From contig NZ_CP139972.1 in NCBI RefSeq assembly GCF_034424315.1, positions 5,828,001-5,892,000 of the forward strand: 64,000 bases of DNA, given 5' to 3'. This stretch comes from Chitinophaga sancti. GTDB lineage: Bacteria > Bacteroidota > Bacteroidia > Chitinophagales > Chitinophagaceae. The position numbers and the translations under genes were made by a program. The notes beneath the pieces were generated by a model. That model did no database searches, was not told the DNA's origin, and saw only the letters and a program-made list of their open reading frames with translations. Within the stretch, counting starts at the first letter, position 1. Each line of letters starts with the position of its first letter. Of the stretch, positions 1 through 64,000 are shown in pieces.

Positions 1-65
1 TTGATTTGCAGGACCATGGAAGTGAGATCTGGTTTAAGAACATAAAAATAAAGCGCCTTTCATAG
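1..65 (+). CDS. C-terminal end of a DUF1080-type (3-keto-disaccharide hydrolase) protein, partial
   Basis: The window opens inside a plus-strand reading frame (codons from base 3) that ends with TAG at 63-65. The last residues read DLQDHGSEIWFKNIKIKRLS. This matches the usual end of DUF1080 / 3-keto-disaccharide hydrolase domains, which finish with a 'QDHG...V/I-W-F-R/K-NI-KI' strand. Proteins with this domain in Bacteroidota are usually secreted and act on sugars or keto-sugars. Only about 20 residues are visible, so the identity rests on this short motif. A 13-bp perfect hairpin begins directly after the stop codon. Confidence 0.55.
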   Translation, partial: DLQDHGSEIWFKNIKIKRLS

Positions 66-104
66 CGCCAATGTCAGGGCGGTGGAGCTGTCCTGACATT
101 GGCG
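66..104. repeat. Perfect 13-bp stem-loop after the DUF1080 stop
   Basis: Arms 66-78 and 92-104 are perfect reverse complements around a 13-base loop. There is no T-run after it, so it is not by itself a classic intrinsic terminator. It may stabilise the 3' end of the upstream mRNA. Confidence 0.55.
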
Positions 105-109
105 GGAGC

Positions 110-149
110 AAATAAAAAGGCCGCGGCAATTGCCGCGGCCTTTTTATTT
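110..149. terminator. Bidirectional intrinsic terminator (perfect 40-base palindrome)
   Basis: The 40 bases are self-complementary, with a GC-rich core (GGCCGCGGC) flanked by an A-run on one side and a T-run on the other. Read from either strand it forms a stem followed by Ts. It sits between the converging ends of the DUF1080-type gene (plus) and superoxide dismutase (minus) and can serve both. Confidence 0.85.
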
Positions 150-165
150 GAATTATTTTGAAATA

Positions 166-771
166 TTACAAAGCTGCTTCGTAACGTTTGCTAACTGCAT
201 CCCAGTTTACAACATTCCAGAATGCTTTCAGGTAGTCAGGACGACGGTTCTGATATTTCAGGTAGTAAGCATGTTCCCATACATCACAACCTAAGATTGG
301 TGTACCTTTTACTTCAGCAACATCCATCAGTGGATTGTCCTGATTAGGGGTAGAAGAAACTTCCAGTTTACCACCTTTAACCAGCAGCCAGGCCCAACCT
401 GAACCGAAGCGGGTAGTACCTGCGGCGTTGAATTTCTCTTTGAACTCTTCGAAAGAACCGAAAGTGCTCTTGATGGCATCAGCCAGTTTGCCGGTAGGTT
501 CTCCACCTGCATTAGGGGCGAGGATCGTCCAGAAAAAGCTGTGGTTCCAGTGACCACCACCATTGTTCCTGATGGCAGGGCTCAGTGTACCGGCAACAGC
601 AACCAGTTCTTCCAGGGATTTATGTTCGTTTTCAGTACCGGCAATTGCTTTGTTCAGGTTGTCAACATATGCCTGATGGTGCTTACCATGGTGAATTTCC
701 ATTGTCTGCTTGTCGATATGTGGTTCCAGTGCGTCTGTAGCGTACGGTAAGCTCGGAAGTGTAAATGCCAT
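166..771 (-). CDS. Superoxide dismutase [Mn/Fe]
   Basis: This 201-residue protein converts superoxide to oxygen and hydrogen peroxide in the cytoplasm; no signal peptide is present. It has the N-terminal helical hairpin domain ([13 protein letters not shown], with [10 protein letters not shown]) and the C-terminal alpha/beta domain. The four metal ligands are visible: His27, His77 in HWNHSFFW, and Asp163 and His167 in DVWEHAYY. Length is typical of the Fe/Mn family. The sequence alone does not settle Mn versus Fe preference. The gene is monocistronic, with a clear Bacteroidota promoter upstream and a bidirectional terminator downstream. Confidence 0.95.
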
Positions 772-820
772 AACTTATGTTTTTTATTGCGTTAAAAAAT
801 AAGAGTGTATCAATAGGTAC

Positions 821-851
821 CAAATTTACTGCCTAATCAGCTAAATATCAA
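821..851 (-). promoter_or_regulatory. Bacteroidota-type promoter for superoxide dismutase
   Basis: On the minus strand TTTTG (ending at 849) is followed after 20 bases by TAAATTTG (828-821). This fits the -33 TTTG / -7 TAnnTTTG consensus of this phylum and lies about 50 bases before the start codon at 771. Confidence 0.6.
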
Positions 852-1019
852 AAGGAGGCCGAATGGCTGTGCAGTTGCCAGCGCCAGCAGTACCGGCAAT
901 TTGCTTGAATTATCAGCAAAACATAGGTATTCCCGCCCAATTCGCGTACCAAATGGATTGGATATATGCTTTTTTATTTTATATTTACGTTAAGTGTTAT
1001 AACAACTTTAGTATGCATG

Positions 1020-1041
1020 CCTTTACGTATACACGTAAAGG
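1020..1041. promoter_or_regulatory. 9-bp inverted repeat upstream of the PAS-LuxR gene
   Basis: The arms CCTTTACGT (1020-1028) and ACGTAAAGG (1033-1041) are perfect reverse complements with a 4-base spacer, 28 bases before the start codon of the LuxR-type regulator. The symmetry and position suggest an operator, perhaps autoregulatory. That role is inference. Confidence 0.4.
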
Positions 1042-1069
1042 TTAGTGCTGTTCGTATAAAACTAAAAGT

Positions 1070-1774
1070 ATGTTGACAGACTCGGACATGGGCCAAAATT
1101 ACTCCCTCAACGCCTTACGGAAGGAAAATGAACTATTGAAGACACGGATCAAGTGGCTCGAAACCATATTGGACCACGTTCCCGCTATGTTATACACACA
1201 TCAGAATGATATTAAGACTGTCAACTGGTGTAATCGTTATATGGAAGATGTGACGGGGTATACATTGGCAGAGATGAATAATATGGGGCTTGACTTTTTT
1301 AAATCGATCATGCACCCTGAGGACTTTGACCTGGCTGTGATCGCTCAGCAATCGTTCCGGGAAGACAAGAGTGTATTTGGCGGGGTGTTACGGTTTCGTA
1401 AACGGGATACGGAGCAGTGGTGCTGGCTGGTAGGATTAGCAATGCCTTTTACAAGGGATGAAGAAGGCAAGGTGAAAGATGTGATCTGTGCTTTCCTGGA
1501 TATGACTATGGCGATGGATACCAATGATCAGCTGGCCGAAGCGATGAGAGAGGTGCTGCGCAAGCATAATGATGACCTGTTGTCGAAGCTGACTGCGAGA
1601 GAAAAAGAGATCCTCAAACTGGCCGTTAATGGCCTGAACAATAAAGAAATTGCTGATGTTCTCAATCTAAGCCGGCATACAGTTGAGACTCACCGGAAGA
1701 ACATCCGTTTAAAACTGAAAGTCAGAAATACTACTGAACTAGTGGCGCTGGCAAGAAAAGTTGGTTATCAATAA
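1070..1774 (+). CDS. PAS domain / LuxR-type HTH transcriptional regulator
   Basis: This is a 234-residue cytoplasmic regulator. Residues about 18-35 form a short coiled coil (KENELLKTRIKWLETIL). Residues about 36-150 fit a PAS_3-type fold, with NWCNRYMEDVTGYT and HPEDF followed by RFRKRDTEQWCWLVGLAMPF. Residues about 173-232 are a LuxR/GerE helix-turn-helix (LTAREKEILKLAVNGLNNKEIADVLNLS, then HTVETHRKNI). PAS-LuxR proteins of this layout are common single-component sensors in Bacteroidota; the ligand cannot be told here. An ATG at 1088 is an alternative start. The gene stands alone, with an inverted repeat upstream and an intrinsic terminator downstream. Confidence 0.85.
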   Translation: MLTDSDMGQNYSLNALRKENELLKTRIKWLETILDHVPAMLYTHQNDIKTVNWCNRYMEDVTGYTLAEMNNMGLDFFKSIMHPEDFDLAVIAQQSFREDKSVFGGVLRFRKRDTEQWCWLVGLAMPFTRDEEGKVKDVICAFLDMTMAMDTNDQLAEAMREVLRKHNDDLLSKLTAREKEILKLAVNGLNNKEIADVLNLSRHTVETHRKNIRLKLKVRNTTELVALARKVGYQ

Positions 1775-1818
1775 TTTAAATAAATTTACTGCAATTTGCC
1801 TGCATTCCATTTGCAAAA

Positions 1819-1840
1819 AAATACCCAAGCTTGGGTATTT
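1819..1840 (+). terminator. Intrinsic terminator after the PAS-LuxR gene
   Basis: A perfect 22-base palindrome (AAATACCCAAG and its complement) is preceded by an A-run and ends in TATTTGT. It lies about 45 bases after the stop codon at 1774. Confidence 0.65.
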
Positions 1841-1954
1841 GTACAACAATCATTTCCAATTAATTTAGTAGCCTATTAACCGAAGGAGAGTTTGATACGT
1901 TAAGAAAGACATTTTTTAAAAAGGAAAAAGATAGTTAGTAATACCCCTATTGCT

Positions 1955-2164
1955 ATGATTACCGAGGAAAGCGCATTAAAAGTTTTGCAGCTGGACGGAT
2001 CTGCAACAGCAGAAGAGATAGTTGCCCGCTATGAATCATTAAAAGATCAATATAAAAAGATCAAAAATGAAACTGAGGATCTAAAAACACTGTTGGCTTA
2101 TCAGCTCAAGCAGATAGAATTAGACGATGTCTATATTTATTTCAGAAGGAAACAAATGATTTAA
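1955..2164 (+). CDS. Small hypothetical protein resembling a degenerate J-domain
   Basis: This 69-residue soluble protein begins with a pattern like the first helices of a DnaJ J-domain: a short helix (ESALKVLQLDGSAT), then AEEIVARYESLKDQYKKI, which parallels 'LGL...A-s-eeIkkaYrkLa..yhPD'. The catalytic HPD tripeptide is absent, so it should not stimulate DnaK in the usual way. The remainder is a charged helix (NETEDLKTLLAYQLKQIELDDVY). It may be a structural or adaptor remnant, or an unrelated helical protein. The preceding bases (GAAGGAGAG at 1880-1888) are too far from the ATG to act as a ribosome binding site. Confidence 0.5.
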   Translation: MITEESALKVLQLDGSATAEEIVARYESLKDQYKKIKNETEDLKTLLAYQLKQIELDDVYIYFRRKQMI

Positions 2165-2313
2165 CCTGAAGCTATTGCTCTTTCATTCGTTGTATTTAAC
2201 CCGGCCTTCATCCATTGTTTGTCGCTGTTTTTTATATGCGACACACAATCAAGACAACCCAGGGCCAGCCTTTAAAATCTTTCAATCCGTATTATTTCCC
2301 AAATTGATAGCAT
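2165..2313. other. Gene-free stretch before the SPFH gene
   Basis: No convincing coding frame is seen between the J-like small gene and the 2314-2348 hairpin. Around 2215-2245 there is an imperfect 10-bp stem (TGTTTGTCGC against GCGACACACA, one mismatch). Confidence 0.35.
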
Positions 2314-2348
2314 CGCGCACACTGATGCCCCAGGCATCAGTGTGCGCG
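2314..2348. repeat. Perfect 16-bp hairpin with 3-base loop upstream of the SPFH gene
   Basis: The arm CGCGCACACTGATGCC (2314-2329) pairs perfectly with 2333-2348 around the loop CCA. It is followed by TATTTTGTG, a weak T-run, and lies 68 bases before the proposed start of the SPFH gene. It may be the terminator of the small gene at 1955-2164 or a 5'-UTR element. Confidence 0.6.
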
Positions 2349-2416
2349 TATTTTGTGTGCCGGCATTAACCATATTGCCGACTTTTACTATATATTTACT
2401 TTTAAATCTCCTATAT

Positions 2417-3337
2417 ATGGGTACAGTTACTATTGTTTTCATCGTTTTAGCCGTGCTTGTGGTATTCTCAAGTTTTGTGACCATACAGCAGGGTACTATT
2501 GGGGTCACCACAATTTTTGGGAAGTATAACCGTATTTTGTTCCCCGGGCTTAACTTCAAAGTTCCACTGGTTGAAAAGGTATTCAAACGTATTTCGATTC
2601 AGAACCGCTCGGTAGAGCTGGAATTTCAGGCCATTACTATTGACCAGGCCAATGTTTACTTCAAGGCAATGTTGCTGTATTCCGTTTGGAACCAGGAAGA
2701 AAACACCATCAAAAATGTGGCTTTTAAGTTCGTGGATGAGCGTAGTTTCATGCAGGCGCTGGTACGTACCATTGAAGGTTCAATCCGCGGATTTGTGGCT
2801 ACTAAAAGGCAATCAGAGGTATTGGGATTGCGTCGGGATATCACAGAACATGTGAAGGAACAGATTGACGTGACTTTGGAAGACTGGGGTTATCATTTGC
2901 AGGATTTGCAGATGAATGACATCACTTTTGATGAGGCGATTATGAAATCTATGGCCCAGGTAGTGGCATCCAATAACCTGAAAGCGGCGGCTGAGAATGA
3001 AGGTCAGGCATTGCTGATCACGAAGACGAAGGCTGCAGAAGCAGAGGGTAATGCGATTAAGATTGCGGCAGAAGCGGAGCGTCAGGCTGCGCAGCTGCGT
3101 GGTATGGGTGTGGCGCTGTTCCGTGAAGAAGTGGCCAAAGGTATGAGTATGGCGGCAAAGGAAATGCAGCAGGCTAATCTGGATACATCTGTGATATTGT
3201 TCTCTATGTGGACAGAGGCGATTAAGCATTTCTCAGAGAATTCAAAGGGCAATGTGATATTCCTGGATGGGTCATCTGAGGGTATGGAGCAGACAATGAA
3301 GCAGTTGATGGCATTGAATAAACTCGACATGAAATAG
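2417..3337 (+). CDS. SPFH/Band 7 domain protein (stomatin/prohibitin family)
   Basis: This is a 306-residue membrane-anchored protein. Residues about 3-22 are a hydrophobic anchor (VTIVFIVLAVLVVFSSFVTI). It is followed by the band-7 fold, with GTIGVTTIFGKYNRILFPGLNFKVPLVEKV, a pattern usual for stomatin-like proteins. A long Ala/Glu-rich helix follows (about 215-265, KAAEAEGNAIKIAAEAERQAAQL), typical of the oligomerising coiled coil. SPFH proteins assemble large membrane rings that organise microdomains or regulate proteases. The start is set at the ATG at 2417, because the longer frame from 2342 would begin inside the upstream hairpin and put extra residues before the anchor. No NfeD-type partner lies next to it. 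Confidence 0.85.
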   Translation: MGTVTIVFIVLAVLVVFSSFVTIQQGTIGVTTIFGKYNRILFPGLNFKVPLVEKVFKRISIQNRSVELEFQAITIDQANVYFKAMLLYSVWNQEENTIKNVAFKFVDERSFMQALVRTIEGSIRGFVATKRQSEVLGLRRDITEHVKEQIDVTLEDWGYHLQDLQMNDITFDEAIMKSMAQVVASNNLKAAAENEGQALLITKTKAAEAEGNAIKIAAEAERQAAQLRGMGVALFREEVAKGMSMAAKEMQQANLDTSVILFSMWTEAIKHFSENSKGNVIFLDGSSEGMEQTMKQLMALNKLDMK

Positions 3338-3377
3338 TCCGGAGCCGGCTCGCATTGGCGCGCCTGTTTTGGATGCG

Positions 3378-3417
3378 AAAAGTATAAGGCGGCCCACCTG
3401 GGCCGCCTTATACTTTT
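3378..3417. terminator. Bidirectional intrinsic terminator (perfect 19-bp stem)
   Basis: Arms 3378-3396 and 3399-3417 are perfect complements with a 2-base loop, starting with AAAA and ending with TTTT. The hairpin lies between the converging SPFH (plus) and deaminase (minus) genes. Confidence 0.85.
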
Positions 3418-3421
3418 CAGT

Positions 3422-3859
3422 TTATCTTCTTTGTGCGAAAAAGGTTTTTACCAGTTGCAGGCTTTCTGCTTCTCCGGGCCCTTGTTCCACCTTAGTTTTT
3501 GGATGAAAAGGATTCGATTCCCCGGTAGATCTTCTGTAACTGTTCTTCTCATCTTTCGCTGCATATACAATGCGCCCTATTTTACTCCAATAAAGCGCTC
3601 CTGCACACATTAAGCAGGGTTCCAGCGTCACATACAGCGTAGCCTCCATCAGGTACTTACTACCTAAAAAGTTAAACGCTGCTGTCAGCGCCAGCATCTC
3701 CGCATGTGCCGTACAGTCATTCAGTTTCTCCACCTGGTTGCTGCCCCGCCCGATGATCTTATCATTGAGTACGACAATCGCCCCCACAGGTACCTCTCCC
3801 TCATCAAAGGCTTTACGGGCTTCACGCATCGCCTGCTGCATATAGAACTCATCCGTCAT
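3422..3859 (-). CDS. tadA: Nucleoside/tRNA adenosine deaminase (TadA-like)
   Basis: This 145-residue zinc deaminase is likely responsible for adenosine-to-inosine conversion at the tRNA wobble position. The zinc and catalytic motifs are intact: His52-Ala53-Glu54 (TAHAEMLAL) and Pro81-Cys82-x-x-Cys85 (EPCLMCAGAL). The N-terminal EVPVGAIVV strand and the length are as in TadA. Some related cytidine/deoxycytidylate or guanine deaminases share the motifs, but the EPCLMCAGA context favours the TadA/CodA-like branch. The start codon overlaps the stop of the DNA ligase gene by 4 bases, so the two are co-transcribed with this gene second. Confidence 0.88.
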   Translation of the reverse strand: MTDEFYMQQAMREARKAFDEGEVPVGAIVVLNDKIIGRGSNQVEKLNDCTAHAEMLALTAAFNFLGSKYLMEATLYVTLEPCLMCAGALYWSKIGRIVYAAKDEKNSYRRSTGESNPFHPKTKVEQGPGEAESLQLVKTFFAQRR

Positions 3860-5973
3860 CCCTGCTGCTGATTTATCAGGTTTAAGAATTCATCCTCAGT
3901 CAGGATGTGTATGGTATTGATCTTTTTCGCTTTTTCCAGTTTGCTGCCCGCTTCTTCGCCTACCACGAGGTAATTCAGTTTGCTGGATACCCCACTCATA
4001 ATCTTACCACCCTGTTGCTCTACCATTTCTTCTGCTTCATTTCGTTTCAGTTTATTGAGTGTGCCGGTAAAAAGGAAAGTTTGTCCGTTGAAGGTACCGT
4101 CTACCGGGTGATCAGAACGGGAGCTCTTCAGGTTCAGTCCTAAATCTTCCAGGTGTTTCAACATATCCAGGTTCTCTGGTGTGGCAAAGAACTGTTTGAT
4201 ACTGCCTGCTACTTTAGGGCCGATATCTTCCAGGGCGAGCAGCTGTTCTTCTGTCCAGTCTTTGAAGTCCGGCAGGTAGCTGATGGCATTTGCCAGTGTC
4301 TTGGCGGTGGTTTCACCTACATAGCGGATGCCCAGGCCAAAGATCAGGCGGTGTAAAGGCTGGGATTTGGATGCCTCAATAGCCGTTTGCAGGTTCGTGA
4401 GTGATTTCTTTCCAAAGCCTTCCAATTGTTCCAGTTTGCTGAAATCCATGGTGTAGATACCTGGAATGTCTTTCATCAGCTCCAGTCCGTAGAACTTACG
4501 CACATTGCTTTCGCCGAAGCTTTTGATATCCATTGCATCCTTGCTGACGAAGTGAATGATCCTTTCCACCACCTGCGCCTCGCAGTTAATATTAATACAG
4601 CGCCATACGCTCTCACCTTCCGGTTTGAAAAGCGGTTCCCTGCACACCGGGCATTCTTTGGGGAATACGATGTCCTTTTCGGAACCGTCGCGCAGGTCGG
4701 CTACAGACTTCACGATATAGGGGATTACGTCACCGGCTCTTTCCACCAGTACGGTATCGCCAAGTTTCAGATCCTTTTCACGGATCACATCTTCATTGAA
4801 TAAGGAAATGGAAGCAACTGTAACCCCACCGATGGGTACAGGATCGATCTTGGCTACGGGTGTGATGGAACCGGTACGGCCTACCTGGAACTCCACATCC
4901 CTGAGTTTGCTGGTTGCCTGGCGGGCTTTGAACTTGTAGGCCATGGCCCAGCGGGGGTGGTGGGTAGTCATACCCAGTTTATCCTGCAGTTCGTAATCAT
5001 TTACTTTTATTACCATTCCATCTATTTCATATGGAAGGTTATCCCTTTCATTTTCGAAAGCCAGCACATAATCGATCACTGCCTGGATGCCGTTTACGAC
5101 CTTCTTTTCTTTGGCAGGAGAGCGGAAGCCCAGCTGGGTGAGCATATCCAGGGTATTGCTGTGGGTTTGGATTTCTTTCGGTTCTGTTTGCCCGTCTTCC
5201 ATGGTATGATAGCTCATGTGGTAGAGGAAGGCTTCCAGGCCGCGTTTGGCTACTTCTTTCGGATCCACCATGCGGAGAGAACCGGAGGCAGCATTGCGGG
5301 GATTGGCCAGTGGCGGCAGGTTTTCGGCAGCGCGCTGGTCATTAAAGGCTTTGAAAGTGCTCTTATTAATTAATACCTCTCCACGGATTTCGATGGTATG
5401 GATACCAAATTTGGAGAAATTGGCCGTGAGCGGGATGGAGCGGATCTGGCGGATATTGGTGGTAATATCATCACCAGCTACGCCGTCGCCCCGGGTAGCG
5501 CCCCGGGTCAGGCGATCGTTTTCATATATTAATGATATACTGGCGCCATCGAATTTGGGCTCAATACAGTATTCAATATCGGTGAGGCCGCTGATTTCAC
5601 GGGCTTTACGATCCCAGTCCAGCAGGTCGTCGGCATTGTAAGAGTTCTCCAGGCTCAGCATGGGCACCAGGTGCTGAACGGTAGGGAAGGCCTTGTTTAA
5701 ACCCAGGGCTACGCGCTGGGTCGGGGAGTCCGGGCTGATCAGGTCCGGATGGGCGGTTTCCAGTTGTTTCAGCCAGGCGAAGAGCTGGTCATATTCGTAA
5801 TCGCTCAGCACAGGATCGCTCTGTACATAATAGCGCCAGTCATTGTAAAGTACGACACGGCGTATGTTTTCCAGCGTTTCATCAATGGATGAGGGGCTTT
5901 CTTTTTTTTGCAATTGCGCTAACAGTTGCTTCGCTAATTGCGCTAAAGTGATTTCTATTTCTTTCGTATACAT
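3856..5973 (-). CDS. ligA: NAD-dependent DNA ligase
   Basis: This 705-residue enzyme seals nicks in replication and repair using NAD+. The domains are in the usual order: Ia domain (about 30-100, with YYVQSDPVLSDYEYDQL), adenylation domain with catalytic Lys140 in EPKFDGASI, and OB fold (about 350-430, VGRTGSITPVAKIDPV). A four-cysteine zinc finger (CPVC...CININC) follows, then helix-hairpin-helix repeats (PGIYTMDFSKLEQLEGFGKKS) and a C-terminal BRCT domain (about 625-700, GQTFLFTGTLNKLKRNEAEEMV). Full length for bacterial LigA. It is the upstream member of an overlapping pair with tadA. Confidence 0.97.
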   Translation of the reverse strand: MYTKEIEITLAQLAKQLLAQLQKKESPSSIDETLENIRRVVLYNDWRYYVQSDPVLSDYEYDQLFAWLKQLETAHPDLISPDSPTQRVALGLNKAFPTVQHLVPMLSLENSYNADDLLDWDRKAREISGLTDIEYCIEPKFDGASISLIYENDRLTRGATRGDGVAGDDITTNIRQIRSIPLTANFSKFGIHTIEIRGEVLINKSTFKAFNDQRAAENLPPLANPRNAASGSLRMVDPKEVAKRGLEAFLYHMSYHTMEDGQTEPKEIQTHSNTLDMLTQLGFRSPAKEKKVVNGIQAVIDYVLAFENERDNLPYEIDGMVIKVNDYELQDKLGMTTHHPRWAMAYKFKARQATSKLRDVEFQVGRTGSITPVAKIDPVPIGGVTVASISLFNEDVIREKDLKLGDTVLVERAGDVIPYIVKSVADLRDGSEKDIVFPKECPVCREPLFKPEGESVWRCININCEAQVVERIIHFVSKDAMDIKSFGESNVRKFYGLELMKDIPGIYTMDFSKLEQLEGFGKKSLTNLQTAIEASKSQPLHRLIFGLGIRYVGETTAKTLANAISYLPDFKDWTEEQLLALEDIGPKVAGSIKQFFATPENLDMLKHLEDLGLNLKSSRSDHPVDGTFNGQTFLFTGTLNKLKRNEAEEMVEQQGGKIMSGVSSKLNYLVVGEEAGSKLEKAKKINTIHILTEDEFLNLINQQQG

Positions 5974-6292
5974 ATATTTTTACTATCGGCTTGTAAATTT
6001 ATAATACTTTCTGAACTATTTCTAAAATGATGATTTTCCTTGTCTGTATTGCTTTTGAGTGCGTTTGGGTAATGGCTGACCATAATCATTTTAAGAAAAA
6101 GTTGGCCAAAAAGTTTTTTATTAACAAAATATTAATTAAGATTGTGTAACGAAACGAAAGCAACTGAAAGACTGATACAAAAATTGAAGATCGATAAGGA
6201 ACAAGTGAAAGGTTGATTGGATTTTGACTATGTGCTCCTTAAAGAAATCTGTTAATGAAAAATGAAAAACGACCAAAAGTAGTTTAAAGCCA
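5974..6292. other. Gene-free stretch upstream of ligA
   Basis: This is AT-rich sequence without a supportable gene. A 40-codon plus-strand frame (6027-6149) exists, with a hydrophobic start and lysine-rich end, but it has no recognisable relatives or initiation signal. The ligA promoter should lie near 5975-6040 on the minus strand. The best match is TAAATTTA, one base off the -7 consensus. Confidence 0.35.
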
Positions 6293-6447
6293 TTTATAAA
6301 TTTCACGTAAGCCTTTATAAATTCCAAGAGTTTGTCTTTGTAAATTCCACAAGGCCTTTATAAGTTCCGGCCTTTATGAATTCCACGAAAGCTATTAAAA
6401 GCTTTAAATGTAGATTCCACGTAAAATATTGAATAATTCCACGTCAA
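6293..6447. repeat. Degenerate tandem array of about seven TTTATAAATTCCACG-like units
   Basis: Related 15-base units begin near 6293, 6314, 6337, 6357, 6373, 6407 and 6429. Examples are TTTATAAATTTCACG, TTTGTAAATTCCACA, TTTATGAATTCCACG and TTGAATAATTCCACG. Most start-to-start distances are 20-23 bases, with one of 16 and one of 34. The shared core is (A/T)AATTCCACG. No gene overlaps it. It could be a decayed simple repeat, a set of protein binding sites, or part of a non-coding transcript ending at the terminator at 6490. Confidence 0.6.
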
Positions 6448-6489
6448 TGAAATCTGGCAAGTGTGTATTGCTGATTTTGTGTGACACAT

Positions 6490-6525
6490 CCCCTGCATAA
6501 AAGGTTTTATGCAGGGGATTTTTTT
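6490..6525 (+). terminator. Plus-strand intrinsic terminator with no plus-strand gene in front of it
   Basis: The stem CCCCTGCATAAAA (6490-6502) pairs perfectly with 6505-6517 and is followed by ATTTTTTTT on the plus strand. Both flanking genes (ligA and icmF) are on the minus strand, so the orientation implies an unannotated plus-strand transcript or a relic. Confidence 0.7.
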
Positions 6526-6570
6526 TAGGGGCAATGTGAGATTTGCTTTTTGAAAAGAGAGAAAACCAAA

Positions 6571-6595
6571 CTGCATTTGCCAAGGGCAAATGCAG
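6571..6595 (-). terminator. Intrinsic terminator of the icmF gene
   Basis: Arms 6571-6581 and 6585-6595 form a perfect 11-bp stem with a 3-base loop. On the minus strand it is followed by TTTGGTTTTC, about 12 bases after the stop codon of the mutase gene. Confidence 0.6.
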
Positions 6596-6607
6596 CTATC
6601 GATACAA

Positions 6608-9600
6608 TTACATATTTCTTCTATATTGCCCGCCCACTTCATACAAGGCATGTGTAATCTGCCCCAGTGAACAACTTTTCACCGTCTCCATCAACGCTGC
6701 AAAAATATTCCCGTTATCAATCACGACCTGCTGTAATGTTCTTAATGCATCAGCACTTTCATTTGCGTGCCGCCTGTGAAAGGCCTCCAGCGTATGAATC
6801 TGGAAATCCTTCTCCTCCTTCGTACTCCTGATCACCTCTGATGGTATGATTGTAGGCGATCCCTTTGCATTCAAAAACGTATTCACCCCAATAATCGGAT
6901 AGGCTCCACTATGCTTCAGCGATTCATAATACAAACTCTCTTCCTGTATCTTATTCCGCTGGTACATCCGCTCCATCGCTCCCAATACACCACCTCTCTC
7001 GGTAATACGGTTAAACTCTGCCATCACAGCTTCTTCCACCAGGTCTGTCAGTTCTTCAATAAAGAAAGACCCCTGTATCGGGTTCTCATTCTTCGCAGTT
7101 CCCAATTCCCTGTTAATGATCAGCTGTATGGCCATTGCCCTCCGTACACTCTCTTCCGTAGGAGTCGTAATGGCTTCATCATATGCATTTGTATGCAGTG
7201 AATTACAGTTATCATAAATCGCATACAGTGCCTGCAGCGTAGTTCGGATATCGTTAAAATCTATCTCCTGCGCATGCAGACTTCTGCCTGATGTTTGAAT
7301 ATGATATTTCAGTTTTTGCGAACGATCATTTCCCTTGTATTTATACTTAATCGCCTTTGCCCAGATGCGCCTTGCCACGCGGCCTATCACTGCATATTCC
7401 GGATCCATTCCATTACTGAAGAAAAACGAAAGGTTGGGTGCAAAATCATCGATCTTCATTCCCCTGCTCAGGTAATATTCCACATAGGTAAAGCCATTTG
7501 CCAGTGTAAAAGCTAATTGTGTGATCGGGTTTGCACCTGCTTCTGCAATGTGGTAACCGGATATACTCACCGCATAAAAATTTCGCACTTTTTCCTGTAT
7601 GAAATAGTGCTGTACATCACCCATCAGTTTCAATGCAAACTCAGTAGAGAAGATACAGGTATTCTGTGCCTGGTCTTCCTTCAGGATATCTGCCTGCACG
7701 GTGCCTCTCACGGCACCCAGGGCTTTGGCTTTTATCTTTGCATAGACGTCAGCAGGCAGGATCTTATCACCGGAAATACCCAGCAGTTTTAATCCTAAAC
7801 CGTTATTCCCTTCAGGTAATTCACCAGCATATGCGGGCGCATCTTTTAGTGCTGCATGAATGCCATGTGTTGCCATGTATTTTTCACACTCCTGGTCAAT
7901 GGCAGCATTCATGAAAAAGGCCAGCAGAATAGGAGCGGGACCATTGATGGTCATGGATACGGAAGTCATAGGATCGCAGAGGTCAAAACCGCTATAGAGT
8001 TTCTTAGCGTCATCTACTGTTGCAATGCTCACGCCTGAATTTCCCACCTTGCCATAGATATCGGGTCTGAAACCCGGATCTTCCCCATACAGGGTAACGC
8101 TGTCAAATGCGGTACTGAGGCGCCTTGCCGGCTGACCCGCAGATACATAATGGAAACGCTTGTTGGTGCGTTCCGGCCCGCCTTCTCCTGCGAACATCCG
8201 GGTAGGATCTTCACCTTCCCGCTTCATTGGAAATACGCCGGCTGCATAGGGGAATGCACCGGGGATGTTTTCTGTCAGCAACCAGCGTAGCTGATCGCCC
8301 CAGTCTTTGTAAGCGGGTAAACTGATCCTGGGAATGCGTAGCCCGGCAAGACTTTCAGTAAAAAGTGGCAGATTGATCGTCTTATCGCGGACGGTAAATG
8401 AATACTGATCTTCCCGGTATTGTTGTTGTATAGCAGGCCATTCTTCCAGCAACTGATTACAATCAGGATGCAGTTCTTTCTTCAACTGATCAGCGATGTG
8501 TTGTAGCTGTTGCTGTACCTGGGGTACTGTCACCAAACTCATACTGCCATTCAGCTGATATAGTTTGGTGGCAATGGCACTTTGTTTTTTTACCCAGGTG
8601 TTATATTCTTCCAGTGAGGTTACGATCTCTGAAAGATAACGGGCCCGTGAAGGCGGGATGATTTGTGTGCGTGTGGTAGGATGATGTCCGTCATCTTTTG
8701 CAGCGGGTAATTTCAGTGCTTTCAGCAGTTGCTGGAATAACTGGTTGATGCCGGCATCATTGAATTGGGAAGCGATGGTGCCTACGATGGGCAGTTCATT
8801 ATCGGCTGCATGCCACAGCAGGTGGGCTCTTTTATATTGCCGTCTTACATCCTGCAATGCATCGAGTGCACCTGCTTTGTCGAATTTATTGATTGCAATC
8901 ACGTCTGCATAATCCAGCATATTGATCTTTTCAAGCTGGCTGGCAGCACCGTATTCAGGTGTCATTACATAGAGTGATACATCGCAGTGATCGATGATTG
9001 CTGTATCACTCTGACCAATACCGGAAGTTTCGAGAATGATGAGGTCAAAAGCTGCCAGGCGGCAGATGTCAATCGCTTCCTGGATGTGTGCGCTGATGGC
9101 TTTATCGCTATCGCGGGTAGCCAGGGAACGCATATACGCCCTGGGATGGTGAATGGCATTCATGCGAATCCGATCACCCAGCAGGGCTCCGCCAGTCTTC
9201 TTTTTAGAAGGATCTACAGAAATAACGGCAATCGTTTTGTCAGTGAATGCATGCAGGAAGCGGCGTACCAGTTCGTCGGTCACACTGCTCTTACCTGCAC
9301 CGCCGGTACCGGTGATACCCAATACCATACTGCCCTGAGCGGGTTGGGGTAGGGAAAGCAGATCACTTTCGGCAGCGGTAATGGCAGCTGCTATCAGGTG
9401 TTGATTCTTTGCCGGCAATTGTGCAAGTTCGCCATTCAGTTGCTGCACGGTAGAGAAGTTACATTGCCTGATCACATCGGCAATCATGCCTTCCAGGCCC
9501 ATATGCCTGCCATCGTCAGGTGAGTAGAGGCGAGTGATGCCATAGGCATGTAATTCCTCCATCTCAGCAGGCAGGATGGTACCACCGCCGCCACCGAAAA

Positions 9601-9877
9601 TTTTGATATGCCCGCAACCTTTTTCGTGCAGGAGATCATAGATGTATTTAAAGAATTCGATATGCCCGCCCTGGTAAGAGGTGATTGCTATGCCCTGGAC
9701 ATCTTCCTGGATGGCGCAGTCCACAATTTCTGCTGCGGAGCGGTTGTGGCCCAGGTGAATCACTTCTGCGCCCTGGGATTGCATGATTCTGCGCATTATA
9801 TTGATGGCGGCATCGTGGCCGTCAAAGAGTGCTGCTGCTGTAACAATACGAATTTTGTGAGCTGGAGTATCAGTCAT
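6608..9877 (-). CDS. icmF: Fused isobutyryl-CoA mutase (IcmF), B12-dependent
   Basis: This 1089-residue cytoplasmic enzyme interconverts isobutyryl-CoA and n-butyryl-CoA (and, in some members, related acyl-CoAs) with adenosylcobalamin. The domain order is that of IcmF. An N-terminal B12-binding domain has Asp19-Gly20-His21 (DGHDAA) and later GGGGG near 95-99. Next comes a MeaI/MeaB-type G-protein chaperone with P-loop [13 protein letters not shown] (187-199) and NKFD. The C-terminal part, from about 500, is the acyl-CoA mutase barrel (for example [34 protein letters not shown], and [20 protein letters not shown]). This order separates it from two-subunit methylmalonyl-CoA mutase. It is monocistronic with its own terminator. 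Confidence 0.93.
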
Positions 9878-10049
9878 TTTGTTTTGGTGTTTTACAATCG
9901 CTGTGGCAACGAGGAATTAGGCTATGTAATTTACGGATTACAGATTACTTAATATTCCCGTATTTTTTTATTTTACACCCATTATTCACGTTTATTGACT
10001 TGCATTTCCACAAAAAAGCGCAAATCGTAATTGAAAACTTATAACAGAA

Positions 10050-11480
10050 ATGGTGGCAAGAAGAGAATTTATCAGGAACAGCAGTTTGCTGGCAGGCGCT
10101 ATGGCGCTGGGATTCCCTGGGGCTGTATTCGCCCGGGCAGGATATGTTTCCAAGCGTCCTCCGCTGGCAGATCGTAAGTTTACCAGTCAGGCGGTAGAAA
10201 AAATGATCGCAACCATCAAGAAAGAAGTTGCAGATCCGAAGCTGGGCTGGCTGTTCGAGAACTGTTTTCCAAATACCCTGGACACTACGGTGCAGTTCAA
10301 GGTAGAAAACGGTCGTCCCGATACCTTTGTATTGACAGGCGATATCCACGCGATGTGGCTGCGTGACTCGACTGCCCAGGTATGGCCTTACCTGGAACTG
10401 GTAAATGAAGACGAGAAGCTGAAACAGCTGATCGCTGGTGTGGTGAACAGGCAGACTAAATGCGTGATCATCGATCCATATGCGAATGCATTCAACGAAG
10501 GCCCAACGGGTTCGGAGTGGGATAGTGACCTGACTGAGATGAAGCCTGAACTGCATGAAAGGAAATGGGAAATTGACTCCCTGTGCTATACTGTAAGGCT
10601 GGCGTACAATTACTGGAAGAAAACCGGTGATGCCAGCGTACTGGACGATACTCACAAGAAAGCGGCTAAGCTGATTGTAAAAACCTTCAAGGAGCAGCAG
10701 CGTAAAGATGGTCCTGGTCCTTACCACTTCCAGCGTAATACGCCTAAGCAGTCAGACACTGTAGCCAACAGCGGTTATGGTAGTCCGATTCTGCCGGTAG
10801 GCCTGATTGCATCTATGTTCCGTCCATCAGATGATGCGACGGTGTTTCCATTCCTGATCCCTTCCAACATGTTTGCAGTGGTATCCCTGCACCAGTTGTC
10901 AGAGATCAGTGCTGAGGTTTACAAAGATGCAGCCTTTGCGAAGGAATGTAAGGAGCTGGCAGAGGAAGTGGATCGTGCAATCAAGGCTTATGCGATTGTA
11001 GAGCATCCTTCCCTGGGTAAGATGTATGGTTTTGAGGTAGATGGTTTTGGTAACCGCCTGTTCCTGGACGATACAAACGTACCTAGCCTGCTGTCTATCC
11101 CTTACCTGGGTTATACTACAGCAGATGATCCTTTGTACCAGACAGCACGTCACTTCGTATGGAGTCCGTTCCATTGCTGGTTCTACAAGGGTAAATATGG
11201 TGAGGGCGTAGGTAGTCCGCATACCGGTGTAGACAAGATCTGGCCAATGAGTATTATCATGAAGGCGCTGACCAGCAGTGATAAGGAAGAAATTGCTGCT
11301 TGTCTGAAGACCCTGCGTAATACCGATGGCGAGACCGGATTTATTCATGAATCTTATCATAAAGACAATCCTTCAGATTATTCCCGTCCATGGTTTGCAT
11401 GGGTGAACACGCTGTTTGGTGAGCTGATTGTGAAGATTCACAATGAGTATCCTGAACTGCTGAAGCGCAATTACGCCTGA
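10050..11480 (+). CDS. Glycoside hydrolase family 125 (exo-alpha-1,6-mannosidase), exported
   Basis: This 476-residue protein matches the GH125 (formerly DUF1237) pattern, with GDIHAMWLRDSTAQVWPYL at about 97-115, EWDSDLTEMKPELHERKWEIDSLCY-type sequence at 150-175 and DDTNVPSLLSIPYLGY at about 340. Family members remove terminal alpha-1,6-linked mannose from N-glycans or mannans. The N-terminus MVARREFIRNSSLLAGAMAL has an Arg-Arg pair followed by a hydrophobic stretch and Ala-rich cleavage region, as in Tat signals, so export to the periplasm is likely. Glu/Asp acid-base residues cannot be assigned confidently from reading alone. The gene is alone and ends at an intrinsic terminator. Confidence 0.9.
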   Translation: MVARREFIRNSSLLAGAMALGFPGAVFARAGYVSKRPPLADRKFTSQAVEKMIATIKKEVADPKLGWLFENCFPNTLDTTVQFKVENGRPDTFVLTGDIHAMWLRDSTAQVWPYLELVNEDEKLKQLIAGVVNRQTKCVIIDPYANAFNEGPTGSEWDSDLTEMKPELHERKWEIDSLCYTVRLAYNYWKKTGDASVLDDTHKKAAKLIVKTFKEQQRKDGPGPYHFQRNTPKQSDTVANSGYGSPILPVGLIASMFRPSDDATVFPFLIPSNMFAVVSLHQLSEISAEVYKDAAFAKECKELAEEVDRAIKAYAIVEHPSLGKMYGFEVDGFGNRLFLDDTNVPSLLSIPYLGYTTADDPLYQTARHFVWSPFHCWFYKGKYGEGVGSPHTGVDKIWPMSIIMKALTSSDKEEIAACLKTLRNTDGETGFIHESYHKDNPSDYSRPWFAWVNTLFGELIVKIHNEYPELLKRNYA

Positions 11481-11502
11481 TAATTGCCGCTCTTATGTAT
11501 TT

Positions 11503-11550
11503 GCAAAAAATCGCTTTTGCCATTGGTGGAAGCGATTTTTTGCTTTTATT
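11503..11550 (+). terminator. Intrinsic terminator after the GH125 gene
   Basis: Stem GCAAAAAATCGCTT (11503-11516) pairs perfectly with 11530-11543, followed by TTTTATT. It separates the mannosidase from the MutS-like gene. Confidence 0.75.
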
Positions 11551-11571
11551 ACAGCCGTTAAATAATAAAAC

Positions 11572-13353
11572 ATGGCCTCTATTGCTATTTATGAAGAGCA
11601 GATAAACCATTATAAGGCAGAGCTGGCGGGTTATAAGCGGCAGTTAAACTTGCTGGGATATCTTCGTTTGCTGAGTTTTCTGATCCTGTCATTTTTTGTG
11701 TACCAGTATTTCCGGGATTTATTTGAGCCGATCTGGTTATTACCCATCCTGTTGATGTTGGGGGTATTTGCAGGGGCCTTGGTCGTATACACCCGTCTCC
11801 AGGAGAAACAGACCCTGGCGAAAATGTTACTGGAGCTGAATAAAAAGGAATACGAGCTGGCAACTACAGGGAAGTCTGCTTTTTATGACGGAACCTTTTT
11901 TATGGATGATACGCATCCTTATGCAGGGGATCTGGATGTGTTCGGGTATTCTTCTATCTATAGTCATATGAACCGTACGGGCACATTGACAGGTGCTAAT
12001 TTTTTGGCGCAGTTCTTAAAAGCGCCCTGGCTGGGTGTGGAGAAGACGGGGGAAAGGCAGGAGGTGGTGAAAGAGCTGGCGCCTAAGCTGCAGTTCAGGC
12101 AGTTGCTCACTGCACAGGCGGCACTGGCAGGAGAGAAGAGTGAGGATCAGCATGAACTGAGGTTGTGGCTGGATATGCCAATCCGGTTTTTGAATGACCA
12201 GTTTGTACAGGTTGCGAGATGGGTGAGTCCTGCATTGAGTGTTGTGGCTTTCATTTACCTGATCGCTACCTACAATGTGTACCCGCTGCTGGCAATGCTG
12301 GCGATCAATAGTTTAATCTTAAGGCAATTCTTAAAAGAGATCAACCGGCAGCATATTTTGATTTCCAGCAAGGAGCGGGTGTTTGCAAAGTTTTCAGTAT
12401 TGGTGCAGATGATCAATACGGAGAATTTTGGGCAGGCAGCCATGCTGAACAGGGATCAGGAAAAAACGCAGGAAGCGGGTGTGGCCCTGAAGCGGCTGGC
12501 GAGGATTGTGAATATCTGGGATCAGCGTATGAATATGGCAATTGGGATGTTACTGAACGGGCTGGGTTTATATGACCTGCATTGTGCTGTGATCCTGGAA
12601 AAATGGAAACTGAAATACAAAGACAAGGTCGCTGGCTGGATGGATGTGATTTATGGGTTTGAGATCTATAACAGTATGGCCACGTTTGCGTATAACCATC
12701 CTGATTTTATTTATCCGGAGGTAAATGATACGCAATCGCAGCTGGCAGGGAAGGGGATTGGCCATCCTTTAATTCCAGTGGAAGAATGTGTGAAGAACGA
12801 TATTGCGATTGGTACACCGCAGCAGTTTTTGATAATTACGGGTTCGAACATGAGTGGTAAGAGTACCTTCCTGCGGAGTGTAGGCTGCAACCTGTTGCTG
12901 GCTATGTGCGGACTGCCGGTATGTGCGGAGGAGTTTAAGTGCAGCCCGATGAAGATTATGACGAGCATGCGGATCAAGGATTCCATTGCGAAGCATACAT
13001 CTTATTTCCAGGCAGAGTTGCTACGATTGCAGGAGATCGTGAAAGTGCTGAAATCAGGGGAGAGGGTGTTTATCCTGCTGGATGAGATTTTGAAAGGAAC
13101 GAATTCAGAAGATAAGTTGTCCGGATCCCGGAGCCTGATCGCTCATTTCCTGCAGTACCATTGCCTGGGGATGATCGCTACGCATGACCTGGAGTTGGGG
13201 CATATGGAGGAAGCGTATGCCGGGAGGATCCGGAACTATTGTTTTGAGAGTACAATCGAAGATGAGCAGTTGTTCTTTGATTACCGGATCAGGGAAGGGG
13301 TGGCGAGGAACAAGAATGCGACTTTCCTGATGAAGAAGATGGAGATCATTTAG
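11572..13353 (+). CDS. Membrane-anchored MutS-family ATPase
   Basis: This 593-residue protein has a MutS-type C-terminal ATPase: Walker A GSNMSGKSTF near residue 424, Walker B ILLDEILKGTNS near 500, and the following signature SGSRSLIAHFLQYHCLGMIATHDLELG. It lacks the mismatch-recognition and connector domains of MutS. Instead it has two predicted transmembrane helices near residues 28-70 (LLSFLILSFFVYQYF, WLLPILLMLGVFAGALVVY) and hydrophobic helices near 215-250. Proteins of this design are widespread in Bacteroidota and annotated only as MutS-related; their function is unknown and mismatch repair is unlikely. It is preceded by a terminator and followed by a radical SAM gene 72 bases away. 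Confidence 0.85.
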   Translation: MASIAIYEEQINHYKAELAGYKRQLNLLGYLRLLSFLILSFFVYQYFRDLFEPIWLLPILLMLGVFAGALVVYTRLQEKQTLAKMLLELNKKEYELATTGKSAFYDGTFFMDDTHPYAGDLDVFGYSSIYSHMNRTGTLTGANFLAQFLKAPWLGVEKTGERQEVVKELAPKLQFRQLLTAQAALAGEKSEDQHELRLWLDMPIRFLNDQFVQVARWVSPALSVVAFIYLIATYNVYPLLAMLAINSLILRQFLKEINRQHILISSKERVFAKFSVLVQMINTENFGQAAMLNRDQEKTQEAGVALKRLARIVNIWDQRMNMAIGMLLNGLGLYDLHCAVILEKWKLKYKDKVAGWMDVIYGFEIYNSMATFAYNHPDFIYPEVNDTQSQLAGKGIGHPLIPVEECVKNDIAIGTPQQFLIITGSNMSGKSTFLRSVGCNLLLAMCGLPVCAEEFKCSPMKIMTSMRIKDSIAKHTSYFQAELLRLQEIVKVLKSGERVFILLDEILKGTNSEDKLSGSRSLIAHFLQYHCLGMIATHDLELGHMEEAYAGRIRNYCFESTIEDEQLFFDYRIREGVARNKNATFLMKKMEII

Positions 13354-13425
13354 CGCCCACATCTGTTAAATAATTAAAATTTGGTTGTGCTAATATAATT
13401 AGTATTTTAGCTAAAAATATTAGCT

Positions 13426-14508
13426 ATGACCTTGCCTTTTCAGGAGAGTGTACCGGAGAATCTCTATTATAAAGGACGTGGTGCCCAATTAAATCCTAAG
13501 AACAAATATCTAAAGAACGAATACGCACAGGAGCATGCCGAAGGTATTGATGAATGGTGGCAGGCGGATGTGCCTACCCAGGTCCTGGAAGAACATGCTA
13601 AAACGCTCGTGAATAAAGTGGATAGTCCTGATGTGGGCATGTGGTACAGCATGAATCCCTACCAGGGTTGTGAACATGGTTGTATTTATTGTTATGCCCG
13701 GAATGCGCACCAATTCTGGGGCATGAGTGCCGGTCTTGATTTCGAAAGAAAGATTGTGGTGAAGAAGAATGCACCGGAACTGCTGCGGAAGTTCCTCGAC
13801 AATAAGAGTTGGGTGCCTAAGCCCATTTCCCTTTCAGGTAATACTGATTGTTATCAGCCGTTGGAAAGGAAGATGTTCCTGACCCGTTCTTTATTGCAGA
13901 TAGCGTTGGAATATAAACAGCCGATCGGCATCATTACAAAGAACTCCCTGGTATTAAGAGATAAGTATATACTGCAGCAGATGGCGCAGCATAACCTGGT
14001 ATGTGTATATGTATCTATTACAACGGCAGATGAAGACCTGCGGCAGAAAATGGAGCCCCGTACTACCACGGCAGCGCAGCGATATAAGATAGTGAAGGAG
14101 CTGAGTGAGCTGGGGATACCGGTGGGTGTGATGACGGCACCGATGATTCCTGGGTTAAATGATCATGAAATGCCGCAGCTGTTAGATATGGCTGCAGCGA
14201 ATGGCGCTAAATTTGCAGGGTATACGGTCGTTCGGTTGAACGATGCGGTGAAAGTGATCTTCAATGATTGGTTGTACAAGAATTTCCCGGACAGGGCAGA
14301 TAAGGTATGGAATCAAATTGAAGGCATGCATGGCGGCCAGGTGAATGATAGCAATTTCGGAAGGAGAATGAGAGGAGAGGGAAATATTGCAGACCTGATC
14401 AGGCAACAATTCAAAGTACATACGAAAAGGTATGGTTTGAACCAGGAGAAGTTTGAGTTCAACACTGAATTGTTTCAGCGCCCGCAAGTGCAGCTGCGGT
14501 TGTTTTAG
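13426..14508 (+). CDS. Radical SAM protein (PA0069/Rv2578c-like, SPL-type)
   Basis: This 360-residue cytoplasmic iron-sulfur protein has the cluster motif Cys82-x3-Cys86-x2-Cys89 in YQGCEHGCIYCYARNAHQFWG. This extended sequence is typical of the PA0069 family, related to spore photoproduct lyase-like radical SAM proteins. The rest of the barrel (PISLSGNTDCYQPLERKM, ITKNSLVLRD, VYVSITTADEDLRQKMEPRT) agrees. The natural substrate of this family is not established. The proposed ATG follows a region with TTG and TAGTATTTTAG (13383-13414), which loosely resembles a Bacteroidota promoter. Confidence 0.87.
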   Translation: MTLPFQESVPENLYYKGRGAQLNPKNKYLKNEYAQEHAEGIDEWWQADVPTQVLEEHAKTLVNKVDSPDVGMWYSMNPYQGCEHGCIYCYARNAHQFWGMSAGLDFERKIVVKKNAPELLRKFLDNKSWVPKPISLSGNTDCYQPLERKMFLTRSLLQIALEYKQPIGIITKNSLVLRDKYILQQMAQHNLVCVYVSITTADEDLRQKMEPRTTTAAQRYKIVKELSELGIPVGVMTAPMIPGLNDHEMPQLLDMAAANGAKFAGYTVVRLNDAVKVIFNDWLYKNFPDRADKVWNQIEGMHGGQVNDSNFGRRMRGEGNIADLIRQQFKVHTKRYGLNQEKFEFNTELFQRPQVQLRLF

Positions 14509-14576
14509 CACATATCATTGCTACTGATTATATTATATTGCGCTATAAAAAAATAGAAAAAATTTATTAAAGAATA

Positions 14577-14608
14577 TTGCAGAAATAAAAAAATTAAAAA
14601 TATCTTTG
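14577..14608 (+). promoter_or_regulatory. Bacteroidota-type promoter driving the small-ORF module
   Basis: TTG at 14577-14579 is followed after 21 bases by TATCTTTG at 14601-14608, a full match to TAnnTTTG. Transcription would begin near 14615, just before the small frame at 14629. Confidence 0.55.
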
Positions 14609-14628
14609 TGGAGCAATAAAAAATATAA

Positions 14629-14718
14629 ATGAAACGCAGTCCAAAACATATAGCATCTGAGATGTCCTGTAAGCAAAAGCAGGCCAGATGTGGGTTGCGG
14701 GAATGTTGCACCAATTGA
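14629..14718 (+). CDS. Possible 29-residue Cys-rich peptide / leader ORF
   Basis: A short frame runs from ATG 14629 to TGA 14716-14718 and encodes a basic peptide that begins MKRSPKHIASEMSCKQ and ends CGLRECCTN, with four cysteines. It starts about 20 bases after a consensus -7 element and ends 32 bases before an intrinsic terminator, so promoter, frame and terminator form a unit of about 170 bases. Its 3' part contains TGCGGGA (14696-14702), which can pair with the left arm of that terminator, so the unit may be a regulatory leader instead of a peptide gene. No family is recognised. Coding status is uncertain. Confidence 0.3.
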   Translation: MKRSPKHIASEMSCKQKQARCGLRECCTN

Positions 14719-14750
14719 TAACGAAGAAATAACTTATCAAATGATAAAAC

Positions 14751-14786
14751 AAGGGTCCCGCAGCAAATGCGGGACCTTTTGCTTTT
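14751..14786 (+). terminator. Intrinsic terminator, possible attenuator
   Basis: Stem 14751-14762 pairs with 14768-14779 (core GGTCCCGCA against TGCGGGACC) with a GCAAA loop, followed by TTTTGCTTTTT. The sequence TGCGGGA of the right arm also occurs earlier at 14696-14702, so the left arm could pair with either copy. This is the geometry of a terminator/antiterminator switch. Confidence 0.7.
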
Positions 14787-14842
14787 TAAGCACTGAAATG
14801 AAGACGACTGAGATAGATAAGGAATCGATACAGACAACTGTT

Positions 14843-14932
14843 ATGTGTATATACTATCCGGGAAAGCCGAAAGTATCTGCGCGATGGATTTCATTGGCCT
14901 CTACGGGGCCGAACGGATCAGGTATGTACTGA
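14843..14932 (+). CDS. Possible second 29-residue small ORF
   Basis: A frame from ATG 14843 to TGA 14930-14932 encodes MCIYYPGKPKVSARWI followed by SLASTGPNGSGMY. It lies between two intrinsic terminators (14751 and 14957) and would be expressed only by read-through of the first or from an unseen promoter. It has no recognised relatives and no ribosome binding site. It is listed because it fills an otherwise bounded transcription unit; it may not be translated. Confidence 0.2.
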   Translation: MCIYYPGKPKVSARWISLASTGPNGSGMY

Positions 14933-14956
14933 CATAATTAAACTTATGTATATACG

Positions 14957-14990
14957 CCCGGTCCTGATTCAAGGAGCCGGGTTTTTTTAT
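14957..14990 (+). terminator. Intrinsic terminator
   Basis: A CCCGG/CCGGG-based stem (14957-14965 with 14972-14981, one bulge and one G-T pair) is followed by TTTTTTTATTTT on the plus strand. It closes the second small module and insulates the DinB-like gene. Confidence 0.7.
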
Positions 14991-15115
14991 TTTATAATGG
15001 ATCCGGTGAAACGAAAAAACAAATTATGGACATTAATATTTTATAATACTGTTATGTACTAACCGTGTACAGAAAGTGGATCGGGATAGGGTGCATAACC
15101 CCAAACAGCAAGAAG

Positions 15116-15745
15116 ATGAGAAACGTAATACAAGTAGTAAGAGAGGCTTTGCTCACCAATTTCAGGGAGTTAGACAAGTGGTTTGAAAAAGACGCTGACC
15201 TGTTGCACTATAAACCTGACGCGGGGCATTGGAATGCCAGAGAAGTGCTGGAACATATCAGCCTTACAAATTATTTCCTGTTATTGATTATTAACAAGAC
15301 TACACGCCGTGCCCTGGATCGCAGACATGCGGCCGGAGCGATCACATTGCCTGCGGATTACCATGAAAAGTTTGAACAGATCGATGTGATAGGTAGTCGC
15401 TCTTTTGGCTGGGTAAGACCAGAACACATGGAGCCCAGTGGTCTAGAGGATCTACACGAAATCAGAACCCTGCTCAAACAACAGTTTGCACAGTGTATGT
15501 ATAATCTTAGTCTGCTGAAAAACGGAGAAGGCAGGTTGGTACTCACCAATATGTCTGTGAATCACCTGGGCAAACTGGATATTTACCAATACATCTACTT
15601 TTTGACCAAGCACATTGAGCGTCATATTCGCCAGATGGAGAGGTTGAAAAGAGAATATAATGGAGAAAAAGAACCGGCTACACGAATTGTGACGAGCATC
15701 GTAGATGCACCAGATGAAGCTGCAGCAGATATGGCAGTGCTATAA
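15116..15745 (+). CDS. DinB-like four-helix bundle protein
   Basis: This is a 209-residue soluble protein of the DinB/DfsB-like superfamily. The helix pattern fits: VREALLTNFRELDKWFEKDADLLHYKPDAGHWNAREVLEHISLTNYFLL-type residues, with His in 'W-N-A-R-E-V-L-E-H', and a last helix with LTKHIERHIRQMERL. Many members bind metal with three histidines and act as thiol-dependent transferases; here at least the first and last helix histidines are present. The substrate is unknown. The ATG at 15116 is preferred over an earlier frame start at 15065, because the residues before it do not look like part of the fold. Confidence 0.75.
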   Translation: MRNVIQVVREALLTNFRELDKWFEKDADLLHYKPDAGHWNAREVLEHISLTNYFLLLIINKTTRRALDRRHAAGAITLPADYHEKFEQIDVIGSRSFGWVRPEHMEPSGLEDLHEIRTLLKQQFAQCMYNLSLLKNGEGRLVLTNMSVNHLGKLDIYQYIYFLTKHIERHIRQMERLKREYNGEKEPATRIVTSIVDAPDEAAADMAVL

Positions 15746-15808
15746 TATGGTCAACTATATTTCTCATCCTTTGTTTTTTTAATTCCGCTGTTCTAATACC
15801 ATCAGTTT

Positions 15809-15840
15809 ACCGGTGACAATCTTGTCGCCGGTATTTTTTG
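15809..15840 (+). terminator. Intrinsic terminator after the DinB-like gene
   Basis: Stem ACCGGTGAC (15809-15817) pairs with 15824-15832, with one G-T pair and a 6-base loop, followed by ATTTTTT. Confidence 0.7.
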
Positions 15841-15952
15841 TGAAGAGCGCGGTGCCCCTAAAATTTGTTAATATGCCCAAATGATATTGTAAGAAACATC
15901 GTACGTAGACCGCGGGGTAATCCTGCCCTGCCAGTTTTCTTGTATAAGAATG

Positions 15953-15960
15953 TACCTTTG
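15953..15960 (+). promoter_or_regulatory. -7 element (TACCTTTG) before the AAA ATPase gene
   Basis: TACCTTTG matches TAnnTTTG exactly and lies 20 bases before the start codon at 15981. The -33 box is weak (GTTTTCTTG region). Confidence 0.45.
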
Positions 15961-15980
15961 CAATCATTTTTAAAAATCGC

Positions 15981-17048
15981 ATGGAAAATATTTTACAGCA
16001 GCGGGTGATCAGTGGGGATACTATTTTTGGCAATGGCTTGCTGGAGAGCAGACCTTTCTACCTGTATTATTTCAATAGAATACCTAATATAAGTATGGTT
16101 TACGGCATTAACGGCGAGAAGTCTTTCGTCGGGTTTAAAAATGCCTTTAAGGACAAGATAGCTGAAGTATACAGAAGAGAAGAGATCGATAAGAAGGATA
16201 AAACCTACCAGCATGACATCTCTATCGTGGTCCTGAACAATGAATGTATGGTAGAATTTGGTGATGGATACTGCGAAATTCTCCATAATGGACAGTCCGA
16301 TGCCTTTGTCAAAGAAATTACTACCCTCGTAAGAAGATACCGTACCCGCGAAAAGAAGAAGAAATTTGAGCTGAACCTCATCACCGTGGAAAATGGTGCA
16401 TTGACACTGAAAGCCATGGAGTTCAAGCGGACCAAACTGGACCTGAACCTCTACTATGAGGATAATTTCCTCGCCATCGACCAGCTGATCTACAAACGTC
16501 TGAATACAGACGATGATAAGGGGATTGTGTTACTGCATGGTTTGCCCGGTACGGGTAAGACCACTTACCTGCGCTACCTGATCGGCAGACTGAAGAAGAG
16601 GGTTTTATTCCTTTCTCCGGCGGTGGCCCGCAATATCATGCAGCCTGAGTTTATCGATCTGCTGATTGACAACCCGAATACGATCCTGGTCATCGAAGAT
16701 GCGGAGAACATTATCATGGACAGGAAGACAACGGGCAACTCGTCTGTATCTAACCTGCTGAACCTCTCCGACGGATTGCTCGCAGATTGTTTGAATGTGC
16801 AGGTGATTTGTACCTTCAACAGTGATATTTCACAGATTGACAGTGCATTGATGCGAAAAGGCCGCCTGATTGCCAAGTATGAGTTCGGTAAGCTGTCTGT
16901 CGATAAGGCTCGTTTGTTGTCAGGTAACCAGGGTTTCCAGACGATGATCGATAAGCCGATGACGATAGCGGAGGTAATGAACCAGCACGAGCCGAGTTTT
17001 GAGAAAGAGGAGGCAACGATTGGTTTCAGGGCCGGATTTAAACGCTAA
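15981..17048 (+). CDS. AAA-family ATPase
   Basis: This is a 355-residue cytoplasmic protein. The N-terminal half (about 1-150) is not recognised. The C-terminal half is an AAA ATPase module with Walker A GLPGTGKTT near residues 187-195, Walker B ILVIEDAEN near 234-242, sensor-like TFNSDISQID and an arginine-containing segment ALMRKGRLIAKYEF. The final region resembles that of BCS1/ClpX-like classical AAA proteins, where a short helical lid follows. Substrate and partners are unknown. It is monocistronic, with a consensus -7 element 20 bases before the ATG and an intrinsic terminator after it. Confidence 0.82.
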   Translation: MENILQQRVISGDTIFGNGLLESRPFYLYYFNRIPNISMVYGINGEKSFVGFKNAFKDKIAEVYRREEIDKKDKTYQHDISIVVLNNECMVEFGDGYCEILHNGQSDAFVKEITTLVRRYRTREKKKKFELNLITVENGALTLKAMEFKRTKLDLNLYYEDNFLAIDQLIYKRLNTDDDKGIVLLHGLPGTGKTTYLRYLIGRLKKRVLFLSPAVARNIMQPEFIDLLIDNPNTILVIEDAENIIMDRKTTGNSSVSNLLNLSDGLLADCLNVQVICTFNSDISQIDSALMRKGRLIAKYEFGKLSVDKARLLSGNQGFQTMIDKPMTIAEVMNQHEPSFEKEEATIGFRAGFKR

Positions 17049-17055
17049 GTTTTTT

Positions 17056-17087
17056 AAACCCCTGCCTGTATGGTGGGGGTTTTTTGT
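17056..17087 (+). terminator. Intrinsic terminator after the AAA ATPase gene
   Basis: Stem AAACCCCTGCC (17056-17066) pairs with 17072-17082, with two G-T pairs, followed by TTTTTG. Confidence 0.75.
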
Positions 17088-17222
17088 TACCCAATTAGTC
17101 TATTAGTATTGTGGACTATTAAATAATTTTTTGTAATATTGCCTTGATCTCGCTCCATTGGCCACCAACAGTAGGGCTTTTACCCGTAATTCGAAATTAT
17201 TCTTGGCGTGCATTTAAATCAC

Positions 17223-18416
17223 ATGGCCTGGGCCGTTCCACTGTTCCTGGGGTTAATGGGCTTGGAGTATCTTGTTGCCCGTAAAACCGGGAAGAACTAT
17301 TTTGGTTTTGCCAGCTCCGTCAGCAACATCAATGTTGGTATCGCAGAGAGACTGCTGGATACCTTTACTGTAGGGATCTTCTACTTTGTGTATGAATTCC
17401 TGCATACCCATTTCGCAATTTTCGACATCAAACCGGGCTTCCTGCTTTGGGTTAGCCTGTTGTTACTTACAGATTTTATCTGGTACTGGTACCATCGGCT
17501 GGCGCATGAGGTGAATTTTCTCTGGGCGGCGCATGTGGTGCATCACCAGAGTGATGACTTCAATTACACCGTTTCGGCCAGGATTACTGTATTCCAGGCC
17601 TTTGCGCGGATGTGCTTCTGGTCTGTGCTGCCGGTGATTGGTTTTCCGCCTGTTATGATCATCAGTGTACAGCTGGTACATGGCATTTATCCGTTCTTTA
17701 TTCATACCCGGACGATTCCCAAGCTGGGATTTTTAGAATATATTTTTGTGACACCTTCACATCATCGTGTACACCATGCATCCAATGATCATTACCTGGA
17801 CAAGAATTATGGTGATGTGTTTATATTCTGGGATAAGCTGTTTGGAACGTTTGTCGTGGAGGGGGAAGAACCGGTGTATGGGCTGACTAAGCCCTTGGAT
17901 AGCAATAGTTTCCTGTGGCAGCACTTTCATTTTATACTGGAAATTGTCTATACGGTAAAGCAGACGAGCGGTTTCAGGGAGCGGCTGAGGGTGGTTTTTG
18001 GGCGGCCGGACAAGATAGACCCGGAGATGCGTGCCAGGCTGGAGAAAAGGTTTCTCAGCCCGGACAAGGCGGAACATTTTACCAGGAGGCTGCATGCTTA
18101 TGTTGTGTGGCAGGTGATTGGTTTACTGGTGGTGCTCTTTTCCTTTTTGCTGCTGGAGTACTATGTACCAGTTTTTGTGCAGGTGTGCATTACGCTGGTT
18201 ATTTTTCTTACCCTAATCAATACGGGGGCTATATTGGAGCAAAAGCGATGGGTTTTTTACCTGGAATATGTACGGTTACTAATAGGATTTGTAATTATCT
18301 GCTATTACTGGCCCTCTCCATCTTTGTACTTTTGTTTACTTGTTATACAGCTGCCATTCCTGTTATTACAGGGTAATATGAAGCGGGGTTATGAACGTTT
18401 GTTATATGGAGGTTGA
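17223..18416 (+). CDS. Sterol desaturase / fatty acid hydroxylase family membrane protein
   Basis: This is an integral membrane di-iron oxygenase of about 397 residues. The histidine boxes are present: HRLAHE, HVVHH and HHRVHH, in the order HX3-4H, HX2-3HH, HX2HH, with the expected WYWYHR context. Hydrophobic segments surround the boxes, and an additional C-terminal membrane block (VVWQVIGLLVVLFSF, FVQVCITLVIFLTL) follows about residues 300-390. Substrates of such bacterial proteins include sterols, hopanoids, fatty acids and alkylglycerols; none can be chosen here. A GTG at 17208 would add five residues (start uncertain). Upstream, TTG (17109) and TAATATTG (17134) form a weak promoter. Confidence 0.85.
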   Translation: MAWAVPLFLGLMGLEYLVARKTGKNYFGFASSVSNINVGIAERLLDTFTVGIFYFVYEFLHTHFAIFDIKPGFLLWVSLLLLTDFIWYWYHRLAHEVNFLWAAHVVHHQSDDFNYTVSARITVFQAFARMCFWSVLPVIGFPPVMIISVQLVHGIYPFFIHTRTIPKLGFLEYIFVTPSHHRVHHASNDHYLDKNYGDVFIFWDKLFGTFVVEGEEPVYGLTKPLDSNSFLWQHFHFILEIVYTVKQTSGFRERLRVVFGRPDKIDPEMRARLEKRFLSPDKAEHFTRRLHAYVVWQVIGLLVVLFSFLLLEYYVPVFVQVCITLVIFLTLINTGAILEQKRWVFYLEYVRLLIGFVIICYYWPSPSLYFCLLVIQLPFLLLQGNMKRGYERLLYGG

Positions 18417-18508
18417 CCATTCATCAGGGAACCTGGTATCACCTCTGATCAGTAAAACGGAGTTTATCTATTTAACTCATATATATAGTATGGCATTAAT
18501 TATGCGGG

Positions 18509-18552
18509 AAAAACTGGCGGCTTAACGTAACGTTTGCCACCAGTTTTTCGTT
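18509..18552 (+). terminator. Intrinsic terminator upstream of the exopolysaccharide locus
   Basis: Stem AAAAACTGGCGGC (18509-18521) pairs with 18536-18548 (one G-T pair) and continues into TTTTTCGTTTT. It separates the hydroxylase gene from the polysaccharide operon. Confidence 0.65.
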
Positions 18553-18586
18553 TTAAGCCGTGGGGTAAATGGTAAATTGGGCTCAG

Positions 18587-18618
18587 TTGCCGTTTATATG
18601 ATATTTTTATTAGATTTG
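18587..18618 (+). promoter_or_regulatory. Probable promoter of the exopolysaccharide operon
   Basis: TTG (18587-18589) lies 21 bases before TAGATTTG (18611-18618), an exact TAnnTTTG match. This leaves a 5' leader of about 80 bases before the first gene at 18705. Confidence 0.6.
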
Positions 18619-18704
18619 CAATGCAATTCCTTAAATAAAAGTAGTTGGAATACAATAAGTTAATCTGTTAATATAATCCTAAGAGGAAATTTATCCGGAA
18701 ATTC

Positions 18705-21224
18705 ATGTTCAAAAGAATATTTCTACTGCAACTGTTAATGCTGTTTATCGGTCTGGGGGTAAAGGCACAGGTTTCTACAAATAGCGTATCATCCAGTCAG
18801 TTGAGTCAGATAAAAGTGGATAATCTGAGCGATGATCAGATCAGGCAGATCGTAGCAGAAATGAAGAAGAATAATATTTCTTATGATCAGATAGGTACAT
18901 ATGCACAACAAAAGGGAATTGCTGATACTGAGGTAGAAAAGTTAAAGTCAAGAATAAAGCAGCTTAATCTGGATTCAGAATTATCATCCAAGAGCTCCAA
19001 ATCGTCGTCCGTTCTGGAAAATTCAAACAGCCGGCAATATGCAGATGACGATAATGAGAATGAGAATGATACCACCTACTATTGGCAGCAGAAGTATAAA
19101 AAAATCCTCGATAAGAAAGATCTTGAAAAAGAATTAAAGCGTAGAAAGATTTTTGGTTCAGAGTTATTTAGTAATAAGAATATCACGTTTGAACCAAATT
19201 TGCGGATGGCTACGCCTCCAACCTATAAACTGGGAGCAGATGATGAAGTAGTGGTTGATGTATTTGGTTATTCTGAAGTGCAGCATAAGCTGAAGGTTAG
19301 TCCTGACGGTTATATCCGTATCCCTTATCTTGGACCTGTGTATGTAAATGGTCTGACTATGGCCGAAGCAACGCAACGAATTACCAGGCAGCTTTCGACT
19401 ATCTATGGCGGCATTAAAACAGGGAACACTTCGGTACAGGTAACGCTGGGCAATATTCGTAGTATCAGGGTGCTGCTAATAGGTGAAGTTACTCAGCCTG
19501 GTACTTATACATTACCTTCTCTGGCAACGGTTGCGAATGCCCTCTATGTGTCTGGTGGCCCAAATGAGAATGGGTCTTTTCGTAATATAGCCGTAATTCG
19601 TAATGGAAGTATAATCAGTACTTTTGACCTCTATGACTTTCTTGTTCATGGTGATCTTTCCAATAATGTGGTATTACAGGATCAGGATATTGTGAAGGTC
19701 AATGCCTATAAGCTTAGAGTAGAGCTTACGGGGGAAGTAAAGCGTCCTGCTATATTTGAAGCCAGGGAAAATGAAACATTGCAAAATATCATTGATTTCG
19801 CAGGTGGATATACAGACAATGCTTTTCAGGGTATCATAAGGGATTACAGAATTACAGACAGGGCAAGGGAAATTGTAAACGTACCGGGTGATTCTATTGC
19901 TACTTTCCGTTTAAAAACAGGGGACAAGTTTTTTATAGACTCAGTAGTATCCCGCTTTAACAATAGGGTAACCATTGCTGGTGCAGTGTTCCATGCAGGT
20001 GATTTTGCGCTTGATCAGGGAATGACTGTAGCTGATTTGATCAGAAAAGCAGATGGTGTACAGGACGAAGCGATGATGACCCGTGGTGTGATCCGCCGCT
20101 TGCAGGATGACTATACCCCATCTGTGATAAGTTTCAATGTCCAGGATGTATTAGATGGAAAGGATGATGTACCGTTGAAACGTGAGGATAGTGTGATCAT
20201 CTTTTCTAAATTGAAGGTACGAGAAGGTTTCCTGGTAAAAATAGATGGTGAGGTCAATCAGCCCGGCTATTATGCTTATGGAGATAGTATGCACCTTGAA
20301 GATTTAGTACTTCTGGCAGGTGGACTGAAAGATGCTGCCAGTCTGAAACATGTTGAAATTTCCCGCCGTATTCGCACTGGGGGTGTTTATGATTCTACAG
20401 ATATACGGATGGCCATTACCCAGCAATTTGACATTAGCCAGGATCTTCGTAAAAATACTGGTGCGGCTATATTTGCACTTCAGCCATTTGATGAGGTGAT
20501 GATTCGAAGATCACCATCGTACACTGAGCAGGCCAATGTTATGCTCGATGGAGAGGTTGTTTATCCTGGTATCTATACTATCAATACAAAGAAAGAAAGA
20601 ATCTCTGACGTTATTCGCCGTGCTGGCGGGTTAAGACCAGAAGCATATCCTGAAGGTGCTTTTATGTTGAGAAGGACTTATACCAATTCGGCAGATAGTA
20701 CTTTACTATCCAACAAACTGGAAGTATTTTATAATAAATTGAAAGATAGTACGGATATCGAAAAATTACGTACTACGGTGGGTCGTAGGGAACAGCTTTT
20801 GGATTTACGGATGGCTAAAGTGTTAGAAAATCCGGGTTCGAAATTTGATATTTATCTGGAGGACGGGGACATTATTAAGGTGCCTAAAAAATTACAAACC
20901 GTTCAGTTGTATGGGGAGGTTTATTTTCCAAAGAAAGTAAGATTTGATAATAATAATTCTTTCAGAGATTATATACGTGGTGCTGGTGGATTTACCAGTT
21001 CTGCTCTGAAAAGAAGAAGCTACATTGTATATTCTAATGGTGAGGTAAAGAGCACCAGAAGAGTACTTTTCTTCAATAGCTATCCAATAGTAAAACCTGG
21101 TGCAGAGCTTTACGTTCCGGCTAAAGAAAAGAGAAATATTACCAGTGCGGCAGTAGTTGGTATTGCCAGTGCGCTTGCATCACTGGCATTAGTGATAGTG
21201 ACAGTTATCAATACTGCTAAATAG
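18705..21224 (+). CDS. Polysaccharide export outer-membrane protein with SLBB domains (Wza-like)
   Basis: This is an 839-residue envelope protein that should form the outer-membrane exit channel for the polymer. Residues 1-21 are a signal peptide (MFKRIFLLQLLMLFIGLGVKA, then Q). A Ser/Asn/Asp-rich linker with coiled-coil character follows (about 25-135). The Poly_export (Wza) domain starts near 169 (YKLGADDEVVVDVFGYSEV). Repeated SLBB domains then follow, recognisable by repeated '(V)-x-GEV-x-x-P-G-x-Y' motifs (GEVTQPGTYTL, GEVKRPAIFEA, GAVFHAGDFAL, GEVNQPGYYAY, GEVVYPGIYTI, GEVYFPKKVRF). A C-terminal hydrophobic segment (about 813-837) could be the outer-membrane helix. It is more than twice the length of E. 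coli Wza, as usual in Bacteroidota. Confidence 0.9.
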   Translation: MFKRIFLLQLLMLFIGLGVKAQVSTNSVSSSQLSQIKVDNLSDDQIRQIVAEMKKNNISYDQIGTYAQQKGIADTEVEKLKSRIKQLNLDSELSSKSSKSSSVLENSNSRQYADDDNENENDTTYYWQQKYKKILDKKDLEKELKRRKIFGSELFSNKNITFEPNLRMATPPTYKLGADDEVVVDVFGYSEVQHKLKVSPDGYIRIPYLGPVYVNGLTMAEATQRITRQLSTIYGGIKTGNTSVQVTLGNIRSIRVLLIGEVTQPGTYTLPSLATVANALYVSGGPNENGSFRNIAVIRNGSIISTFDLYDFLVHGDLSNNVVLQDQDIVKVNAYKLRVELTGEVKRPAIFEARENETLQNIIDFAGGYTDNAFQGIIRDYRITDRAREIVNVPGDSIATFRLKTGDKFFIDSVVSRFNNRVTIAGAVFHAGDFALDQGMTVADLIRKADGVQDEAMMTRGVIRRLQDDYTPSVISFNVQDVLDGKDDVPLKREDSVIIFSKLKVREGFLVKIDGEVNQPGYYAYGDSMHLEDLVLLAGGLKDAASLKHVEISRRIRTGGVYDSTDIRMAITQQFDISQDLRKNTGAAIFALQPFDEVMIRRSPSYTEQANVMLDGEVVYPGIYTINTKKERISDVIRRAGGLRPEAYPEGAFMLRRTYTNSADSTLLSNKLEVFYNKLKDSTDIEKLRTTVGRREQLLDLRMAKVLENPGSKFDIYLEDGDIIKVPKKLQTVQLYGEVYFPKKVRFDNNNSFRDYIRGAGGFTSSALKRRSYIVYSNGEVKSTRRVLFFNSYPIVKPGAELYVPAKEKRNITSAAVVGIASALASLALVIVTVINTAK

Positions 21225-21403
21225 GAATATTTAGCTTTCTCCGCTACTAGTTTCTTTCTTGCTTAAGATTTTATGCCTGAATTACATTTTTTGGCCAATT
21301 CCAGCCTGGAGGTTGAATCACAAAAATTTGGTTCCAGGCAGGTAATTTTAAAAATGTTCTTTCTATGGATCTTTTTTTTAAAAGTCCTATAATCTGCTAA
21401 CTG

Positions 21404-22354
21404 ATGTACCAAGTAAAATCTCCCATTTTGTTTTTGGCCTTTAACCGACTGGATACAACCATTCCTGTTTTTGAAAAAATCGCTTCTGTCCAGCCTCACA
21501 GGTTATATATTGCCTGCGATGGGGCAAGGGAGAAAAAAGGGGAAGCAGAAGCGGTGGAAAAAGTGAGGAATTGGTTATTGCATCGCATTGACTGGCCATG
21601 CGATGTCCAGACCTTATTCCGCGAAGAGAACCTTGGCTGCCGCAATGCTGTTAGCGGCGCAATCAACTGGTTTTTTGAGCATGAAGAAAGAGGTATTATT
21701 CTGGAGGATGATTGTCTGCCGGAAACCTCATTTTTCAAATTTTGTGATGAACTACTGGAAAAGTACGATACCACCCCTGATGTAATGAGCATAGGTGGAA
21801 CTAACTATCTGGATAATCACCCTGGTTATCCTGAGAGCTATCATTTCTCCAATTATTTTCATTGTTGGGGCTGGGCCACCTGGCGACGGGCATGGTCGAA
21901 ATATGATGTGACGCTTAGCAGATGGCCGGCATTTAAAAATAATCATGGTCTATCAGGGTTACCACATAGCAATTTTGTCTTTAATCGTTATTGGAAGAGG
22001 ACCCTTGATCTGGTGTATAACGGTCGCATCAATACATGGGATTATCAGATGGCTTTTACTGTCTGGGCAGAGGGAGGAGTGTGTATCGCTCCAGCTGTGA
22101 ATATGATACGGAATATAGGATTTAGCGAGTCCGCAACACATACAATAGATGAGGACCATAAGCATGCAAACCGGAAAAGTGCCGAAATTCCCTTCCCTTT
22201 ACAGCATCCAAACACTACCAAACCCAATGTAATATTGGATAAAAAGGAAAATACACTTTGCTTTGAAATGTCATTGGTTACTGAAATGAAGGAGTTATTG
22301 CGGCCTAGGCTATCCAAGGTAAAACGAAATGTAATGAATAGATTTGCGAAATGA
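21404..22354 (+). CDS. Glycosyltransferase, HlpA-like nucleotide-diphospho-sugar transferase
   Basis: This is a 316-residue GT-A-type transferase. It opens with PILFLAFNRLDTTIPVFEKI and RLYIACDGARE, then FREENLGCRNAVSGAINWFF and the acidic motif IILEDDCLP (about residues 97-105), which should bind the metal and nucleotide sugar. The HCWGWATWRRAW segment is typical of this group, which is often annotated after 'hemolytic protein HlpA'. The end of the gene overlaps the start of the next by 4 bases (ATGA). A minus-strand paralogue of the same family lies at 35343-36278 at the far end of the locus. Confidence 0.82.
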   Translation: MYQVKSPILFLAFNRLDTTIPVFEKIASVQPHRLYIACDGAREKKGEAEAVEKVRNWLLHRIDWPCDVQTLFREENLGCRNAVSGAINWFFEHEERGIILEDDCLPETSFFKFCDELLEKYDTTPDVMSIGGTNYLDNHPGYPESYHFSNYFHCWGWATWRRAWSKYDVTLSRWPAFKNNHGLSGLPHSNFVFNRYWKRTLDLVYNGRINTWDYQMAFTVWAEGGVCIAPAVNMIRNIGFSESATHTIDEDHKHANRKSAEIPFPLQHPNTTKPNVILDKKENTLCFEMSLVTEMKELLRPRLSKVKRNVMNRFAK

Positions 22355-23586
22355 AAATATTGCATATTTCCTTTTCAGACAACAGTGGAGGGGCTGCCAG
22401 AGCTGCTTTAAGGTTGTGCCTGGCTCAGCGGAAACAGCAAATTGATGCTTCGATGCTGGTAGTAAACAAGGTAACTGACTATCCATTTGTTTATAGTGTG
22501 AAAGAAAGCCTGGGAGGAATAAAGAAGATCCTGAAAGACTTTTGTGTACAAAAAATATTGAGAATGCAGGATTCGGACAATCCGATACTGCATTCTCTTA
22601 ACTTTTTTTCCGGGGCGGCGCTCGCACAGATCAACGCTATGGATGTGGATATTGTACATCTCCATTGGATTAATAACGAGATGTTAAGTATTCCACAGAT
22701 TGCCAACATCAATAAACCAATGGTTTGGACGCTGCATGATACCTGGGCTTTCTGTGGTACAGAACATTATCCTGCAGATTTGAATGATCAGCGATTTATA
22801 GAAGGATACACTCCGGCTAACAACCGGAACAGAAGACGTGACCTGGACCGATGGAACTGGGAACGGAAAGTTAAGTACTGGAATAAAACGCGATTCACTA
22901 TTGCTGCTCCCAGTGAATGGATGAAAGAATGTGTGCAAAAAAGTGTGTTGTTTAAAAATAATCCGGTACAGCACATATTTAACCCACTAAGTTTAGATGT
23001 ATTTAAACCTATACCCAGGCAAATAGCCCGTCAGATACTTAATCTTGATCCTGAAAAGAAATATATATTATTTGGTGCAGAGGGAGGAACCCGTCAACCC
23101 ATAAAAGGGTTCGATCTGCTCTCTGCGGTATTACCTGGCCTGGCAGATCAGCTGGATCCTGCGAAGCATAGGCTGCTTGTATTTGGCTCTTCCACGCCGG
23201 CGGTAACAATGGAATTAGGTTTTGAAACTGTATATGCAGGAAGGGTCAATGATGAGATTACAATGGCACTGATTTATTCTGCCGCCGATTGTATGGTAGT
23301 ACCTTCCCGACTGGACAATCTTCCGCAAACCGCTGTGGAAGCGGTAGCATGTGGTACTCCGGTAGTAGCATTCAATGTAGGGGGATTATCCGATATTATT
23401 GAACATAGGAAATATGGCTATCTTGCGGAGCCATATGATCTTAAAGACCTCGGAGAGGGGATCATGTGGGCGCTTTCGTACCCTGATAAGGCTTCACTTT
23501 CCACTCAAGCAAGAGCTGCCGCAGAAAGTCGTTTCTCAGAAGCGGTTTGTGTAGCCCGGTATGATGCGCTTTATAGGCAATTATAA
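22351..23586 (+). CDS. Glycosyltransferase, GT4 family
   Basis: This is a 411-residue GT-B transferase. The N-terminal domain has ISFSDNSGGAARAALRL (glycine-rich acceptor loop) and DIVHLHWIN. The C-terminal domain carries the GT4 EX7E-type donor-binding region, NLPQTAVEAVACGTPVVAFNVGG (about 330-352). Many WcaC-like exopolysaccharide transferases share the HLHWINNEMLSIPQI segment. The sugar transferred is not predictable. It is translationally coupled to the preceding gene by a 4-base overlap. Confidence 0.85.
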   Translation: MKILHISFSDNSGGAARAALRLCLAQRKQQIDASMLVVNKVTDYPFVYSVKESLGGIKKILKDFCVQKILRMQDSDNPILHSLNFFSGAALAQINAMDVDIVHLHWINNEMLSIPQIANINKPMVWTLHDTWAFCGTEHYPADLNDQRFIEGYTPANNRNRRRDLDRWNWERKVKYWNKTRFTIAAPSEWMKECVQKSVLFKNNPVQHIFNPLSLDVFKPIPRQIARQILNLDPEKKYILFGAEGGTRQPIKGFDLLSAVLPGLADQLDPAKHRLLVFGSSTPAVTMELGFETVYAGRVNDEITMALIYSAADCMVVPSRLDNLPQTAVEAVACGTPVVAFNVGGLSDIIEHRKYGYLAEPYDLKDLGEGIMWALSYPDKASLSTQARAAAESRFSEAVCVARYDALYRQL

Positions 23587-23603
23587 CTCTTATTACATTA
23601 AAG

Positions 23604-24974
23604 GTGAAGTATTTAACGTTGGTCAAATCCTTGTATAAGGAGAATGTATTACCCAGGATAAAAAACAATGTCTTTAAGAATATACTATGGCTATCTTTCG
23701 ACAAAATCTTTCGACTGGTATTAGGATTGGTAGCTGGTATCTGGATGGCAAGGTATCTTGGGCCTGACAGATGGGGGGAACTTAATTATATTCAGGCCTA
23801 TATTAGTATTTTATCCTCAATTTCCCTGCTCGGAATGGATGGATTTTTGGTAAAAGAGATCCTGGAGCAACCCAAAAAGAAGCGTTTTATACTAGGCAGT
23901 GCATTTTTTCTCAGAAGTTCAGCAGCAATATTGGGTAGTCTGATCACATATCTTGTGCTGCTCAGTCTCCATGTGAACAGCGAAGGGTTAAAACTTTACT
24001 TTTTCCTCCTCCCTATTGTATTACTCACCCCTTTTGATCTGATTGATATCGAATATCAATCACAACTCCGGTCTAAACTTACTGTATTATCAAAAAGTAT
24101 TGCCTTTGTGATGGGGGTTATTACCAAAATTGTACTCATCCTGATGAAGATGCCTTTGATATATTTTGCAGCGGCAGTTGGCAGCGAGGTGATATTGGCT
24201 TATTTTCTGTTAGTAATTCAATACCAGATTACCGGTAATAATATATTCAAATGGAGTGTGAACTGGATCCTTATTAAAAACCTGATTATACGAGCATGGC
24301 CTTTTACAATTTCGAGCCTCATGATTATTATGTATATGAGACTGGATCAGATTATGCTGGGAACTATGATCAATGAAAAAGAGGTGGGTCAGTTCAGCGC
24401 GGCCGTGAGGGTGACTGAATTATTCCTTTTTTTACCAATGGCAGTTGCCAGCAGTGCGCTTCCAGGATTATTAAAAACCAGGCAGGAGGAAGGTCGGGAG
24501 GCATATCTGGTTAAAATGCAGAACCTGTGTAACTATATGTTTTTGATATCATTATTGCTGGCATTGGGGGTAACAGTCTTTTCGCACCTGATTATTAAAA
24601 TTCTTTATGGTAACGCTTATACAGAATCTGCCGGTATTTTGATAATTCACGTTTGGTCGTTAGTGGGTACTTTTATGGGGGTATCTGGTTCGAACTTCCT
24701 TGTTGTGGAGGGATTGCAAAAATATAGTTTGTACAGAACTATTATCGGACTGATTGTAAACGTGTCTTTAAACATCGTACTGATTCCTGTCATAGGTGGT
24801 TATGGTGCGGCGCTGGCAACCATGGTCTCACAAATTGTGGTAGCTTATTTGGCTCCCTTTTTCTTTAAGCCTACCAGGGAATTATCGACGATCACTATCC
24901 GTTCTTTTTTATATCCGGTTACAATGCTTATGAAACTGAAAGAATTTCAGAAGCATAATAAAACAGCAAAATGA
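23604..24974 (+). CDS. Flippase of the polysaccharide biosynthesis (Wzx/MATE-like) family
   Basis: This 456-residue inner-membrane protein has about twelve hydrophobic helices and is expected to flip lipid-linked repeat units to the periplasm. The N-terminal NILWLSFDKIFRLVLGLVAGIWMARYLGPDRWGELNY segment contains the conserved 'R-x-LGP-x-x-x-G' motif of Wzx proteins. The translation start is a GTG at 23604, 17 bases after the preceding stop; no nearer ATG in frame keeps the first amphipathic helix. A 163-base gap with a TAGATTTG element follows. Confidence 0.87.
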   Translation: MKYLTLVKSLYKENVLPRIKNNVFKNILWLSFDKIFRLVLGLVAGIWMARYLGPDRWGELNYIQAYISILSSISLLGMDGFLVKEILEQPKKKRFILGSAFFLRSSAAILGSLITYLVLLSLHVNSEGLKLYFFLLPIVLLTPFDLIDIEYQSQLRSKLTVLSKSIAFVMGVITKIVLILMKMPLIYFAAAVGSEVILAYFLLVIQYQITGNNIFKWSVNWILIKNLIIRAWPFTISSLMIIMYMRLDQIMLGTMINEKEVGQFSAAVRVTELFLFLPMAVASSALPGLLKTRQEEGREAYLVKMQNLCNYMFLISLLLALGVTVFSHLIIKILYGNAYTESAGILIIHVWSLVGTFMGVSGSNFLVVEGLQKYSLYRTIIGLIVNVSLNIVLIPVIGGYGAALATMVSQIVVAYLAPFFFKPTRELSTITIRSFLYPVTMLMKLKEFQKHNKTAK

Positions 24975-25033
24975 GAGAAAATTGGATTACCAGGCTGGCT
25001 TCCATAAACATAATAACTATATGCTATTTTTTA

Positions 25034-25041
25034 TAGATTTG
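25034..25041 (+). promoter_or_regulatory. -7 element (TAGATTTG) inside the exopolysaccharide locus
   Basis: An exact TAnnTTTG match lies 97 bases before the chain-length gene, in the largest gap between plus-strand genes of the locus (24975-25137). No good -33 TTG is present at the expected distance, so a secondary promoter is only possible. Confidence 0.3.
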
Positions 25042-25137
25042 CATCGATCTTATACATCCTACCAGGCTCATATGTAAAATCCTGAATTTGTAACCTATCT
25101 GGCAGGTTATCGTTAAAGAGTTGAAGAAAATAATGCT

Positions 25138-26229
25138 ATGGCAATACAAAATGAGCAATCCGGCTCCAATGCGAGAGAAGAAGTTTCACTAAAACAACTA
25201 ATCCTTAAGATAAGTGTATGGTATCGCTACTTACTGGGTAAGTGGCTTATTATTGGGATCATTGCCTTATTAGGAGCGGCGTTAGGGTTTTTGTATGGCA
25301 TGTTTGAAAAACCTAAATATGCAGGTGAACTTACTTTTGTGTTGGAGGATGGTTCTAAATCCGGTGGATTATCCTCATATGCTGGTATCGCCAGTCAATT
25401 AGGGGTCAATTTGGGCGGTGGAGGATCTGTAGGTGTATTTTCCTCTGATAATATCCTGGAATTTCTGAAAACCAGGCTGATGGTAGAAAAAGCGTTATTA
25501 TCTCCTGTGGATGTTAATGGAAAGGTCATCAGCCTCGCTGATTTCTATATAGATATATCCGGCATGCGGGAAAAATGGAAGAAAGACCCGAAGAACCAGG
25601 GCAAGGACTATCATTTCCCTCCCGGTAATGATCAAAGAGCAAAGTTTAGCCGCGAAGAAGACAGTGTGCTTGCTTCAATATATAGTCAAATTGTAAATAA
25701 GGAACTTTCAGTAAATAAACCTGATAAAAAGACATCATTTATCAGTGTAAAAACAACTTCTACCAACGAATTTTTTGCTCAGATTTTCACCGAACGCCTG
25801 GTGAAGGTGGCTACTGATTTTTATATTGCTACAAAGACACAGCGGTCTACAAACAGTGTGAATATTTTACAGGCCAAGGCGGATTCCATTTTAAAGCTGA
25901 TGAATGAAAAAACCTATTCGGCAGCTATCAACCGTGACTTGAATCAGAATCCAGTCAGGCAGATTGCAACCGTCAATTCCGAATTGGTAACCCGTGATAA
26001 GACTGTACTACAAACAATATATGCTACAGTGGTACAAAACCTGGAGCTGAGCAAAATGTCAATGGCACAGGAGATGCCTATCATTCAGATTGTCGATAGG
26101 CCTATTATGCCACTGAAAAGGGAAGGCGTTCGTAAACTAACTGCCACTATTATCGGTGCTTTTATTGCTGGTTTTCTAGCCGCTATATTTCTCATTATAA
26201 GGAAGATGATCAAAGAAGTCATGGCCTGA
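25138..26229 (+). CDS. Chain-length determinant (Wzz-type) protein
   Basis: This is a 363-residue inner-membrane co-polymerase. Two transmembrane helices bracket a periplasmic domain: about 34-54 (KWLIIGIIALLGAALGFLYG) and about 336-355 (TIIGAFIAGFLAAIFLII). Between them lies a long helical region. The proline-containing MPIIQIVDRPIMPLKREG stretch just before the second helix is typical of Wzz proteins. There is no cytoplasmic tyrosine-kinase (Wzc) domain. It should set polymer length with the EpsG-type polymerase encoded downstream. Confidence 0.85.
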   Translation: MAIQNEQSGSNAREEVSLKQLILKISVWYRYLLGKWLIIGIIALLGAALGFLYGMFEKPKYAGELTFVLEDGSKSGGLSSYAGIASQLGVNLGGGGSVGVFSSDNILEFLKTRLMVEKALLSPVDVNGKVISLADFYIDISGMREKWKKDPKNQGKDYHFPPGNDQRAKFSREEDSVLASIYSQIVNKELSVNKPDKKTSFISVKTTSTNEFFAQIFTERLVKVATDFYIATKTQRSTNSVNILQAKADSILKLMNEKTYSAAINRDLNQNPVRQIATVNSELVTRDKTVLQTIYATVVQNLELSKMSMAQEMPIIQIVDRPIMPLKREGVRKLTATIIGAFIAGFLAAIFLIIRKMIKEVMA

Positions 26230-26245
26230 GATCTTCCGTATTAAA

Positions 26246-26983
26246 ATGTTTGACATGCCATATCCTACACAAATTATATCTGTCATTACTGTTGTTTACA
26301 ATGGTGCAGCTACCCTGGAAGAGACAATTCAGAGCGTATTAGGACAAAGCTGGCCCAATGTGGAATACATCATTATTGATGGCAACTCTATTGATGGCAC
26401 GCAGGCCATCATCGAAAAGTATAAACCTCAACTGGCTTACTATATCAGCGAGAAAGACAAGGGTATCTATGACGCTATGAATAAAGGTCTGGCGAAGGCT
26501 AAAGGAGATTATTGCATTTTTATGGGTGCAGATGATGTACTGTTACCTAACGTACTGGAGCAAATTGTACCCTTGTTGAAAGATAAAGATACCGTTTACT
26601 ATGGCGACATCATAGTTAAGGGAACGGAAAGGCGCTATGATGGCGCTTTCTCAAAGTTTAAGTTATGTTTTAAAAACATCTGTCACCAATGCATTTTTTA
26701 TCCCAGAAGTGCCTATTCCAAATTAAATTATGATCTGCAATACCGGCTATGGGCAGATTGGGTATATAATATAATACTATGGGGGGAACGCAAGGTGCCA
26801 TATGTCTACATAGGCCGGGATATTTCTATATTCAACGATGGCGGTGTTGGCTCCCTGTCAAGGGACAAAGTGTTTGATGCGAATCGGAAGCTACTGATCC
26901 AACAGCATTTTGGTTCATTTATGAATAGTGTAGTTTCACTGAAAAACCTGCTAAGCAAGGTGAAGGCAAAGTTAATACGATAA
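26246..26983 (+). CDS. Glycosyltransferase, GT2 family (WcaE-like)
   Basis: This is a 245-residue GT-A transferase. It has the conserved start ISVITVVYNGAATLEETIQSVL, the nucleotide-binding IIIDGNSIDGTQAII, the SEKDKGIYDAMNKGLAKAKG segment and the GADD metal motif (about 92-95). This exact series is common to colanic-acid WcaE-like transferases. It has no membrane helices. It lies in the run of closely spaced genes between wzz and the next GT4 gene (4 bases). Confidence 0.87.
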   Translation: MFDMPYPTQIISVITVVYNGAATLEETIQSVLGQSWPNVEYIIIDGNSIDGTQAIIEKYKPQLAYYISEKDKGIYDAMNKGLAKAKGDYCIFMGADDVLLPNVLEQIVPLLKDKDTVYYGDIIVKGTERRYDGAFSKFKLCFKNICHQCIFYPRSAYSKLNYDLQYRLWADWVYNIILWGERKVPYVYIGRDISIFNDGGVGSLSRDKVFDANRKLLIQQHFGSFMNSVVSLKNLLSKVKAKLIR

Positions 26984-26987
26984 CTCA

Positions 26988-28103
26988 ATGGACGGAAAAC
27001 GCAATATATTATTTGTTTGCAGGCGGCTCAATATTGCAGGCGGAAAGGAAAGGGTACTTGTAAACACCGCTTCTTTTCTGGCTGACAGTTTTCAGGTAGG
27101 AATCTTACAGCTCACACAAGCAGATTCTTTTTACCCTGTAGGAACTGGAGTGGACATGTATCATATTGAGGCATCGAATGCCTTTGGCAAGCGTTCCATT
27201 GCAGCTAAGTTGAGAGGATTTATTCAGGATATAAAAATATTACGGAGGTTCATGCAGGATCATTCTACTGATGTGGTGATCAGCGTAGATTATTTTGTAA
27301 GCTGGATGTTTGTTTTGGGTACACTCTTTAGCAAGCGACCTTACCTGCTGATAGGTTGGGAACACATCGGCTACAATAATCCATGGGTGCAGGGCCTGGG
27401 AAGAAAACTAAAAAATTATATACTGAAGCAATTGGATCACCTGGTAGTTCTCACCCGTCACGATGCAGATATATACAACAAGATGGGCATACCCGTGACA
27501 ACCATACCCAATGCAAAATCATTTGAAAGTATTGTCAAAAGTAATTTGGAACAAAAGCGCATCCTCACAATAGGACGTTTGTCTCCCCAAAAAGGGATAG
27601 ATTATTTGTTGGACCTGATCGTAGTACTGAAAGACAGGCTGCATGGATGGAAGTTCATATTGGTGGCGCAGGACGATTTGTTTACTGTAGATGAATTGAA
27701 ACAGTGGATCGCTGAAAAACAGATTGGACACCTGATAGACTTATATCCGCCTACCAGTAAAATTGTAGACTACTATCTGCAGAGTAGTATATACCTTATG
27801 ACATCCCGTAATGAAGGATTACCAATGGTACTTATAGAAGCTATGGAGTGCGGATTACCCTGTGTAAGCTTTGATTGTGAAACAGGACCAGCAGATATTA
27901 TTCAGGATGGAGTGAGTGGTAAACTAGTACCTACCTTCAATTTGGAACGAATGGCAGATAGTGTGTTGGCATTGACGGATGATGCTACAAGAAAGATGAT
28001 GGGAGTGAATGCTGCTGCTTCAGTAGAAAAGTTCTCATTGGAAAGAATAAGTAAGCAATGGCAGGGATTTCTAAATGCGACTAAAAAGAAGGCAGAATGC
28101 TGA
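26988..28103 (+). CDS. Glycosyltransferase, GT4 family
   Basis: This is a 371-residue GT-B transferase. It begins LFVCRRLNIAGGKERVLVNTASFL, with the glycine-rich acceptor loop of PglJ-like enzymes. It continues with IGWEHIGYNNPW and the typical linker ILTIGRLSPQKGIDYLLDLI, and ends with the donor motif SRNEGLPMVLIEAMECGLPCV containing both glutamates of EX7E. The donor and linkage are not predictable. It overlaps the next gene by 7 bases. Confidence 0.87.
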   Translation: MDGKRNILFVCRRLNIAGGKERVLVNTASFLADSFQVGILQLTQADSFYPVGTGVDMYHIEASNAFGKRSIAAKLRGFIQDIKILRRFMQDHSTDVVISVDYFVSWMFVLGTLFSKRPYLLIGWEHIGYNNPWVQGLGRKLKNYILKQLDHLVVLTRHDADIYNKMGIPVTTIPNAKSFESIVKSNLEQKRILTIGRLSPQKGIDYLLDLIVVLKDRLHGWKFILVAQDDLFTVDELKQWIAEKQIGHLIDLYPPTSKIVDYYLQSSIYLMTSRNEGLPMVLIEAMECGLPCVSFDCETGPADIIQDGVSGKLVPTFNLERMADSVLALTDDATRKMMGVNAAASVEKFSLERISKQWQGFLNATKKKAEC

Positions 28104-29212
28104 TATATGTTATCATATTTTTGATCATAGCAGCTTCTTCTTTTGTAGAGGTAGTGGTGAAGGAAGAGTCAATTAAGAAAATGCTGTTCAGATTTAACAT
28201 GCTCGTGCTGATTCTTTTTGCATCACTTAGGTGGACTACCGGTACTGACTGGTATTCCTACCTCGAATATTTTAACGACCTGGATAACTACAGAGAATTT
28301 GAAAGTGGATATGTGATGCTCAATGAAGCCTTCCGCTTCTTTTCAGATAATTATACAGCTTTTCTCATCATAGATATTTCTCTGGCAAGTGCGTTTATAT
28401 GGTATGTGTTGGAAAAATATAGTACTTACCCCAACACATCTTTACTACTATTTTACAGCTATTATTACCTCATTAATTATTTCGGATCCAACCGCCGTAT
28501 CATTGCCATAGGATTGATTTTGATGGCGGGTATGCTTATTGTAAACCGACGATTTTGGCTTGGAAGTATTTTGATATTACTGGCAGCTACATTTCACGTG
28601 ACTAGTTGCCTGTTCTTTATGGTCTTTCTCATTCCAAGAAAGCATCTGAAAACTCCTTTATTAATATCAATTTATATAGCCTGTTTTCTGATTTCAAACC
28701 TTGGGTTGTTACAGTTTATGATCACAAAAGTGTTGGGGATGATTTTCGCAGATAACCCTATTGTGGAAAGAGCTGTAACGTATACCCTGAACTCGGAGAA
28801 TTATCAGCAAAGTTTCCTCGTAAACATGCTGGGTATTGCCAAGCGTTCGCTGTTATTTTTCTTATTCCTGTTTTTCAGAGACAGGATCAAAGATGAAGAT
28901 AAAACAGGACATTTTTCTTACCTGTTCAATATCTACTTTTTCTCAATCTGCTTCTATATTCTGGTGAATAATCAGATTGACCTGTTAAAGGTGATCTCTA
29001 TCTATTTCAGTATTTTTGAACTGGTATTGATCCCATATTTCCTCTTATTATTTATGAAATTAAAGGAAAGGATTCTGGTGAATCTCTTCCTTGTAGCATA
29101 TATAGGTTTTCAGTTTTATTCAGCCATTTTCCTGAATCAATATTCAAATCTATATATGCCATATTATAGTATTTTCTCCGGTCAGGAACGAAGTACCAGC
29201 GATTATGAATAA
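28097..29212 (+). CDS. EpsG-family polysaccharide polymerase (Wzy-like)
   Basis: This 371-residue integral membrane protein has about ten hydrophobic segments and few other features. The N-terminal ASLRWTTGTDWYSYLEYFNDLDNYREFESGY pattern (R-x-x-x-G-x-D-W-x-x-Y) and the following FGSNRRIIAIGLILMAG (R-Q/R motif) are characteristic of the EpsG/Wzy family that joins repeat units in the periplasm. It overlaps its neighbours on both sides (7 and 8 bases), so it is part of a tightly coupled operon. Confidence 0.82.
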   Translation: MLIYVIIFLIIAASSFVEVVVKEESIKKMLFRFNMLVLILFASLRWTTGTDWYSYLEYFNDLDNYREFESGYVMLNEAFRFFSDNYTAFLIIDISLASAFIWYVLEKYSTYPNTSLLLFYSYYYLINYFGSNRRIIAIGLILMAGMLIVNRRFWLGSILILLAATFHVTSCLFFMVFLIPRKHLKTPLLISIYIACFLISNLGLLQFMITKVLGMIFADNPIVERAVTYTLNSENYQQSFLVNMLGIAKRSLLFFLFLFFRDRIKDEDKTGHFSYLFNIYFFSICFYILVNNQIDLLKVISIYFSIFELVLIPYFLLLFMKLKERILVNLFLVAYIGFQFYSAIFLNQYSNLYMPYYSIFSGQERSTSDYE

Positions 29213-30227
29213 GCAATTGAATGTTTTAGTGGTTAGTGGTTCATATCCCCCGGACATCTGTGGGGTTGGTGATTATGTAGGCAAACTTTTTACCACACTG
29301 CAATCACAGGGTGGTATCGTTTTCTCCCTGTATCATAGTCGTAACTGGAAATTGAAATCACTGTTCAGGCATATCAAAAATATCCGATCAGCAAAGGCTG
29401 ATATTATACATATGCAATATCCTACTGAAGGATATGGTTATAGTATGTTGCCTCAGCTGATAGCCTTGTTGTTTAGAAGAAGAACAATATTGACATTGCA
29501 TGAATTGTCTAACAGAAACCCATTTGGGAAACTGGCTACCATACTTTTTTTGTTCATCTCCCGTAAGATTATTTTTACGATAGAAGAAGAACAGGCGTAT
29601 GCAGCTAAAATCTGTCCATGGATCAGGAAGAAGTCAGAGGTGATCAATATCGGGAGTAATATACCTTGTGTGAATGCAGGTGTAGAAAAGCGATTTGAGA
29701 TAGTTTACTTTGGGCATATCCGGCCGGTAAAAGGGATTGAGAAAGTAATTGAGCAGGCGGCAAAGGCAAAAGAACAGCACTTACCCTGGCGGTTTCTCAT
29801 AGTAGGGCAGACTTTATCGAGATTTGAAGACTACTATCAACAATTAAGAGCCGGTGCAAAAGATCTGAATATCACCTGGGTCACAAATGTAGATGATCAG
29901 GAAGTAAGCATCTTATTGCAATCTTCTGCTACCGCTTACTTCCCTTATCCGGATGGAGTAAGCCTGAGAAGGGGAACCTTCTTTGCAGCACTGGTCAATG
30001 GTACTCCAATTATTACTACAAAAGGAGATAAAACACCTTTGAAATTTGAAGAGTTGTGCTATCTGGTAGATAATGATACGGAGGTCATACCTGCTATAAT
30101 GGATATTCTAAGTGGAAGTGAAACTTCGTTATCGAAGCTGGATCGTAGCAGCGTTTATGCGAAGCAGTTTGACTGGGTACATATTGCAGAGCAGCATATT
30201 CGTGTATTTAAAGCATTTAAGAAGTGA
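29205..30227 (+). CDS. Glycosyltransferase, GT4-like
   Basis: This is a 340-residue GT-B transferase. It begins VLVVSGSYPPDICGVGDYVGKL, a typical acceptor-domain start, followed by ADIIHMQYPTEGYGYS. The donor domain has VYFGHIRPVKGIEKVIEQ and FLIVGQ. The usual second glutamate region is divergent (PYPDGVSLRRGTFFAALVNGTPII), so the catalytic arrangement differs from that of its GT4 neighbours. Relatives with this FPDGASFRRGSL-like motif are found in many exopolysaccharide loci. The start overlaps the polymerase gene. Confidence 0.78.
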   Translation: MNKQLNVLVVSGSYPPDICGVGDYVGKLFTTLQSQGGIVFSLYHSRNWKLKSLFRHIKNIRSAKADIIHMQYPTEGYGYSMLPQLIALLFRRRTILTLHELSNRNPFGKLATILFLFISRKIIFTIEEEQAYAAKICPWIRKKSEVINIGSNIPCVNAGVEKRFEIVYFGHIRPVKGIEKVIEQAAKAKEQHLPWRFLIVGQTLSRFEDYYQQLRAGAKDLNITWVTNVDDQEVSILLQSSATAYFPYPDGVSLRRGTFFAALVNGTPIITTKGDKTPLKFEELCYLVDNDTEVIPAIMDILSGSETSLSKLDRSSVYAKQFDWVHIAEQHIRVFKAFKK

Positions 30228-31315
30228 AGAAGATAGCGCTGAACCTGTTGCCTTTTACAGAACGTTTGACCGGCACAGGGTTTTACACCAAACGGCTGAT
30301 TGCTGAGTTACAGCAACTACCTGCTGAATATGAATTTGAATTGCACGTTTATAACCTGGACAATGCTAATGATGTCTTTGCAATTAGTGACCCTGCCTTC
30401 AAGGTGGTGTCACATCACTTCATTCGCAACAGAATGGGGCGCATCTTTTATGAGCAATGCATATTCCCATTTAAAATAAAGGCAGATATACTGGTATCTA
30501 CGTCGGTCGTATTGCCCTTGTTATTACCTCACCATATCAAAAAAGTGTCAGTAATTCATGACCTGATCCCTTTTATTTTTAAACAGAAATATGGTTTGAT
30601 ACAGGGAGCATATGTAAAGCTGTTTACTAAGTGGAGTGCAAGAATGGCTGATATTGTGATAACCATTTCAGAGAACTCTCAGAAAGATATTATCCAAAGG
30701 CTAGGTGTGGCGGCTTCCCGGATTAGAATTGTATACAATTTTGTGCCGGAAGAAAATGAGAAGACACCTGCGACAATACCTACTATCACCGGACCTTTTA
30801 TCATTACAGTATCCACTATACAGCCGGGCAAGAACCTCATTCGGTTGTTTGAAGCATTTCAACCTATTGCTCAGGAAAAAGGGTTGAAGCTGGTTGTAGT
30901 AGGAGGAAAGGGCTGGAAATATGACAATATCTTTGCAAAAGTGAATGAACTGAACCTCAGTGAACATATAATTTTCACTGGTTATGTAAGTGATGAGCAA
31001 CTGAGAGGTTATTACCAGCATGCGTTGGGCCTGGTATATGTAAGCCTGTATGAAGGATTTGGTATTCCACCACTGGAAGCGATGATCCGTAAATGCCCGG
31101 TAGTCGTATCTAACAATTCTTCTTTGCCGGAAGTGGTCGGAAAAGCAGGCATTTATGTCAATCCGGAGAGTGTAGAAAATATCAGGGAGGGTATACTGCA
31201 ATTATTTGACGAGGCTGTTGTAAATGAGAAGAAGCAGTATATGGCAGCAGAGGTGGCAAAATTTGATAGACAACGTGAGGCGGAAAAGTTTTTAAAAATC
31301 ATGAAAGCACTGTAG
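30224..31315 (+). CDS. Glycosyltransferase, GT4 family
   Basis: This is a 363-residue GT-B transferase. Initiation is at a GTG (30224) that overlaps the upstream TGA (GTGA), a coupling arrangement. It has LTGTGFYTKRLIAEL in the N-terminal domain and the mannosyltransferase-like series VSVIHDLIPFIFKQKYG, ADIVITISENSQKDI, FIITVSTIQPGKNLIRLFEAF and VSLYEGFGIPPLEAMIRKCPVV with both EX7E glutamates. This set is often seen in mannosyl- or rhamnosyl-transferases. That assignment is a family-level guess. Confidence 0.85.
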   Translation: MKKIALNLLPFTERLTGTGFYTKRLIAELQQLPAEYEFELHVYNLDNANDVFAISDPAFKVVSHHFIRNRMGRIFYEQCIFPFKIKADILVSTSVVLPLLLPHHIKKVSVIHDLIPFIFKQKYGLIQGAYVKLFTKWSARMADIVITISENSQKDIIQRLGVAASRIRIVYNFVPEENEKTPATIPTITGPFIITVSTIQPGKNLIRLFEAFQPIAQEKGLKLVVVGGKGWKYDNIFAKVNELNLSEHIIFTGYVSDEQLRGYYQHALGLVYVSLYEGFGIPPLEAMIRKCPVVVSNNSSLPEVVGKAGIYVNPESVENIREGILQLFDEAVVNEKKQYMAAEVAKFDRQREAEKFLKIMKAL

Positions 31316-31341
31316 CTATTGCATGTAATTTATATTCGTAT

Positions 31342-32169
31342 ATGATGGATTTTTCAGTATTAATGTCTGTGTACAGGAATGATGATGTGGAGGCTCTTAG
31401 GGCCAGTGTGGAGAGCTTATTGAAACAGGAACGCAGGCCTTCGGAAATTGTGATCGTATTGGACGGACCTGTGCCAGAAGACATTACAAAGCTGCTTAAT
31501 TCTTATAAGGAGCAATACAGCCCGCTCTTTAACCTGGTACCCTTACCAGTGAATGTTGGTTTAGGAAAAGCGTTGAGTATCGGGTTGGAGCATTGTAATC
31601 ACGAGCTTATCGCAAGAATGGATGCAGATGATATATCCAAACCGGCACGTTTTGCAAAGCAGGTAGGATTTATGGAGCGACACCAGGAGGTAGATCTGGT
31701 GGGTAGCTGGATTGAAGAATTTATTGGTGTTACTGACAATGTGGTATCTCTGCGCAAGGTGCCGGAAACTTATGAGGAGATTGTGAAATTTGCAAAGGTC
31801 AGGTCTCCTTTTAACCATCCAACGGTAGTTTTTAGAAAGGAGGCTATCCGGGAGGTGGGGGGATACCATGATTATGGTACATTTGAAGATTACCATCTAT
31901 GGTCCAGACTGATCGTTAACAACAAAAAATGTCATAACCTTCAGGAAGGGCTGCTTTTTTTTCGCACTACCCGCAACTTATATAAGAGGCGGGGAGGCTG
32001 GAAAAAGGCGGTGGCAGAATGGAAGCTGCAATGTTACTTTCTTTCCATAGGCTTTATAAGCAGAACGCAGTTCCTTCGCAATGTTGCGTCAAGAGGCCTT
32101 GCAAGGCTAGTACCCAATTTTGTTCGTGCAATGCTCTACAAAGTAGTATTAAGTAGTAAAAAGGTGTAA
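31342..32169 (+). CDS. Glycosyltransferase, GT2 family
   Basis: This is a 275-residue GT-A transferase. It shows [26 protein letters not shown], the donor-site [41 protein letters not shown] with the DxD motif (near residues 94-96), and later [13 protein letters not shown]. This pattern is common for amylovoran/AmsE-like GT2 enzymes. It is the last transferase before the GDP-fucose genes, 20 bases upstream of gmd. Confidence 0.87.
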
Positions 32170-32189
32170 AAACATATAAAACCGAATTA

Positions 32190-33302
32190 ATGAAAATAGC
32201 ACTTATCACAGGCATTACGGGCCAGGATGGAGCTTATCTGACAGAGTTTCTTTTGAAGAAGGGATATTTTGTACATGGCATAAAACGCCGTAGCTCATTA
32301 TTTAACACTGACCGTATTGATCATCTCTATCAGGATCCCCATGAACAAAAGGTGAATTTTCAGCTTCACTACGGTGACCTGACAGATTCAACTAACCTCA
32401 TTCGTATCATCCAACAAACACAACCTGATGAGATTTACAACCTGGGTGCAATGAGTCATGTGCAGGTTAGTTTTGAAACACCGGAGTATACTGCAAATGC
32501 TGATGGTATAGGGGTGTTACGTATTCTTGAAGCAGTACGCCTGTTGGGTCTGACTAAGAAAACAAGAATCTATCAGGCATCTACATCAGAGCTGTATGGT
32601 CTGGTTCAGGAAGTTCCTCAATCAGAGCGTACGCCATTTTACCCTCGCTCTCCATATGGTGTTGCCAAAATGTATGGTTACTGGATTACTGTGAACTATC
32701 GCGAAGCATATGATATGTATGCCTGCAACGGCATCCTGTTCAACCATGAAAGCCCATTAAGAGGAGAAACTTTTGTAACAAGAAAGATTACCCGCGGTGT
32801 TGCCAAAATAGCACTGGGTATGCAGGATAAACTGTTCATGGGTAACCTGGATGCAAAGCGTGACTGGGGCCATGCAAAAGATTATGTTGAAGCCATGTGG
32901 CTGATGCTGCAACAGGATACACCAGAAGACTATGTGATCGCCACAGGAGTCACTACCTTAGTAAGAGATTTCATCAGCAAGGCATTTGCGATAGCTGGTA
33001 TTGAAGTTGAATTTAAAGGAACCGGTGTCGATGAGGTAGGTATTGTTAAAAGTGTAAGTCCTGATGTGATAGGAGTAAAAGTAGGCACAGAAGTAGTTGC
33101 GGTTGACCCCCGTTATTTCCGCCCTACAGAAGTGGAACTGTTAATCGGCGATCCTGCCAAAGCACAATCCAAATTGGGATGGAAACCTAAATACGATCTG
33201 GATATGCTGGTGAAAGAAATGGTACTGGCTGACCTGGAACTGTTCCAGCGCGAAAAATTGCTAAAAGATGCCGGTTATAAAGTATTAAATCAATTCGAAT
33301 AG
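32190..33302 (+). CDS. gmd: GDP-mannose 4,6-dehydratase
   Basis: This 370-residue NADP-dependent SDR enzyme converts GDP-D-mannose to GDP-4-keto-6-deoxy-D-mannose, the first committed step to GDP-L-fucose. The Rossmann motif [17 protein letters not shown] is at the start, followed by [18 protein letters not shown], the catalytic Thr/Ser-Glu in QASTSELYG, the YxxxK pair in [12 protein letters not shown] and the substrate segment [17 protein letters not shown]. Length is standard. It is 5 bases upstream of fcl and followed by the guanylyltransferase gene, so the three provide GDP-mannose and GDP-fucose for the locus. Confidence 0.96.
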
Positions 33303-33307
33303 ACATT

Positions 33308-34243
33308 ATGCAGCAACTGGATAAAATATATGTAGCAGGCCATCGTGGAATGGTAGGATCTGCCATTGTGAGAAGATTGGAGAAGGCTGGATTTAAAAAT
33401 ATTGTAACAAGAACCTCTTCAGAGCTGGACCTGCGTAATCAGCAGGCTACGGCCACTTTCTTTGAGCAGGAACAACCGGATTACGTTTTCCTGGCCGCTG
33501 CAAAGGTGGGAGGCATTGTGGCAAATAATACATACAAGGGAGATTTCATTTATGAAAATCTAATGATTCAGAACAATGTAATTCATTCAGCTTATACAAG
33601 CGGCGTGAAGAAACTCATGTTCCTCGGATCCTCCTGTATCTATCCAAAACTCGCGCCGCAACCACTGAAGGAAGAGTACCTCCTCACCGGACTGCTGGAA
33701 CCTACCAATGAACCTTATGCTATTGCCAAGATAGCAGGGATCAAAATGTGTGATGCCTACAGAGCACAATATGGTTGTAACTTTATCTCGGTAATGCCTA
33801 CTAACCTTTATGGCCCTAATGATAATTACGACCTGAAAAACTCCCACGTATTACCAGCATTACTACGCAAATTTCATGAAGCAAAAGAGGCTGGTACACC
33901 TGAAGTCGTGATCTGGGGTTCAGGCTCCCCACTTCGCGAATTCCTGCATGCAGATGATATGGCAGATGCTTGTTTTTATCTCATGCAGCATTACAATGAA
34001 GAAGGGCTTGTAAATATTGGAGTAGGAGAAGATCTAAGTATATTAGACCTTGCCAGGATGATAAAAGAAATTGTAGGCTATGAAGGAAGATTAGTCTTCG
34101 ACTCTTCTAAACCTGATGGTACCCCACGCAAATTAATGGATGTTTCAAAGTTGCATGGATTGGGATGGAAAGCTAAGATAGGACTAAAAGAAGGCATCAC
34201 CGCCGTTTATCAGGAAGTGCAACATCTTAAATGGAAAAACTGA
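33308..34243 (+). CDS. fcl: GDP-L-fucose synthase
   Basis: This 311-residue SDR enzyme carries out the 3,5-epimerisation and 4-reduction that yield GDP-L-fucose. It has the nucleotide motif [16 protein letters not shown], the [14 protein letters not shown] segment and the catalytic Tyr/Lys in [18 protein letters not shown]. The [21 protein letters not shown] stretch is highly typical of Fcl/WcaG. Its end overlaps a possible early start of the next gene. Confidence 0.96.
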
Positions 34244-34245
34244 TT

Positions 34246-35325
34246 ATGAAAAATCACAACTATGTATTTATTATGGCTGGTGGAGTGGGAAGCCGCTTCT
34301 GGCCGCAAAGCAGACAGGCTTGCCCCAAGCAGTTCATCGATATACTTGGTGTAGGAAAATCCCTATTGCAGTTAACCTATGAACGTTTTCTGAAGGTCTG
34401 CCCGCAGGAAAATATCTTCGTAGTGACCAGTACTGAGTACCATGGGCTCATTTTAGAGCATCTGCCGGAAATAGAAGAGAAAAACATCCTCTGTGAACCT
34501 TGTCGCAACAATACTGCTCCCGGAATTGCTTATGCTACATTCAAAGCATTGGCATTAGATCCTGATGCATGTATGGTTATTGCACCTTCAGATCATTTTA
34601 TCCTGAATGAAGCACAGTTTGTAAAGGATATCAATGAATCACTGGAAATAGTAGCCAAACAGGATATCCTGCTCACCTTAGGTATTACACCAACCAGACC
34701 TGATACTGGCTACGGATATATTAATTTCGAAAAAACACCGGGAAGTAAGATCTGTAAAGTTCTGAGATTTACCGAGAAGCCTGTGTTGGAAAAGGCAAAG
34801 GAATTTCTGGCAGATGGGAATTACGTTTGGAATGCAGGTATCTTCATCTGGAATGTAAATACAATCATGCGCGCGTTCGAACAGTATTCAAAAGAATTGT
34901 ATGATATATTTAAGGAAGGCATTCCTTACTACAACACATCCGGAGAACAAGACTTCATAAATACGCATTATAAGAACACACCTAAGATCTCTATTGATTA
35001 CGCAATCATGGAAAAGGCAGATAATGTTTCAACAATGCCTGTTGATTTCGGCTGGAGTGATTTGGGTACATGGGCTTCTCTGTATCAGGTGATGGAGAAA
35101 AATCCGGCTAATAATGTGATCCCTGCAGGTGAACATCAACTGGAAGACACAGCAGACTGTATTATACAACTGCCTAAAGATAAACTTGCCGTGATCCGGG
35201 GGCTGAAAGATTATATTGTCATCGACAATAAAAACGTATTGTTGATCTACCCGAAGTCTCTGGAACAAGAGATCAAGAAGATCGCAGAACAGCTGAAGGA
35301 AAATGAACTACATAATTATCTTTAG
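34246..35325 (+). CDS. Mannose-1-phosphate guanylyltransferase
   Basis: This enzyme of about 359 residues makes GDP-mannose from mannose-1-phosphate and GTP. The signature FIMAGGVGSRFWPQSRQACPKQF is at the N-terminus, followed by NILCEPCRNNTAPGIAYA, IAPSDHFI, GYGYINFEK, FTEKP and VWNAGIFIWNV. It lacks the C-terminal phosphomannose isomerase domain of bifunctional ManC/AlgA enzymes, so isomerase activity must come from elsewhere. The ATG at 34246 is preferred because it fits the family N-terminus. An in-frame ATG at 34231 overlaps fcl. It feeds Gmd directly. Confidence 0.93.
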   Translation: MKNHNYVFIMAGGVGSRFWPQSRQACPKQFIDILGVGKSLLQLTYERFLKVCPQENIFVVTSTEYHGLILEHLPEIEEKNILCEPCRNNTAPGIAYATFKALALDPDACMVIAPSDHFILNEAQFVKDINESLEIVAKQDILLTLGITPTRPDTGYGYINFEKTPGSKICKVLRFTEKPVLEKAKEFLADGNYVWNAGIFIWNVNTIMRAFEQYSKELYDIFKEGIPYYNTSGEQDFINTHYKNTPKISIDYAIMEKADNVSTMPVDFGWSDLGTWASLYQVMEKNPANNVIPAGEHQLEDTADCIIQLPKDKLAVIRGLKDYIVIDNKNVLLIYPKSLEQEIKKIAEQLKENELHNYL

Positions 35326-35342
35326 TCATAAGCTGAAAAACA

Positions 35343-36278
35343 CTATTGTTGAGTTGGTATTCCAAGCATACGAAAAGCTTTCCTTTTAATCCTTTTCAGA
35401 AGGGTAATTTGAAGTTTCTTATGAAACTGCTTTGCCATTTTGATAGACTGTTGGCTCTCTTCCAGCCGGATCTCATTTAGTTGAATGGTCCTGTCGGTTT
35501 GAGGCCAATAGTAAAGGGAGGTGCTGCCACAATGGGTGCCACTGTTATCGAATCCAATATTGTTGACCAGCGAGAGATTCGGATGCAAACAAAGACCATT
35601 ATTTAAGAATACGGTGGCGTACCATTTCACTGCCCATGTATTAATCTTCCCGGTAATGTTATCTTCCAGTTGTACCAGGTGAGAATATGAATTCTCAATA
35701 TTGAATTTTCTGCTTCCTTTAGGTATTGACGTTATCTTGTCTTTTAACGCAACAGGATCAGTTTCCAGTTTTTGCCATGCCCTTTTCCATGTCGCCCATC
35801 CCCAACAACTGGTAGCTCTGTAAAAGAAAGTTTCTGGTAAAAGAGAACCCGTTTTCTTTACCGGGAACCAATATCCGCTGATGTGCATTACCCTTTCAGT
35901 GTCAGCATATTTGTCCAGCGCATCGTTCATATAAGTTAGAAATCCCGGAGAAGTGACGAGGTCATCCTCCAATACAATGACCCGGCCATATTTATTGATA
36001 AGCTCTGTTACACCATTCGTGATGGAATTAGCCAGTCCGGAATTCTGCTCCCTCTTAATTATAATTACTTCTTTGGTCCATTGCTTTTTTTCGCATACTT
36101 CTCTTACAAGTTTAATGTTTTCCAATACTTCAGAAGTCTCATTCGCTTTCGGTCCGTCGCAATAAATGTACAGTGTCGATTGATCTGCAAGGAAGTTATT
36201 TGATAATGCTTCCAGTGTTTGTTCTGCATGAAAAGGACGATTGTACACAAATAGTACAATTGGTGAAAGTATTCGCAT
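35343..36278 (-). CDS. Glycosyltransferase, HlpA-like nucleotide-diphospho-sugar transferase
   Basis: This is a 311-residue GT-A-type transferase, paralogous in layout to the product of 21404-22354. It has SPIVLFVYNRPFHAEQTLEAL, LYIYCDGPKANE, KREQNSGLANSITNGV, the acidic IVLEDDLVTSPGFL, and SCWGWATWKRAW. It is the only gene of the polysaccharide locus on the minus strand, convergent with the guanylyltransferase gene (17 bases between stops). It may decorate the same polymer. Separate transcription would allow independent control. Confidence 0.82.
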   Translation of the reverse strand: MRILSPIVLFVYNRPFHAEQTLEALSNNFLADQSTLYIYCDGPKANETSEVLENIKLVREVCEKKQWTKEVIIIKREQNSGLANSITNGVTELINKYGRVIVLEDDLVTSPGFLTYMNDALDKYADTERVMHISGYWFPVKKTGSLLPETFFYRATSCWGWATWKRAWQKLETDPVALKDKITSIPKGSRKFNIENSYSHLVQLEDNITGKINTWAVKWYATVFLNNGLCLHPNLSLVNNIGFDNSGTHCGSTSLYYWPQTDRTIQLNEIRLEESQQSIKMAKQFHKKLQITLLKRIKRKAFRMLGIPTQQ

Positions 36279-36521
36279 AACAACTAATAGGTCGATGTTT
36301 AAAAAATACTACTCTCATTAGATAGACTAATATTTTCCCAAAATGTTTAATTACCAACCATCGCTAATTGTTATCTTCATTTGTAGTTTATAAGTGAAAA
36401 TTGATTACGAGCTCTTAAATAAGCAGTAAGCTAATGTCAATTATAATTCTATTTTAATGTGTACCAGATGTTATTCAACGGAAAGCAGATATATTTGCAG
36501 CTGGCAAGCAAATTAAAATTT

Positions 36522-38096
36522 ATGTTAAAAAGTTCGATCACCCCAGCGGTCCTGTTATTCTTAGGAGTTATGGCTGCAATTCTTCCCGTGAATGCTCAGA
36601 GTGTGGGTAATCAATATTCACTGGGACTCTACAAGTCATCCACTGACTCTCTCAATTACCATTCTTCTCAACGTGATTACAGCATCCAACCTGTATTCGA
36701 TTTGCCTAAGGGCGATACATTATCAAAAAAGAGCTGGCTTTACCGGAAGCTATTTCGGGAACACCTGCTTGAAGTGAGAGAAGATGATTTTACATTCTAT
36801 GCCAGCATTCTGCCTGATTTTCAGCTGGGCCACAGTAATTCCAGAGGTCGTACATGGCTCAATACACGTGGAGTCATTGCCGGTGGTACTATAGGAAAGA
36901 ACCTTACATTCAAGGCCGAATTTTATGAAAACCAGGGAAAGTTTGCCACCTATATTGACGAATTTGCCCGTAAGAACCTCGTTATCCCCGGACAAGGCCA
37001 ATGGAAAGATTTTAAAAATGGATCAGCATTTGATTACGCCTATTCTTCTGCATTGATCAATTATAAAGCTGGCCGTCATTTTGATTTCCAGCTGGGCTAT
37101 GATAAGAACTTTATTGGCGATGGTTATCGCTCTATGCTCTTGTCTGACGCCTCTTTCAATTATCCCTTTTTGAAAATAATTGCAAACGTGGGTCGCGTAC
37201 AGTATACCACTATGTGGGCGCAATTTGTGGATATGCAGTACCCTAAAGCTTCTTACGGTACCGGTTATAGAAAAAAATGGGGGGTATTCAACTACCTTGA
37301 CTGGAATGTAAGCAAGAAATTCTCTGTAGGCTTATTTGAAGCTGTGATCTGGCAGGATAGCGATTCTTCCGGAAAGAGAGGTTTTGACGCAAGCTATCTG
37401 AACCCTATTGTATTCTTACGCCCGGTTGAGTTTTCTGTAGGCTCACCTGATAACGCATTAATGGGAATCAACCTGAAATATGCGCCATCCGTTAATACAA
37501 CTATTTATGGCCAGTTTATCCTGGATGAATTTAAATTTAGTGAAATAACCGGCAATAGCGGTTGGTGGGCCAATAAATACGGGGGTCAGCTCGGTTTCAG
37601 GTCTAATAATATTTTTAAGGTACCTAACCTGAATGTGCTCTCAGAAGTCAATGCGGCAAGGCCTTACACCTATTCCCAGCGGACGACCCTCAATAACTAC
37701 GGACATTATGCACAACCACTGGCACACCCGCTCGGTGCTAACTTCGTAGAATGGGTGAATATTGCAGACTATAGATACAAGCGCATCTTCCTGCGTGGAC
37801 AGATTACTTATGCAAAATATGGTCTGGATTCAGCTGGCATCAACTATGGTCATAATATAAATGAATCCTATAACACACGTGCCGAAGATTATGGTAATCA
37901 TATAGGTCAGGGCTTAAAAACTACGCTTACGAATGTACAGGGCTCAGTCGCCTACCTGCTGAACCCCAAATACAACCTTCGTTTGGAAGCAGGAATAACA
38001 GCCAGGCAGGAAAAGAACAATCAGTGGAAAAGAACGGAGTTTCTATATACGCTGGGCCTCAGAGCCAGCTTCAGACAGCTTTACTATGATTTCTAA
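36522..38096 (+). CDS. Outer-membrane beta-barrel protein, Wzi/RemB-like
   Basis: This is a secreted protein of about 524 residues. The signal peptide is MLKSSITPAVLLFLGVMAAI followed by LPVNAQS; this start (36522) is preferred over upstream GTG 36459 or ATG 36468, because it places the signal peptide at the N-terminus. The mature part has many alternating aromatic/polar strands ending in the aromatic F (LRASFRQLYYDF), as in outer-membrane barrels. The pattern GYDKNFIGDGYRSMLLSD and LNPIVFLRPVEFSVGSPDN fits the capsule-assembly Wzi / gliding-motility RemB group. It probably anchors or guides the polymer at the cell surface. Confidence 0.75.
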   Translation: MLKSSITPAVLLFLGVMAAILPVNAQSVGNQYSLGLYKSSTDSLNYHSSQRDYSIQPVFDLPKGDTLSKKSWLYRKLFREHLLEVREDDFTFYASILPDFQLGHSNSRGRTWLNTRGVIAGGTIGKNLTFKAEFYENQGKFATYIDEFARKNLVIPGQGQWKDFKNGSAFDYAYSSALINYKAGRHFDFQLGYDKNFIGDGYRSMLLSDASFNYPFLKIIANVGRVQYTTMWAQFVDMQYPKASYGTGYRKKWGVFNYLDWNVSKKFSVGLFEAVIWQDSDSSGKRGFDASYLNPIVFLRPVEFSVGSPDNALMGINLKYAPSVNTTIYGQFILDEFKFSEITGNSGWWANKYGGQLGFRSNNIFKVPNLNVLSEVNAARPYTYSQRTTLNNYGHYAQPLAHPLGANFVEWVNIADYRYKRIFLRGQITYAKYGLDSAGINYGHNINESYNTRAEDYGNHIGQGLKTTLTNVQGSVAYLLNPKYNLRLEAGITARQEKNNQWKRTEFLYTLGLRASFRQLYYDF

Positions 38097-38118
38097 TCTA
38101 TACAGCAATATCTTTATG

Positions 38119-38148
38119 ACCCCGGGCCGACCGCCCGGGGTTTTTTTA
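38119..38148 (+). terminator. Intrinsic terminator at the end of the exopolysaccharide locus
   Basis: Stem ACCCCGGGC (38119-38127) pairs perfectly with 38133-38141 and is followed by TTTTTTT. Confidence 0.85.
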
Positions 38149-38160
38149 TAACTTCGCCCT

Positions 38161-40062
38161 ATGCATTATGTTACAGTAGAAGGCCTGACTAAGGCCTATG
38201 GCGCAGGCCCCTTATTTAAAGATATTTCTTTCCATATCGAAGAAGGTGACAAAATCGCCCTGGTGGCGCTGAATGGTACCGGTAAATCCACCCTGCTCCG
38301 CATCCTCTGCGGCCAGGAAACCCCCGATGCCGGCACTGTCTGGATCCATAAAGATGTAACAGTAGTAATGCTGGAACAGCAAAACGCTTTCAATCCCGGA
38401 GAAACCATCTCCCAACACATATTCTCACAAGGACACCCTGTGCTTTCCGCTATCAGGGATTACGAAATGCTGACTGAAGAAGGTGAGGAACCAGACCTCG
38501 ATAAGCTGACCAAAGCAATCGAACGTATGGATGAGCTGAACGCCTGGCATTTTGATTCCAAGGTAAAACAGATCCTCGGCAAGCTGAACATCCACCATAT
38601 GGAACAGCTGATGGGCAGCCTGTCCGGTGGCCAGGTAAAGAGAGTAGCGCTGGCTAAGGTACTCATCGATATCGGCTTTGAACACAGGCATACCCTGCTC
38701 ATCATGGATGAACCGACCAACCACCTGGATGTAAGCATGATCGAATGGCTGGAAAACTACCTGGACCAGGAGAAAGTAACCCTGCTGCTCGTAACCCACG
38801 ACCGTTACTTCCTCGATAGCGTGTGTAATGAAATTATGGAGCTGGATCAGCAACAGCTGTTTATATACAAAGGCGATTACGAGAACTACCTGGAAAAGAA
38901 AGCTACCCGCGAAGAAATGGCCAAATCCAGTGTGGAAAAAGCCCGCAACGTGTTCCGCAAGGAACTGGAATGGATGCGCAAGCAGCCCAAAGCCCGTACC
39001 ACCAAGTCCAAATCCCGGATCGATGCCTTTACCGAAGTAAAAGAAAAAGCCAGCGTAAAACTGGAAAAACAGCAGCTGGAACTCAATGTAAAGATGACCC
39101 GCCTGGGTGGCAAGATCATCGAAATGAAAAAAGTCTATAAGGCCTACGGTGATTTACAGATAATGAAAGGCTTCGACTATACTTTCAAAAGAGGAGAACG
39201 CGTAGGTGTGGTTGGAAAGAACGGTGTGGGTAAATCCACATTCCTCAACATGTTGCTGGGACTGGAACAACCTGATTCCGGAAAGATCAATACCGGGGAA
39301 ACGATTGTATTCGGAAACTACGATCAGCGTGGACTGGTAATTAAAGAAGATATGCGGGTGATTGAATTCGTGAAGAATATCGCCGAAAACTTCCCCCTTG
39401 CAGATGGTACAAAAGTAAGTGCGGCCCAGTTCTTACAGTTATTCCTCTTCCCACCGGAAAAGCAGTATACCTACATCTCTAAACTGAGTGGTGGAGAGAA
39501 GAGAAGATTACACTTGTTGAGCATACTCTTCCGCAACCCGAACTTCCTGGTATTGGATGAGCCTACGAACGACCTGGATCTGCCTACGCTGAGCATCCTG
39601 GAAGACTTCCTGCTGGATTTCCAGGGATGTCTGATCATCGTGAGCCACGACCGTTATTTCATGGATAAACTGGTAGATCACCTGTTTGTATTTGAAGGAC
39701 AAGGGGTGGTGAGTGACTTCCCGGGCAACTATACCCAGTATCGTGAATGGGAAAAAGATAGGCCGGAACGTGAAAAAGAAGAACAAAAAGTAGCACCTGT
39801 TGCTCCGGTCGTGGAGGCTGCACCCGCTGCAGCACCGGCAGAGAAAGGGCGCAAAATGACCTTCAAGGAAAAGCGTGAACTGGAAATGCTGGAAAAGGAA
39901 ATTGCTGACCTGGAGAAAGAAAAAGAAAACCTGGATGCAAAGATGGCAGCAGGGGATGTACCATATGCAGATCTGGAACCCATGGCGCGCCGCGTTGGAG
40001 AAGTGATCAATTTGCTGGACGAAAAAGGGATGCGCTGGTTAGAACTAAGTGAATTAAGCTAA
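38161..40062 (+). CDS. ABC-F family ATPase (Uup-like)
   Basis: This 633-residue cytoplasmic protein has two ATP-binding cassettes and no membrane segments. Cassette 1 has Walker A ALNGTGKSTLL, signature LSGGQVKRVALAK and Walker B LLIMDEPTNHLD. Cassette 2 has GKNGVGKSTFL, LSGGEKRRLHLL and FLVLDEPTNDLD. A charged linker of the ABC-F type (KARNVFRKELEWMRKQPKAR) joins them. The C-terminal Pro/Ala-rich linker and coiled coil (about 580-630, KEKRELEMLEKEIADLEKEK) are characteristic of Uup. Members bind ribosomes or branched DNA. It sits between two terminators, so it is monocistronic. Confidence 0.92.
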   Translation: MHYVTVEGLTKAYGAGPLFKDISFHIEEGDKIALVALNGTGKSTLLRILCGQETPDAGTVWIHKDVTVVMLEQQNAFNPGETISQHIFSQGHPVLSAIRDYEMLTEEGEEPDLDKLTKAIERMDELNAWHFDSKVKQILGKLNIHHMEQLMGSLSGGQVKRVALAKVLIDIGFEHRHTLLIMDEPTNHLDVSMIEWLENYLDQEKVTLLLVTHDRYFLDSVCNEIMELDQQQLFIYKGDYENYLEKKATREEMAKSSVEKARNVFRKELEWMRKQPKARTTKSKSRIDAFTEVKEKASVKLEKQQLELNVKMTRLGGKIIEMKKVYKAYGDLQIMKGFDYTFKRGERVGVVGKNGVGKSTFLNMLLGLEQPDSGKINTGETIVFGNYDQRGLVIKEDMRVIEFVKNIAENFPLADGTKVSAAQFLQLFLFPPEKQYTYISKLSGGEKRRLHLLSILFRNPNFLVLDEPTNDLDLPTLSILEDFLLDFQGCLIIVSHDRYFMDKLVDHLFVFEGQGVVSDFPGNYTQYREWEKDRPEREKEEQKVAPVAPVVEAAPAAAPAEKGRKMTFKEKRELEMLEKEIADLEKEKENLDAKMAAGDVPYADLEPMARRVGEVINLLDEKGMRWLELSELS

Positions 40063-40070
40063 TCAATAGC

Positions 40071-40104
40071 AAAGGGCTGACCTCAGATGGGCAGCCCTTT
40101 TTAT
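40071..40104. terminator. Intrinsic terminator after the ABC-F gene
   Basis: Stem AAAGGGCTG (40071-40079) pairs with 40092-40100 and is followed by TTTTTA. The A-run on the left may also let it serve the converging small gene. Confidence 0.7.
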
Positions 40105-40113
40105 GTGTACGAA

Positions 40114-40413
40114 TTAATCTTTCTTATCCCTGATCTCAGATGGTTTCAGGTAGATCTTTTTCCCCTTCCCATCTACATAATATTTCTGGTCTTTTTTATT
40201 GATATATACAGTCTGCCCACCGGGGCCTTCCTTGCCCTTGTATACCTTATCTGCTACCATACTGGCACCCTTTACAGCAACAGAAGCTGTCTTATTCCCC
40301 ACTTTCTTAGCAGTACTGTCTATACCCTGCGCCATACCCGCATGGCTGGAGAGCAAAGCAGCAGCAGTAATGGTCATAGCCACTATACCTGCACGTATTG
40401 TTTTTGGTTTCAT
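40114..40413 (-). CDS. Small exported hypothetical protein
   Basis: This is a 99-residue protein with a clear signal peptide (MKPKTIRAGIVAMTITAAAL, cleavage likely after SSHAGMA-Q). The mature part is small, basic and low in complexity: a Val/Ala/Lys repeat-like region (KKVGNKTASVAVKGASMVADKVYKG) followed by GGQTVYINKKDQKYYVDGKGKKIYL, which looks like a short beta-hairpin. No function is recognised. The ATG at 40413 is chosen because it begins the signal peptide. The gene is divergent from the acidic protein gene at 40564. Confidence 0.65.
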   Translation of the reverse strand: MKPKTIRAGIVAMTITAAALLSSHAGMAQGIDSTAKKVGNKTASVAVKGASMVADKVYKGKEGPGGQTVYINKKDQKYYVDGKGKKIYLKPSEIRDKKD

Positions 40414-40525
40414 AATATCAGATTTTTTATACATGAGAATATCCAATTTTGGTGCCAGTACCTGTGCTGATGAGCTGGAATTTAATGGATTAGGCTGGCA
40501 TGTTCGTTGAATGATATATTTACAA

Positions 40526-40533
40526 TACATTTG
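40526..40533 (+). promoter_or_regulatory. -7 element (TACATTTG) before the small acidic protein gene
   Basis: An exact match to TAnnTTTG lies 30 bases before the ATG at 40564. A TTG at 40507 gives 16 bases of spacing, shorter than usual. Confidence 0.4.
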
Positions 40534-40563
40534 TTTTACATCATCAAAAAAAATAAAATTACT

Positions 40564-40851
40564 ATGGCTAAGTTACCCAAGTTTATGATCGCAGACGATC
40601 CAGTGACGGATCCTGATAACGAATATATCTTCCATACAGAGCAGCCTCGTTTCTTCGCTAAGCGTGTAGAAGAAGATGAAGAAAGTGCATACATCGATAT
40701 CGTTCATGAAATCGACAATGTAGAGGAGTTCTTCAAGAACGATCCGGCTAAAAAAGAAGAGCTGCTGGATGAACTGGAAAGCTGGTATTATGCTTACCTG
40801 GAATGGCTGGATGAAGACGAATTTGGTGATGATGAAGATGACGAAGAATAG
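40564..40851 (+). CDS. Small acidic hypothetical protein
   Basis: This 95-residue, strongly acidic cytoplasmic protein has a short folded-looking core (FMIADDPVTDPDNEYIFHTEQPRFFAKRV), an amphipathic helix (PAKKEELLDELESWYYAYLEWL) and a tail of Asp/Glu only. No family function is known to me; similar short acidic proteins occur in Bacteroidota. The internal ATG at 40564 is used, because it follows a -7 element at a suitable distance and an earlier start would precede the promoter. An intrinsic terminator follows 25 bases after the stop. Confidence 0.65.
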   Translation: MAKLPKFMIADDPVTDPDNEYIFHTEQPRFFAKRVEEDEESAYIDIVHEIDNVEEFFKNDPAKKEELLDELESWYYAYLEWLDEDEFGDDEDDEE

Positions 40852-40875
40852 TCAGCAATAACTGAAATCTTACTT

Positions 40876-40914
40876 AAAAAAGGTTGTATCATTCTTATGA
40901 ATACAACCTTTTTT
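40876..40914 (+). terminator. Intrinsic terminator (AGGTTGTAT stem)
   Basis: Stem AAAAAAGGTTGTAT (40876-40889) pairs perfectly with 40901-40914, ending in a T-run. Its core is nearly the same as that of the terminator at 42105. Confidence 0.8.
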
Positions 40915-40995
40915 AATTACTATTTAACTAGATAGTAAACGGGTTTTTCTAAGCGGGGAGCTTAATTTTATAGACAGACAAAAAGTTTTGAAACT

Positions 40996-42033
40996 ATGGA
41001 ATACAGACAATTAGGTGGATCTGGATTAAGAGTACCCGTATTGAGTTTTGGGACAGCCACCTTTGGTGGTGGCAATGAATTTTTTAAAGCATGGGGTAGC
41101 ACGCAGGTAGAAGAAGCGCGTCGCCTGATAGATATCTGTTTAGAGGCTGGTGTCAATTTTTTTGATACTGCCAATGTGTATTCAGCAGGTGCCTCAGAAG
41201 AGATCCTGGGTAAGGCGCTGAAAGGGCTGCGCGACCAGGTACTGATTTCTACCAAGGCCACCTTCCCCCTGGGCGAAGGCGTGAACGACTATGGTTCTTC
41301 CCGCTTTCATCTGATCAGGAGCGCAGAAGCCAGCCTGAAAAGACTGGGTACTGATTATATCGATGTATATCACCTGCATGGCTTTGATGCCAATACCCCC
41401 GTAGAGGAGACGCTGAATGCCCTGAATACCCTGGTACAGAGCGGTAAGGTGCGTTACATTGCCTGCTCCAATTTCTCCGGCTGGCACCTCATGAAATCAC
41501 TCTCTATCTCCGAAAGATTTGGCTGGTCTAAGTATATCGCTCACCAGGCCTATTATTCACTGGTGAACAGGGATTTTGAATGGGAACTGATGCCACTGGG
41601 TATAGATCAGAACGTGGGTACAATTGTATGGAGCCCGCTGGCAGCTGGTCGCTTAAGTGGTAAATACCGCCGTAACCAGCCCGCCCCTGCTGATGCAAGG
41701 GTAGCACAGGGAGGTAGCCCTATTCCGGCATCTGCCATCACCGACGATGTGTTTTATAACATCATCGACGAGCTGGAAGCAATCGCCAAAGAAGTAGAGA
41801 AAACCGTGGCACAGGTGGCTATTAACTGGCTGCTGCAAAGACCCACTGTTTCCAATATCATCATTGGCGCCCGGAACGAAGACCAGCTGAAACAGAACTT
41901 CGGCGCCGTAGGCTGGAACCTGAGCCTGGACCAGGTGAAGCGACTGGACAAAGTAAGTGAGGTACCCCCGGTATATCCTTACTGGCATCAGCGGGATTTC
42001 CCGATGCTGAATGCAGCCCCCAAATTATACTAA
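40996..42033 (+). CDS. Aldo/keto reductase
   Basis: This 345-residue NADPH-dependent oxidoreductase has an (alpha/beta)8 barrel. Catalytic residues are visible: Asp and Tyr in NFFDTANVYSAGASEEILGKAL, Lys in QVLISTKATF, and His in IDVYHLHGFD. The C-terminal IIIGARNEDQLKQNFGAVGW is the cofactor-binding end. The closest pattern is the AKR group related to YghZ/Tas or IolS. The substrate is unknown. It stands alone between two terminators with related stems. Confidence 0.93.
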   Translation: MEYRQLGGSGLRVPVLSFGTATFGGGNEFFKAWGSTQVEEARRLIDICLEAGVNFFDTANVYSAGASEEILGKALKGLRDQVLISTKATFPLGEGVNDYGSSRFHLIRSAEASLKRLGTDYIDVYHLHGFDANTPVEETLNALNTLVQSGKVRYIACSNFSGWHLMKSLSISERFGWSKYIAHQAYYSLVNRDFEWELMPLGIDQNVGTIVWSPLAAGRLSGKYRRNQPAPADARVAQGGSPIPASAITDDVFYNIIDELEAIAKEVEKTVAQVAINWLLQRPTVSNIIIGARNEDQLKQNFGAVGWNLSLDQVKRLDKVSEVPPVYPYWHQRDFPMLNAAPKLY

Positions 42034-42104
42034 CACCCGGATTAAGATAAAAACACTCATGAAAGAGGAAATTCGCCACCGGTAATGAAAGCCATTTTCA
42101 GATG

Positions 42105-42146
42105 AAAAGAGGTTGTATCAAAAAAATGATACAACCTCTTTTTTAT
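42105..42146 (+). terminator. Intrinsic terminator after the aldo/keto reductase
   Basis: A perfect 16-bp stem (42105-42120 with 42127-42142) with an A6 loop is followed by TTTT. It lies upstream of the sigma factor gene, arguing that this gene starts after it. Confidence 0.8.
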
Positions 42147-42239
42147 GCCCTTGCCGAAACGTGGATTTTTGTATTTTTATCCGGGTTGCGAATACAATTG
42201 ATTTCACAGTTGCGTGCAGCTACCAGTTTCAACCAACAC

Positions 42240-42824
42240 ATGACAAGGCCACTATTAGATACTGCCTTCTTTCAAAGCATTGCATCCGGTGATCAGGCAG
42301 CATTTGCATTGCTGGTTGCTCATTATCATAAAAGTGTATATTCCGTAGCATACCGGCTTACCCGGTCGGTACCATTGTCGGAAGAAATCGTGCAGGATGT
42401 ATTTCTGAAGATCTGGTTGAAAAGAGAAATGTTGGAAGAAATTGTCAACTTTCCCGCATTTCTGCATACCGTCTCCACGAACATGATCTATAGCACGCTC
42501 CGTCAGCAACAAAGGGATGTACTGAGCATTAGTGATACCGATCTGGAAGAACGGACACCGGCAGTCAACACTACAGAAGAAGTGGTGCAGGACAGGGAAT
42601 ATGAAAACTTGCTTGAAAAAGCGATCCGCCGCTTACCGGAGCGACAGCAGCAAACCTATATACTGATCAAAAAGGAAGGGATGAAAAGGGATGCCGCTGC
42701 GGCTGCTATGAACATCTCTCCCGAAACCGTTAAATCTAATCTGGAACAGGCGATGAAAAACATCCGGGCTTTCTGTATGGCCAACCTGGACCTGCTGATG
42801 ATCATCATCTGGCTGGGCTGGTAA
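42240..42824 (+). CDS. RNA polymerase sigma factor, ECF subfamily
   Basis: This is a sigma factor of about 194 residues. Region 2 is visible as FALLVAHYHKSVYSVAYRLT and SEEIVQDVFLKIWLKR. Region 4 is RLPERQQQTYILIKKEGMKRDAAAAAMNISPETVKSNLEQAMKNI. The ATG at 42240 is preferred: the frame extends up to 42102, but those codons run through a terminator hairpin and the residues do not belong to the family. The FecR anti-sigma gene follows 55 bases later. The pair should respond to a signal relayed by the STN-bearing receptor encoded at 44253. Confidence 0.9.
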   Translation: MTRPLLDTAFFQSIASGDQAAFALLVAHYHKSVYSVAYRLTRSVPLSEEIVQDVFLKIWLKREMLEEIVNFPAFLHTVSTNMIYSTLRQQQRDVLSISDTDLEERTPAVNTTEEVVQDREYENLLEKAIRRLPERQQQTYILIKKEGMKRDAAAAAMNISPETVKSNLEQAMKNIRAFCMANLDLLMIIIWLGW

Positions 42825-42879
42825 AAATTTTTTTTCGCCCGTACCCCCCAAACCCATTTTTAAAGCGTCAATACTAATA

Positions 42880-44049
42880 ATGGATCAATTAAACCGTCTG
42901 GAAGAGTTATTCAATCGCTGCATGAATGAGCAGGCTACCGAAGCAGAAGTAGCTGAGCTTAGCTACCTGATGCAGCAACCGGAGAACGAGGGGAAAGCCA
43001 GACAGTTAATTGCACAGGCACATGATAAAGTTCCTGAAATGGAACTACCTGTGAGCACCATTGCAGCCATTACAACTGCCATTTTCCAGGCACAGGAAAC
43101 GAAACCGCTGGTTGTAAGGATGGAAAAAAGACCTTTCCGCTGGATACGCTATGCAGCAGCCGTTGTCATCATCCTGGCAGCAGCCCGGGGCGGATTCCTG
43201 TGGAAGTCTTACAAGAGCAAGCCCCTTGCACATACACAAACCGTGCATGATATTATGCCGGGTGGAGACAAGGCCCTCCTGACACTGGCAGACGGATCTA
43301 CCATTGTACTGGATAGCATGGGCAACAAACAAATCGCACAACAGGGTGGTACCTCCATTGTCAAAGCGGCAGGAGGCAAGCTCACTTATAATGCGGCTAA
43401 TAACAGCAACAAAGTTCTATACAATAAAATCAGCACACCACGCGGAGGCCAGTTCCAGGTCACACTGCCGGATGGTACGCAGGTATGGCTCAATGCCTTA
43501 TCCTCCCTGCGCTTTCCGACAATATTCAATGGAAACAACAGGACAGTGGAACTAACAGGGGAAGCCTATTTTGAAGTGCAGAAAGATGCAGCTAAACCTT
43601 TCCTGGTAAAGGTAGGGGCCATGCAAATAGATGTGCTGGGCACCAGTTTCGACGTCATGGCTTATCCGGATGAAAAACAAATTCAAACAACCTTAATAGA
43701 AGGCCTGGTCAAGGTTTCAGCCGATGGGCAAGCCAAAGTTTTACAGCCGGGACAACAGTTACAATTACAAAAAGACGGTAAGCTCGATCTGTTAAATACT
43801 GCAGATATTGAGAGCGCTATCGCATGGAAGAACGGTTATTTTAAATTCAATCAGGCCGATTTACAAACCGTTATGCGCCAGCTGGCCCGTTGGTATGATG
43901 TAGAAGTCAATTTCGAAGGTCCTATACCCGATTTTCGGTTCGTCGGAGAGTTAAAAAGAACAGCGGGTTTATCAACCAATTTGAAGATCCTGAGCTATAG
44001 CCAGGTCAATTTTAAGATGGAGGGAAATACCATTACCGTTACACCATAG
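42880..44049 (+). CDS. FecR-family anti-sigma factor
   Basis: This 389-residue inner-membrane protein should hold the sigma factor until a substrate-loaded receptor signals. The cytoplasmic N-terminus (about 1-80) is helical. One membrane helix follows near 90-108 (YAAAVVIILAAARGGFLW). The periplasmic FecR domain has the hallmark KISTPRGGQFQVTLPDGTQVWLNALSSLRFP and GEAYFEVQKDAAKPFLV, then VLGTSFDV. The C-terminal domain (about 300-389, WKNGYFKFNQADLQTVMRQLARWYDVEVNF) is the DUF4974 type that contacts the receptor STN domain. The order sigma, FecR, SusC, SusD is classical in Bacteroidota. Confidence 0.93.
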   Translation: MDQLNRLEELFNRCMNEQATEAEVAELSYLMQQPENEGKARQLIAQAHDKVPEMELPVSTIAAITTAIFQAQETKPLVVRMEKRPFRWIRYAAAVVIILAAARGGFLWKSYKSKPLAHTQTVHDIMPGGDKALLTLADGSTIVLDSMGNKQIAQQGGTSIVKAAGGKLTYNAANNSNKVLYNKISTPRGGQFQVTLPDGTQVWLNALSSLRFPTIFNGNNRTVELTGEAYFEVQKDAAKPFLVKVGAMQIDVLGTSFDVMAYPDEKQIQTTLIEGLVKVSADGQAKVLQPGQQLQLQKDGKLDLLNTADIESAIAWKNGYFKFNQADLQTVMRQLARWYDVEVNFEGPIPDFRFVGELKRTAGLSTNLKILSYSQVNFKMEGNTITVTP

Positions 44050-44252
44050 CATTGTCTATATCTATCTAATAATCTAACCAAAAACTAAATCATCATTATG
44101 AGCTGTCATCAAATGAATCACTAAATTTTTATTCGGACTCTAATAAGGAAGCCGGAATTGCTGCAACAATCCCGGCCGTAGTCTGGTCTGGCTATATGCA
44201 TATAGCCATCATGAAGAACTATTTCATTTTGTAACCAAAACCTACTCAAGGT
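44050..44252. other. Leader region before the SusC-like gene
   Basis: This gap between the anti-sigma and receptor genes has no supportable gene (only frames of under 10 codons). It contains a TAAATTTT element near 44123, a GCCGG/CCGGC stem near 44151-44176, and a perfect 20-base palindrome at 44189-44208. A sigma-dependent promoter may be located here. Confidence 0.4.
44189..44208. promoter_or_regulatory. Perfect 20-base palindrome upstream of the SusC-like gene
   Basis: TGGCTATATGCATATAGCCA is fully self-complementary and ends 44 bases before the receptor start codon. It could be a dimeric regulator site or an RNA hairpin in the leader. Confidence 0.45.
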
Positions 44253-47200
44253 ATGAATTTATCCATGCACGGCAAAGCCTGGCCTGGCAGCCGTTTTCTG
44301 TCTTCCCAAACCTTTCTGATCATGCGCCTGGCTACTTATATGATATTAGCTTGCTGCCTCCAGATTCATGCAAAGAGTTTCTCACAAAAGGTCACCTATT
44401 CCGGCAGGAATGTGGCACTGTCCAGCGTGCTGAACTCTATTAAGGATCAAACAGGTTATCTCTTTTGGTACGATGCCCGCTTGCTTGAAAATGCAAGACC
44501 GGTGAACATTTCTGTAAAAGATGCAAGCATCGAAGAGGCGATGAATATCTGCCTCAGGGATCAGCCCATCAATTACAAAATTGAAGACAATACGATCATT
44601 TTAACTCCTAAGCGGCTCATCTCGCCTGCGCTGGCTCCCCGCCAGGTGATCACAGGTGTGGTAAAGGATGAAAAAGGTAATCCGCTGCCAGGTGTTTCCG
44701 TAAGGATCAAAGGCGCGCAAAAAGGAACTTCAACCAAAGCAGATGGTAGCTTCGTGCTGGATGGTCCGGCTGGTGCTACCCTCGTATTTTCTTTTATTGG
44801 TATGGAGCAGAAAGAAATGGTTGCAGGATCGGGGGAACCGCTCAAAATAGTGATGGTGACCAAGACAGGTGCACTCGGCGAGGTCGTGGTTACCGGATTA
44901 GGTGAAACCCGTAACAAGAGTACCTTAGGCTATGCCACCGCAACGGTAGGCGGTGCAGACATTCTGAAAGCTACGCCCATCAACCCCATTGCCGCCCTGC
45001 AGGGTATGGTACCCGGCTTACAGGTTCAATCAGGTATCGGTGGCCCCCAGGGTACTACCCGCTTCCTTATCAGGGGTAGCGCATCTCTTGATCCATATGG
45101 CAACCAGCCACTCGTAGTGGTAGACGATATCATCATGGACCAGGATGTAATCATGCCAAACAAAGGCAGCGACCAGGATATGGGTAACATTCTCAAAGAC
45201 ATTAACCCTGACGATATCGAATCTATCAGCGTGCTGAAAGGTGGCGCCGTAACTGCATTGTACGGTAGCCGCGCTTCCAATGGGGTGATCCTCATCAAAA
45301 CAAAAAAAGGATTTAAACAAAAAGGTTTAGGTGTAAACGTTAGCGCAGATATCTACGCCGCTACACCTTATAAAACAGTAGACTTTCAGAACCAGTTTGG
45401 CTCAGGTTATGGCCTGACTGACTTCTCTAAAGATGCGAATGGTAACCTGAAGATCAATCCTGATACTTATGGTTACAACTTTGGCCCTGAAATGACCGGT
45501 CAGACCGTCATCGATGTTACCGGCAAAACCATCCAGAACAATCCTCGTCCACATAATATCCTGGATGCATTTCGCACAGGCATCACCAGGAACTTCAATG
45601 TCGGTTTATCTAATGGCAGTGACCTGGGTACTTACCGCTTATCTTACTCCAATCTGTACTCCGAAGGCGTAACGCCAAACAACGACATGAGTCGTAATAA
45701 CCTTGCTTTCCGTGGTACTACCAAGATTGCAAACGTACTGATGGTAGATGCAAACGTAACTTATGTTCAGAGTACAGCTATAAACCCTGCAAACGTAGGT
45801 GCCAACTATGGTACCATGAAGAATTTCGTATATGGTGGTACCCGTAACTACGATACCAAATACTGGATGTCGAACTACATCGACAAGGCCAATGGCGGCG
45901 TCAACCAAAGTGATCCAAGTGGCATGACCTCCTATGTGTGGTTCCCGCTGCTGGAGAATAAAATGACACAGACCGAAAGTAACTTCAGAGGTAGCATTGA
46001 CCTGAAAGCAGATCTGACCAATCACCTGAGATGGCAGGGTTTGGCAAGTATCAACTACATCGGTACCAATTGGGATAACAAAGAAAGAGGACAGGATGTC
46101 GGATTCGGTAATCCTAAATATCATGTAAGCAATACCAACAAAACAATAGAGCGCTACCAGTCAAGCCTCGTGTATACGAACGACCTGAGCCCTTTCTTCA
46201 GCCTGATGGTACAAGCTGGTGCTGAAATAAACCGGGGCATTCAGTCAAGTATGAGCGCATCAATGGAAGGCTATATTCTGCCGGATGTATACCGCTTGTC
46301 AAACTCTAAAGCAATTAGCACTGTCAGCGAAAGTGCACCCAATAAATATCAATCCAGCTCTGCATTTGCACAGGCTCAACTGGGTTATAAAGAATTCCTT
46401 TTCTTAAACCTGTATGGAAGAAATGACTGGAACTCTACACTCGTATATAACGATGGACATGGCGCCTATTCTTACTTCTATCCTGGCGCTGATGTGTCCT
46501 GGATCTTTACAGACAATTTCAAACTGCCTAAAGCATTTGACTATGGAAAACTACGCGCATCATTTGCCAGCGTAGGTGGTGGTACTACCAACTATACGGC
46601 TAACACAGGTGCTTATACTGCGAATGGGTCTTACAATGGAATAGCCAGCTATAGCTATAGCTCCAATACATTGCCTAACCAGTCATTGCTGCCTACCCGC
46701 TCTCACAAGTTCGAAACAGGGATCGAGTTGAAATTCTTCAAGAACAGGCTGGGTGCAGATATCACCTTCTATAACCAGGATAGCAAAGCCCAGATCATCA
46801 GTTTCTCATCACCGATCGAATCCGGTGTAAGTGCAACGCTGATCAATGGTGGTAAGGTACGTAACCGTGGTTGGGAAATTCGCCTGAATGCTACGCCAAT
46901 CAAGACGAAGAACTTCTCATGGGATACTTACTTCAACTATACCCGCAACAGGAACAAGGTACTGGACCTGCCATACAACCTGGATTATGTATCGCTGGGT
47001 GGCGGAGACGGTTTCAATGTAATTGCGAAGAAAGGAGGTGACTATGGCACCATCATCGCTAACTATGGTTATGCAATCTATAATAGCCCTGATGGCAAGC
47101 ATAGTGAAAACAATGGAAAAAGAGTGCTTAGCATGACAAATGCGAAAGGTTCCTCCGTATATGTAAGAGCACAAAACTATAATGATGGTCTCACCAAAAG

Positions 47201-47870
47201 CCCGGCTGTAGGTAACATTACCCCTGATTTCCTGGGCAACTGGCGCAATAACTTTAACTATAAACAATGGCAGTTAGGCTTTGTCCTCGATAGCAAGTTC
47301 GGTGGTAAAGTCTATTCATTCACACATGATCTGGGTAGCTGGTTAGGTAGCATGAAGAGCACTCTTCCATCCAGGAATACCAAACTGGGTGGTATCAAAT
47401 TCACCAATGCATCAGGTGTGGAAATGGAAACCGGTATGATCATAGACGGGGTGTATAAAGATGGTACAGTTGTAACTGGCCTCGATGGCGCATCCCACGA
47501 CCTCTCTGGTCTGACAATGAAAGATGCATATGACAAGGGATGGATCAATCCTACTAACTCATTCGCTTACTATCAGAACACACATAGCTGGGGCAATGGT
47601 ATTCGTGAATCTTCTATGTTCACCTCTTCATGGATATCACTGCAACAGGTAAGCCTTACCTACGATATGCCCAACAAGGTAGCAGCAAAACTGAAACTGA
47701 ATGGACTGCGCTTCTCCGTAATAGGTAATAACATCATGTACCTGTACAATAGTGCCAAAGACCATGTGAATCCTGATAACCTGAACAGCAGTGGATCTGA
47801 TGCATTCCAGGAAGTATCCGCAATGCCTTATATCCGCAACATCGGCTTCCAGATCTGGGGCAGCTTCTAA
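44253..47870 (+). CDS. SusC/RagA-type TonB-dependent receptor with STN signalling domain
   Basis: This is a 1205-residue outer-membrane transporter. After the signal peptide (about 25-41, LATYMILACCLQIHAKSFSQ) comes an STN domain (about 50-115, SVLNSIKDQTGYLFWYDARLL and INYKIEDNTIILTP), which allows contact with the FecR anti-sigma. A carboxypeptidase-regulatory-like domain follows (about 130-200, GVVKDEKGNPLPGVSVRIKG). Then come the TonB plug (LRNKST...NPIAALQGMVPGLQVQSG) with the SusC marker ESISVLKGGAVTALYGSRASNGVI, and a 22-strand barrel ending GFQIWGSF. It pairs with the SusD-like lipoprotein 34 bases downstream. The ligand is unknown. Confidence 0.93.
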   Translation: MNLSMHGKAWPGSRFLSSQTFLIMRLATYMILACCLQIHAKSFSQKVTYSGRNVALSSVLNSIKDQTGYLFWYDARLLENARPVNISVKDASIEEAMNICLRDQPINYKIEDNTIILTPKRLISPALAPRQVITGVVKDEKGNPLPGVSVRIKGAQKGTSTKADGSFVLDGPAGATLVFSFIGMEQKEMVAGSGEPLKIVMVTKTGALGEVVVTGLGETRNKSTLGYATATVGGADILKATPINPIAALQGMVPGLQVQSGIGGPQGTTRFLIRGSASLDPYGNQPLVVVDDIIMDQDVIMPNKGSDQDMGNILKDINPDDIESISVLKGGAVTALYGSRASNGVILIKTKKGFKQKGLGVNVSADIYAATPYKTVDFQNQFGSGYGLTDFSKDANGNLKINPDTYGYNFGPEMTGQTVIDVTGKTIQNNPRPHNILDAFRTGITRNFNVGLSNGSDLGTYRLSYSNLYSEGVTPNNDMSRNNLAFRGTTKIANVLMVDANVTYVQSTAINPANVGANYGTMKNFVYGGTRNYDTKYWMSNYIDKANGGVNQSDPSGMTSYVWFPLLENKMTQTESNFRGSIDLKADLTNHLRWQGLASINYIGTNWDNKERGQDVGFGNPKYHVSNTNKTIERYQSSLVYTNDLSPFFSLMVQAGAEINRGIQSSMSASMEGYILPDVYRLSNSKAISTVSESAPNKYQSSSAFAQAQLGYKEFLFLNLYGRNDWNSTLVYNDGHGAYSYFYPGADVSWIFTDNFKLPKAFDYGKLRASFASVGGGTTNYTANTGAYTANGSYNGIASYSYSSNTLPNQSLLPTRSHKFETGIELKFFKNRLGADITFYNQDSKAQIISFSSPIESGVSATLINGGKVRNRGWEIRLNATPIKTKNFSWDTYFNYTRNRNKVLDLPYNLDYVSLGGGDGFNVIAKKGGDYGTIIANYGYAIYNSPDGKHSENNGKRVLSMTNAKGSSVYVRAQNYNDGLTKSPAVGNITPDFLGNWRNNFNYKQWQLGFVLDSKFGGKVYSFTHDLGSWLGSMKSTLPSRNTKLGGIKFTNASGVEMETGMIIDGVYKDGTVVTGLDGASHDLSGLTMKDAYDKGWINPTNSFAYYQNTHSWGNGIRESSMFTSSWISLQQVSLTYDMPNKVAAKLKLNGLRFSVIGNNIMYLYNSAKDHVNPDNLNSSGSDAFQEVSAMPYIRNIGFQIWGSF

Positions 47871-47904
47871 GGTGTGATTTGTTTAATCAGAAAACTAGTT
47901 AAAG

Positions 47905-49584
47905 ATGAATAGCATTAAATATATATTCCTGCTACTGTCAGTTGCTACATGTATGATCAGTTGCAGCCGGGAGAAATTTGCTGATATGAACACAGATCCG
48001 GATGATGTATTGACTGTAGCGCCTGAACTGGAGTTTACATCAGCATTGACGGCCATTAATAGCGCAGATTTTGAATACTACTACGATTACAACAGGGCCA
48101 TGTACTACTGGACACAAACATTTGTAGCCATGAACGGCGCCCCGGCTACAGTATACGACGGTACTGGTAACCTGAATCAGCGTTACAGCAACTTCTATAC
48201 CCACGTAGGTAACCAGCTGAAAGATGTGCAGCAGCTGATTGAGAAAAAATCTGGCGATGATCGTATAAAGTACACTTACCTGCACGCCATCACTTACATC
48301 CCCATGGCTTATTATGCCAGCTATGTATCTGATGTGCAGGGGAGCATTCCATATACCGAAGCTTTCCTGGCCCGCTATACCGGGTTGCTCACACCTAAAT
48401 ACGATGCACAGGATGTCCTGTTCGATACCCTGCAGGCGCAGCTGAAAAGAAGCGTTGCCATCCTGAAATCCAGTCCAACTGTAGCACAGGCTAACCTGGG
48501 TAGCCAGGATGTTTACTTCGGGGGTAAGATCAGTTACTGGATCAAGGCGGCAAACAGTCTGCGCTTAAGACTGGCTATGCGTCTCGTAAACAGGGATGCG
48601 GCAAAAATGCAATCACTGGTACAGGAGATCCTGGCCGATGATGGTGGTTTGATCAGCTCTAATGATGAGAACTGGCAGTTTGAAAGTGCAATTACTTACG
48701 CAAAGGGAGGTAACTATAATCCCGAAAGTAACGGTAATGTATCAGGCGCCAGGAATTATGTTGATTTCATGGCCAATACAGCCGATCCCCGCATCAGGAT
48801 CTTCTTCCAGCCATCGTTTACCAAAGATGAATTTGACTCTGCTCACGCGCAGAAAATAATACCTGATTCCGTAAAGTGGGATGGAAAACAGTATAGGGGA
48901 CAGTTTGCAAACCCGGATAAATCCAAAGATTCAACTGTTAACTATTACTATTCTGAACTGAAGTTTAGTTACAAGGGCGCATCCGTAAAAAAGAGATGGG
49001 TATCTGAAATCCAGGACTCATTATTTTATAATCCTACTGCACTGCATTCAATTACATTCCCTATCATTACATATGCCGATGTATGCTTTATGCGTGCAGA
49101 ACTGGCTGTAAGAGGACTTACAAATGAAGATGCACAAGGCCTGTATTATGCAGGTATTACGGCATCTGTCAGTGCATATGACCGCATGGGTAAGATAGCC
49201 GGCGTCAACGGTTATAAAGCATTGTCAGCTGCTGAAGTAGCTGCGTACCTTGCGCAAACCGGTGTAAAATATGATCCCGCCAATGCACTGGAACAGATCT
49301 GCGTGCAGGAGTACATTAACAGTTTCAGAAACCAGAACGAAGCATGGGCTACAATCAAGCGTACTGGTTTCCCGTCTAAGACAGGTAACATTCTGCAGCG
49401 TGAACCTGTTGTAGTAGACAGCGATGAAAAAGTGATGCCGCGGCGCTTCGCAGTCAGCTATCCTTCAGTATCTGACCTGAACTATGCAAACAGGCTGGCA
49501 GCTATCGAGAGTATGGTGAAAGTAAGTGGATTCAGCACGCCGGACGATATCAAGGGTAGAGTATGGTGGGATACTGCTAATTAA
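47905..49584 (+). CDS. SusD/RagB-like surface lipoprotein
   Basis: This is a 559-residue lipoprotein with a signal peptide ending in a lipobox-like ATCMISCSREKF (modified Cys near residue 20). The mature part has the tetratricopeptide-like helical pattern of SusD proteins, for example VQQLIEKKSGDDRIKYTYLHAITYIPMAYYASYVSDVQGSIPY and YWIKAANSLRLRLAMRLVN. It matches the SusD-like group found with STN-bearing receptors, including those for peptides and small ligands, more than the classical glycan SusD. No carbohydrate-active enzyme is adjacent. A redoxin-like gene follows 9 bases later. Confidence 0.88.
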   Translation: MNSIKYIFLLLSVATCMISCSREKFADMNTDPDDVLTVAPELEFTSALTAINSADFEYYYDYNRAMYYWTQTFVAMNGAPATVYDGTGNLNQRYSNFYTHVGNQLKDVQQLIEKKSGDDRIKYTYLHAITYIPMAYYASYVSDVQGSIPYTEAFLARYTGLLTPKYDAQDVLFDTLQAQLKRSVAILKSSPTVAQANLGSQDVYFGGKISYWIKAANSLRLRLAMRLVNRDAAKMQSLVQEILADDGGLISSNDENWQFESAITYAKGGNYNPESNGNVSGARNYVDFMANTADPRIRIFFQPSFTKDEFDSAHAQKIIPDSVKWDGKQYRGQFANPDKSKDSTVNYYYSELKFSYKGASVKKRWVSEIQDSLFYNPTALHSITFPIITYADVCFMRAELAVRGLTNEDAQGLYYAGITASVSAYDRMGKIAGVNGYKALSAAEVAAYLAQTGVKYDPANALEQICVQEYINSFRNQNEAWATIKRTGFPSKTGNILQREPVVVDSDEKVMPRRFAVSYPSVSDLNYANRLAAIESMVKVSGFSTPDDIKGRVWWDTAN

Positions 49585-49593
49585 TCAAATTGT

Positions 49594-50100
49594 ATGAGGG
49601 CTATTGTATTTTTATTACTGATTTGCAATGTTGCGTTCGCGCAGGATGTGCGTCGTTATCATACACCGCTGGTCGCCATCGTATGGCTCTCGCCGGAATG
49701 CCCTTTATGCAAAAATTATACAAAGCCATTAAATGAACTCAGCCAGAAATACGCCGGCACACTTACTGTCGTCGGCGTATTTCCTGGTCACTGGTATACG
49801 CAACAGGATTATTCCGAATTTCAACAGAAGTACAAGGTCTTTTTTCCATTGTTAGCCGATCGCAAAAATAAGTGGGGGGCGCGATACCATGCGACCATAA
49901 CACCGGAAGTCTGCCTGCTGGATAGCCAGCGAAAGGTTGTTTACCAGGGAGCGATCGACAACTGGGCTACCCGCCTGGGGCAGACTAAATCCAGTGCCAC
50001 TGAGCATTACCTGGAAGACGCCATTATCAACACCCTCGCCGGCAGGGCAGTGAACCCCGCTGTGACCAAGGCGCTGGGTTGTTATATTAACGATAAATGA
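49594..50100 (+). CDS. Exported redoxin/thioredoxin-fold protein
   Basis: This is a 168-residue protein with a short signal peptide (MRAIVFLLLICNVAFAQ). It has a thioredoxin-like core with the Cys pair in WLSPECPLCKNYTKPL (C-x-x-C) near residues 36-39, then TLTVVGVFPGHWYTQQDY, the cis-Pro-like ITPEVCLLDSQRKVVYQGAI and a helical tail. A third Cys in PEVC is present. It is likely a periplasmic thiol oxidoreductase. The 4-base overlap with the copper/cytochrome protein gene suggests it serves the maturation or redox balance of that protein. In other bacteria, related redoxin, cytochrome and copper-monooxygenase modules occur fused in one protein. Confidence 0.78.
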   Translation: MRAIVFLLLICNVAFAQDVRRYHTPLVAIVWLSPECPLCKNYTKPLNELSQKYAGTLTVVGVFPGHWYTQQDYSEFQQKYKVFFPLLADRKNKWGARYHATITPEVCLLDSQRKVVYQGAIDNWATRLGQTKSSATEHYLEDAIINTLAGRAVNPAVTKALGCYINDK

Positions 50101-51383
50101 TGAGAGCACTAATTATTTTGATGGTGATGTTACTGCCTGCACGCCTGCTGCTGGCGCAGACCTATGCAGATGTACAGCCTGTGTTTGCAGCCAGGTGTGT
50201 GGGTTGTCACCATACCGGGGGATCAGCCCCCTTTTCTCTTGCCACCTACGAAGAGGTGAAGAGACGTACCTCCTTTATCAAAGAAGTGATCAATACGGGA
50301 TACATGCCACCTTTCAAGGCGGATGTACACTACCGGGATTATGCCAATAACCGCATTCTCAGCCCTGAAGAGAAACAATCCATCCTGAACTGGATTGGGG
50401 CCAATGCACCCAAAGGAAAGGCTACCATCACCCCTAAATTAGCTGCTGCTGATACCACGGCTCCCAACCTGATCCTGAAAGCAGAAAAAGCCTACACTGT
50501 AAAAGGCGATAACCAGGAGCGCTTCGTGGTATTTAAGGTGCCCTTTGAACTGAAAGATACCGCCAATATTGAACGCCTGGAATTATACACCAACAACAAG
50601 AAAGTCATTCACCATATCAATTATGGTTTTTATGCCGTGCCCGATGCCGGCAAAGATATTCACATCACACCCTCCCTCGTGGAAGCCGATATAGATACTG
50701 CCGGTCTTGAAGTAAAGCGCTACGGACCCCTAAAACAAAGTATGGTGTACTACTCCGGATGGATCCCGGGAACTACGGAGGAATTTTACCCCAAACAGTT
50801 CGGATGGGTATTGCCCAGGCGGGGGGTAGTGCTGTTCACGGTACACTATGCTGCCATTGCCGCAGATGAGGAATCTACAGTAGGCGTGAAGTTATATTAT
50901 AAGAAAGGCCCGGTACAGCGCAAAGTGCAGATCATCAGCCTGGGATCAGGCGGCGTTGCCGAAAGGGATATCCAGCCCCGCTTTGTCCTCTTCTCCAACC
51001 AGGTGAGCACCTATACCCTGAAGGTAAAAACACCGGAGGCGCAGTCCATCATGTACGTATGGCCGCATATGCACCTCCTGGGAAAGGAGTTCAGGGCCTA
51101 TGCCGTGACCCCGGAACGGGATACCATTCCCCTGGTCCATATCCCTGCCTGGGATTTCCGCTGGCAGGAACTATACCGCATGCAGCACCTGGTCAAGATC
51201 CCCGCTGGTTCGGTGATCCATATGGTCGGTACCTATGACAATACTGCAGATAACCCCGTCAACCCCAATCACCCGCCCAAACTGGTAATGTCCAGCGGAG
51301 ATATGCGGGCCAATGAAGAAATGTTCACACTTATGATGATTTATGTGCCCTATGAGGAAGGGGATGAAAAGATTGGCTTGTAA
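50097..51383 (+). CDS. Cytochrome c domain fused to type II copper monooxygenase-like domain
   Basis: This is a 428-residue exported protein. A signal peptide (MMRALIILMVMLLPARLLLA) is followed by a heme c motif Cys34-x2-Cys37-His38 (CVGCHH). The C-terminal part, from about 140, resembles peptidylglycine/dopamine beta-monooxygenase folds. It has a His-His pair at 172-173 (VIHHINYGFYAVP), a VHY motif (LFTVHYAAI), the His-x-His copper site at 324-326 (WPHMHLLGKE) and a late HMVGTYDNTADNPVNP segment containing the candidate Met ligand. All expected copper ligands therefore seem present. The substrate is unknown. It ends the sigma/SusCD cluster and is coupled to the redoxin gene. Confidence 0.78.
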   Translation: MMRALIILMVMLLPARLLLAQTYADVQPVFAARCVGCHHTGGSAPFSLATYEEVKRRTSFIKEVINTGYMPPFKADVHYRDYANNRILSPEEKQSILNWIGANAPKGKATITPKLAAADTTAPNLILKAEKAYTVKGDNQERFVVFKVPFELKDTANIERLELYTNNKKVIHHINYGFYAVPDAGKDIHITPSLVEADIDTAGLEVKRYGPLKQSMVYYSGWIPGTTEEFYPKQFGWVLPRRGVVLFTVHYAAIAADEESTVGVKLYYKKGPVQRKVQIISLGSGGVAERDIQPRFVLFSNQVSTYTLKVKTPEAQSIMYVWPHMHLLGKEFRAYAVTPERDTIPLVHIPAWDFRWQELYRMQHLVKIPAGSVIHMVGTYDNTADNPVNPNHPPKLVMSSGDMRANEEMFTLMMIYVPYEEGDEKIGL

Positions 51384-51712
51384 ACCAATCCCCTGACTGA
51401 CCAGAAAAGGATTCTTTTCCAGCCAGCCAAAATATGGGTTGGGATGGGGCTAATTGCGTTATCAATTCATCACGCCTTGATAGAAATTTAAAAAGTGGGA
51501 TTCTCAATCAAAATATTGTTGGGGTCACAAATATGAATGCGTTTACGAACAATTCTTTCTTCACTTATTTTGGAAGAAAGGGGATTAAGTTCACTACAGG
51601 ACAATAGGCCGCTTATGCTGATAATTATTTGTGACGTAAAGAAAGGGCAAAACACTCAAAACTGTATAAAATGAGCGTCTACAAAGTGTATACAAATGAA
51701 AAATTATGTATG
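51384..51712. other. Gene-free stretch between converging units
   Basis: About 330 bases without a supportable gene. A 24-codon plus-strand frame starting near 51532 has no support. No strong terminator hairpin is seen, only a short GAAAAG/CTTTTC stem near 51402-51417. Confidence 0.4.
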
Positions 51713-53359
51713 TTATACGTTGACCTTCAGCTTTTTATTTAGTCTTGTTTTCGCTTGTCGTACACTCGCTGCTTCAATATTAAGCAGGGTGGCAATCTCT
51801 TTTGTAGATAAGTTGATATGGAAATAGGCGTATAATCTCAGCTCATTATTGGTGAGACTGGGGTGTTTCAATTTCAGTTTTTCGAAGAAACCGGGGTGTA
51901 CCTGTTCAAAATGTAACCTGAATTTATCCCATTCGGCATCCAGGAATTTATGTTCCCGCAACGATGTTTTGATGGATTTTATAGCCGGGTATAGTTCATC
52001 AATATCATGTAATTGTTTTTTCAGGTCATCCAGCAATTTATTTTTCTGGTGGATGTAGAGACTATTACTCACCAGCTCCCGGTTATTGGTATCCAGTTTT
52101 TGCTGTAGTTGTTCATTTCTGTCTTTCTCTGCCTGTATAGCAAGGGTGATCTGCTCATTTTCTTTTTCAATCAGCCAGTGGTGATGCCTGCTTTTAGCAA
52201 TGTCTGTTTCCAGCCGGGCTATTTCATAACCTTTGGCATCCAGTTCCTCATGGATGGTTTTGATGCGGGAGATCAGCACGATGGTGAAGGTAATGAGCTG
52301 GGAGATGATAGCGATCTCTGGCAGCAGGGAGCTGTTATTGGAATAAGTGGGCGCAGAATTGATAATGAAGAATATGGCCAGCCCGGTAGCAAATACAATG
52401 GGCAGGGTATTGGCCAGCATGAAGGCCCCGGCTGCCCGGATGCGTTTTTTGTATGCTACTATGCTGGTAATCAATATACTTAGGGAAAGTATACAGATAT
52501 ACACATCCTCGTATACCAGGGTATAATTGTCCATATAAAACCAACCGGATATGGTCGCAATACATGGAATGAGCTCAAAAATGATATACCCGACCAGCAA
52601 ATAATGCAACACTTTATCATAGATTGGCAAGAGTTCTTTAGTGCGGAGGTAGGAGCGGGTCAGTTGAATGAGCCCGGTAAAAATGATCATACAACCAATA
52701 TGCAAAAAGAGGGAGTTGAGGTTGTACATATACACCGTACCATCAGGCATAGACCTGAGTTGATAACAGGAGAAGGGCAGCAGCTGGTTCGTAAAATGTT
52801 TGAAAGAAGTAATGAAGATCATGGATCCCACCTGTACCACCAGGTACCAGAGGTTGACCCGGTCATGTAACTGGAACCAGGTATATAAATTATACGCTGC
52901 AAAACAGCCCAGCAGGGTAATCGTGATAATCCAGGAAATGATGAGCAGGTGATCCCGGCTGGCAGCGGCTATTTCCTTTTCCAGGCGGATGCTGGGATGG
53001 ACCCTGTAGCCATAGCGCTGTAGTTCCGTTACATGCAATTGCAGATCCAGGCTAGTGTTCGAGTTGCCCTTGAATGTAAGGTATATTTCCCCTCTTTCGC
53101 GCTGGCGGGATGGAACTGCCGGACCTGCTTTATAAGGCTTTCCGTCTATATATAATGTATAATTCAGTGGTTCGGTGAGGGAAAACCGGTATCTTTCATC
53201 GTTGGGATAGGGGTTCCCCACTATGATCCGGGTAGAATCAGTGCTGATTTCCAGAACTGGTTCATTATTCAGATAGTGAATTTTAGATTGTGCGCGTACC
53301 CCCAATGTAGCGAACAGTAGTAGTATAGAAATGAAATGATTAGCGACTCCAGATGGCAT
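51713..53359 (-). CDS. 7TM-DISM sensor with coiled coil and LuxR-type HTH
   Basis: This is a 548-residue membrane-bound transcription regulator. A signal peptide (about 1-23) leads into a periplasmic beta-rich ligand domain (about 24-130, 7TMR-DISMED2-like). Seven hydrophobic helices follow (about 138-365, starting LLIISWIITITLLGCFAAYNLY), then a long coiled coil (about 370-450). The C-terminal helix-turn-helix has LTNNELRLYAYFHINLSTKEIATLLNIEAASVRQAKTRL, a two-component-independent LuxR-like effector. Such proteins probably regulate genes directly from the membrane. It is convergent with the copper protein gene, and its own promoter has TTTTG, 20 bases, TACCTTTC. Confidence 0.87.
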   Translation of the reverse strand: MPSGVANHFISILLLFATLGVRAQSKIHYLNNEPVLEISTDSTRIIVGNPYPNDERYRFSLTEPLNYTLYIDGKPYKAGPAVPSRQRERGEIYLTFKGNSNTSLDLQLHVTELQRYGYRVHPSIRLEKEIAAASRDHLLIISWIITITLLGCFAAYNLYTWFQLHDRVNLWYLVVQVGSMIFITSFKHFTNQLLPFSCYQLRSMPDGTVYMYNLNSLFLHIGCMIIFTGLIQLTRSYLRTKELLPIYDKVLHYLLVGYIIFELIPCIATISGWFYMDNYTLVYEDVYICILSLSILITSIVAYKKRIRAAGAFMLANTLPIVFATGLAIFFIINSAPTYSNNSSLLPEIAIISQLITFTIVLISRIKTIHEELDAKGYEIARLETDIAKSRHHHWLIEKENEQITLAIQAEKDRNEQLQQKLDTNNRELVSNSLYIHQKNKLLDDLKKQLHDIDELYPAIKSIKTSLREHKFLDAEWDKFRLHFEQVHPGFFEKLKLKHPSLTNNELRLYAYFHINLSTKEIATLLNIEAASVRQAKTRLNKKLKVNV

Positions 53360-53376
53360 AATTATCTAATACTGGC

Positions 53377-53407
53377 GAAAGGTAGATGATAATGAGTTAA
53401 AAAGCAA
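53377..53407 (-). promoter_or_regulatory. Promoter of the 7TM-DISM/LuxR gene
   Basis: On the minus strand a TTTTG element ending at 53405 is followed after 20 bases by TACCTTTC (53384-53377), one mismatch from TAnnTTTG. The start codon is 17 bases further. Confidence 0.5.
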
Positions 53408-53533
53408 AATGAGAGAAGTTGTATATTTGGGGGATTCGGAAGGGGGCTACGGCCGGCTTAGTTGGATTCAAAATGATACGCTACCAATTTTAAAGATTCA
53501 CTCAGTAACCTATAAATTTATATCTTGTGGTAC

Positions 53534-54337
53534 ATGAAACTGCCTGTATTTATCCTGCTGCTTTCTATGTTACACTGTGGACAACATCCTAAAACGACAA
53601 CTACTACCGAAGACACAACACAAACGATAAACGATACAACAAAAGAGGAAAATACTGAAGCTGGTTATGCTGAAATAGGACAATACGAAATCGACTCCCT
53701 GTTCACAAAAAATAAGGACTCGCTCTCTTATAATTTCGAAGACATCCTGGCCTCTGTAAAGATTGGCTACCTGTTCAGTAAAGAAAACAAAGACGCCATC
53801 TTCAGGTATTATCCTGACGACACAACAGTACATATCATCGTATTAAGACAATTCGGGGCAAAATGGGATACCATTTTTTCAGAAATGATTTCTCCTGTCA
53901 GAATGGGGGCGTATTCAGATTTTATAACAGTACAGGATTTTAATGGAGATCACATTCCCGACTTAAAAGTGATCAAAGATTTCTGGGATATTCACGTGGG
54001 AGAGAATTCTGACTTATGGCTATATCGGAACAGGCACTTTATAAAAGTGAAGAATTTCGATCATATCGTATCAGCAGAATATCTGGTACAGACAGGCCTG
54101 ATCTACTCTTACCAGAGTGCCGGCTGTGCGGATATGGCCATGCAATTCGGTACTTACAGGATAGTGGCGGATACTGTGCAGCAGCTTGATTTCAGGTATT
54201 GTGGCTGCTGTGACACCTCAGATAGTTGTGAGATAAAAGTAAAGGGAAAAGAATCATTTAAAGTACCTTATAAAAGAGCATATAAGTATGTACCGGAATT
54301 GTATCAGGAGGCAGTGAAAGACAAGCTTGAGATGTAA
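53534..54337 (+). CDS. Hypothetical lipoprotein with Asp-rich repeat motif
   Basis: This is an exported protein of about 267 residues. The start ATG at 53534 gives MKLPVFILLLSMLHCGQHPK, a short signal with a Cys that may be lipidated (the residue before Cys is His, so the lipobox is atypical). A Thr-rich linker follows. The middle contains DFNGDHIPDLKVI, a DxNxDxxxD pattern typical of calcium-binding FG-GAP/VCBS-like loops. The C-terminus has a cysteine group, YCGCCDTSDSCEI. No family is recognised with confidence. It precedes the Oar-like receptor gene by about 100 bases on the same strand. Confidence 0.6.
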   Translation: MKLPVFILLLSMLHCGQHPKTTTTTEDTTQTINDTTKEENTEAGYAEIGQYEIDSLFTKNKDSLSYNFEDILASVKIGYLFSKENKDAIFRYYPDDTTVHIIVLRQFGAKWDTIFSEMISPVRMGAYSDFITVQDFNGDHIPDLKVIKDFWDIHVGENSDLWLYRNRHFIKVKNFDHIVSAEYLVQTGLIYSYQSAGCADMAMQFGTYRIVADTVQQLDFRYCGCCDTSDSCEIKVKGKESFKVPYKRAYKYVPELYQEAVKDKLEM

Positions 54338-54442
54338 ATTAGAAATGTAAACTGGAAATGTAACCAAGACTTAACACACCCTACATAATAAGTGGATTGT
54401 AATTCATATAATTTAACAACCAAAATCAAAATCAGGCAAATC

Positions 54443-57400
54443 ATGTTGATCCGAAAATGTCTATTAGCACTTGTGTTAATTTTCTGTCTACCTATGTTTC
54501 TGCTGGCGCAGGAAACAACCTCCGAAATTCACGGTATCGTTACCGACGGTCAGACAGGAATACCGGGTGCTGTCATTACTGCTGTACACACACCTACCGG
54601 AACACGTTATGTAACCACCAGCCGTTCTGACGGTCGTTACAACTTTGCGAACGTACGCGTAGGCGGTCCTTACACGATCGCAGTTACTTACGTGGGATAT
54701 GGCGATCAGCACCTGGACAACATCAACCTTTCTTTGGGGCAGGAATTTACCGGCAACTTCACTCTCGCCCCAAGTACCAAACAACTGGGCGAAGTAATTG
54801 TAAAAGGCAAGCAGGATAAAACCTTCAACAACAGCCGTACCGGTTCCCAGGAAATCATCAGCAGAGACCAGCTGGAAAAATTACCAACTATCAGCCGTTC
54901 TGCACAGGACTTTACCCGCCTGGAACCTACCAGCAGCACCGTAGCGGCCGGCCAGAGCTTTGGTGGCCGCAGCCCTCAGTACAACAACTTTACTGTAGAC
55001 GGGGCTAACTTCAATAACTCCTTCGGCTTGTCTGGTACCCTGGGTGGTCAAACCAGCGCACAGCCTATCAGCCTGGATGCGATCGAGCAGGTACAGGTGA
55101 GTGTATCGCCTTACGACGTTCGCCAGGGTGGTTTTTCCGGTGCCGGTGTAAATGCCGTAACCAGGAGTGGTACCAATACCCTGAAAGCTTCTGTCTATAC
55201 CTATATTAAAGGTGCCGGCACCCAGGGGTATAAAGTAGGGAACAGCCAGGTGGCAAAAACACCGCTGTCCTTCAATATCCGTGGCCTTTCTGTCGGTGGT
55301 CCGATCATTAAGAACAAGCTGTTCTTCTTCGTGAGCCTGGAATCTTCCCGTCAAACGGCGCCTGCTACCAGCTGGGTGCCTTCCGATGCCAGCCACCCTG
55401 CAAGCGCCTCAGCCGGTATCTCAAATGCCAATGCTGATACGCTGAATGCACTGGCTACATTCCTGAAGTCAAACTTTGGCTACGATCCGGGGGCCTTCAG
55501 TGGTTATTCATTCAGAACGAACAGTGATAAAGCTACCATCAAGTTCGACTGGAACCTGAGTGAAAAACATTCATTGACAGTAAAATATAACTACCTGAAA
55601 TCATTCACCGACCAGTTCGCGAGCAACAGCCGCCCTGCAGGTGTTACCAATGGTCAGCCCAGCATCAACTCCCTGCCTTTCTTTGGTAGCGGTTATGTGA
55701 TCAATAACAACTTCAACATCTTTATCGCTGAATTGAATTCCCGCTTCAGCAATAGGGTGTCCAACAAATTCCAGGTAGGCTACACCGCCCTGCGCGACTA
55801 CCGTACGCCTAATTCTAATTCAAATACCTTCCCGCTGGTAGATATCCTGAACAATGGTAATATCTATACCACCTTCGGATACGAACCATATACTTATAAC
55901 AACGTATTGAATACAGACGTATTCCAGATCTCAGACATCTTTACCTACTACGCCAGTGCACACGAAATCACTGTCGGTACACAGGACTATTACAGGAAAT
56001 ACCAGAACGCATTTGCACCAGGCTACCAGGGCGCTTACCAGTTCAATAGCCTGACAGACTTCTACAACAGTGCGACTACAGGTGCACAGAATGCAAAAAG
56101 CTATTACCTGCAATACTCTGCACTGAAAGATGGTTCTTTCCCATGGGCATATGCAGGTTCTACAGAGCTGGGTGTATTTGCACAGGATAAATGGAGAGTA
56201 TCTGACCGTTTCACCTTCACCTATGGTGTTCGTTTTGATATGACCATCTACAAACAATCTTTTACTGACAACCCTAATTTCGACAAACTGACTTTCAAAG
56301 ATGGTCAGTACAACATCGGTAAAGCTCCTGGCAATGCCGTGCTGGTATCTCCACGCATCGGTTTCAACTATGATGTAATGGGTGACAGAACCCTGCAGCT
56401 GAGAGGTGGTTTCGGTATCTTCTCCGGTCCTCCGCCATTCGTATGGTTGAGCAACCAGGCTAGTAACAATGGTATCCAGTGGGGTTCCTTTACCAATACT
56501 TCAGGTGTTGCCTTCAATGCTGATCCAAATGCATACCGCCCTGCAGCTGCTTCCGCTAATACATCTTATAGCGTAGCCCTGACAGACAAGAATTTCAAAT
56601 ACCCATCCGTATTGAAAGGAAGCCTGGCAGTAGATAAAAAGATCAATGACTGGGTATTCACTGTAGAAGGTACCTATACCAAGGATATCAATGCTGTTTA
56701 TTTCTCTAATATCAACCTGAATGAAGCCAATGCTTATGCATTGAATAATGGTGGTGATAACCGTATGAGATATAACACATCACTGACTACCTCTCTGAAT
56801 ACTAGCAATAAGTATTATTCAGGCAGTACACTGGATAATCCTAACATTGGTAATGCGATCCTGATGAAGAATAACAACAAAGGGTATACGTACAATGTGA
56901 CTGCGAAAATTGAGCGTACCTTTGGTAACCTGTTCACCAGCGTAGCTTATTCTCATGGTGATGCAAGAAATACCTCCGAAACAGGCAGTACCGCTTCTTC
57001 TATGTGGAGTGCCCGTGCGGTAAGTGGTGATCCTAATGGTGGTAGCCTGGCATATGGTTCTTACAGGTTGCCTAACCGTGTGATCGCGATGGCTTCCTAC
57101 AAAGTATCTTATGCTAAGTACTTCTCAACTTCATTCGGTGCCATCTTCGAAGCTGCTCCTGCCGGTACAGTATCTTATATCTACAATGGTGACCTGAACG
57201 GCGACGGTTTCAACAATGACCTGATCTATATTCCAAAGAGTGCTACCGATATTAACCTGATCAATGTCGGTTCTTACAATACTACCTCACATACAGGTTC
57301 TACTACTGGTACTACTGCAGATCCAAGGTCTTCTTCCCAGATGTATACCCAGCTGGACAACTTCATTAGTCAGAACAAATACCTTGCTTTCCATCGTGGC

Positions 57401-57751
57401 GAAACAGCAAAAGCAAATGCTGCTGTATTACCATATTACAAGAAGCTGGATGTAAATATTACAGAAGATATCTCTGTAAAAACTGGAAAAGACAGGCATA
57501 CATTAAGACTGTCTTTGGATATTATCAATGTGGGTAACTTCCTGAACAGGAACTGGGGTATTGTGCAGGCAGCAACAGTCAATAACTTCCTGAAGTTTGA
57601 AGGCCTGGCTGCTGATGGTAAGACGCCTTTATTCTCATTCCCGTATGCTGATTCCAAAAACCAGGTGCCTTATGTGAATAGTTATGCAAATAACACAGCT
57701 ATTCTTTCAAGATGGCAGATGCAGTTTGGTATCAGGTATATACTTAACTAG
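54443..57751 (+). CDS. TonB-dependent receptor, Oar-like
   Basis: This is an outer-membrane protein of about 1102 residues. The signal peptide MLIRKCLLALVLIFCLPMFL ends at LAQE. A carboxypeptidase-regulatory-like domain follows (about 28-105, IHGIVTDGQTGIPGAVITAV). The plug region (about 120-240) holds NNSRTGSQEIISRDQLEKLP and the Oar-type NNFTVDGANFNNSFG and VSPYDVRQGGFSGAGVNAVTRSGTN. The barrel ends RWQMQFGIRYILN, with an aromatic residue near the end. Oar-like receptors are large and have been linked to export or adhesion of proteins in myxobacteria; the role here is unknown. The start at 54443 is chosen because it begins the signal peptide. Confidence 0.92.
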   Translation: MLIRKCLLALVLIFCLPMFLLAQETTSEIHGIVTDGQTGIPGAVITAVHTPTGTRYVTTSRSDGRYNFANVRVGGPYTIAVTYVGYGDQHLDNINLSLGQEFTGNFTLAPSTKQLGEVIVKGKQDKTFNNSRTGSQEIISRDQLEKLPTISRSAQDFTRLEPTSSTVAAGQSFGGRSPQYNNFTVDGANFNNSFGLSGTLGGQTSAQPISLDAIEQVQVSVSPYDVRQGGFSGAGVNAVTRSGTNTLKASVYTYIKGAGTQGYKVGNSQVAKTPLSFNIRGLSVGGPIIKNKLFFFVSLESSRQTAPATSWVPSDASHPASASAGISNANADTLNALATFLKSNFGYDPGAFSGYSFRTNSDKATIKFDWNLSEKHSLTVKYNYLKSFTDQFASNSRPAGVTNGQPSINSLPFFGSGYVINNNFNIFIAELNSRFSNRVSNKFQVGYTALRDYRTPNSNSNTFPLVDILNNGNIYTTFGYEPYTYNNVLNTDVFQISDIFTYYASAHEITVGTQDYYRKYQNAFAPGYQGAYQFNSLTDFYNSATTGAQNAKSYYLQYSALKDGSFPWAYAGSTELGVFAQDKWRVSDRFTFTYGVRFDMTIYKQSFTDNPNFDKLTFKDGQYNIGKAPGNAVLVSPRIGFNYDVMGDRTLQLRGGFGIFSGPPPFVWLSNQASNNGIQWGSFTNTSGVAFNADPNAYRPAAASANTSYSVALTDKNFKYPSVLKGSLAVDKKINDWVFTVEGTYTKDINAVYFSNINLNEANAYALNNGGDNRMRYNTSLTTSLNTSNKYYSGSTLDNPNIGNAILMKNNNKGYTYNVTAKIERTFGNLFTSVAYSHGDARNTSETGSTASSMWSARAVSGDPNGGSLAYGSYRLPNRVIAMASYKVSYAKYFSTSFGAIFEAAPAGTVSYIYNGDLNGDGFNNDLIYIPKSATDINLINVGSYNTTSHTGSTTGTTADPRSSSQMYTQLDNFISQNKYLAFHRGETAKANAAVLPYYKKLDVNITEDISVKTGKDRHTLRLSLDIINVGNFLNRNWGIVQAATVNNFLKFEGLAADGKTPLFSFPYADSKNQVPYVNSYANNTAILSRWQMQFGIRYILN

Positions 57752-57828
57752 CACCCATTTCATAAATAGTAATTGATAATCAATACTTAATTGACAATCG
57801 TGAAATGAGTTCTGATTGATCTTTTAAT

Positions 57829-57868
57829 AAAACGCGCGGCGACCCCCAGGTTGCCGCGCGTTTTTTAT
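57829..57868. terminator. Bidirectional intrinsic terminator
   Basis: Stem AAAACGCGCGGC (57829-57840) pairs perfectly with 57853-57864, ending in TTTTTT. It serves the receptor gene (plus) and overlaps the end of the converging DUF2306-like gene (minus). Confidence 0.85.
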
Positions 57869-58530
57869 TTTGCCAATGCCAGCGAAGGCATTCCTTTTAT
57901 CTTGCGATTCCAGTAACTGATATAAATCGTTCCGATCACGGAAGGCAGTGTCCACATTACCAGCGTTTGCAGGTGCAAACCGGCTACCATAAAGGCGGTA
58001 ATAGAAGCAATCAGGGCCGCTACCATCCTCCCTATATGACTACTCAGCCATGCATTTTTCTTCTCTTTAAAAACCCTGAAAGTGTAAAAATCCTTTAGTG
58101 TCATATACAAACCAAAGCCGCCAAAGAACGCAAACAATACAGCATTGCCGCCCTTGTGCATCGTAAGCTGGTAAATGCCGATCAGCAGCATCAGTACAGA
58201 AGCACCGAGCATCGTACCTGATATAGTTTTATCAATCGTATCTGCACTGCTTTTTATATCGCCTTTGAACGTAAGCGCGCGGTTGCCAGCCAGCACCAGG
58301 TAAATAGTATACACGCCGATTAAAAACAAAAACAGGTTCTCATGGCCCGGCATTCTGGCAATCACCAGCGATACCAGGGAACTGATAAACATGGAATAAG
58401 AAAATGCTTTACCACTGTTCTTATGCAGCTTACTACCTTTTTTTACGGCAATGCCGGCAATGCCACTGATCAGCCCAAGGCCGCCAAAAAAGGCATGTAT
58501 ATAAATCAGGATCTTTACAAGCGTTTCCAT
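57865..58530 (-). CDS. Membrane protein, DUF2306-like
   Basis: This 221-residue protein has about six to seven hydrophobic helices. The N-terminal YIHAFFGGLGLISGIAGIAVKKGSKLHKNSGKAFSYSMF pattern (H..GG..L..G......G...H...G) and the central His-bearing loop resemble DUF2306 / YhhN-type membrane proteins. The conserved histidines suggest a redox or heme-related role, but no function is established. It is downstream of the secreted protein gene at 58612 with an 81-base gap, so it could be the last gene of the precursor-peptide operon or a separate unit. Confidence 0.6.
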   Translation of the reverse strand: METLVKILIYIHAFFGGLGLISGIAGIAVKKGSKLHKNSGKAFSYSMFISSLVSLVIARMPGHENLFLFLIGVYTIYLVLAGNRALTFKGDIKSSADTIDKTISGTMLGASVLMLLIGIYQLTMHKGGNAVLFAFFGGFGLYMTLKDFYTFRVFKEKKNAWLSSHIGRMVAALIASITAFMVAGLHLQTLVMWTLPSVIGTIYISYWNRKIKGMPSLALAK

Positions 58531-58611
58531 AATAGTAACAATTGAGGGTTAATGGGTATTCACTCATTTTTAAAACTTGCCGGGGGCAAATGCAAAATGA
58601 GTGAATGCCGT

Positions 58612-59238
58612 TTAATTACATTTGGCCAGGTATCTTTCTGTCTCTGCCAGGCCCCAGTGTGGATATAGATCTGCGGGCTTTTCCGTCTTGAACAATTCTG
58701 CTGCTTTTACAAACAGTGGTTTCGCTTTTTCCTTTCCACCACCAATGTATTCGGGTTTACCAAAAGTAGAAGCACCATCCAGGAAGTAGAGGCGGGGATT
58801 GTTAGGATCCAGTTTATATCCTTCCTGCAGGTAAGTATACGCCTTGATGCCATAGGTTTTAAAACGCTCCATGGGGTTTACCAGCATCTGTATAGTCGAT
58901 GCCATATTGTGGATGGTGCAGAGCTCCGCATTTTTCTGGATAGCTTCTCCTTTTGCTGCCAGCTCATTTGCTTTCTGACCTACGGCATCTTTATCCGCTT
59001 TAGGATCGCCAAAACCAATGCGGGTCTGTGCCAGTCCTGCATAATAGTAAGGCAGCCACTGTGTTTTTTCTGCATCTCCGATCCGTTCAAATGCCTGCGA
59101 TACTTCAGTGAGTTGTTCCGGGGTTTTAGCAGAATCGAGTAGCATAAGGTTATGCTGCATTGCAGCTACATATTTGCTGCTTTGAGCATGCACACCCATG
59201 GTGGTCAGTAAAGCAAAGGCTAAGATGATTTGTTTCAT
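58612..59238 (-). CDS. Secreted helical-repeat (TPR-like) protein
   Basis: This is a 208-residue exported protein with signal peptide MKQIILAFALLTTMGVHAQS. The mature region is all-helical with repeat-like spacing (EQLTEVSQAFERIGDAEKTQWLPYYYAGLAQTRIGF; QKNAELCTIHNMAS; YLQEGYKLDPNNPRLYFLDG), as in tetratricopeptide proteins. The phrase KLDPNNPRLYFLDGASTF followed by FGKPEYIGGG occurs in a family of Bacteroidota secreted proteins often adjacent to TonB receptors. It is 9 bases from the receptor gene, so co-transcription is likely. Function unknown. Confidence 0.72.
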   Translation of the reverse strand: MKQIILAFALLTTMGVHAQSSKYVAAMQHNLMLLDSAKTPEQLTEVSQAFERIGDAEKTQWLPYYYAGLAQTRIGFGDPKADKDAVGQKANELAAKGEAIQKNAELCTIHNMASTIQMLVNPMERFKTYGIKAYTYLQEGYKLDPNNPRLYFLDGASTFGKPEYIGGGKEKAKPLFVKAAELFKTEKPADLYPHWGLAETERYLAKCN

Positions 59239-59247
59239 GGTGATATT

Positions 59248-61461
59248 TTAAAGGTTATCAATTGCGTCTTGTCTTCTGTCTATACCCCAGTTCAGGATCA
59301 GGCCAACGAAGAAGGTTCGTTGTGCCGGTGGCAGAATGGGTTGTTTGACCATGGCATTATAAGAGTAGTTGTAGCCTGCTATATTCGTACGGCCCAGCAG
59401 GTTGGTGGCAGATGCATACCAGATTGCGGCTGCTTTGCCCATCCTGGTCAGGTGGTAAATACTCAGGTCCAGTGTCTGGTAGCCGTTCGTTTTGCCCTGA
59501 TCTTTGATGTAATATGTTTTGCCGCTGCCATCAGGTAGTATGGCATAATAAGGCCTGCCGGTAGCAAAGGTATAAGTAAGACTGGCACCGGTGCCGATTT
59601 TTGTGATAAACCGTTTCACAGAGGCGGTGGCGGTGTGGTTGGCTGCAATACCCGGCATGAGTGCTGTTGGGTAATTCAGGTAATCACGTTTCGTATCCAG
59701 GTAGGAATAACTGAGACTGTAATCCAGGTGCTTGAAAGTGGACTTATCACGGAAATACAGTTCAACTCCTTTGGCATAACCACTGCCGCTGTTATTGTAC
59801 GAAGGCACAGTTTTAACCAGGTCTTCATATTGCTTGTAGAAAGCTTCCACTCTCAGGAAGGTACCACGTACCTGTCGCTGGTAGTTGATGATATAGTGAG
59901 TGGCTTTGGTATAATCCAGTGATGGGCTGACCTGCAAATAGGAGTTCTCTGGTTTCTGGTAGAACTGTCCGTATGCAGCAGAGATGGTAGATCCTTTGCC
60001 CATCCTATAGGCCAATGAGGCACGGGGTGCCACTTTGGCCTTTTGAAGGATGGAAGAATATTCAGCCCTGACACCAACCGTGGCCACGAGCGAATTCGTA
60101 AAGTAAAGTTCTGTTTCAGCAAAGCCTGCAGTTAGCTGATCAGGCAAATGCTTATTAACGCTATTATAAACAAAGTCATATTGTGAGTACCAGTATTCAC
60201 TTCCAAAGCGAATGGTATTCAGGTTGCTGAATCTTTTCTCGATCACGGCTTTTCCCTGTACCAGGCTTTCCTTTCTGTCAAGCCTGAAGTTCACCGTATC
60301 CAGCCAGTATTTTTCGAAGGTATATTGCGGCACATTGTGTGCATCCTGCAATTGACTGCGGATGCTGTCGTGGGTAATGCTGTAGCTGGCAGAGAGTGTC
60401 ATTTTCCATCCATCTCCCAGGTTCTCTTTCCAGCTGATGGCATTGAACCAGTTGTAATTACTGAGGGTAAGGGCAGTTTTCATATCAACACTGTCAATGT
60501 TGAAGTTGCGTACACCCAGTTTGTTATAACTGAAAGTAGTGTAGTATTTAATCATCCCGTTTTGGGTCTTGATGCGGAAATTGGCATCTGCATTATGAAA
60601 CCGCGGACGGATAAAATAATCGGGTGTTTGTTTCACCAGCGCATAATACAGGCTGGTGTTGGTATATTGATAATTGAAGCCAAAGGACGATTTGCCGTTC
60701 TTAGCCAGTTGCTGTATACCCAGGCTGTTCTGGATAGGAGAGATGAAGGCATTGGCTTCTGATTGCTGGGGGAGATCGATGGTTTCCATGATCAATACGG
60801 AACTGAGGGCTTGTCCGTACAGGGCGGAATAACCACCGGTGCTGAAAGCAAACCCTTTGAACAGGGTAGCGGGGTACCTGCCGCGGCTGGGTATATTAGA
60901 GGCACTCAGGTAGTAGGGTCTGTTCACCAGGGAGCCGTCTATGAACTGTTTAGCCTCATAGCTGTCGCCGCCTCTTACAAAAAGGCCTTCCTGGTTACTG
61001 ATCTGCTGTGCACCGGGCAGGGTATTGACGGCACGGGAAATGTCTGCATTGGCACCAGCCGTGGTTTGCACGTCCAGGGAGCTTAATACAGTCAATCCTT
61101 TTTTACCCATGCCTCCTCCGAAGGCCCCTGCGGTGACCGTGACGGCATTCAGTTCACTGATCTTTTCCTTCAGGGCAAAGTCCAGTTGAACGGGCTGGCC
61201 TGCCAGGGTAATGGTTTGTATTTTGGTTTCATACCCCGTGGCCGAAGCGACCACCGTAATAGTACCTTTTTCCGTGGTACGGATCCGGAAATGTCCGCTG
61301 GAATCCGTGGTCGTACCATCGTAGGTGTCTTTTAAAGCAACAGATACCCCGGGTATTGCCTGCTTTTTGTTGTCCGTAACCGAACCGGTTATTTGCGCCT
61401 GCCCAAGGGCTACGGTGGTTAAAAGCAGGAACAATATTGTGGTAAGTATCTTATTGTACAT
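59248..61461 (-). CDS. TonB-dependent receptor with carboxypeptidase-regulatory-like domain
   Basis: This is a 737-residue outer-membrane transporter. After the signal peptide (MYNKILTTILFLLLTTVALG) comes a CarbopepD_reg_2 domain (about 22-95, ITGSVTDNKKQAIPGVSVAL). The plug holds RAVNTLPGAQQISNQEGLFVRGGDSYEAKQFIDGSLV, with the Leu-Pro-Gly-Val-like motif and RGG typical of receptors for siderophores or small peptides. The barrel ends with aromatic strands (FFVGLILNWG). It is shorter than SusC types and has no STN domain. It lies in a tight run: 10 bases after the receiver gene and 9 before the TPR-like gene. A role in uptake, export or immunity toward the peptide encoded at the head of the operon is inference. 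Confidence 0.9.
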   Translation of the reverse strand: MYNKILTTILFLLLTTVALGQAQITGSVTDNKKQAIPGVSVALKDTYDGTTTDSSGHFRIRTTEKGTITVVASATGYETKIQTITLAGQPVQLDFALKEKISELNAVTVTAGAFGGGMGKKGLTVLSSLDVQTTAGANADISRAVNTLPGAQQISNQEGLFVRGGDSYEAKQFIDGSLVNRPYYLSASNIPSRGRYPATLFKGFAFSTGGYSALYGQALSSVLIMETIDLPQQSEANAFISPIQNSLGIQQLAKNGKSSFGFNYQYTNTSLYYALVKQTPDYFIRPRFHNADANFRIKTQNGMIKYYTTFSYNKLGVRNFNIDSVDMKTALTLSNYNWFNAISWKENLGDGWKMTLSASYSITHDSIRSQLQDAHNVPQYTFEKYWLDTVNFRLDRKESLVQGKAVIEKRFSNLNTIRFGSEYWYSQYDFVYNSVNKHLPDQLTAGFAETELYFTNSLVATVGVRAEYSSILQKAKVAPRASLAYRMGKGSTISAAYGQFYQKPENSYLQVSPSLDYTKATHYIINYQRQVRGTFLRVEAFYKQYEDLVKTVPSYNNSGSGYAKGVELYFRDKSTFKHLDYSLSYSYLDTKRDYLNYPTALMPGIAANHTATASVKRFITKIGTGASLTYTFATGRPYYAILPDGSGKTYYIKDQGKTNGYQTLDLSIYHLTRMGKAAAIWYASATNLLGRTNIAGYNYSYNAMVKQPILPPAQRTFFVGLILNWGIDRRQDAIDNL

Positions 61462-61471
61462 ACAGTAAGGG

Positions 61472-61852
61472 TTAATTTAGTTTGGATGCGTGCAGGTCCT
61501 TAATCCTTCCTATTTCTTTTTTGAAGAGCAGGAAGCTTACCGGCTTGTTTAAATATCCAATATTGGCTAATTGTCTGGGTAATATATCCAGCACATAGTC
61601 ATATGGATACTTGGTGACGAAAACATATACAATGTCTTTCTGGAAAATGTCGTCAAACACCAGGTTTTCTATACCTGTAATACTGACGTCTATAAAAACT
61701 ATATCCGGAGCGGACTTTCTGATCGTAGACAGTATGTCGGAGGCTTTGGCCAATTTGGCAATGAGCCGTATTCCATCCGTCTGACTGATATAGTATTCCA
61801 GCATATCAACACTGAGCGGGTCTTCGTCTATTATGATGCATGTCAAATACAT
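61472..61852 (-). CDS. Stand-alone response regulator receiver domain
   Basis: This is a 126-residue receiver domain without an output domain. It has an acidic pocket Asp9-Glu10-Asp11 (IIIDEDP), phospho-acceptor Asp55 (IVFIDVSITG), Thr80 (VFVTKYPYD) and Lys103 (YLNKPVS). The layout (TCIIIDEDPLSVDMLEYYI) is closest to LytTR-family receivers, yet the usual 'D-x-x-M-P' after the acceptor Asp is replaced by DVSITG. The ATG at 61852 is chosen, because it starts the fold and lies 29 bases after the precursor stop. The frame extends to 62164, but that extension covers the antiparallel and out-of-frame precursor region. It probably competes with or modulates the neighbouring LytS/LytTR pair. Confidence 0.85.
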   Translation of the reverse strand: MYLTCIIIDEDPLSVDMLEYYISQTDGIRLIAKLAKASDILSTIRKSAPDIVFIDVSITGIENLVFDDIFQKDIVYVFVTKYPYDYVLDILPRQLANIGYLNKPVSFLLFKKEIGRIKDLHASKLN

Positions 61853-61881
61853 TGCTGGTAGGTAATTAATGAAAAAAGAGA

Positions 61882-62058
61882 TTAGGCGGTCACAGTCGCT
61901 AAGCTGGATACACCGGTAGGCAGGGTATTGATAGAAGAATAGTTGTTGCCCTGACCATTGGAGCCCTTTCCACAACCGCAGGCGTTCAGCTTGCTGATGA
62001 TTTCCTTGTTCAGGCTCAGGTTTGATTGTTTGCCGGTAGTTTGTTTTGCTTGTTTCAT
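61882..62058 (-). CDS. Putative RiPP (class I lanthipeptide-type) precursor peptide
   Basis: This 58-residue peptide is below the size usually annotated. The leader holds LSLNKEIISKLN (residues 14-25), which matches the conserved 'LxLxKExIxxLN' leader motif of Bacteroidota class I lanthipeptide precursors, including Chitinophaga types. The core that follows is ACGCGKGSNGQGNNY then SSINTLPTGVSSLATVTA, with Cys27 and Cys29 and nine Ser/Thr, suited to dehydration and thioether formation. There is no Gly-Gly protease site between leader and core. The gene precedes a receiver gene by 29 bases and heads an apparent operon. Possible promoters on the minus strand: TTTG-21-TCACTTTG (-7 at 62140-62133), or AAAGTTTG at 62098-62091. 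Confidence 0.75.
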   Translation of the reverse strand: MKQAKQTTGKQSNLSLNKEIISKLNACGCGKGSNGQGNNYSSINTLPTGVSSLATVTA

Positions 62059-62173
62059 AGTGGTAGTTTTTTTGTTTGTTGATTACGATACAAACTTTCA
62101 ACTTTTCCCGCCGGGCAAAAATTCTTTTAGACCAAAGTGATGTCTTGCCCAACGAAATGATCAAATCGTTTCA

Positions 62174-62208
62174 TTTCGCCTTGCCGGCAATGGCCCCACA
62201 AGGCGAAA
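62174..62208. repeat. 10-bp stem-loop between the divergent peptide and kinase genes
   Basis: TTTCGCCTTG (62174-62183) pairs with CAAGGCGAAA (62199-62208) around a GC-rich loop containing GCCGGC. It sits in the divergent promoter region of the precursor operon and the LytS gene. An operator or a 5'-leader hairpin are both possible. Confidence 0.45.
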
Positions 62209-62317
62209 AAAGCCTCCCATAAACAAGGAATTACGCCAAAAAAAACATATCTTCATGAGCATACGTAGCAAATGACCCAGTCGAGACACCCTGATTTCTA
62301 ATAGTTTAGTGGAGGAC

Positions 62318-63430
62318 ATGAAACCAAGACCATTTAATTTTGCCCGATTACTTATCCCGGAGAATGTTAAGTATGTACACATCGTATTCTGGTGTATCAT
62401 GTTAGCGCTGTATACCCTGAATATTATGTTCCTTTTCTCGACAAATGCACTTATTTCCCTCATATTCGGTTTAAGGAACCTGCTGGGGGCCATGACATTC
62501 TTTTATTTCATCTTTTATGTGCTGGTACCGGTTTTCCTGAAAAAGAAGAAACGGGCGCTGTTCCTTGTCGGCCTCTTAGTGCCCTTCTGGCTCTGGGCAG
62601 TGATCAACTATGTGTTTATGTCGCTGCTGGTTAATAACTTCTCTATATCTGACAGGGATCTGCTGGCCTCTGTAAAGGTCATTGCCGACAAATCGATCTG
62701 GCAGATCCTGGCACCGCATACTGTTTTCCAGACTTTCATCGGGGTACTCATGATCGTGACACCTCCTATTACTATTAAACTGGTCGAAGAGATCTCCCGG
62801 TCTATGACCAGGTCACTCCGCCTGGAAAGAGATAACCTGAACCTGGAGGTGAGTTTCCTGCGATCACAACTGAATCCGCACTTTTTATTCAATACCCTTA
62901 ATAATATCTATTCGCTGTCTGTCAGGAATAATCCAAAAGCACCCGAATTGATTATGCAGCTCTCCGATATGCTGCGGTATACATTGTACGAATCCAACCG
63001 CGAAGTAGTAGAGCTGTCGAAAGAAGCCGATTTCCTATATAACTATGTTCAGTTAGAGAAAGCCAGGTATGGAAAGGATGTAGATATCCAGTTTATCTAC
63101 GATTCAGAATCCCTGGAAGGGTTCAAGATCGTACCCCTGCTCACATTCCCGTTCATCGAGAATTCATTCAAGCACGGGCTGGATACCACCACCAAAGATC
63201 CCTGGCTAAAGATTTCATTTGAGGTGGCGGACAATACCCTCTATTTTGAAATCGCAAACAGTAAAGGAGACGAATCATTATTCAAACATCATAAAGAATC
63301 CGGAACGGGGGGGATAGGGATTGCAAATACGCAGAAACGCCTGTCCTTATTATACCAGGATAAATATTCATTGTCGATTAACAATAGTCCGGACTCCCAT
63401 AGTATCAACCTTAACATAACTCTTATCTAG
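62318..63430 (+). CDS. Sensor histidine kinase, LytS/YehU type
   Basis: This is an inner-membrane kinase of about 370 residues. Four hydrophobic helices lie in residues about 22-165. A linker (LVEEISRSMTRSLRLERDNLNLEVSFL) leads to the His_kinase domain with phospho-acceptor His188 in LRSQLNPHFLFNTLNNIYSLS. The ATPase part has PLLTFPFIENSFKHGL (N-box) and GTGGIGIANTQKRLSLLY (G-box). An in-frame GTG at 62309 is an alternative start; GGAGG directly precedes the ATG at 62318. It is followed by the LytTR regulator gene 2 bases later, so the two are a coupled pair, and it is divergent from the precursor peptide gene. Confidence 0.9.
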   Translation: MKPRPFNFARLLIPENVKYVHIVFWCIMLALYTLNIMFLFSTNALISLIFGLRNLLGAMTFFYFIFYVLVPVFLKKKKRALFLVGLLVPFWLWAVINYVFMSLLVNNFSISDRDLLASVKVIADKSIWQILAPHTVFQTFIGVLMIVTPPITIKLVEEISRSMTRSLRLERDNLNLEVSFLRSQLNPHFLFNTLNNIYSLSVRNNPKAPELIMQLSDMLRYTLYESNREVVELSKEADFLYNYVQLEKARYGKDVDIQFIYDSESLEGFKIVPLLTFPFIENSFKHGLDTTTKDPWLKISFEVADNTLYFEIANSKGDESLFKHHKESGTGGIGIANTQKRLSLLYQDKYSLSINNSPDSHSINLNITLI

Positions 63431-63432
63431 CC

Positions 63433-64000
63433 ATGAAGAAAATCAAATGCATCATTGTCGATGATGAGCCATTATCCCGGGAATTGTTAGAAAGTCATAT
63501 CGAGCGCATACCCTTCTTAGAGCTTGTCAAATCCTGCGCTGATGCTTTCGATGCGATAGACATATTGCAGACAGATACCATTGAACTCCTGATCACAGAT
63601 ATCCAGATGCCAAGGATCAATGGCCTGGAACTGATCAAATCATTGTCTAATCCGCCTTTCCTCATCTTTGCCACGGCTTATTCCAATTATGCCATCGAGG
63701 GGTATGATCTGAATGCGGTAGACTTTTTATTAAAGCCTATTTCGTTCGAAAGATTTTTAAAAGCGATCAATAAAGCAAAGAAAGATATTGATCAGAAAAC
63801 GGGTGAAACCGCAGCAGCTGCTACGCCTGTAGGCCAGTCACAACATGCCTTACAGCCACAACACCTGTTTGTGAAAGATGGACATAAATTATCCAAGATC
63901 TTATTCGAAGATATTCTGTACATCGAAGGGATGAAAGACTATATCAAAATAGTCACCAAACAAAAGAACGTAGTGACTTATATGCGTATGAAGAGTATAG
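63433..64000 (+). CDS. LytTR-family response regulator, cut by the window end
   Basis: This frame is open to the window edge (189 complete codons). Residues 1-120 are a receiver with VDDEP (10-13), phospho-acceptor Asp56 in LLITDIQMPRINGLEL, Thr/Ala in FATAYSNYA and Lys in DFLLKPIS. A low-complexity Gln/Ala/Thr linker follows. The LytTR DNA-binding domain has begun (HLFVKDGHKLSKILFEDILYIEGMKDYIKI). The start codon is 2 bases after the kinase stop. The partner kinase and proximity suggest it controls the divergent precursor operon; this is inferred from position. Confidence 0.9.
   Translation, partial: MKKIKCIIVDDEPLSRELLESHIERIPFLELVKSCADAFDAIDILQTDTIELLITDIQMPRINGLELIKSLSNPPFLIFATAYSNYAIEGYDLNAVDFLLKPISFERFLKAINKAKKDIDQKTGETAAAATPVGQSQHALQPQHLFVKDGHKLSKILFEDILYIEGMKDYIKIVTKQKNVVTYMRMKSI

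Follow-up and report, generated by a model that had tools for sequence, protein, structure and literature searches.

A conserved peptide gene in Chitinophaga as a probable member of a LytTR-regulated module, at a locus where the LanB gene is missing

Background

The question raised by the locus described here is whether a frame of 58 residues, situated near the end of a 64,000-nucleotide stretch of Chitinophaga DNA (the window, G000:C1:5828001-5892000 of a host genome that consists of one contig of 8.42 Mb), encodes a genuine precursor-type peptide and, if so, what kind of system the peptide serves. An original prediction, made from the letters of the window, had assigned the frame to the class I lanthipeptides of Bacteroidota, which include the pinensins, had remarked that the window held no synthetase, cyclase or ABC exporter, and had placed the necessary enzymes beyond the 64 kb or in trans. 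We find that the gene is genuine and that its assignment to the class I lanthipeptides is not supported. At odds slightly better than even (roughly 0.53), we read it as the peptide gene of a LytTR-autoregulated module, the LanB gene of which is missing at this locus and in which a TonB receptor and its partner follow the receiver gene instead. The relevant features are the following:

58612-59238, minus strand: 208-aa protein, receptor companion, accompanying the receptor family in the loci examined
59248-61461, minus strand: TonB-dependent-receptor-like protein with a CarboxypepD_reg domain, 737 aa, 10 bp after the receiver
61472-61849, minus strand: stand-alone receiver-domain protein, 125 aa, clustering with the receivers of LanB loci
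61882-62058, minus strand: precursor-type peptide, 58 aa, with leader LSLNKEIISKLN, CGCG and Ser/Thr-rich core YSSINTLPTGVSSLATVTA
62117-62157, minus strand: operator block GTTG-N17-GTCTAA, a 21-bp direct repeat and putative site of the LytTR regulator
62318-63430, plus strand: histidine kinase of LytS type (PF06580), oriented away from the peptide operon, with a predicted start codon
63433-64000, plus strand: LytTR response regulator, 248 aa, extending past the end of the window

Results and discussion

The frame is a conserved gene

The frame on the minus strand has an ATG start, its coordinates take in the stop codon, and its full translation is MKQAKQTTGKQSNLSLNKEIISKLNACGCGKGSNGQGNNYSSINTLPTGVSSLATVTA. 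Residues 14-25 read LSLNKEIISKLN and residues 27-30 CGCG, just as the original prediction had it, and a Gly-Gly cleavage site is absent. The core comprises two Cys (27 and 29) and nine Ser/Thr, both Cys being N-terminal to all nine.

The gene is present in 5 of 148 genomes, the host counted. The other four copies are 95-97% identical, carriers among the relatives being Chitinophaga silvisoli and [Flexibacter] sp. ATCC 35208; the leader motif is intact in all five genomes and LSLNKEIISKLNACGCGKG is invariant in them. Compared with the window, one relative shows 10 synonymous to 2 non-synonymous codon changes; the count is 12 to 3 for each of the remaining three, which are almost identical to one another. 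Against the window, all four copies have a dN/dS of 0.074 (0.05-0.07 for the receiver gene), and the comparison of G031 with G046 (dS 0.136, dN 0.054) gives a weaker signal. Judged from these codon comparisons the selective constraint on the peptide gene is real, to be taken with the caution that the small sample of copies and the weaker G031/G046 signal call for. A search of 5.8 billion proteins with the single peptide sequence led to one protein cluster. Taken by its conservation, 61882-62058 is a real gene, beyond chance.

Related peptides lie in a five-gene module that includes LanB

Relatives of the receiver, with 29-37% identity, are encoded directly upstream of LanB genes in other Chitinophaga genomes. 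Loci were chosen by the presence of such a receiver relative near LanB (20 were fetched, and then 4 more); the kinase, the regulator, the peptide and the operator played no part in the choice. The same one-strand gene order, namely LytS kinase - LytTR regulator - short peptide - receiver - LanB, was found in 23 of the 24 loci, that is in the 20 of the first set (including the peptides of L096 and L107) and in three of the four of the second. The exception (L201, G004:C9:1776000-1794000) has LanB, kinase, regulator, a 57-aa ORF with a GTG start and the receiver (hit at G004:C9:1783644), and shows neither a KEII peptide nor an operator match. The window has the first four gene types of the module and differs at the position of LanB; moreover, its peptide operon is divergent from the kinase and regulator genes, whereas all five genes are co-directional in the 23 loci.

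The peptides of the 20 loci share a leader end KE(I/V)(I/V)xK(A/T)D that is followed by a Ser/Thr-rich core. A profile made of these 20, with the window peptide left out, scores the window peptide at 35.9 bits and thereby places it at the top of the 564 window ORFs (the runner-up reaches 5.3 bits, the best of 10,000 shuffles 11.7), and the match consists of two parts, the leader with 23.7 bits and the core around SSINTLPTG with 12.7 bits. Family profile A2, which was built with the window peptide and the 20 and whose matches to those are therefore expected, has 28 strong matches in 27 of 79 Chitinophaga genomes (E < 1e-14), seven of them outside the profile; the two strong matches that lack an exact operator have near operator matches. 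Weak matches (E 0.003-0.008; G068, G010, G005 and G067:C1:3715223) were left out of the family count. All family proteins that bear an NCBI name are called hypothetical protein. Core Cys are absent from all 42 other family-profile proteins (P0003-P0044, some of which are the peptides of the 20 loci), and the leader end K(A/T)(D/E) is found in all 42; the two window-type sequences are the only family members with core Cys and with KLN at the leader end.

The two module LanBs that were examined carry PF04738 and PF14028, i.e. both domains of full-length LanB in Pfam, and the 20 module LanBs make up a clade of their own, which includes neither the host's LanB nor 10 others (SH-aLRT 100, quick tree). 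With the host LanC as query no LanC was found within the 18 kb around each of the 20 LanBs or at the 3 further module loci; this search used one query sequence, which still picked up a 24%-identical LanC at L208. Coordinates point the same way: among the matches listed no LANC_like place lies beside any of the 23 module LanBs, in contrast to the 10 other LanBs in the tree, all of which have such a place no more than about 2 kb away. The LanB-bearing relatives therefore seem to yield peptides that are dehydrated and linear; we know of no product that has been assigned to them.

The window LytTR regulator and the regulators of the 20 loci form one clade (support 100/99) against 22 LytTR paralogs of the host, in a tree that omits one short match (L136). 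The window regulator is sister to the 20, for which support is moderate (84/82), and this placement does not separate a loss of LanB from a lineage that never had it. Because the leader was kept, we consider loss in the window lineage likelier than a late gain of LanB elsewhere, both being possible. The window receiver joins the receivers of the 20 loci (SH-aLRT 99, quick tree without bootstrap) and has, judged by eye, the acidic pocket, the phospho-acceptor Asp and the Lys; it is very divergent, and its long end branch (2.0, flagged as such) suggests that its role may have changed. The module kinases are 36-50% identical to the window kinase, in a kinase tree without outgroup. A receiver match in another genus (G104) has a kinase adjacent, and no LanB was found on its 9.3-kb contig.

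The window thus shares with the Chitinophaga family the peptide homology, the clades of the LytTR regulator and the receiver, a kinase that is related by identity, and the 21-bp operator treated below; it lacks the adjacent LanB, the Cys-free core and the K(A/T)(D/E) leader end.

A direct repeat precedes the peptide genes

Each of the 20 loci has a bipartite site, GTCG-N17-(G/A)TCTAA, at 61-84 nt ahead of the peptide start, and the site recurs in three of the four loci added later. In the window GTCTAA ends 68 nt before the start codon of the peptide. A matrix derived from the 20 loci gives the window site 21.9 bits (the lowest training site has 19.4) and the next-best place on either window strand 6.8. 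The exact pattern TTNGTYGN13TTNNGTCTAAWA occurs at 28 sites in 26 of the 79 Chitinophaga genomes, as compared to 5 sites for the reversed-pattern control; 26 of the 28 lie directly upstream of a family peptide, and in the host genome the window site is the sole exact match. At the other two (G027:C4:580799 and G067:C1:6816071), 10 kb of surrounding sequence contain neither a family peptide nor a module gene; they were taken as chance matches, their number being compatible with the 5 control sites. Binding to direct repeats is established for LytTR regulators, AgrA among them (PMC4227749). By its position and score, 62117-62157 is a plausible binding site for the window LytTR regulator.

A TonB receptor and its companion take the place of LanB

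All five peptide-bearing genomes, the host counted, have the receiver, then the TonB receptor, then the 208-aa protein, and none of them has LanB there. The 208-aa protein has no match in Pfam or NCBIfam. The receptor family is present in 79 of 79 Chitinophaga genomes and the 208-aa partner accompanies the receptor in 12 of 12 loci examined, five of which are of the window lineage; the two consequently form a general pair and not a cluster gene, and the receptor was rejected as a lanthipeptide-specific partner. Elsewhere (L116, G026:C9:71410) a related receptor/208-aa pair directly follows a LytS kinase and a LytTR regulator, with a gap of ~100 bp between regulator and receptor; the pair may be a LytTR output at other loci too.

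The original prediction was right about what the window lacks: the LanB, LanC and LanM families have no match in the 47 window ORFs scanned against Pfam (a set without the small and the overlapping ORFs), and no ABC exporter was seen among them; for the sole ABC_tran protein (38161-40059) two ATPase domains are listed, but a membrane domain is not.

Membership of the class I lanthipeptides is not supported

The curated leader model L1a (NCBIfam NF038153, lant_leader_L1a) gives the peptide 17 bits, below its cut-off of 22. With a profile built on 22 KKLxLxK precursors (from the host's LanB/LanC locus and 7 other LanB loci) it reaches 2.0 bits, less than the best of 2,000 shuffles (10.2). Neither LanB nor LanC is part of the cluster, and while the core does combine Cys with Ser/Thr, the Cys precede the Ser/Thr, and the 42 relatives are Cys-free. 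Together with the lack of LanC at the 23 module loci (in the single-sequence search mentioned above), these results led us to reject it as a precursor of the class I, pinensin-like type. The locus, and not the lanthipeptide leader model, is the best evidence for the peptide.

Enzymes that could act in trans do exist in the host. Its one LanB (C1:6.352-6.357 Mb), which falls in the other LanB clade (SH-aLRT 100), lies 0.46 Mb away and is accompanied by LanC and two Cys-bearing precursors; the locus is present in all five genomes that bear the window peptide. There are three LANC_like places in the genome, all outside the window. A second LanC-like protein is encoded at C1:3319522-3320601 (392 aa), and a protein of 880 aa (C1:4.434-4.437 Mb; L216:6098-8740(+), G000:C1:4434097-4436739) combines RamC_N, kinase and LanC-like domains; the models that come closest to the latter are those of the class IV and III synthetases, with scores under the NCBI cut-offs of both (LanL 239 of 650 bits, LanKC 182 of 575 bits), and no obvious precursor was seen among the short ORFs beside it. 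The original suggestion that the enzymes lie beyond the 64 kb or act in trans consequently stands as far as candidates are concerned, but nothing in the sequence of the peptide ties it to the distant LanB or to the class III/IV-type synthetase.

A distant LanB with LanC, or a synthetase of class III/IV type, might nevertheless dehydrate the peptide and cyclise it via its two Cys to a bioactive lanthipeptide. We consider this doubtful, though it is the strongest of the alternatives. It is in line with the maintenance of the host's LanB/LanC locus in five of five genomes and with the fact that the LanB-less peptides alone in the family have core Cys and KLN at the leader end, and the L1a score of 17 bits is indeed higher than that of three other family peptides (14.2 bits or nothing). 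Against it speak the position of both Cys ahead of all nine core Ser/Thr and, as far as the LanB is concerned, the KKLxLxK profile, the separate clade of the host LanB and the leader matrix, in which the window peptide scores 13.5, as opposed to 41-56 for the 20 leaders used in training (the host LanB/LanC locus supplied two) and 32-36 for the host's two other orphan precursors; even a Cys-free family member (L101) scores higher, at 17.3. For a leader that has converged on the host's own LanB, the matrix and the profile are likewise weak to negative.

Another candidate, kinship with the GG/Cys precursors of KEVISKL type in G068 and G010, was rejected: 8 of 11 leader residues match the window peptide, and the profile built from 5 such peptides scores it at 8.8 bits, below the best shuffle (12.8). 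The precursors themselves (L194 and L195) are tandem GG-type, Cys-rich peptides with leader LQLDKEVISKL that have LanC and LanB within a few kb; it is possible that they link the Cys-free family to true lanthipeptides.

The peptide might also undergo no dehydration whatsoever and act, secreted or in the cytoplasm, as a regulatory ligand of the kinase, the receiver or the TonB receptor. We hold this to be unlikely, as the leader motif is fully kept in five of five genomes, which would be unexpected if no enzyme read it, the Ser/Thr-rich core is kept, and candidate enzymes are present in the genome. The proposal does, however, agree with the absence of LanB from the operon in all five genomes where the peptide gene still has a dN/dS of 0.07 and a preserved S/T-P-T pattern in its core, with the misfit between the leader and the substrates of the remaining LanB, and with the common strand and close spacing of peptide, receiver and receptor genes. 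That the frame is a chance ORF or the decaying remnant of a lost LanB cluster is hardly credible, for against the absence of LanB at the locus, the sub-threshold score in the standard leader model and the single cluster returned from 5.8 billion proteins stand the conservation, the codon pattern, the profile score and the operator score.

A possible working of the locus

The most likely description of the window peptide is that of a LytTR-autoregulated, signal-type peptide that is modified in trans, if at all. The LytS kinase would respond to a signal, for which the matured, presumably exported, peptide is the obvious candidate, and the LytTR regulator would then bind the 21-bp direct repeat and switch on the peptide, the receiver, the receptor and the 208-aa protein, probably as one transcript. 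The result would be a closed, autoinducing loop with one exact target site in the genome. The receiver could function as a phosphate sink or as a brake on the kinase. Where LanB is part of the locus, the peptide would undergo dehydration; in the window lineage it would remain unmodified or be modified in trans. Dehydration would here require a distant enzyme, i.e. LanB or the class III/IV-type synthetase, after which CGCG would allow thioethers, or it could serve otherwise. None of the genes in the module was recognised as an exporter, protease or immunity gene.

More tentatively, and with less confidence than we would give its negation, the 23 LanB loci can be viewed as a type of module hitherto unreported for Bacteroidota, in which LanB dehydrates a Cys-free peptide without the help of a cyclase, so as to yield a linear dehydropeptide autoinducer of LytS/LytTR. 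The window would then represent the case where a TonB receptor has replaced the enzyme, the peptide bears Cys, and a RiPP signal formerly modified in cis has been rewired so as to be modified in trans, or not at all.

Relation to known systems

The resemblance to the Bacteroidota class I lanthipeptides consists of a short precursor, a leader of the LxLxKxxI kind and a Ser/Thr-rich core, in a family with members that adjoin a full-length LanB (both domains in the two examined); the differences are that the window has neither LanB nor LanC in cis and stays below the L1a cut-off, and that the module family has Cys-free cores, no LanC found at 23 loci and LanBs in a separate clade. In the peptide loops of Gram-positive bacteria that involve LytTR regulators, such as Agr, Com and Blp, the peptide is the signal. 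These loops likewise combine a histidine kinase, a LytTR regulator and a short peptide gene preceded by a direct-repeat site, and by analogy the peptide is a natural candidate for the signal here. Unlike them, the module has a LytS-type kinase (PF06580), a stand-alone receiver and, in the relatives, LanB, and no dedicated exporter or protease was seen in it; the signal function is putative. Nisin, an autoinducing lantibiotic with NisRK, provides a precedent for a two-component system beside the gene of a LanB substrate, but the module has a LytTR regulator and no identified LanC, transporter, protease or immunity gene, and the window has no LanB.

To our knowledge, peptide quorum sensing is little known in Bacteroidota. 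In case the family peptides are autoinducers, they would constitute dehydrated-peptide signals in this phylum. The LanB-less lineage is a natural experiment on the purpose of LanB, as the regulators, the operator and the peptide family are alike and LanB is absent from the locus.

A literature search, which lay mostly outside the subscription journals, found no description of a kinase-regulator-peptide-receiver-LanB module. A large lanthipeptide survey took LanC as its start, considered seven genes on each side and left out ORFs whose core has no Cys (PMC7268733); given this starting point and this filter, a module that combines LanB with Cys-free peptides and lacks LanC would have been invisible to it. 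No LanB whatsoever turned up when Bacteroidales were screened with BAGEL4 (PMC10352776).

Further observations

Beside the module at two loci, proteins of 377-410 aa (L088:1251-2480(-) and L100:15758-16888(+)) show a weak N-terminal match to TIGR04280, the geopeptide radical-SAM maturase (E 0.014 and 0.00012, respectively), and no Pfam match; they are possibly degenerate maturases. The host genome has two orphan peptides with KKLxLxK leaders, of 41 and 53 aa (L003, G000:C1:2533454-2533534(+), and L007, 7474122-7474196(-)), which score 20.2 and 14.9 bits with L1a and lie far from the only LanB of the host. A 56-aa ORF with leader KKTLTLNKLKVSLFN (L217:8184-8354(+), in G000:C1:3313000-3327000) is situated near the second LanC-like protein (L217:6517-7695(-)), and kinase- and LytTR-like ORFs are close to it (by eye; LytTR match at C1:3324053).

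Within the window, a radical SAM protein is encoded at 13426-14505, 48 kb from the peptide, and the region 18705-35325 holds an exopolysaccharide-type set, i.e. Poly_export/SLBB, a flippase, EpsG, glycosyltransferases, GDP-mannose dehydratase, an epimerase and a nucleotidyltransferase. Just past the end of the window, downstream of the LytTR regulator, L014:2523-8834 contains AMP-binding and ketosynthase genes as well as, by eye, reductase-like and small carrier-like ORFs, and resembles a cluster of the aryl polyene or resorcinol type.
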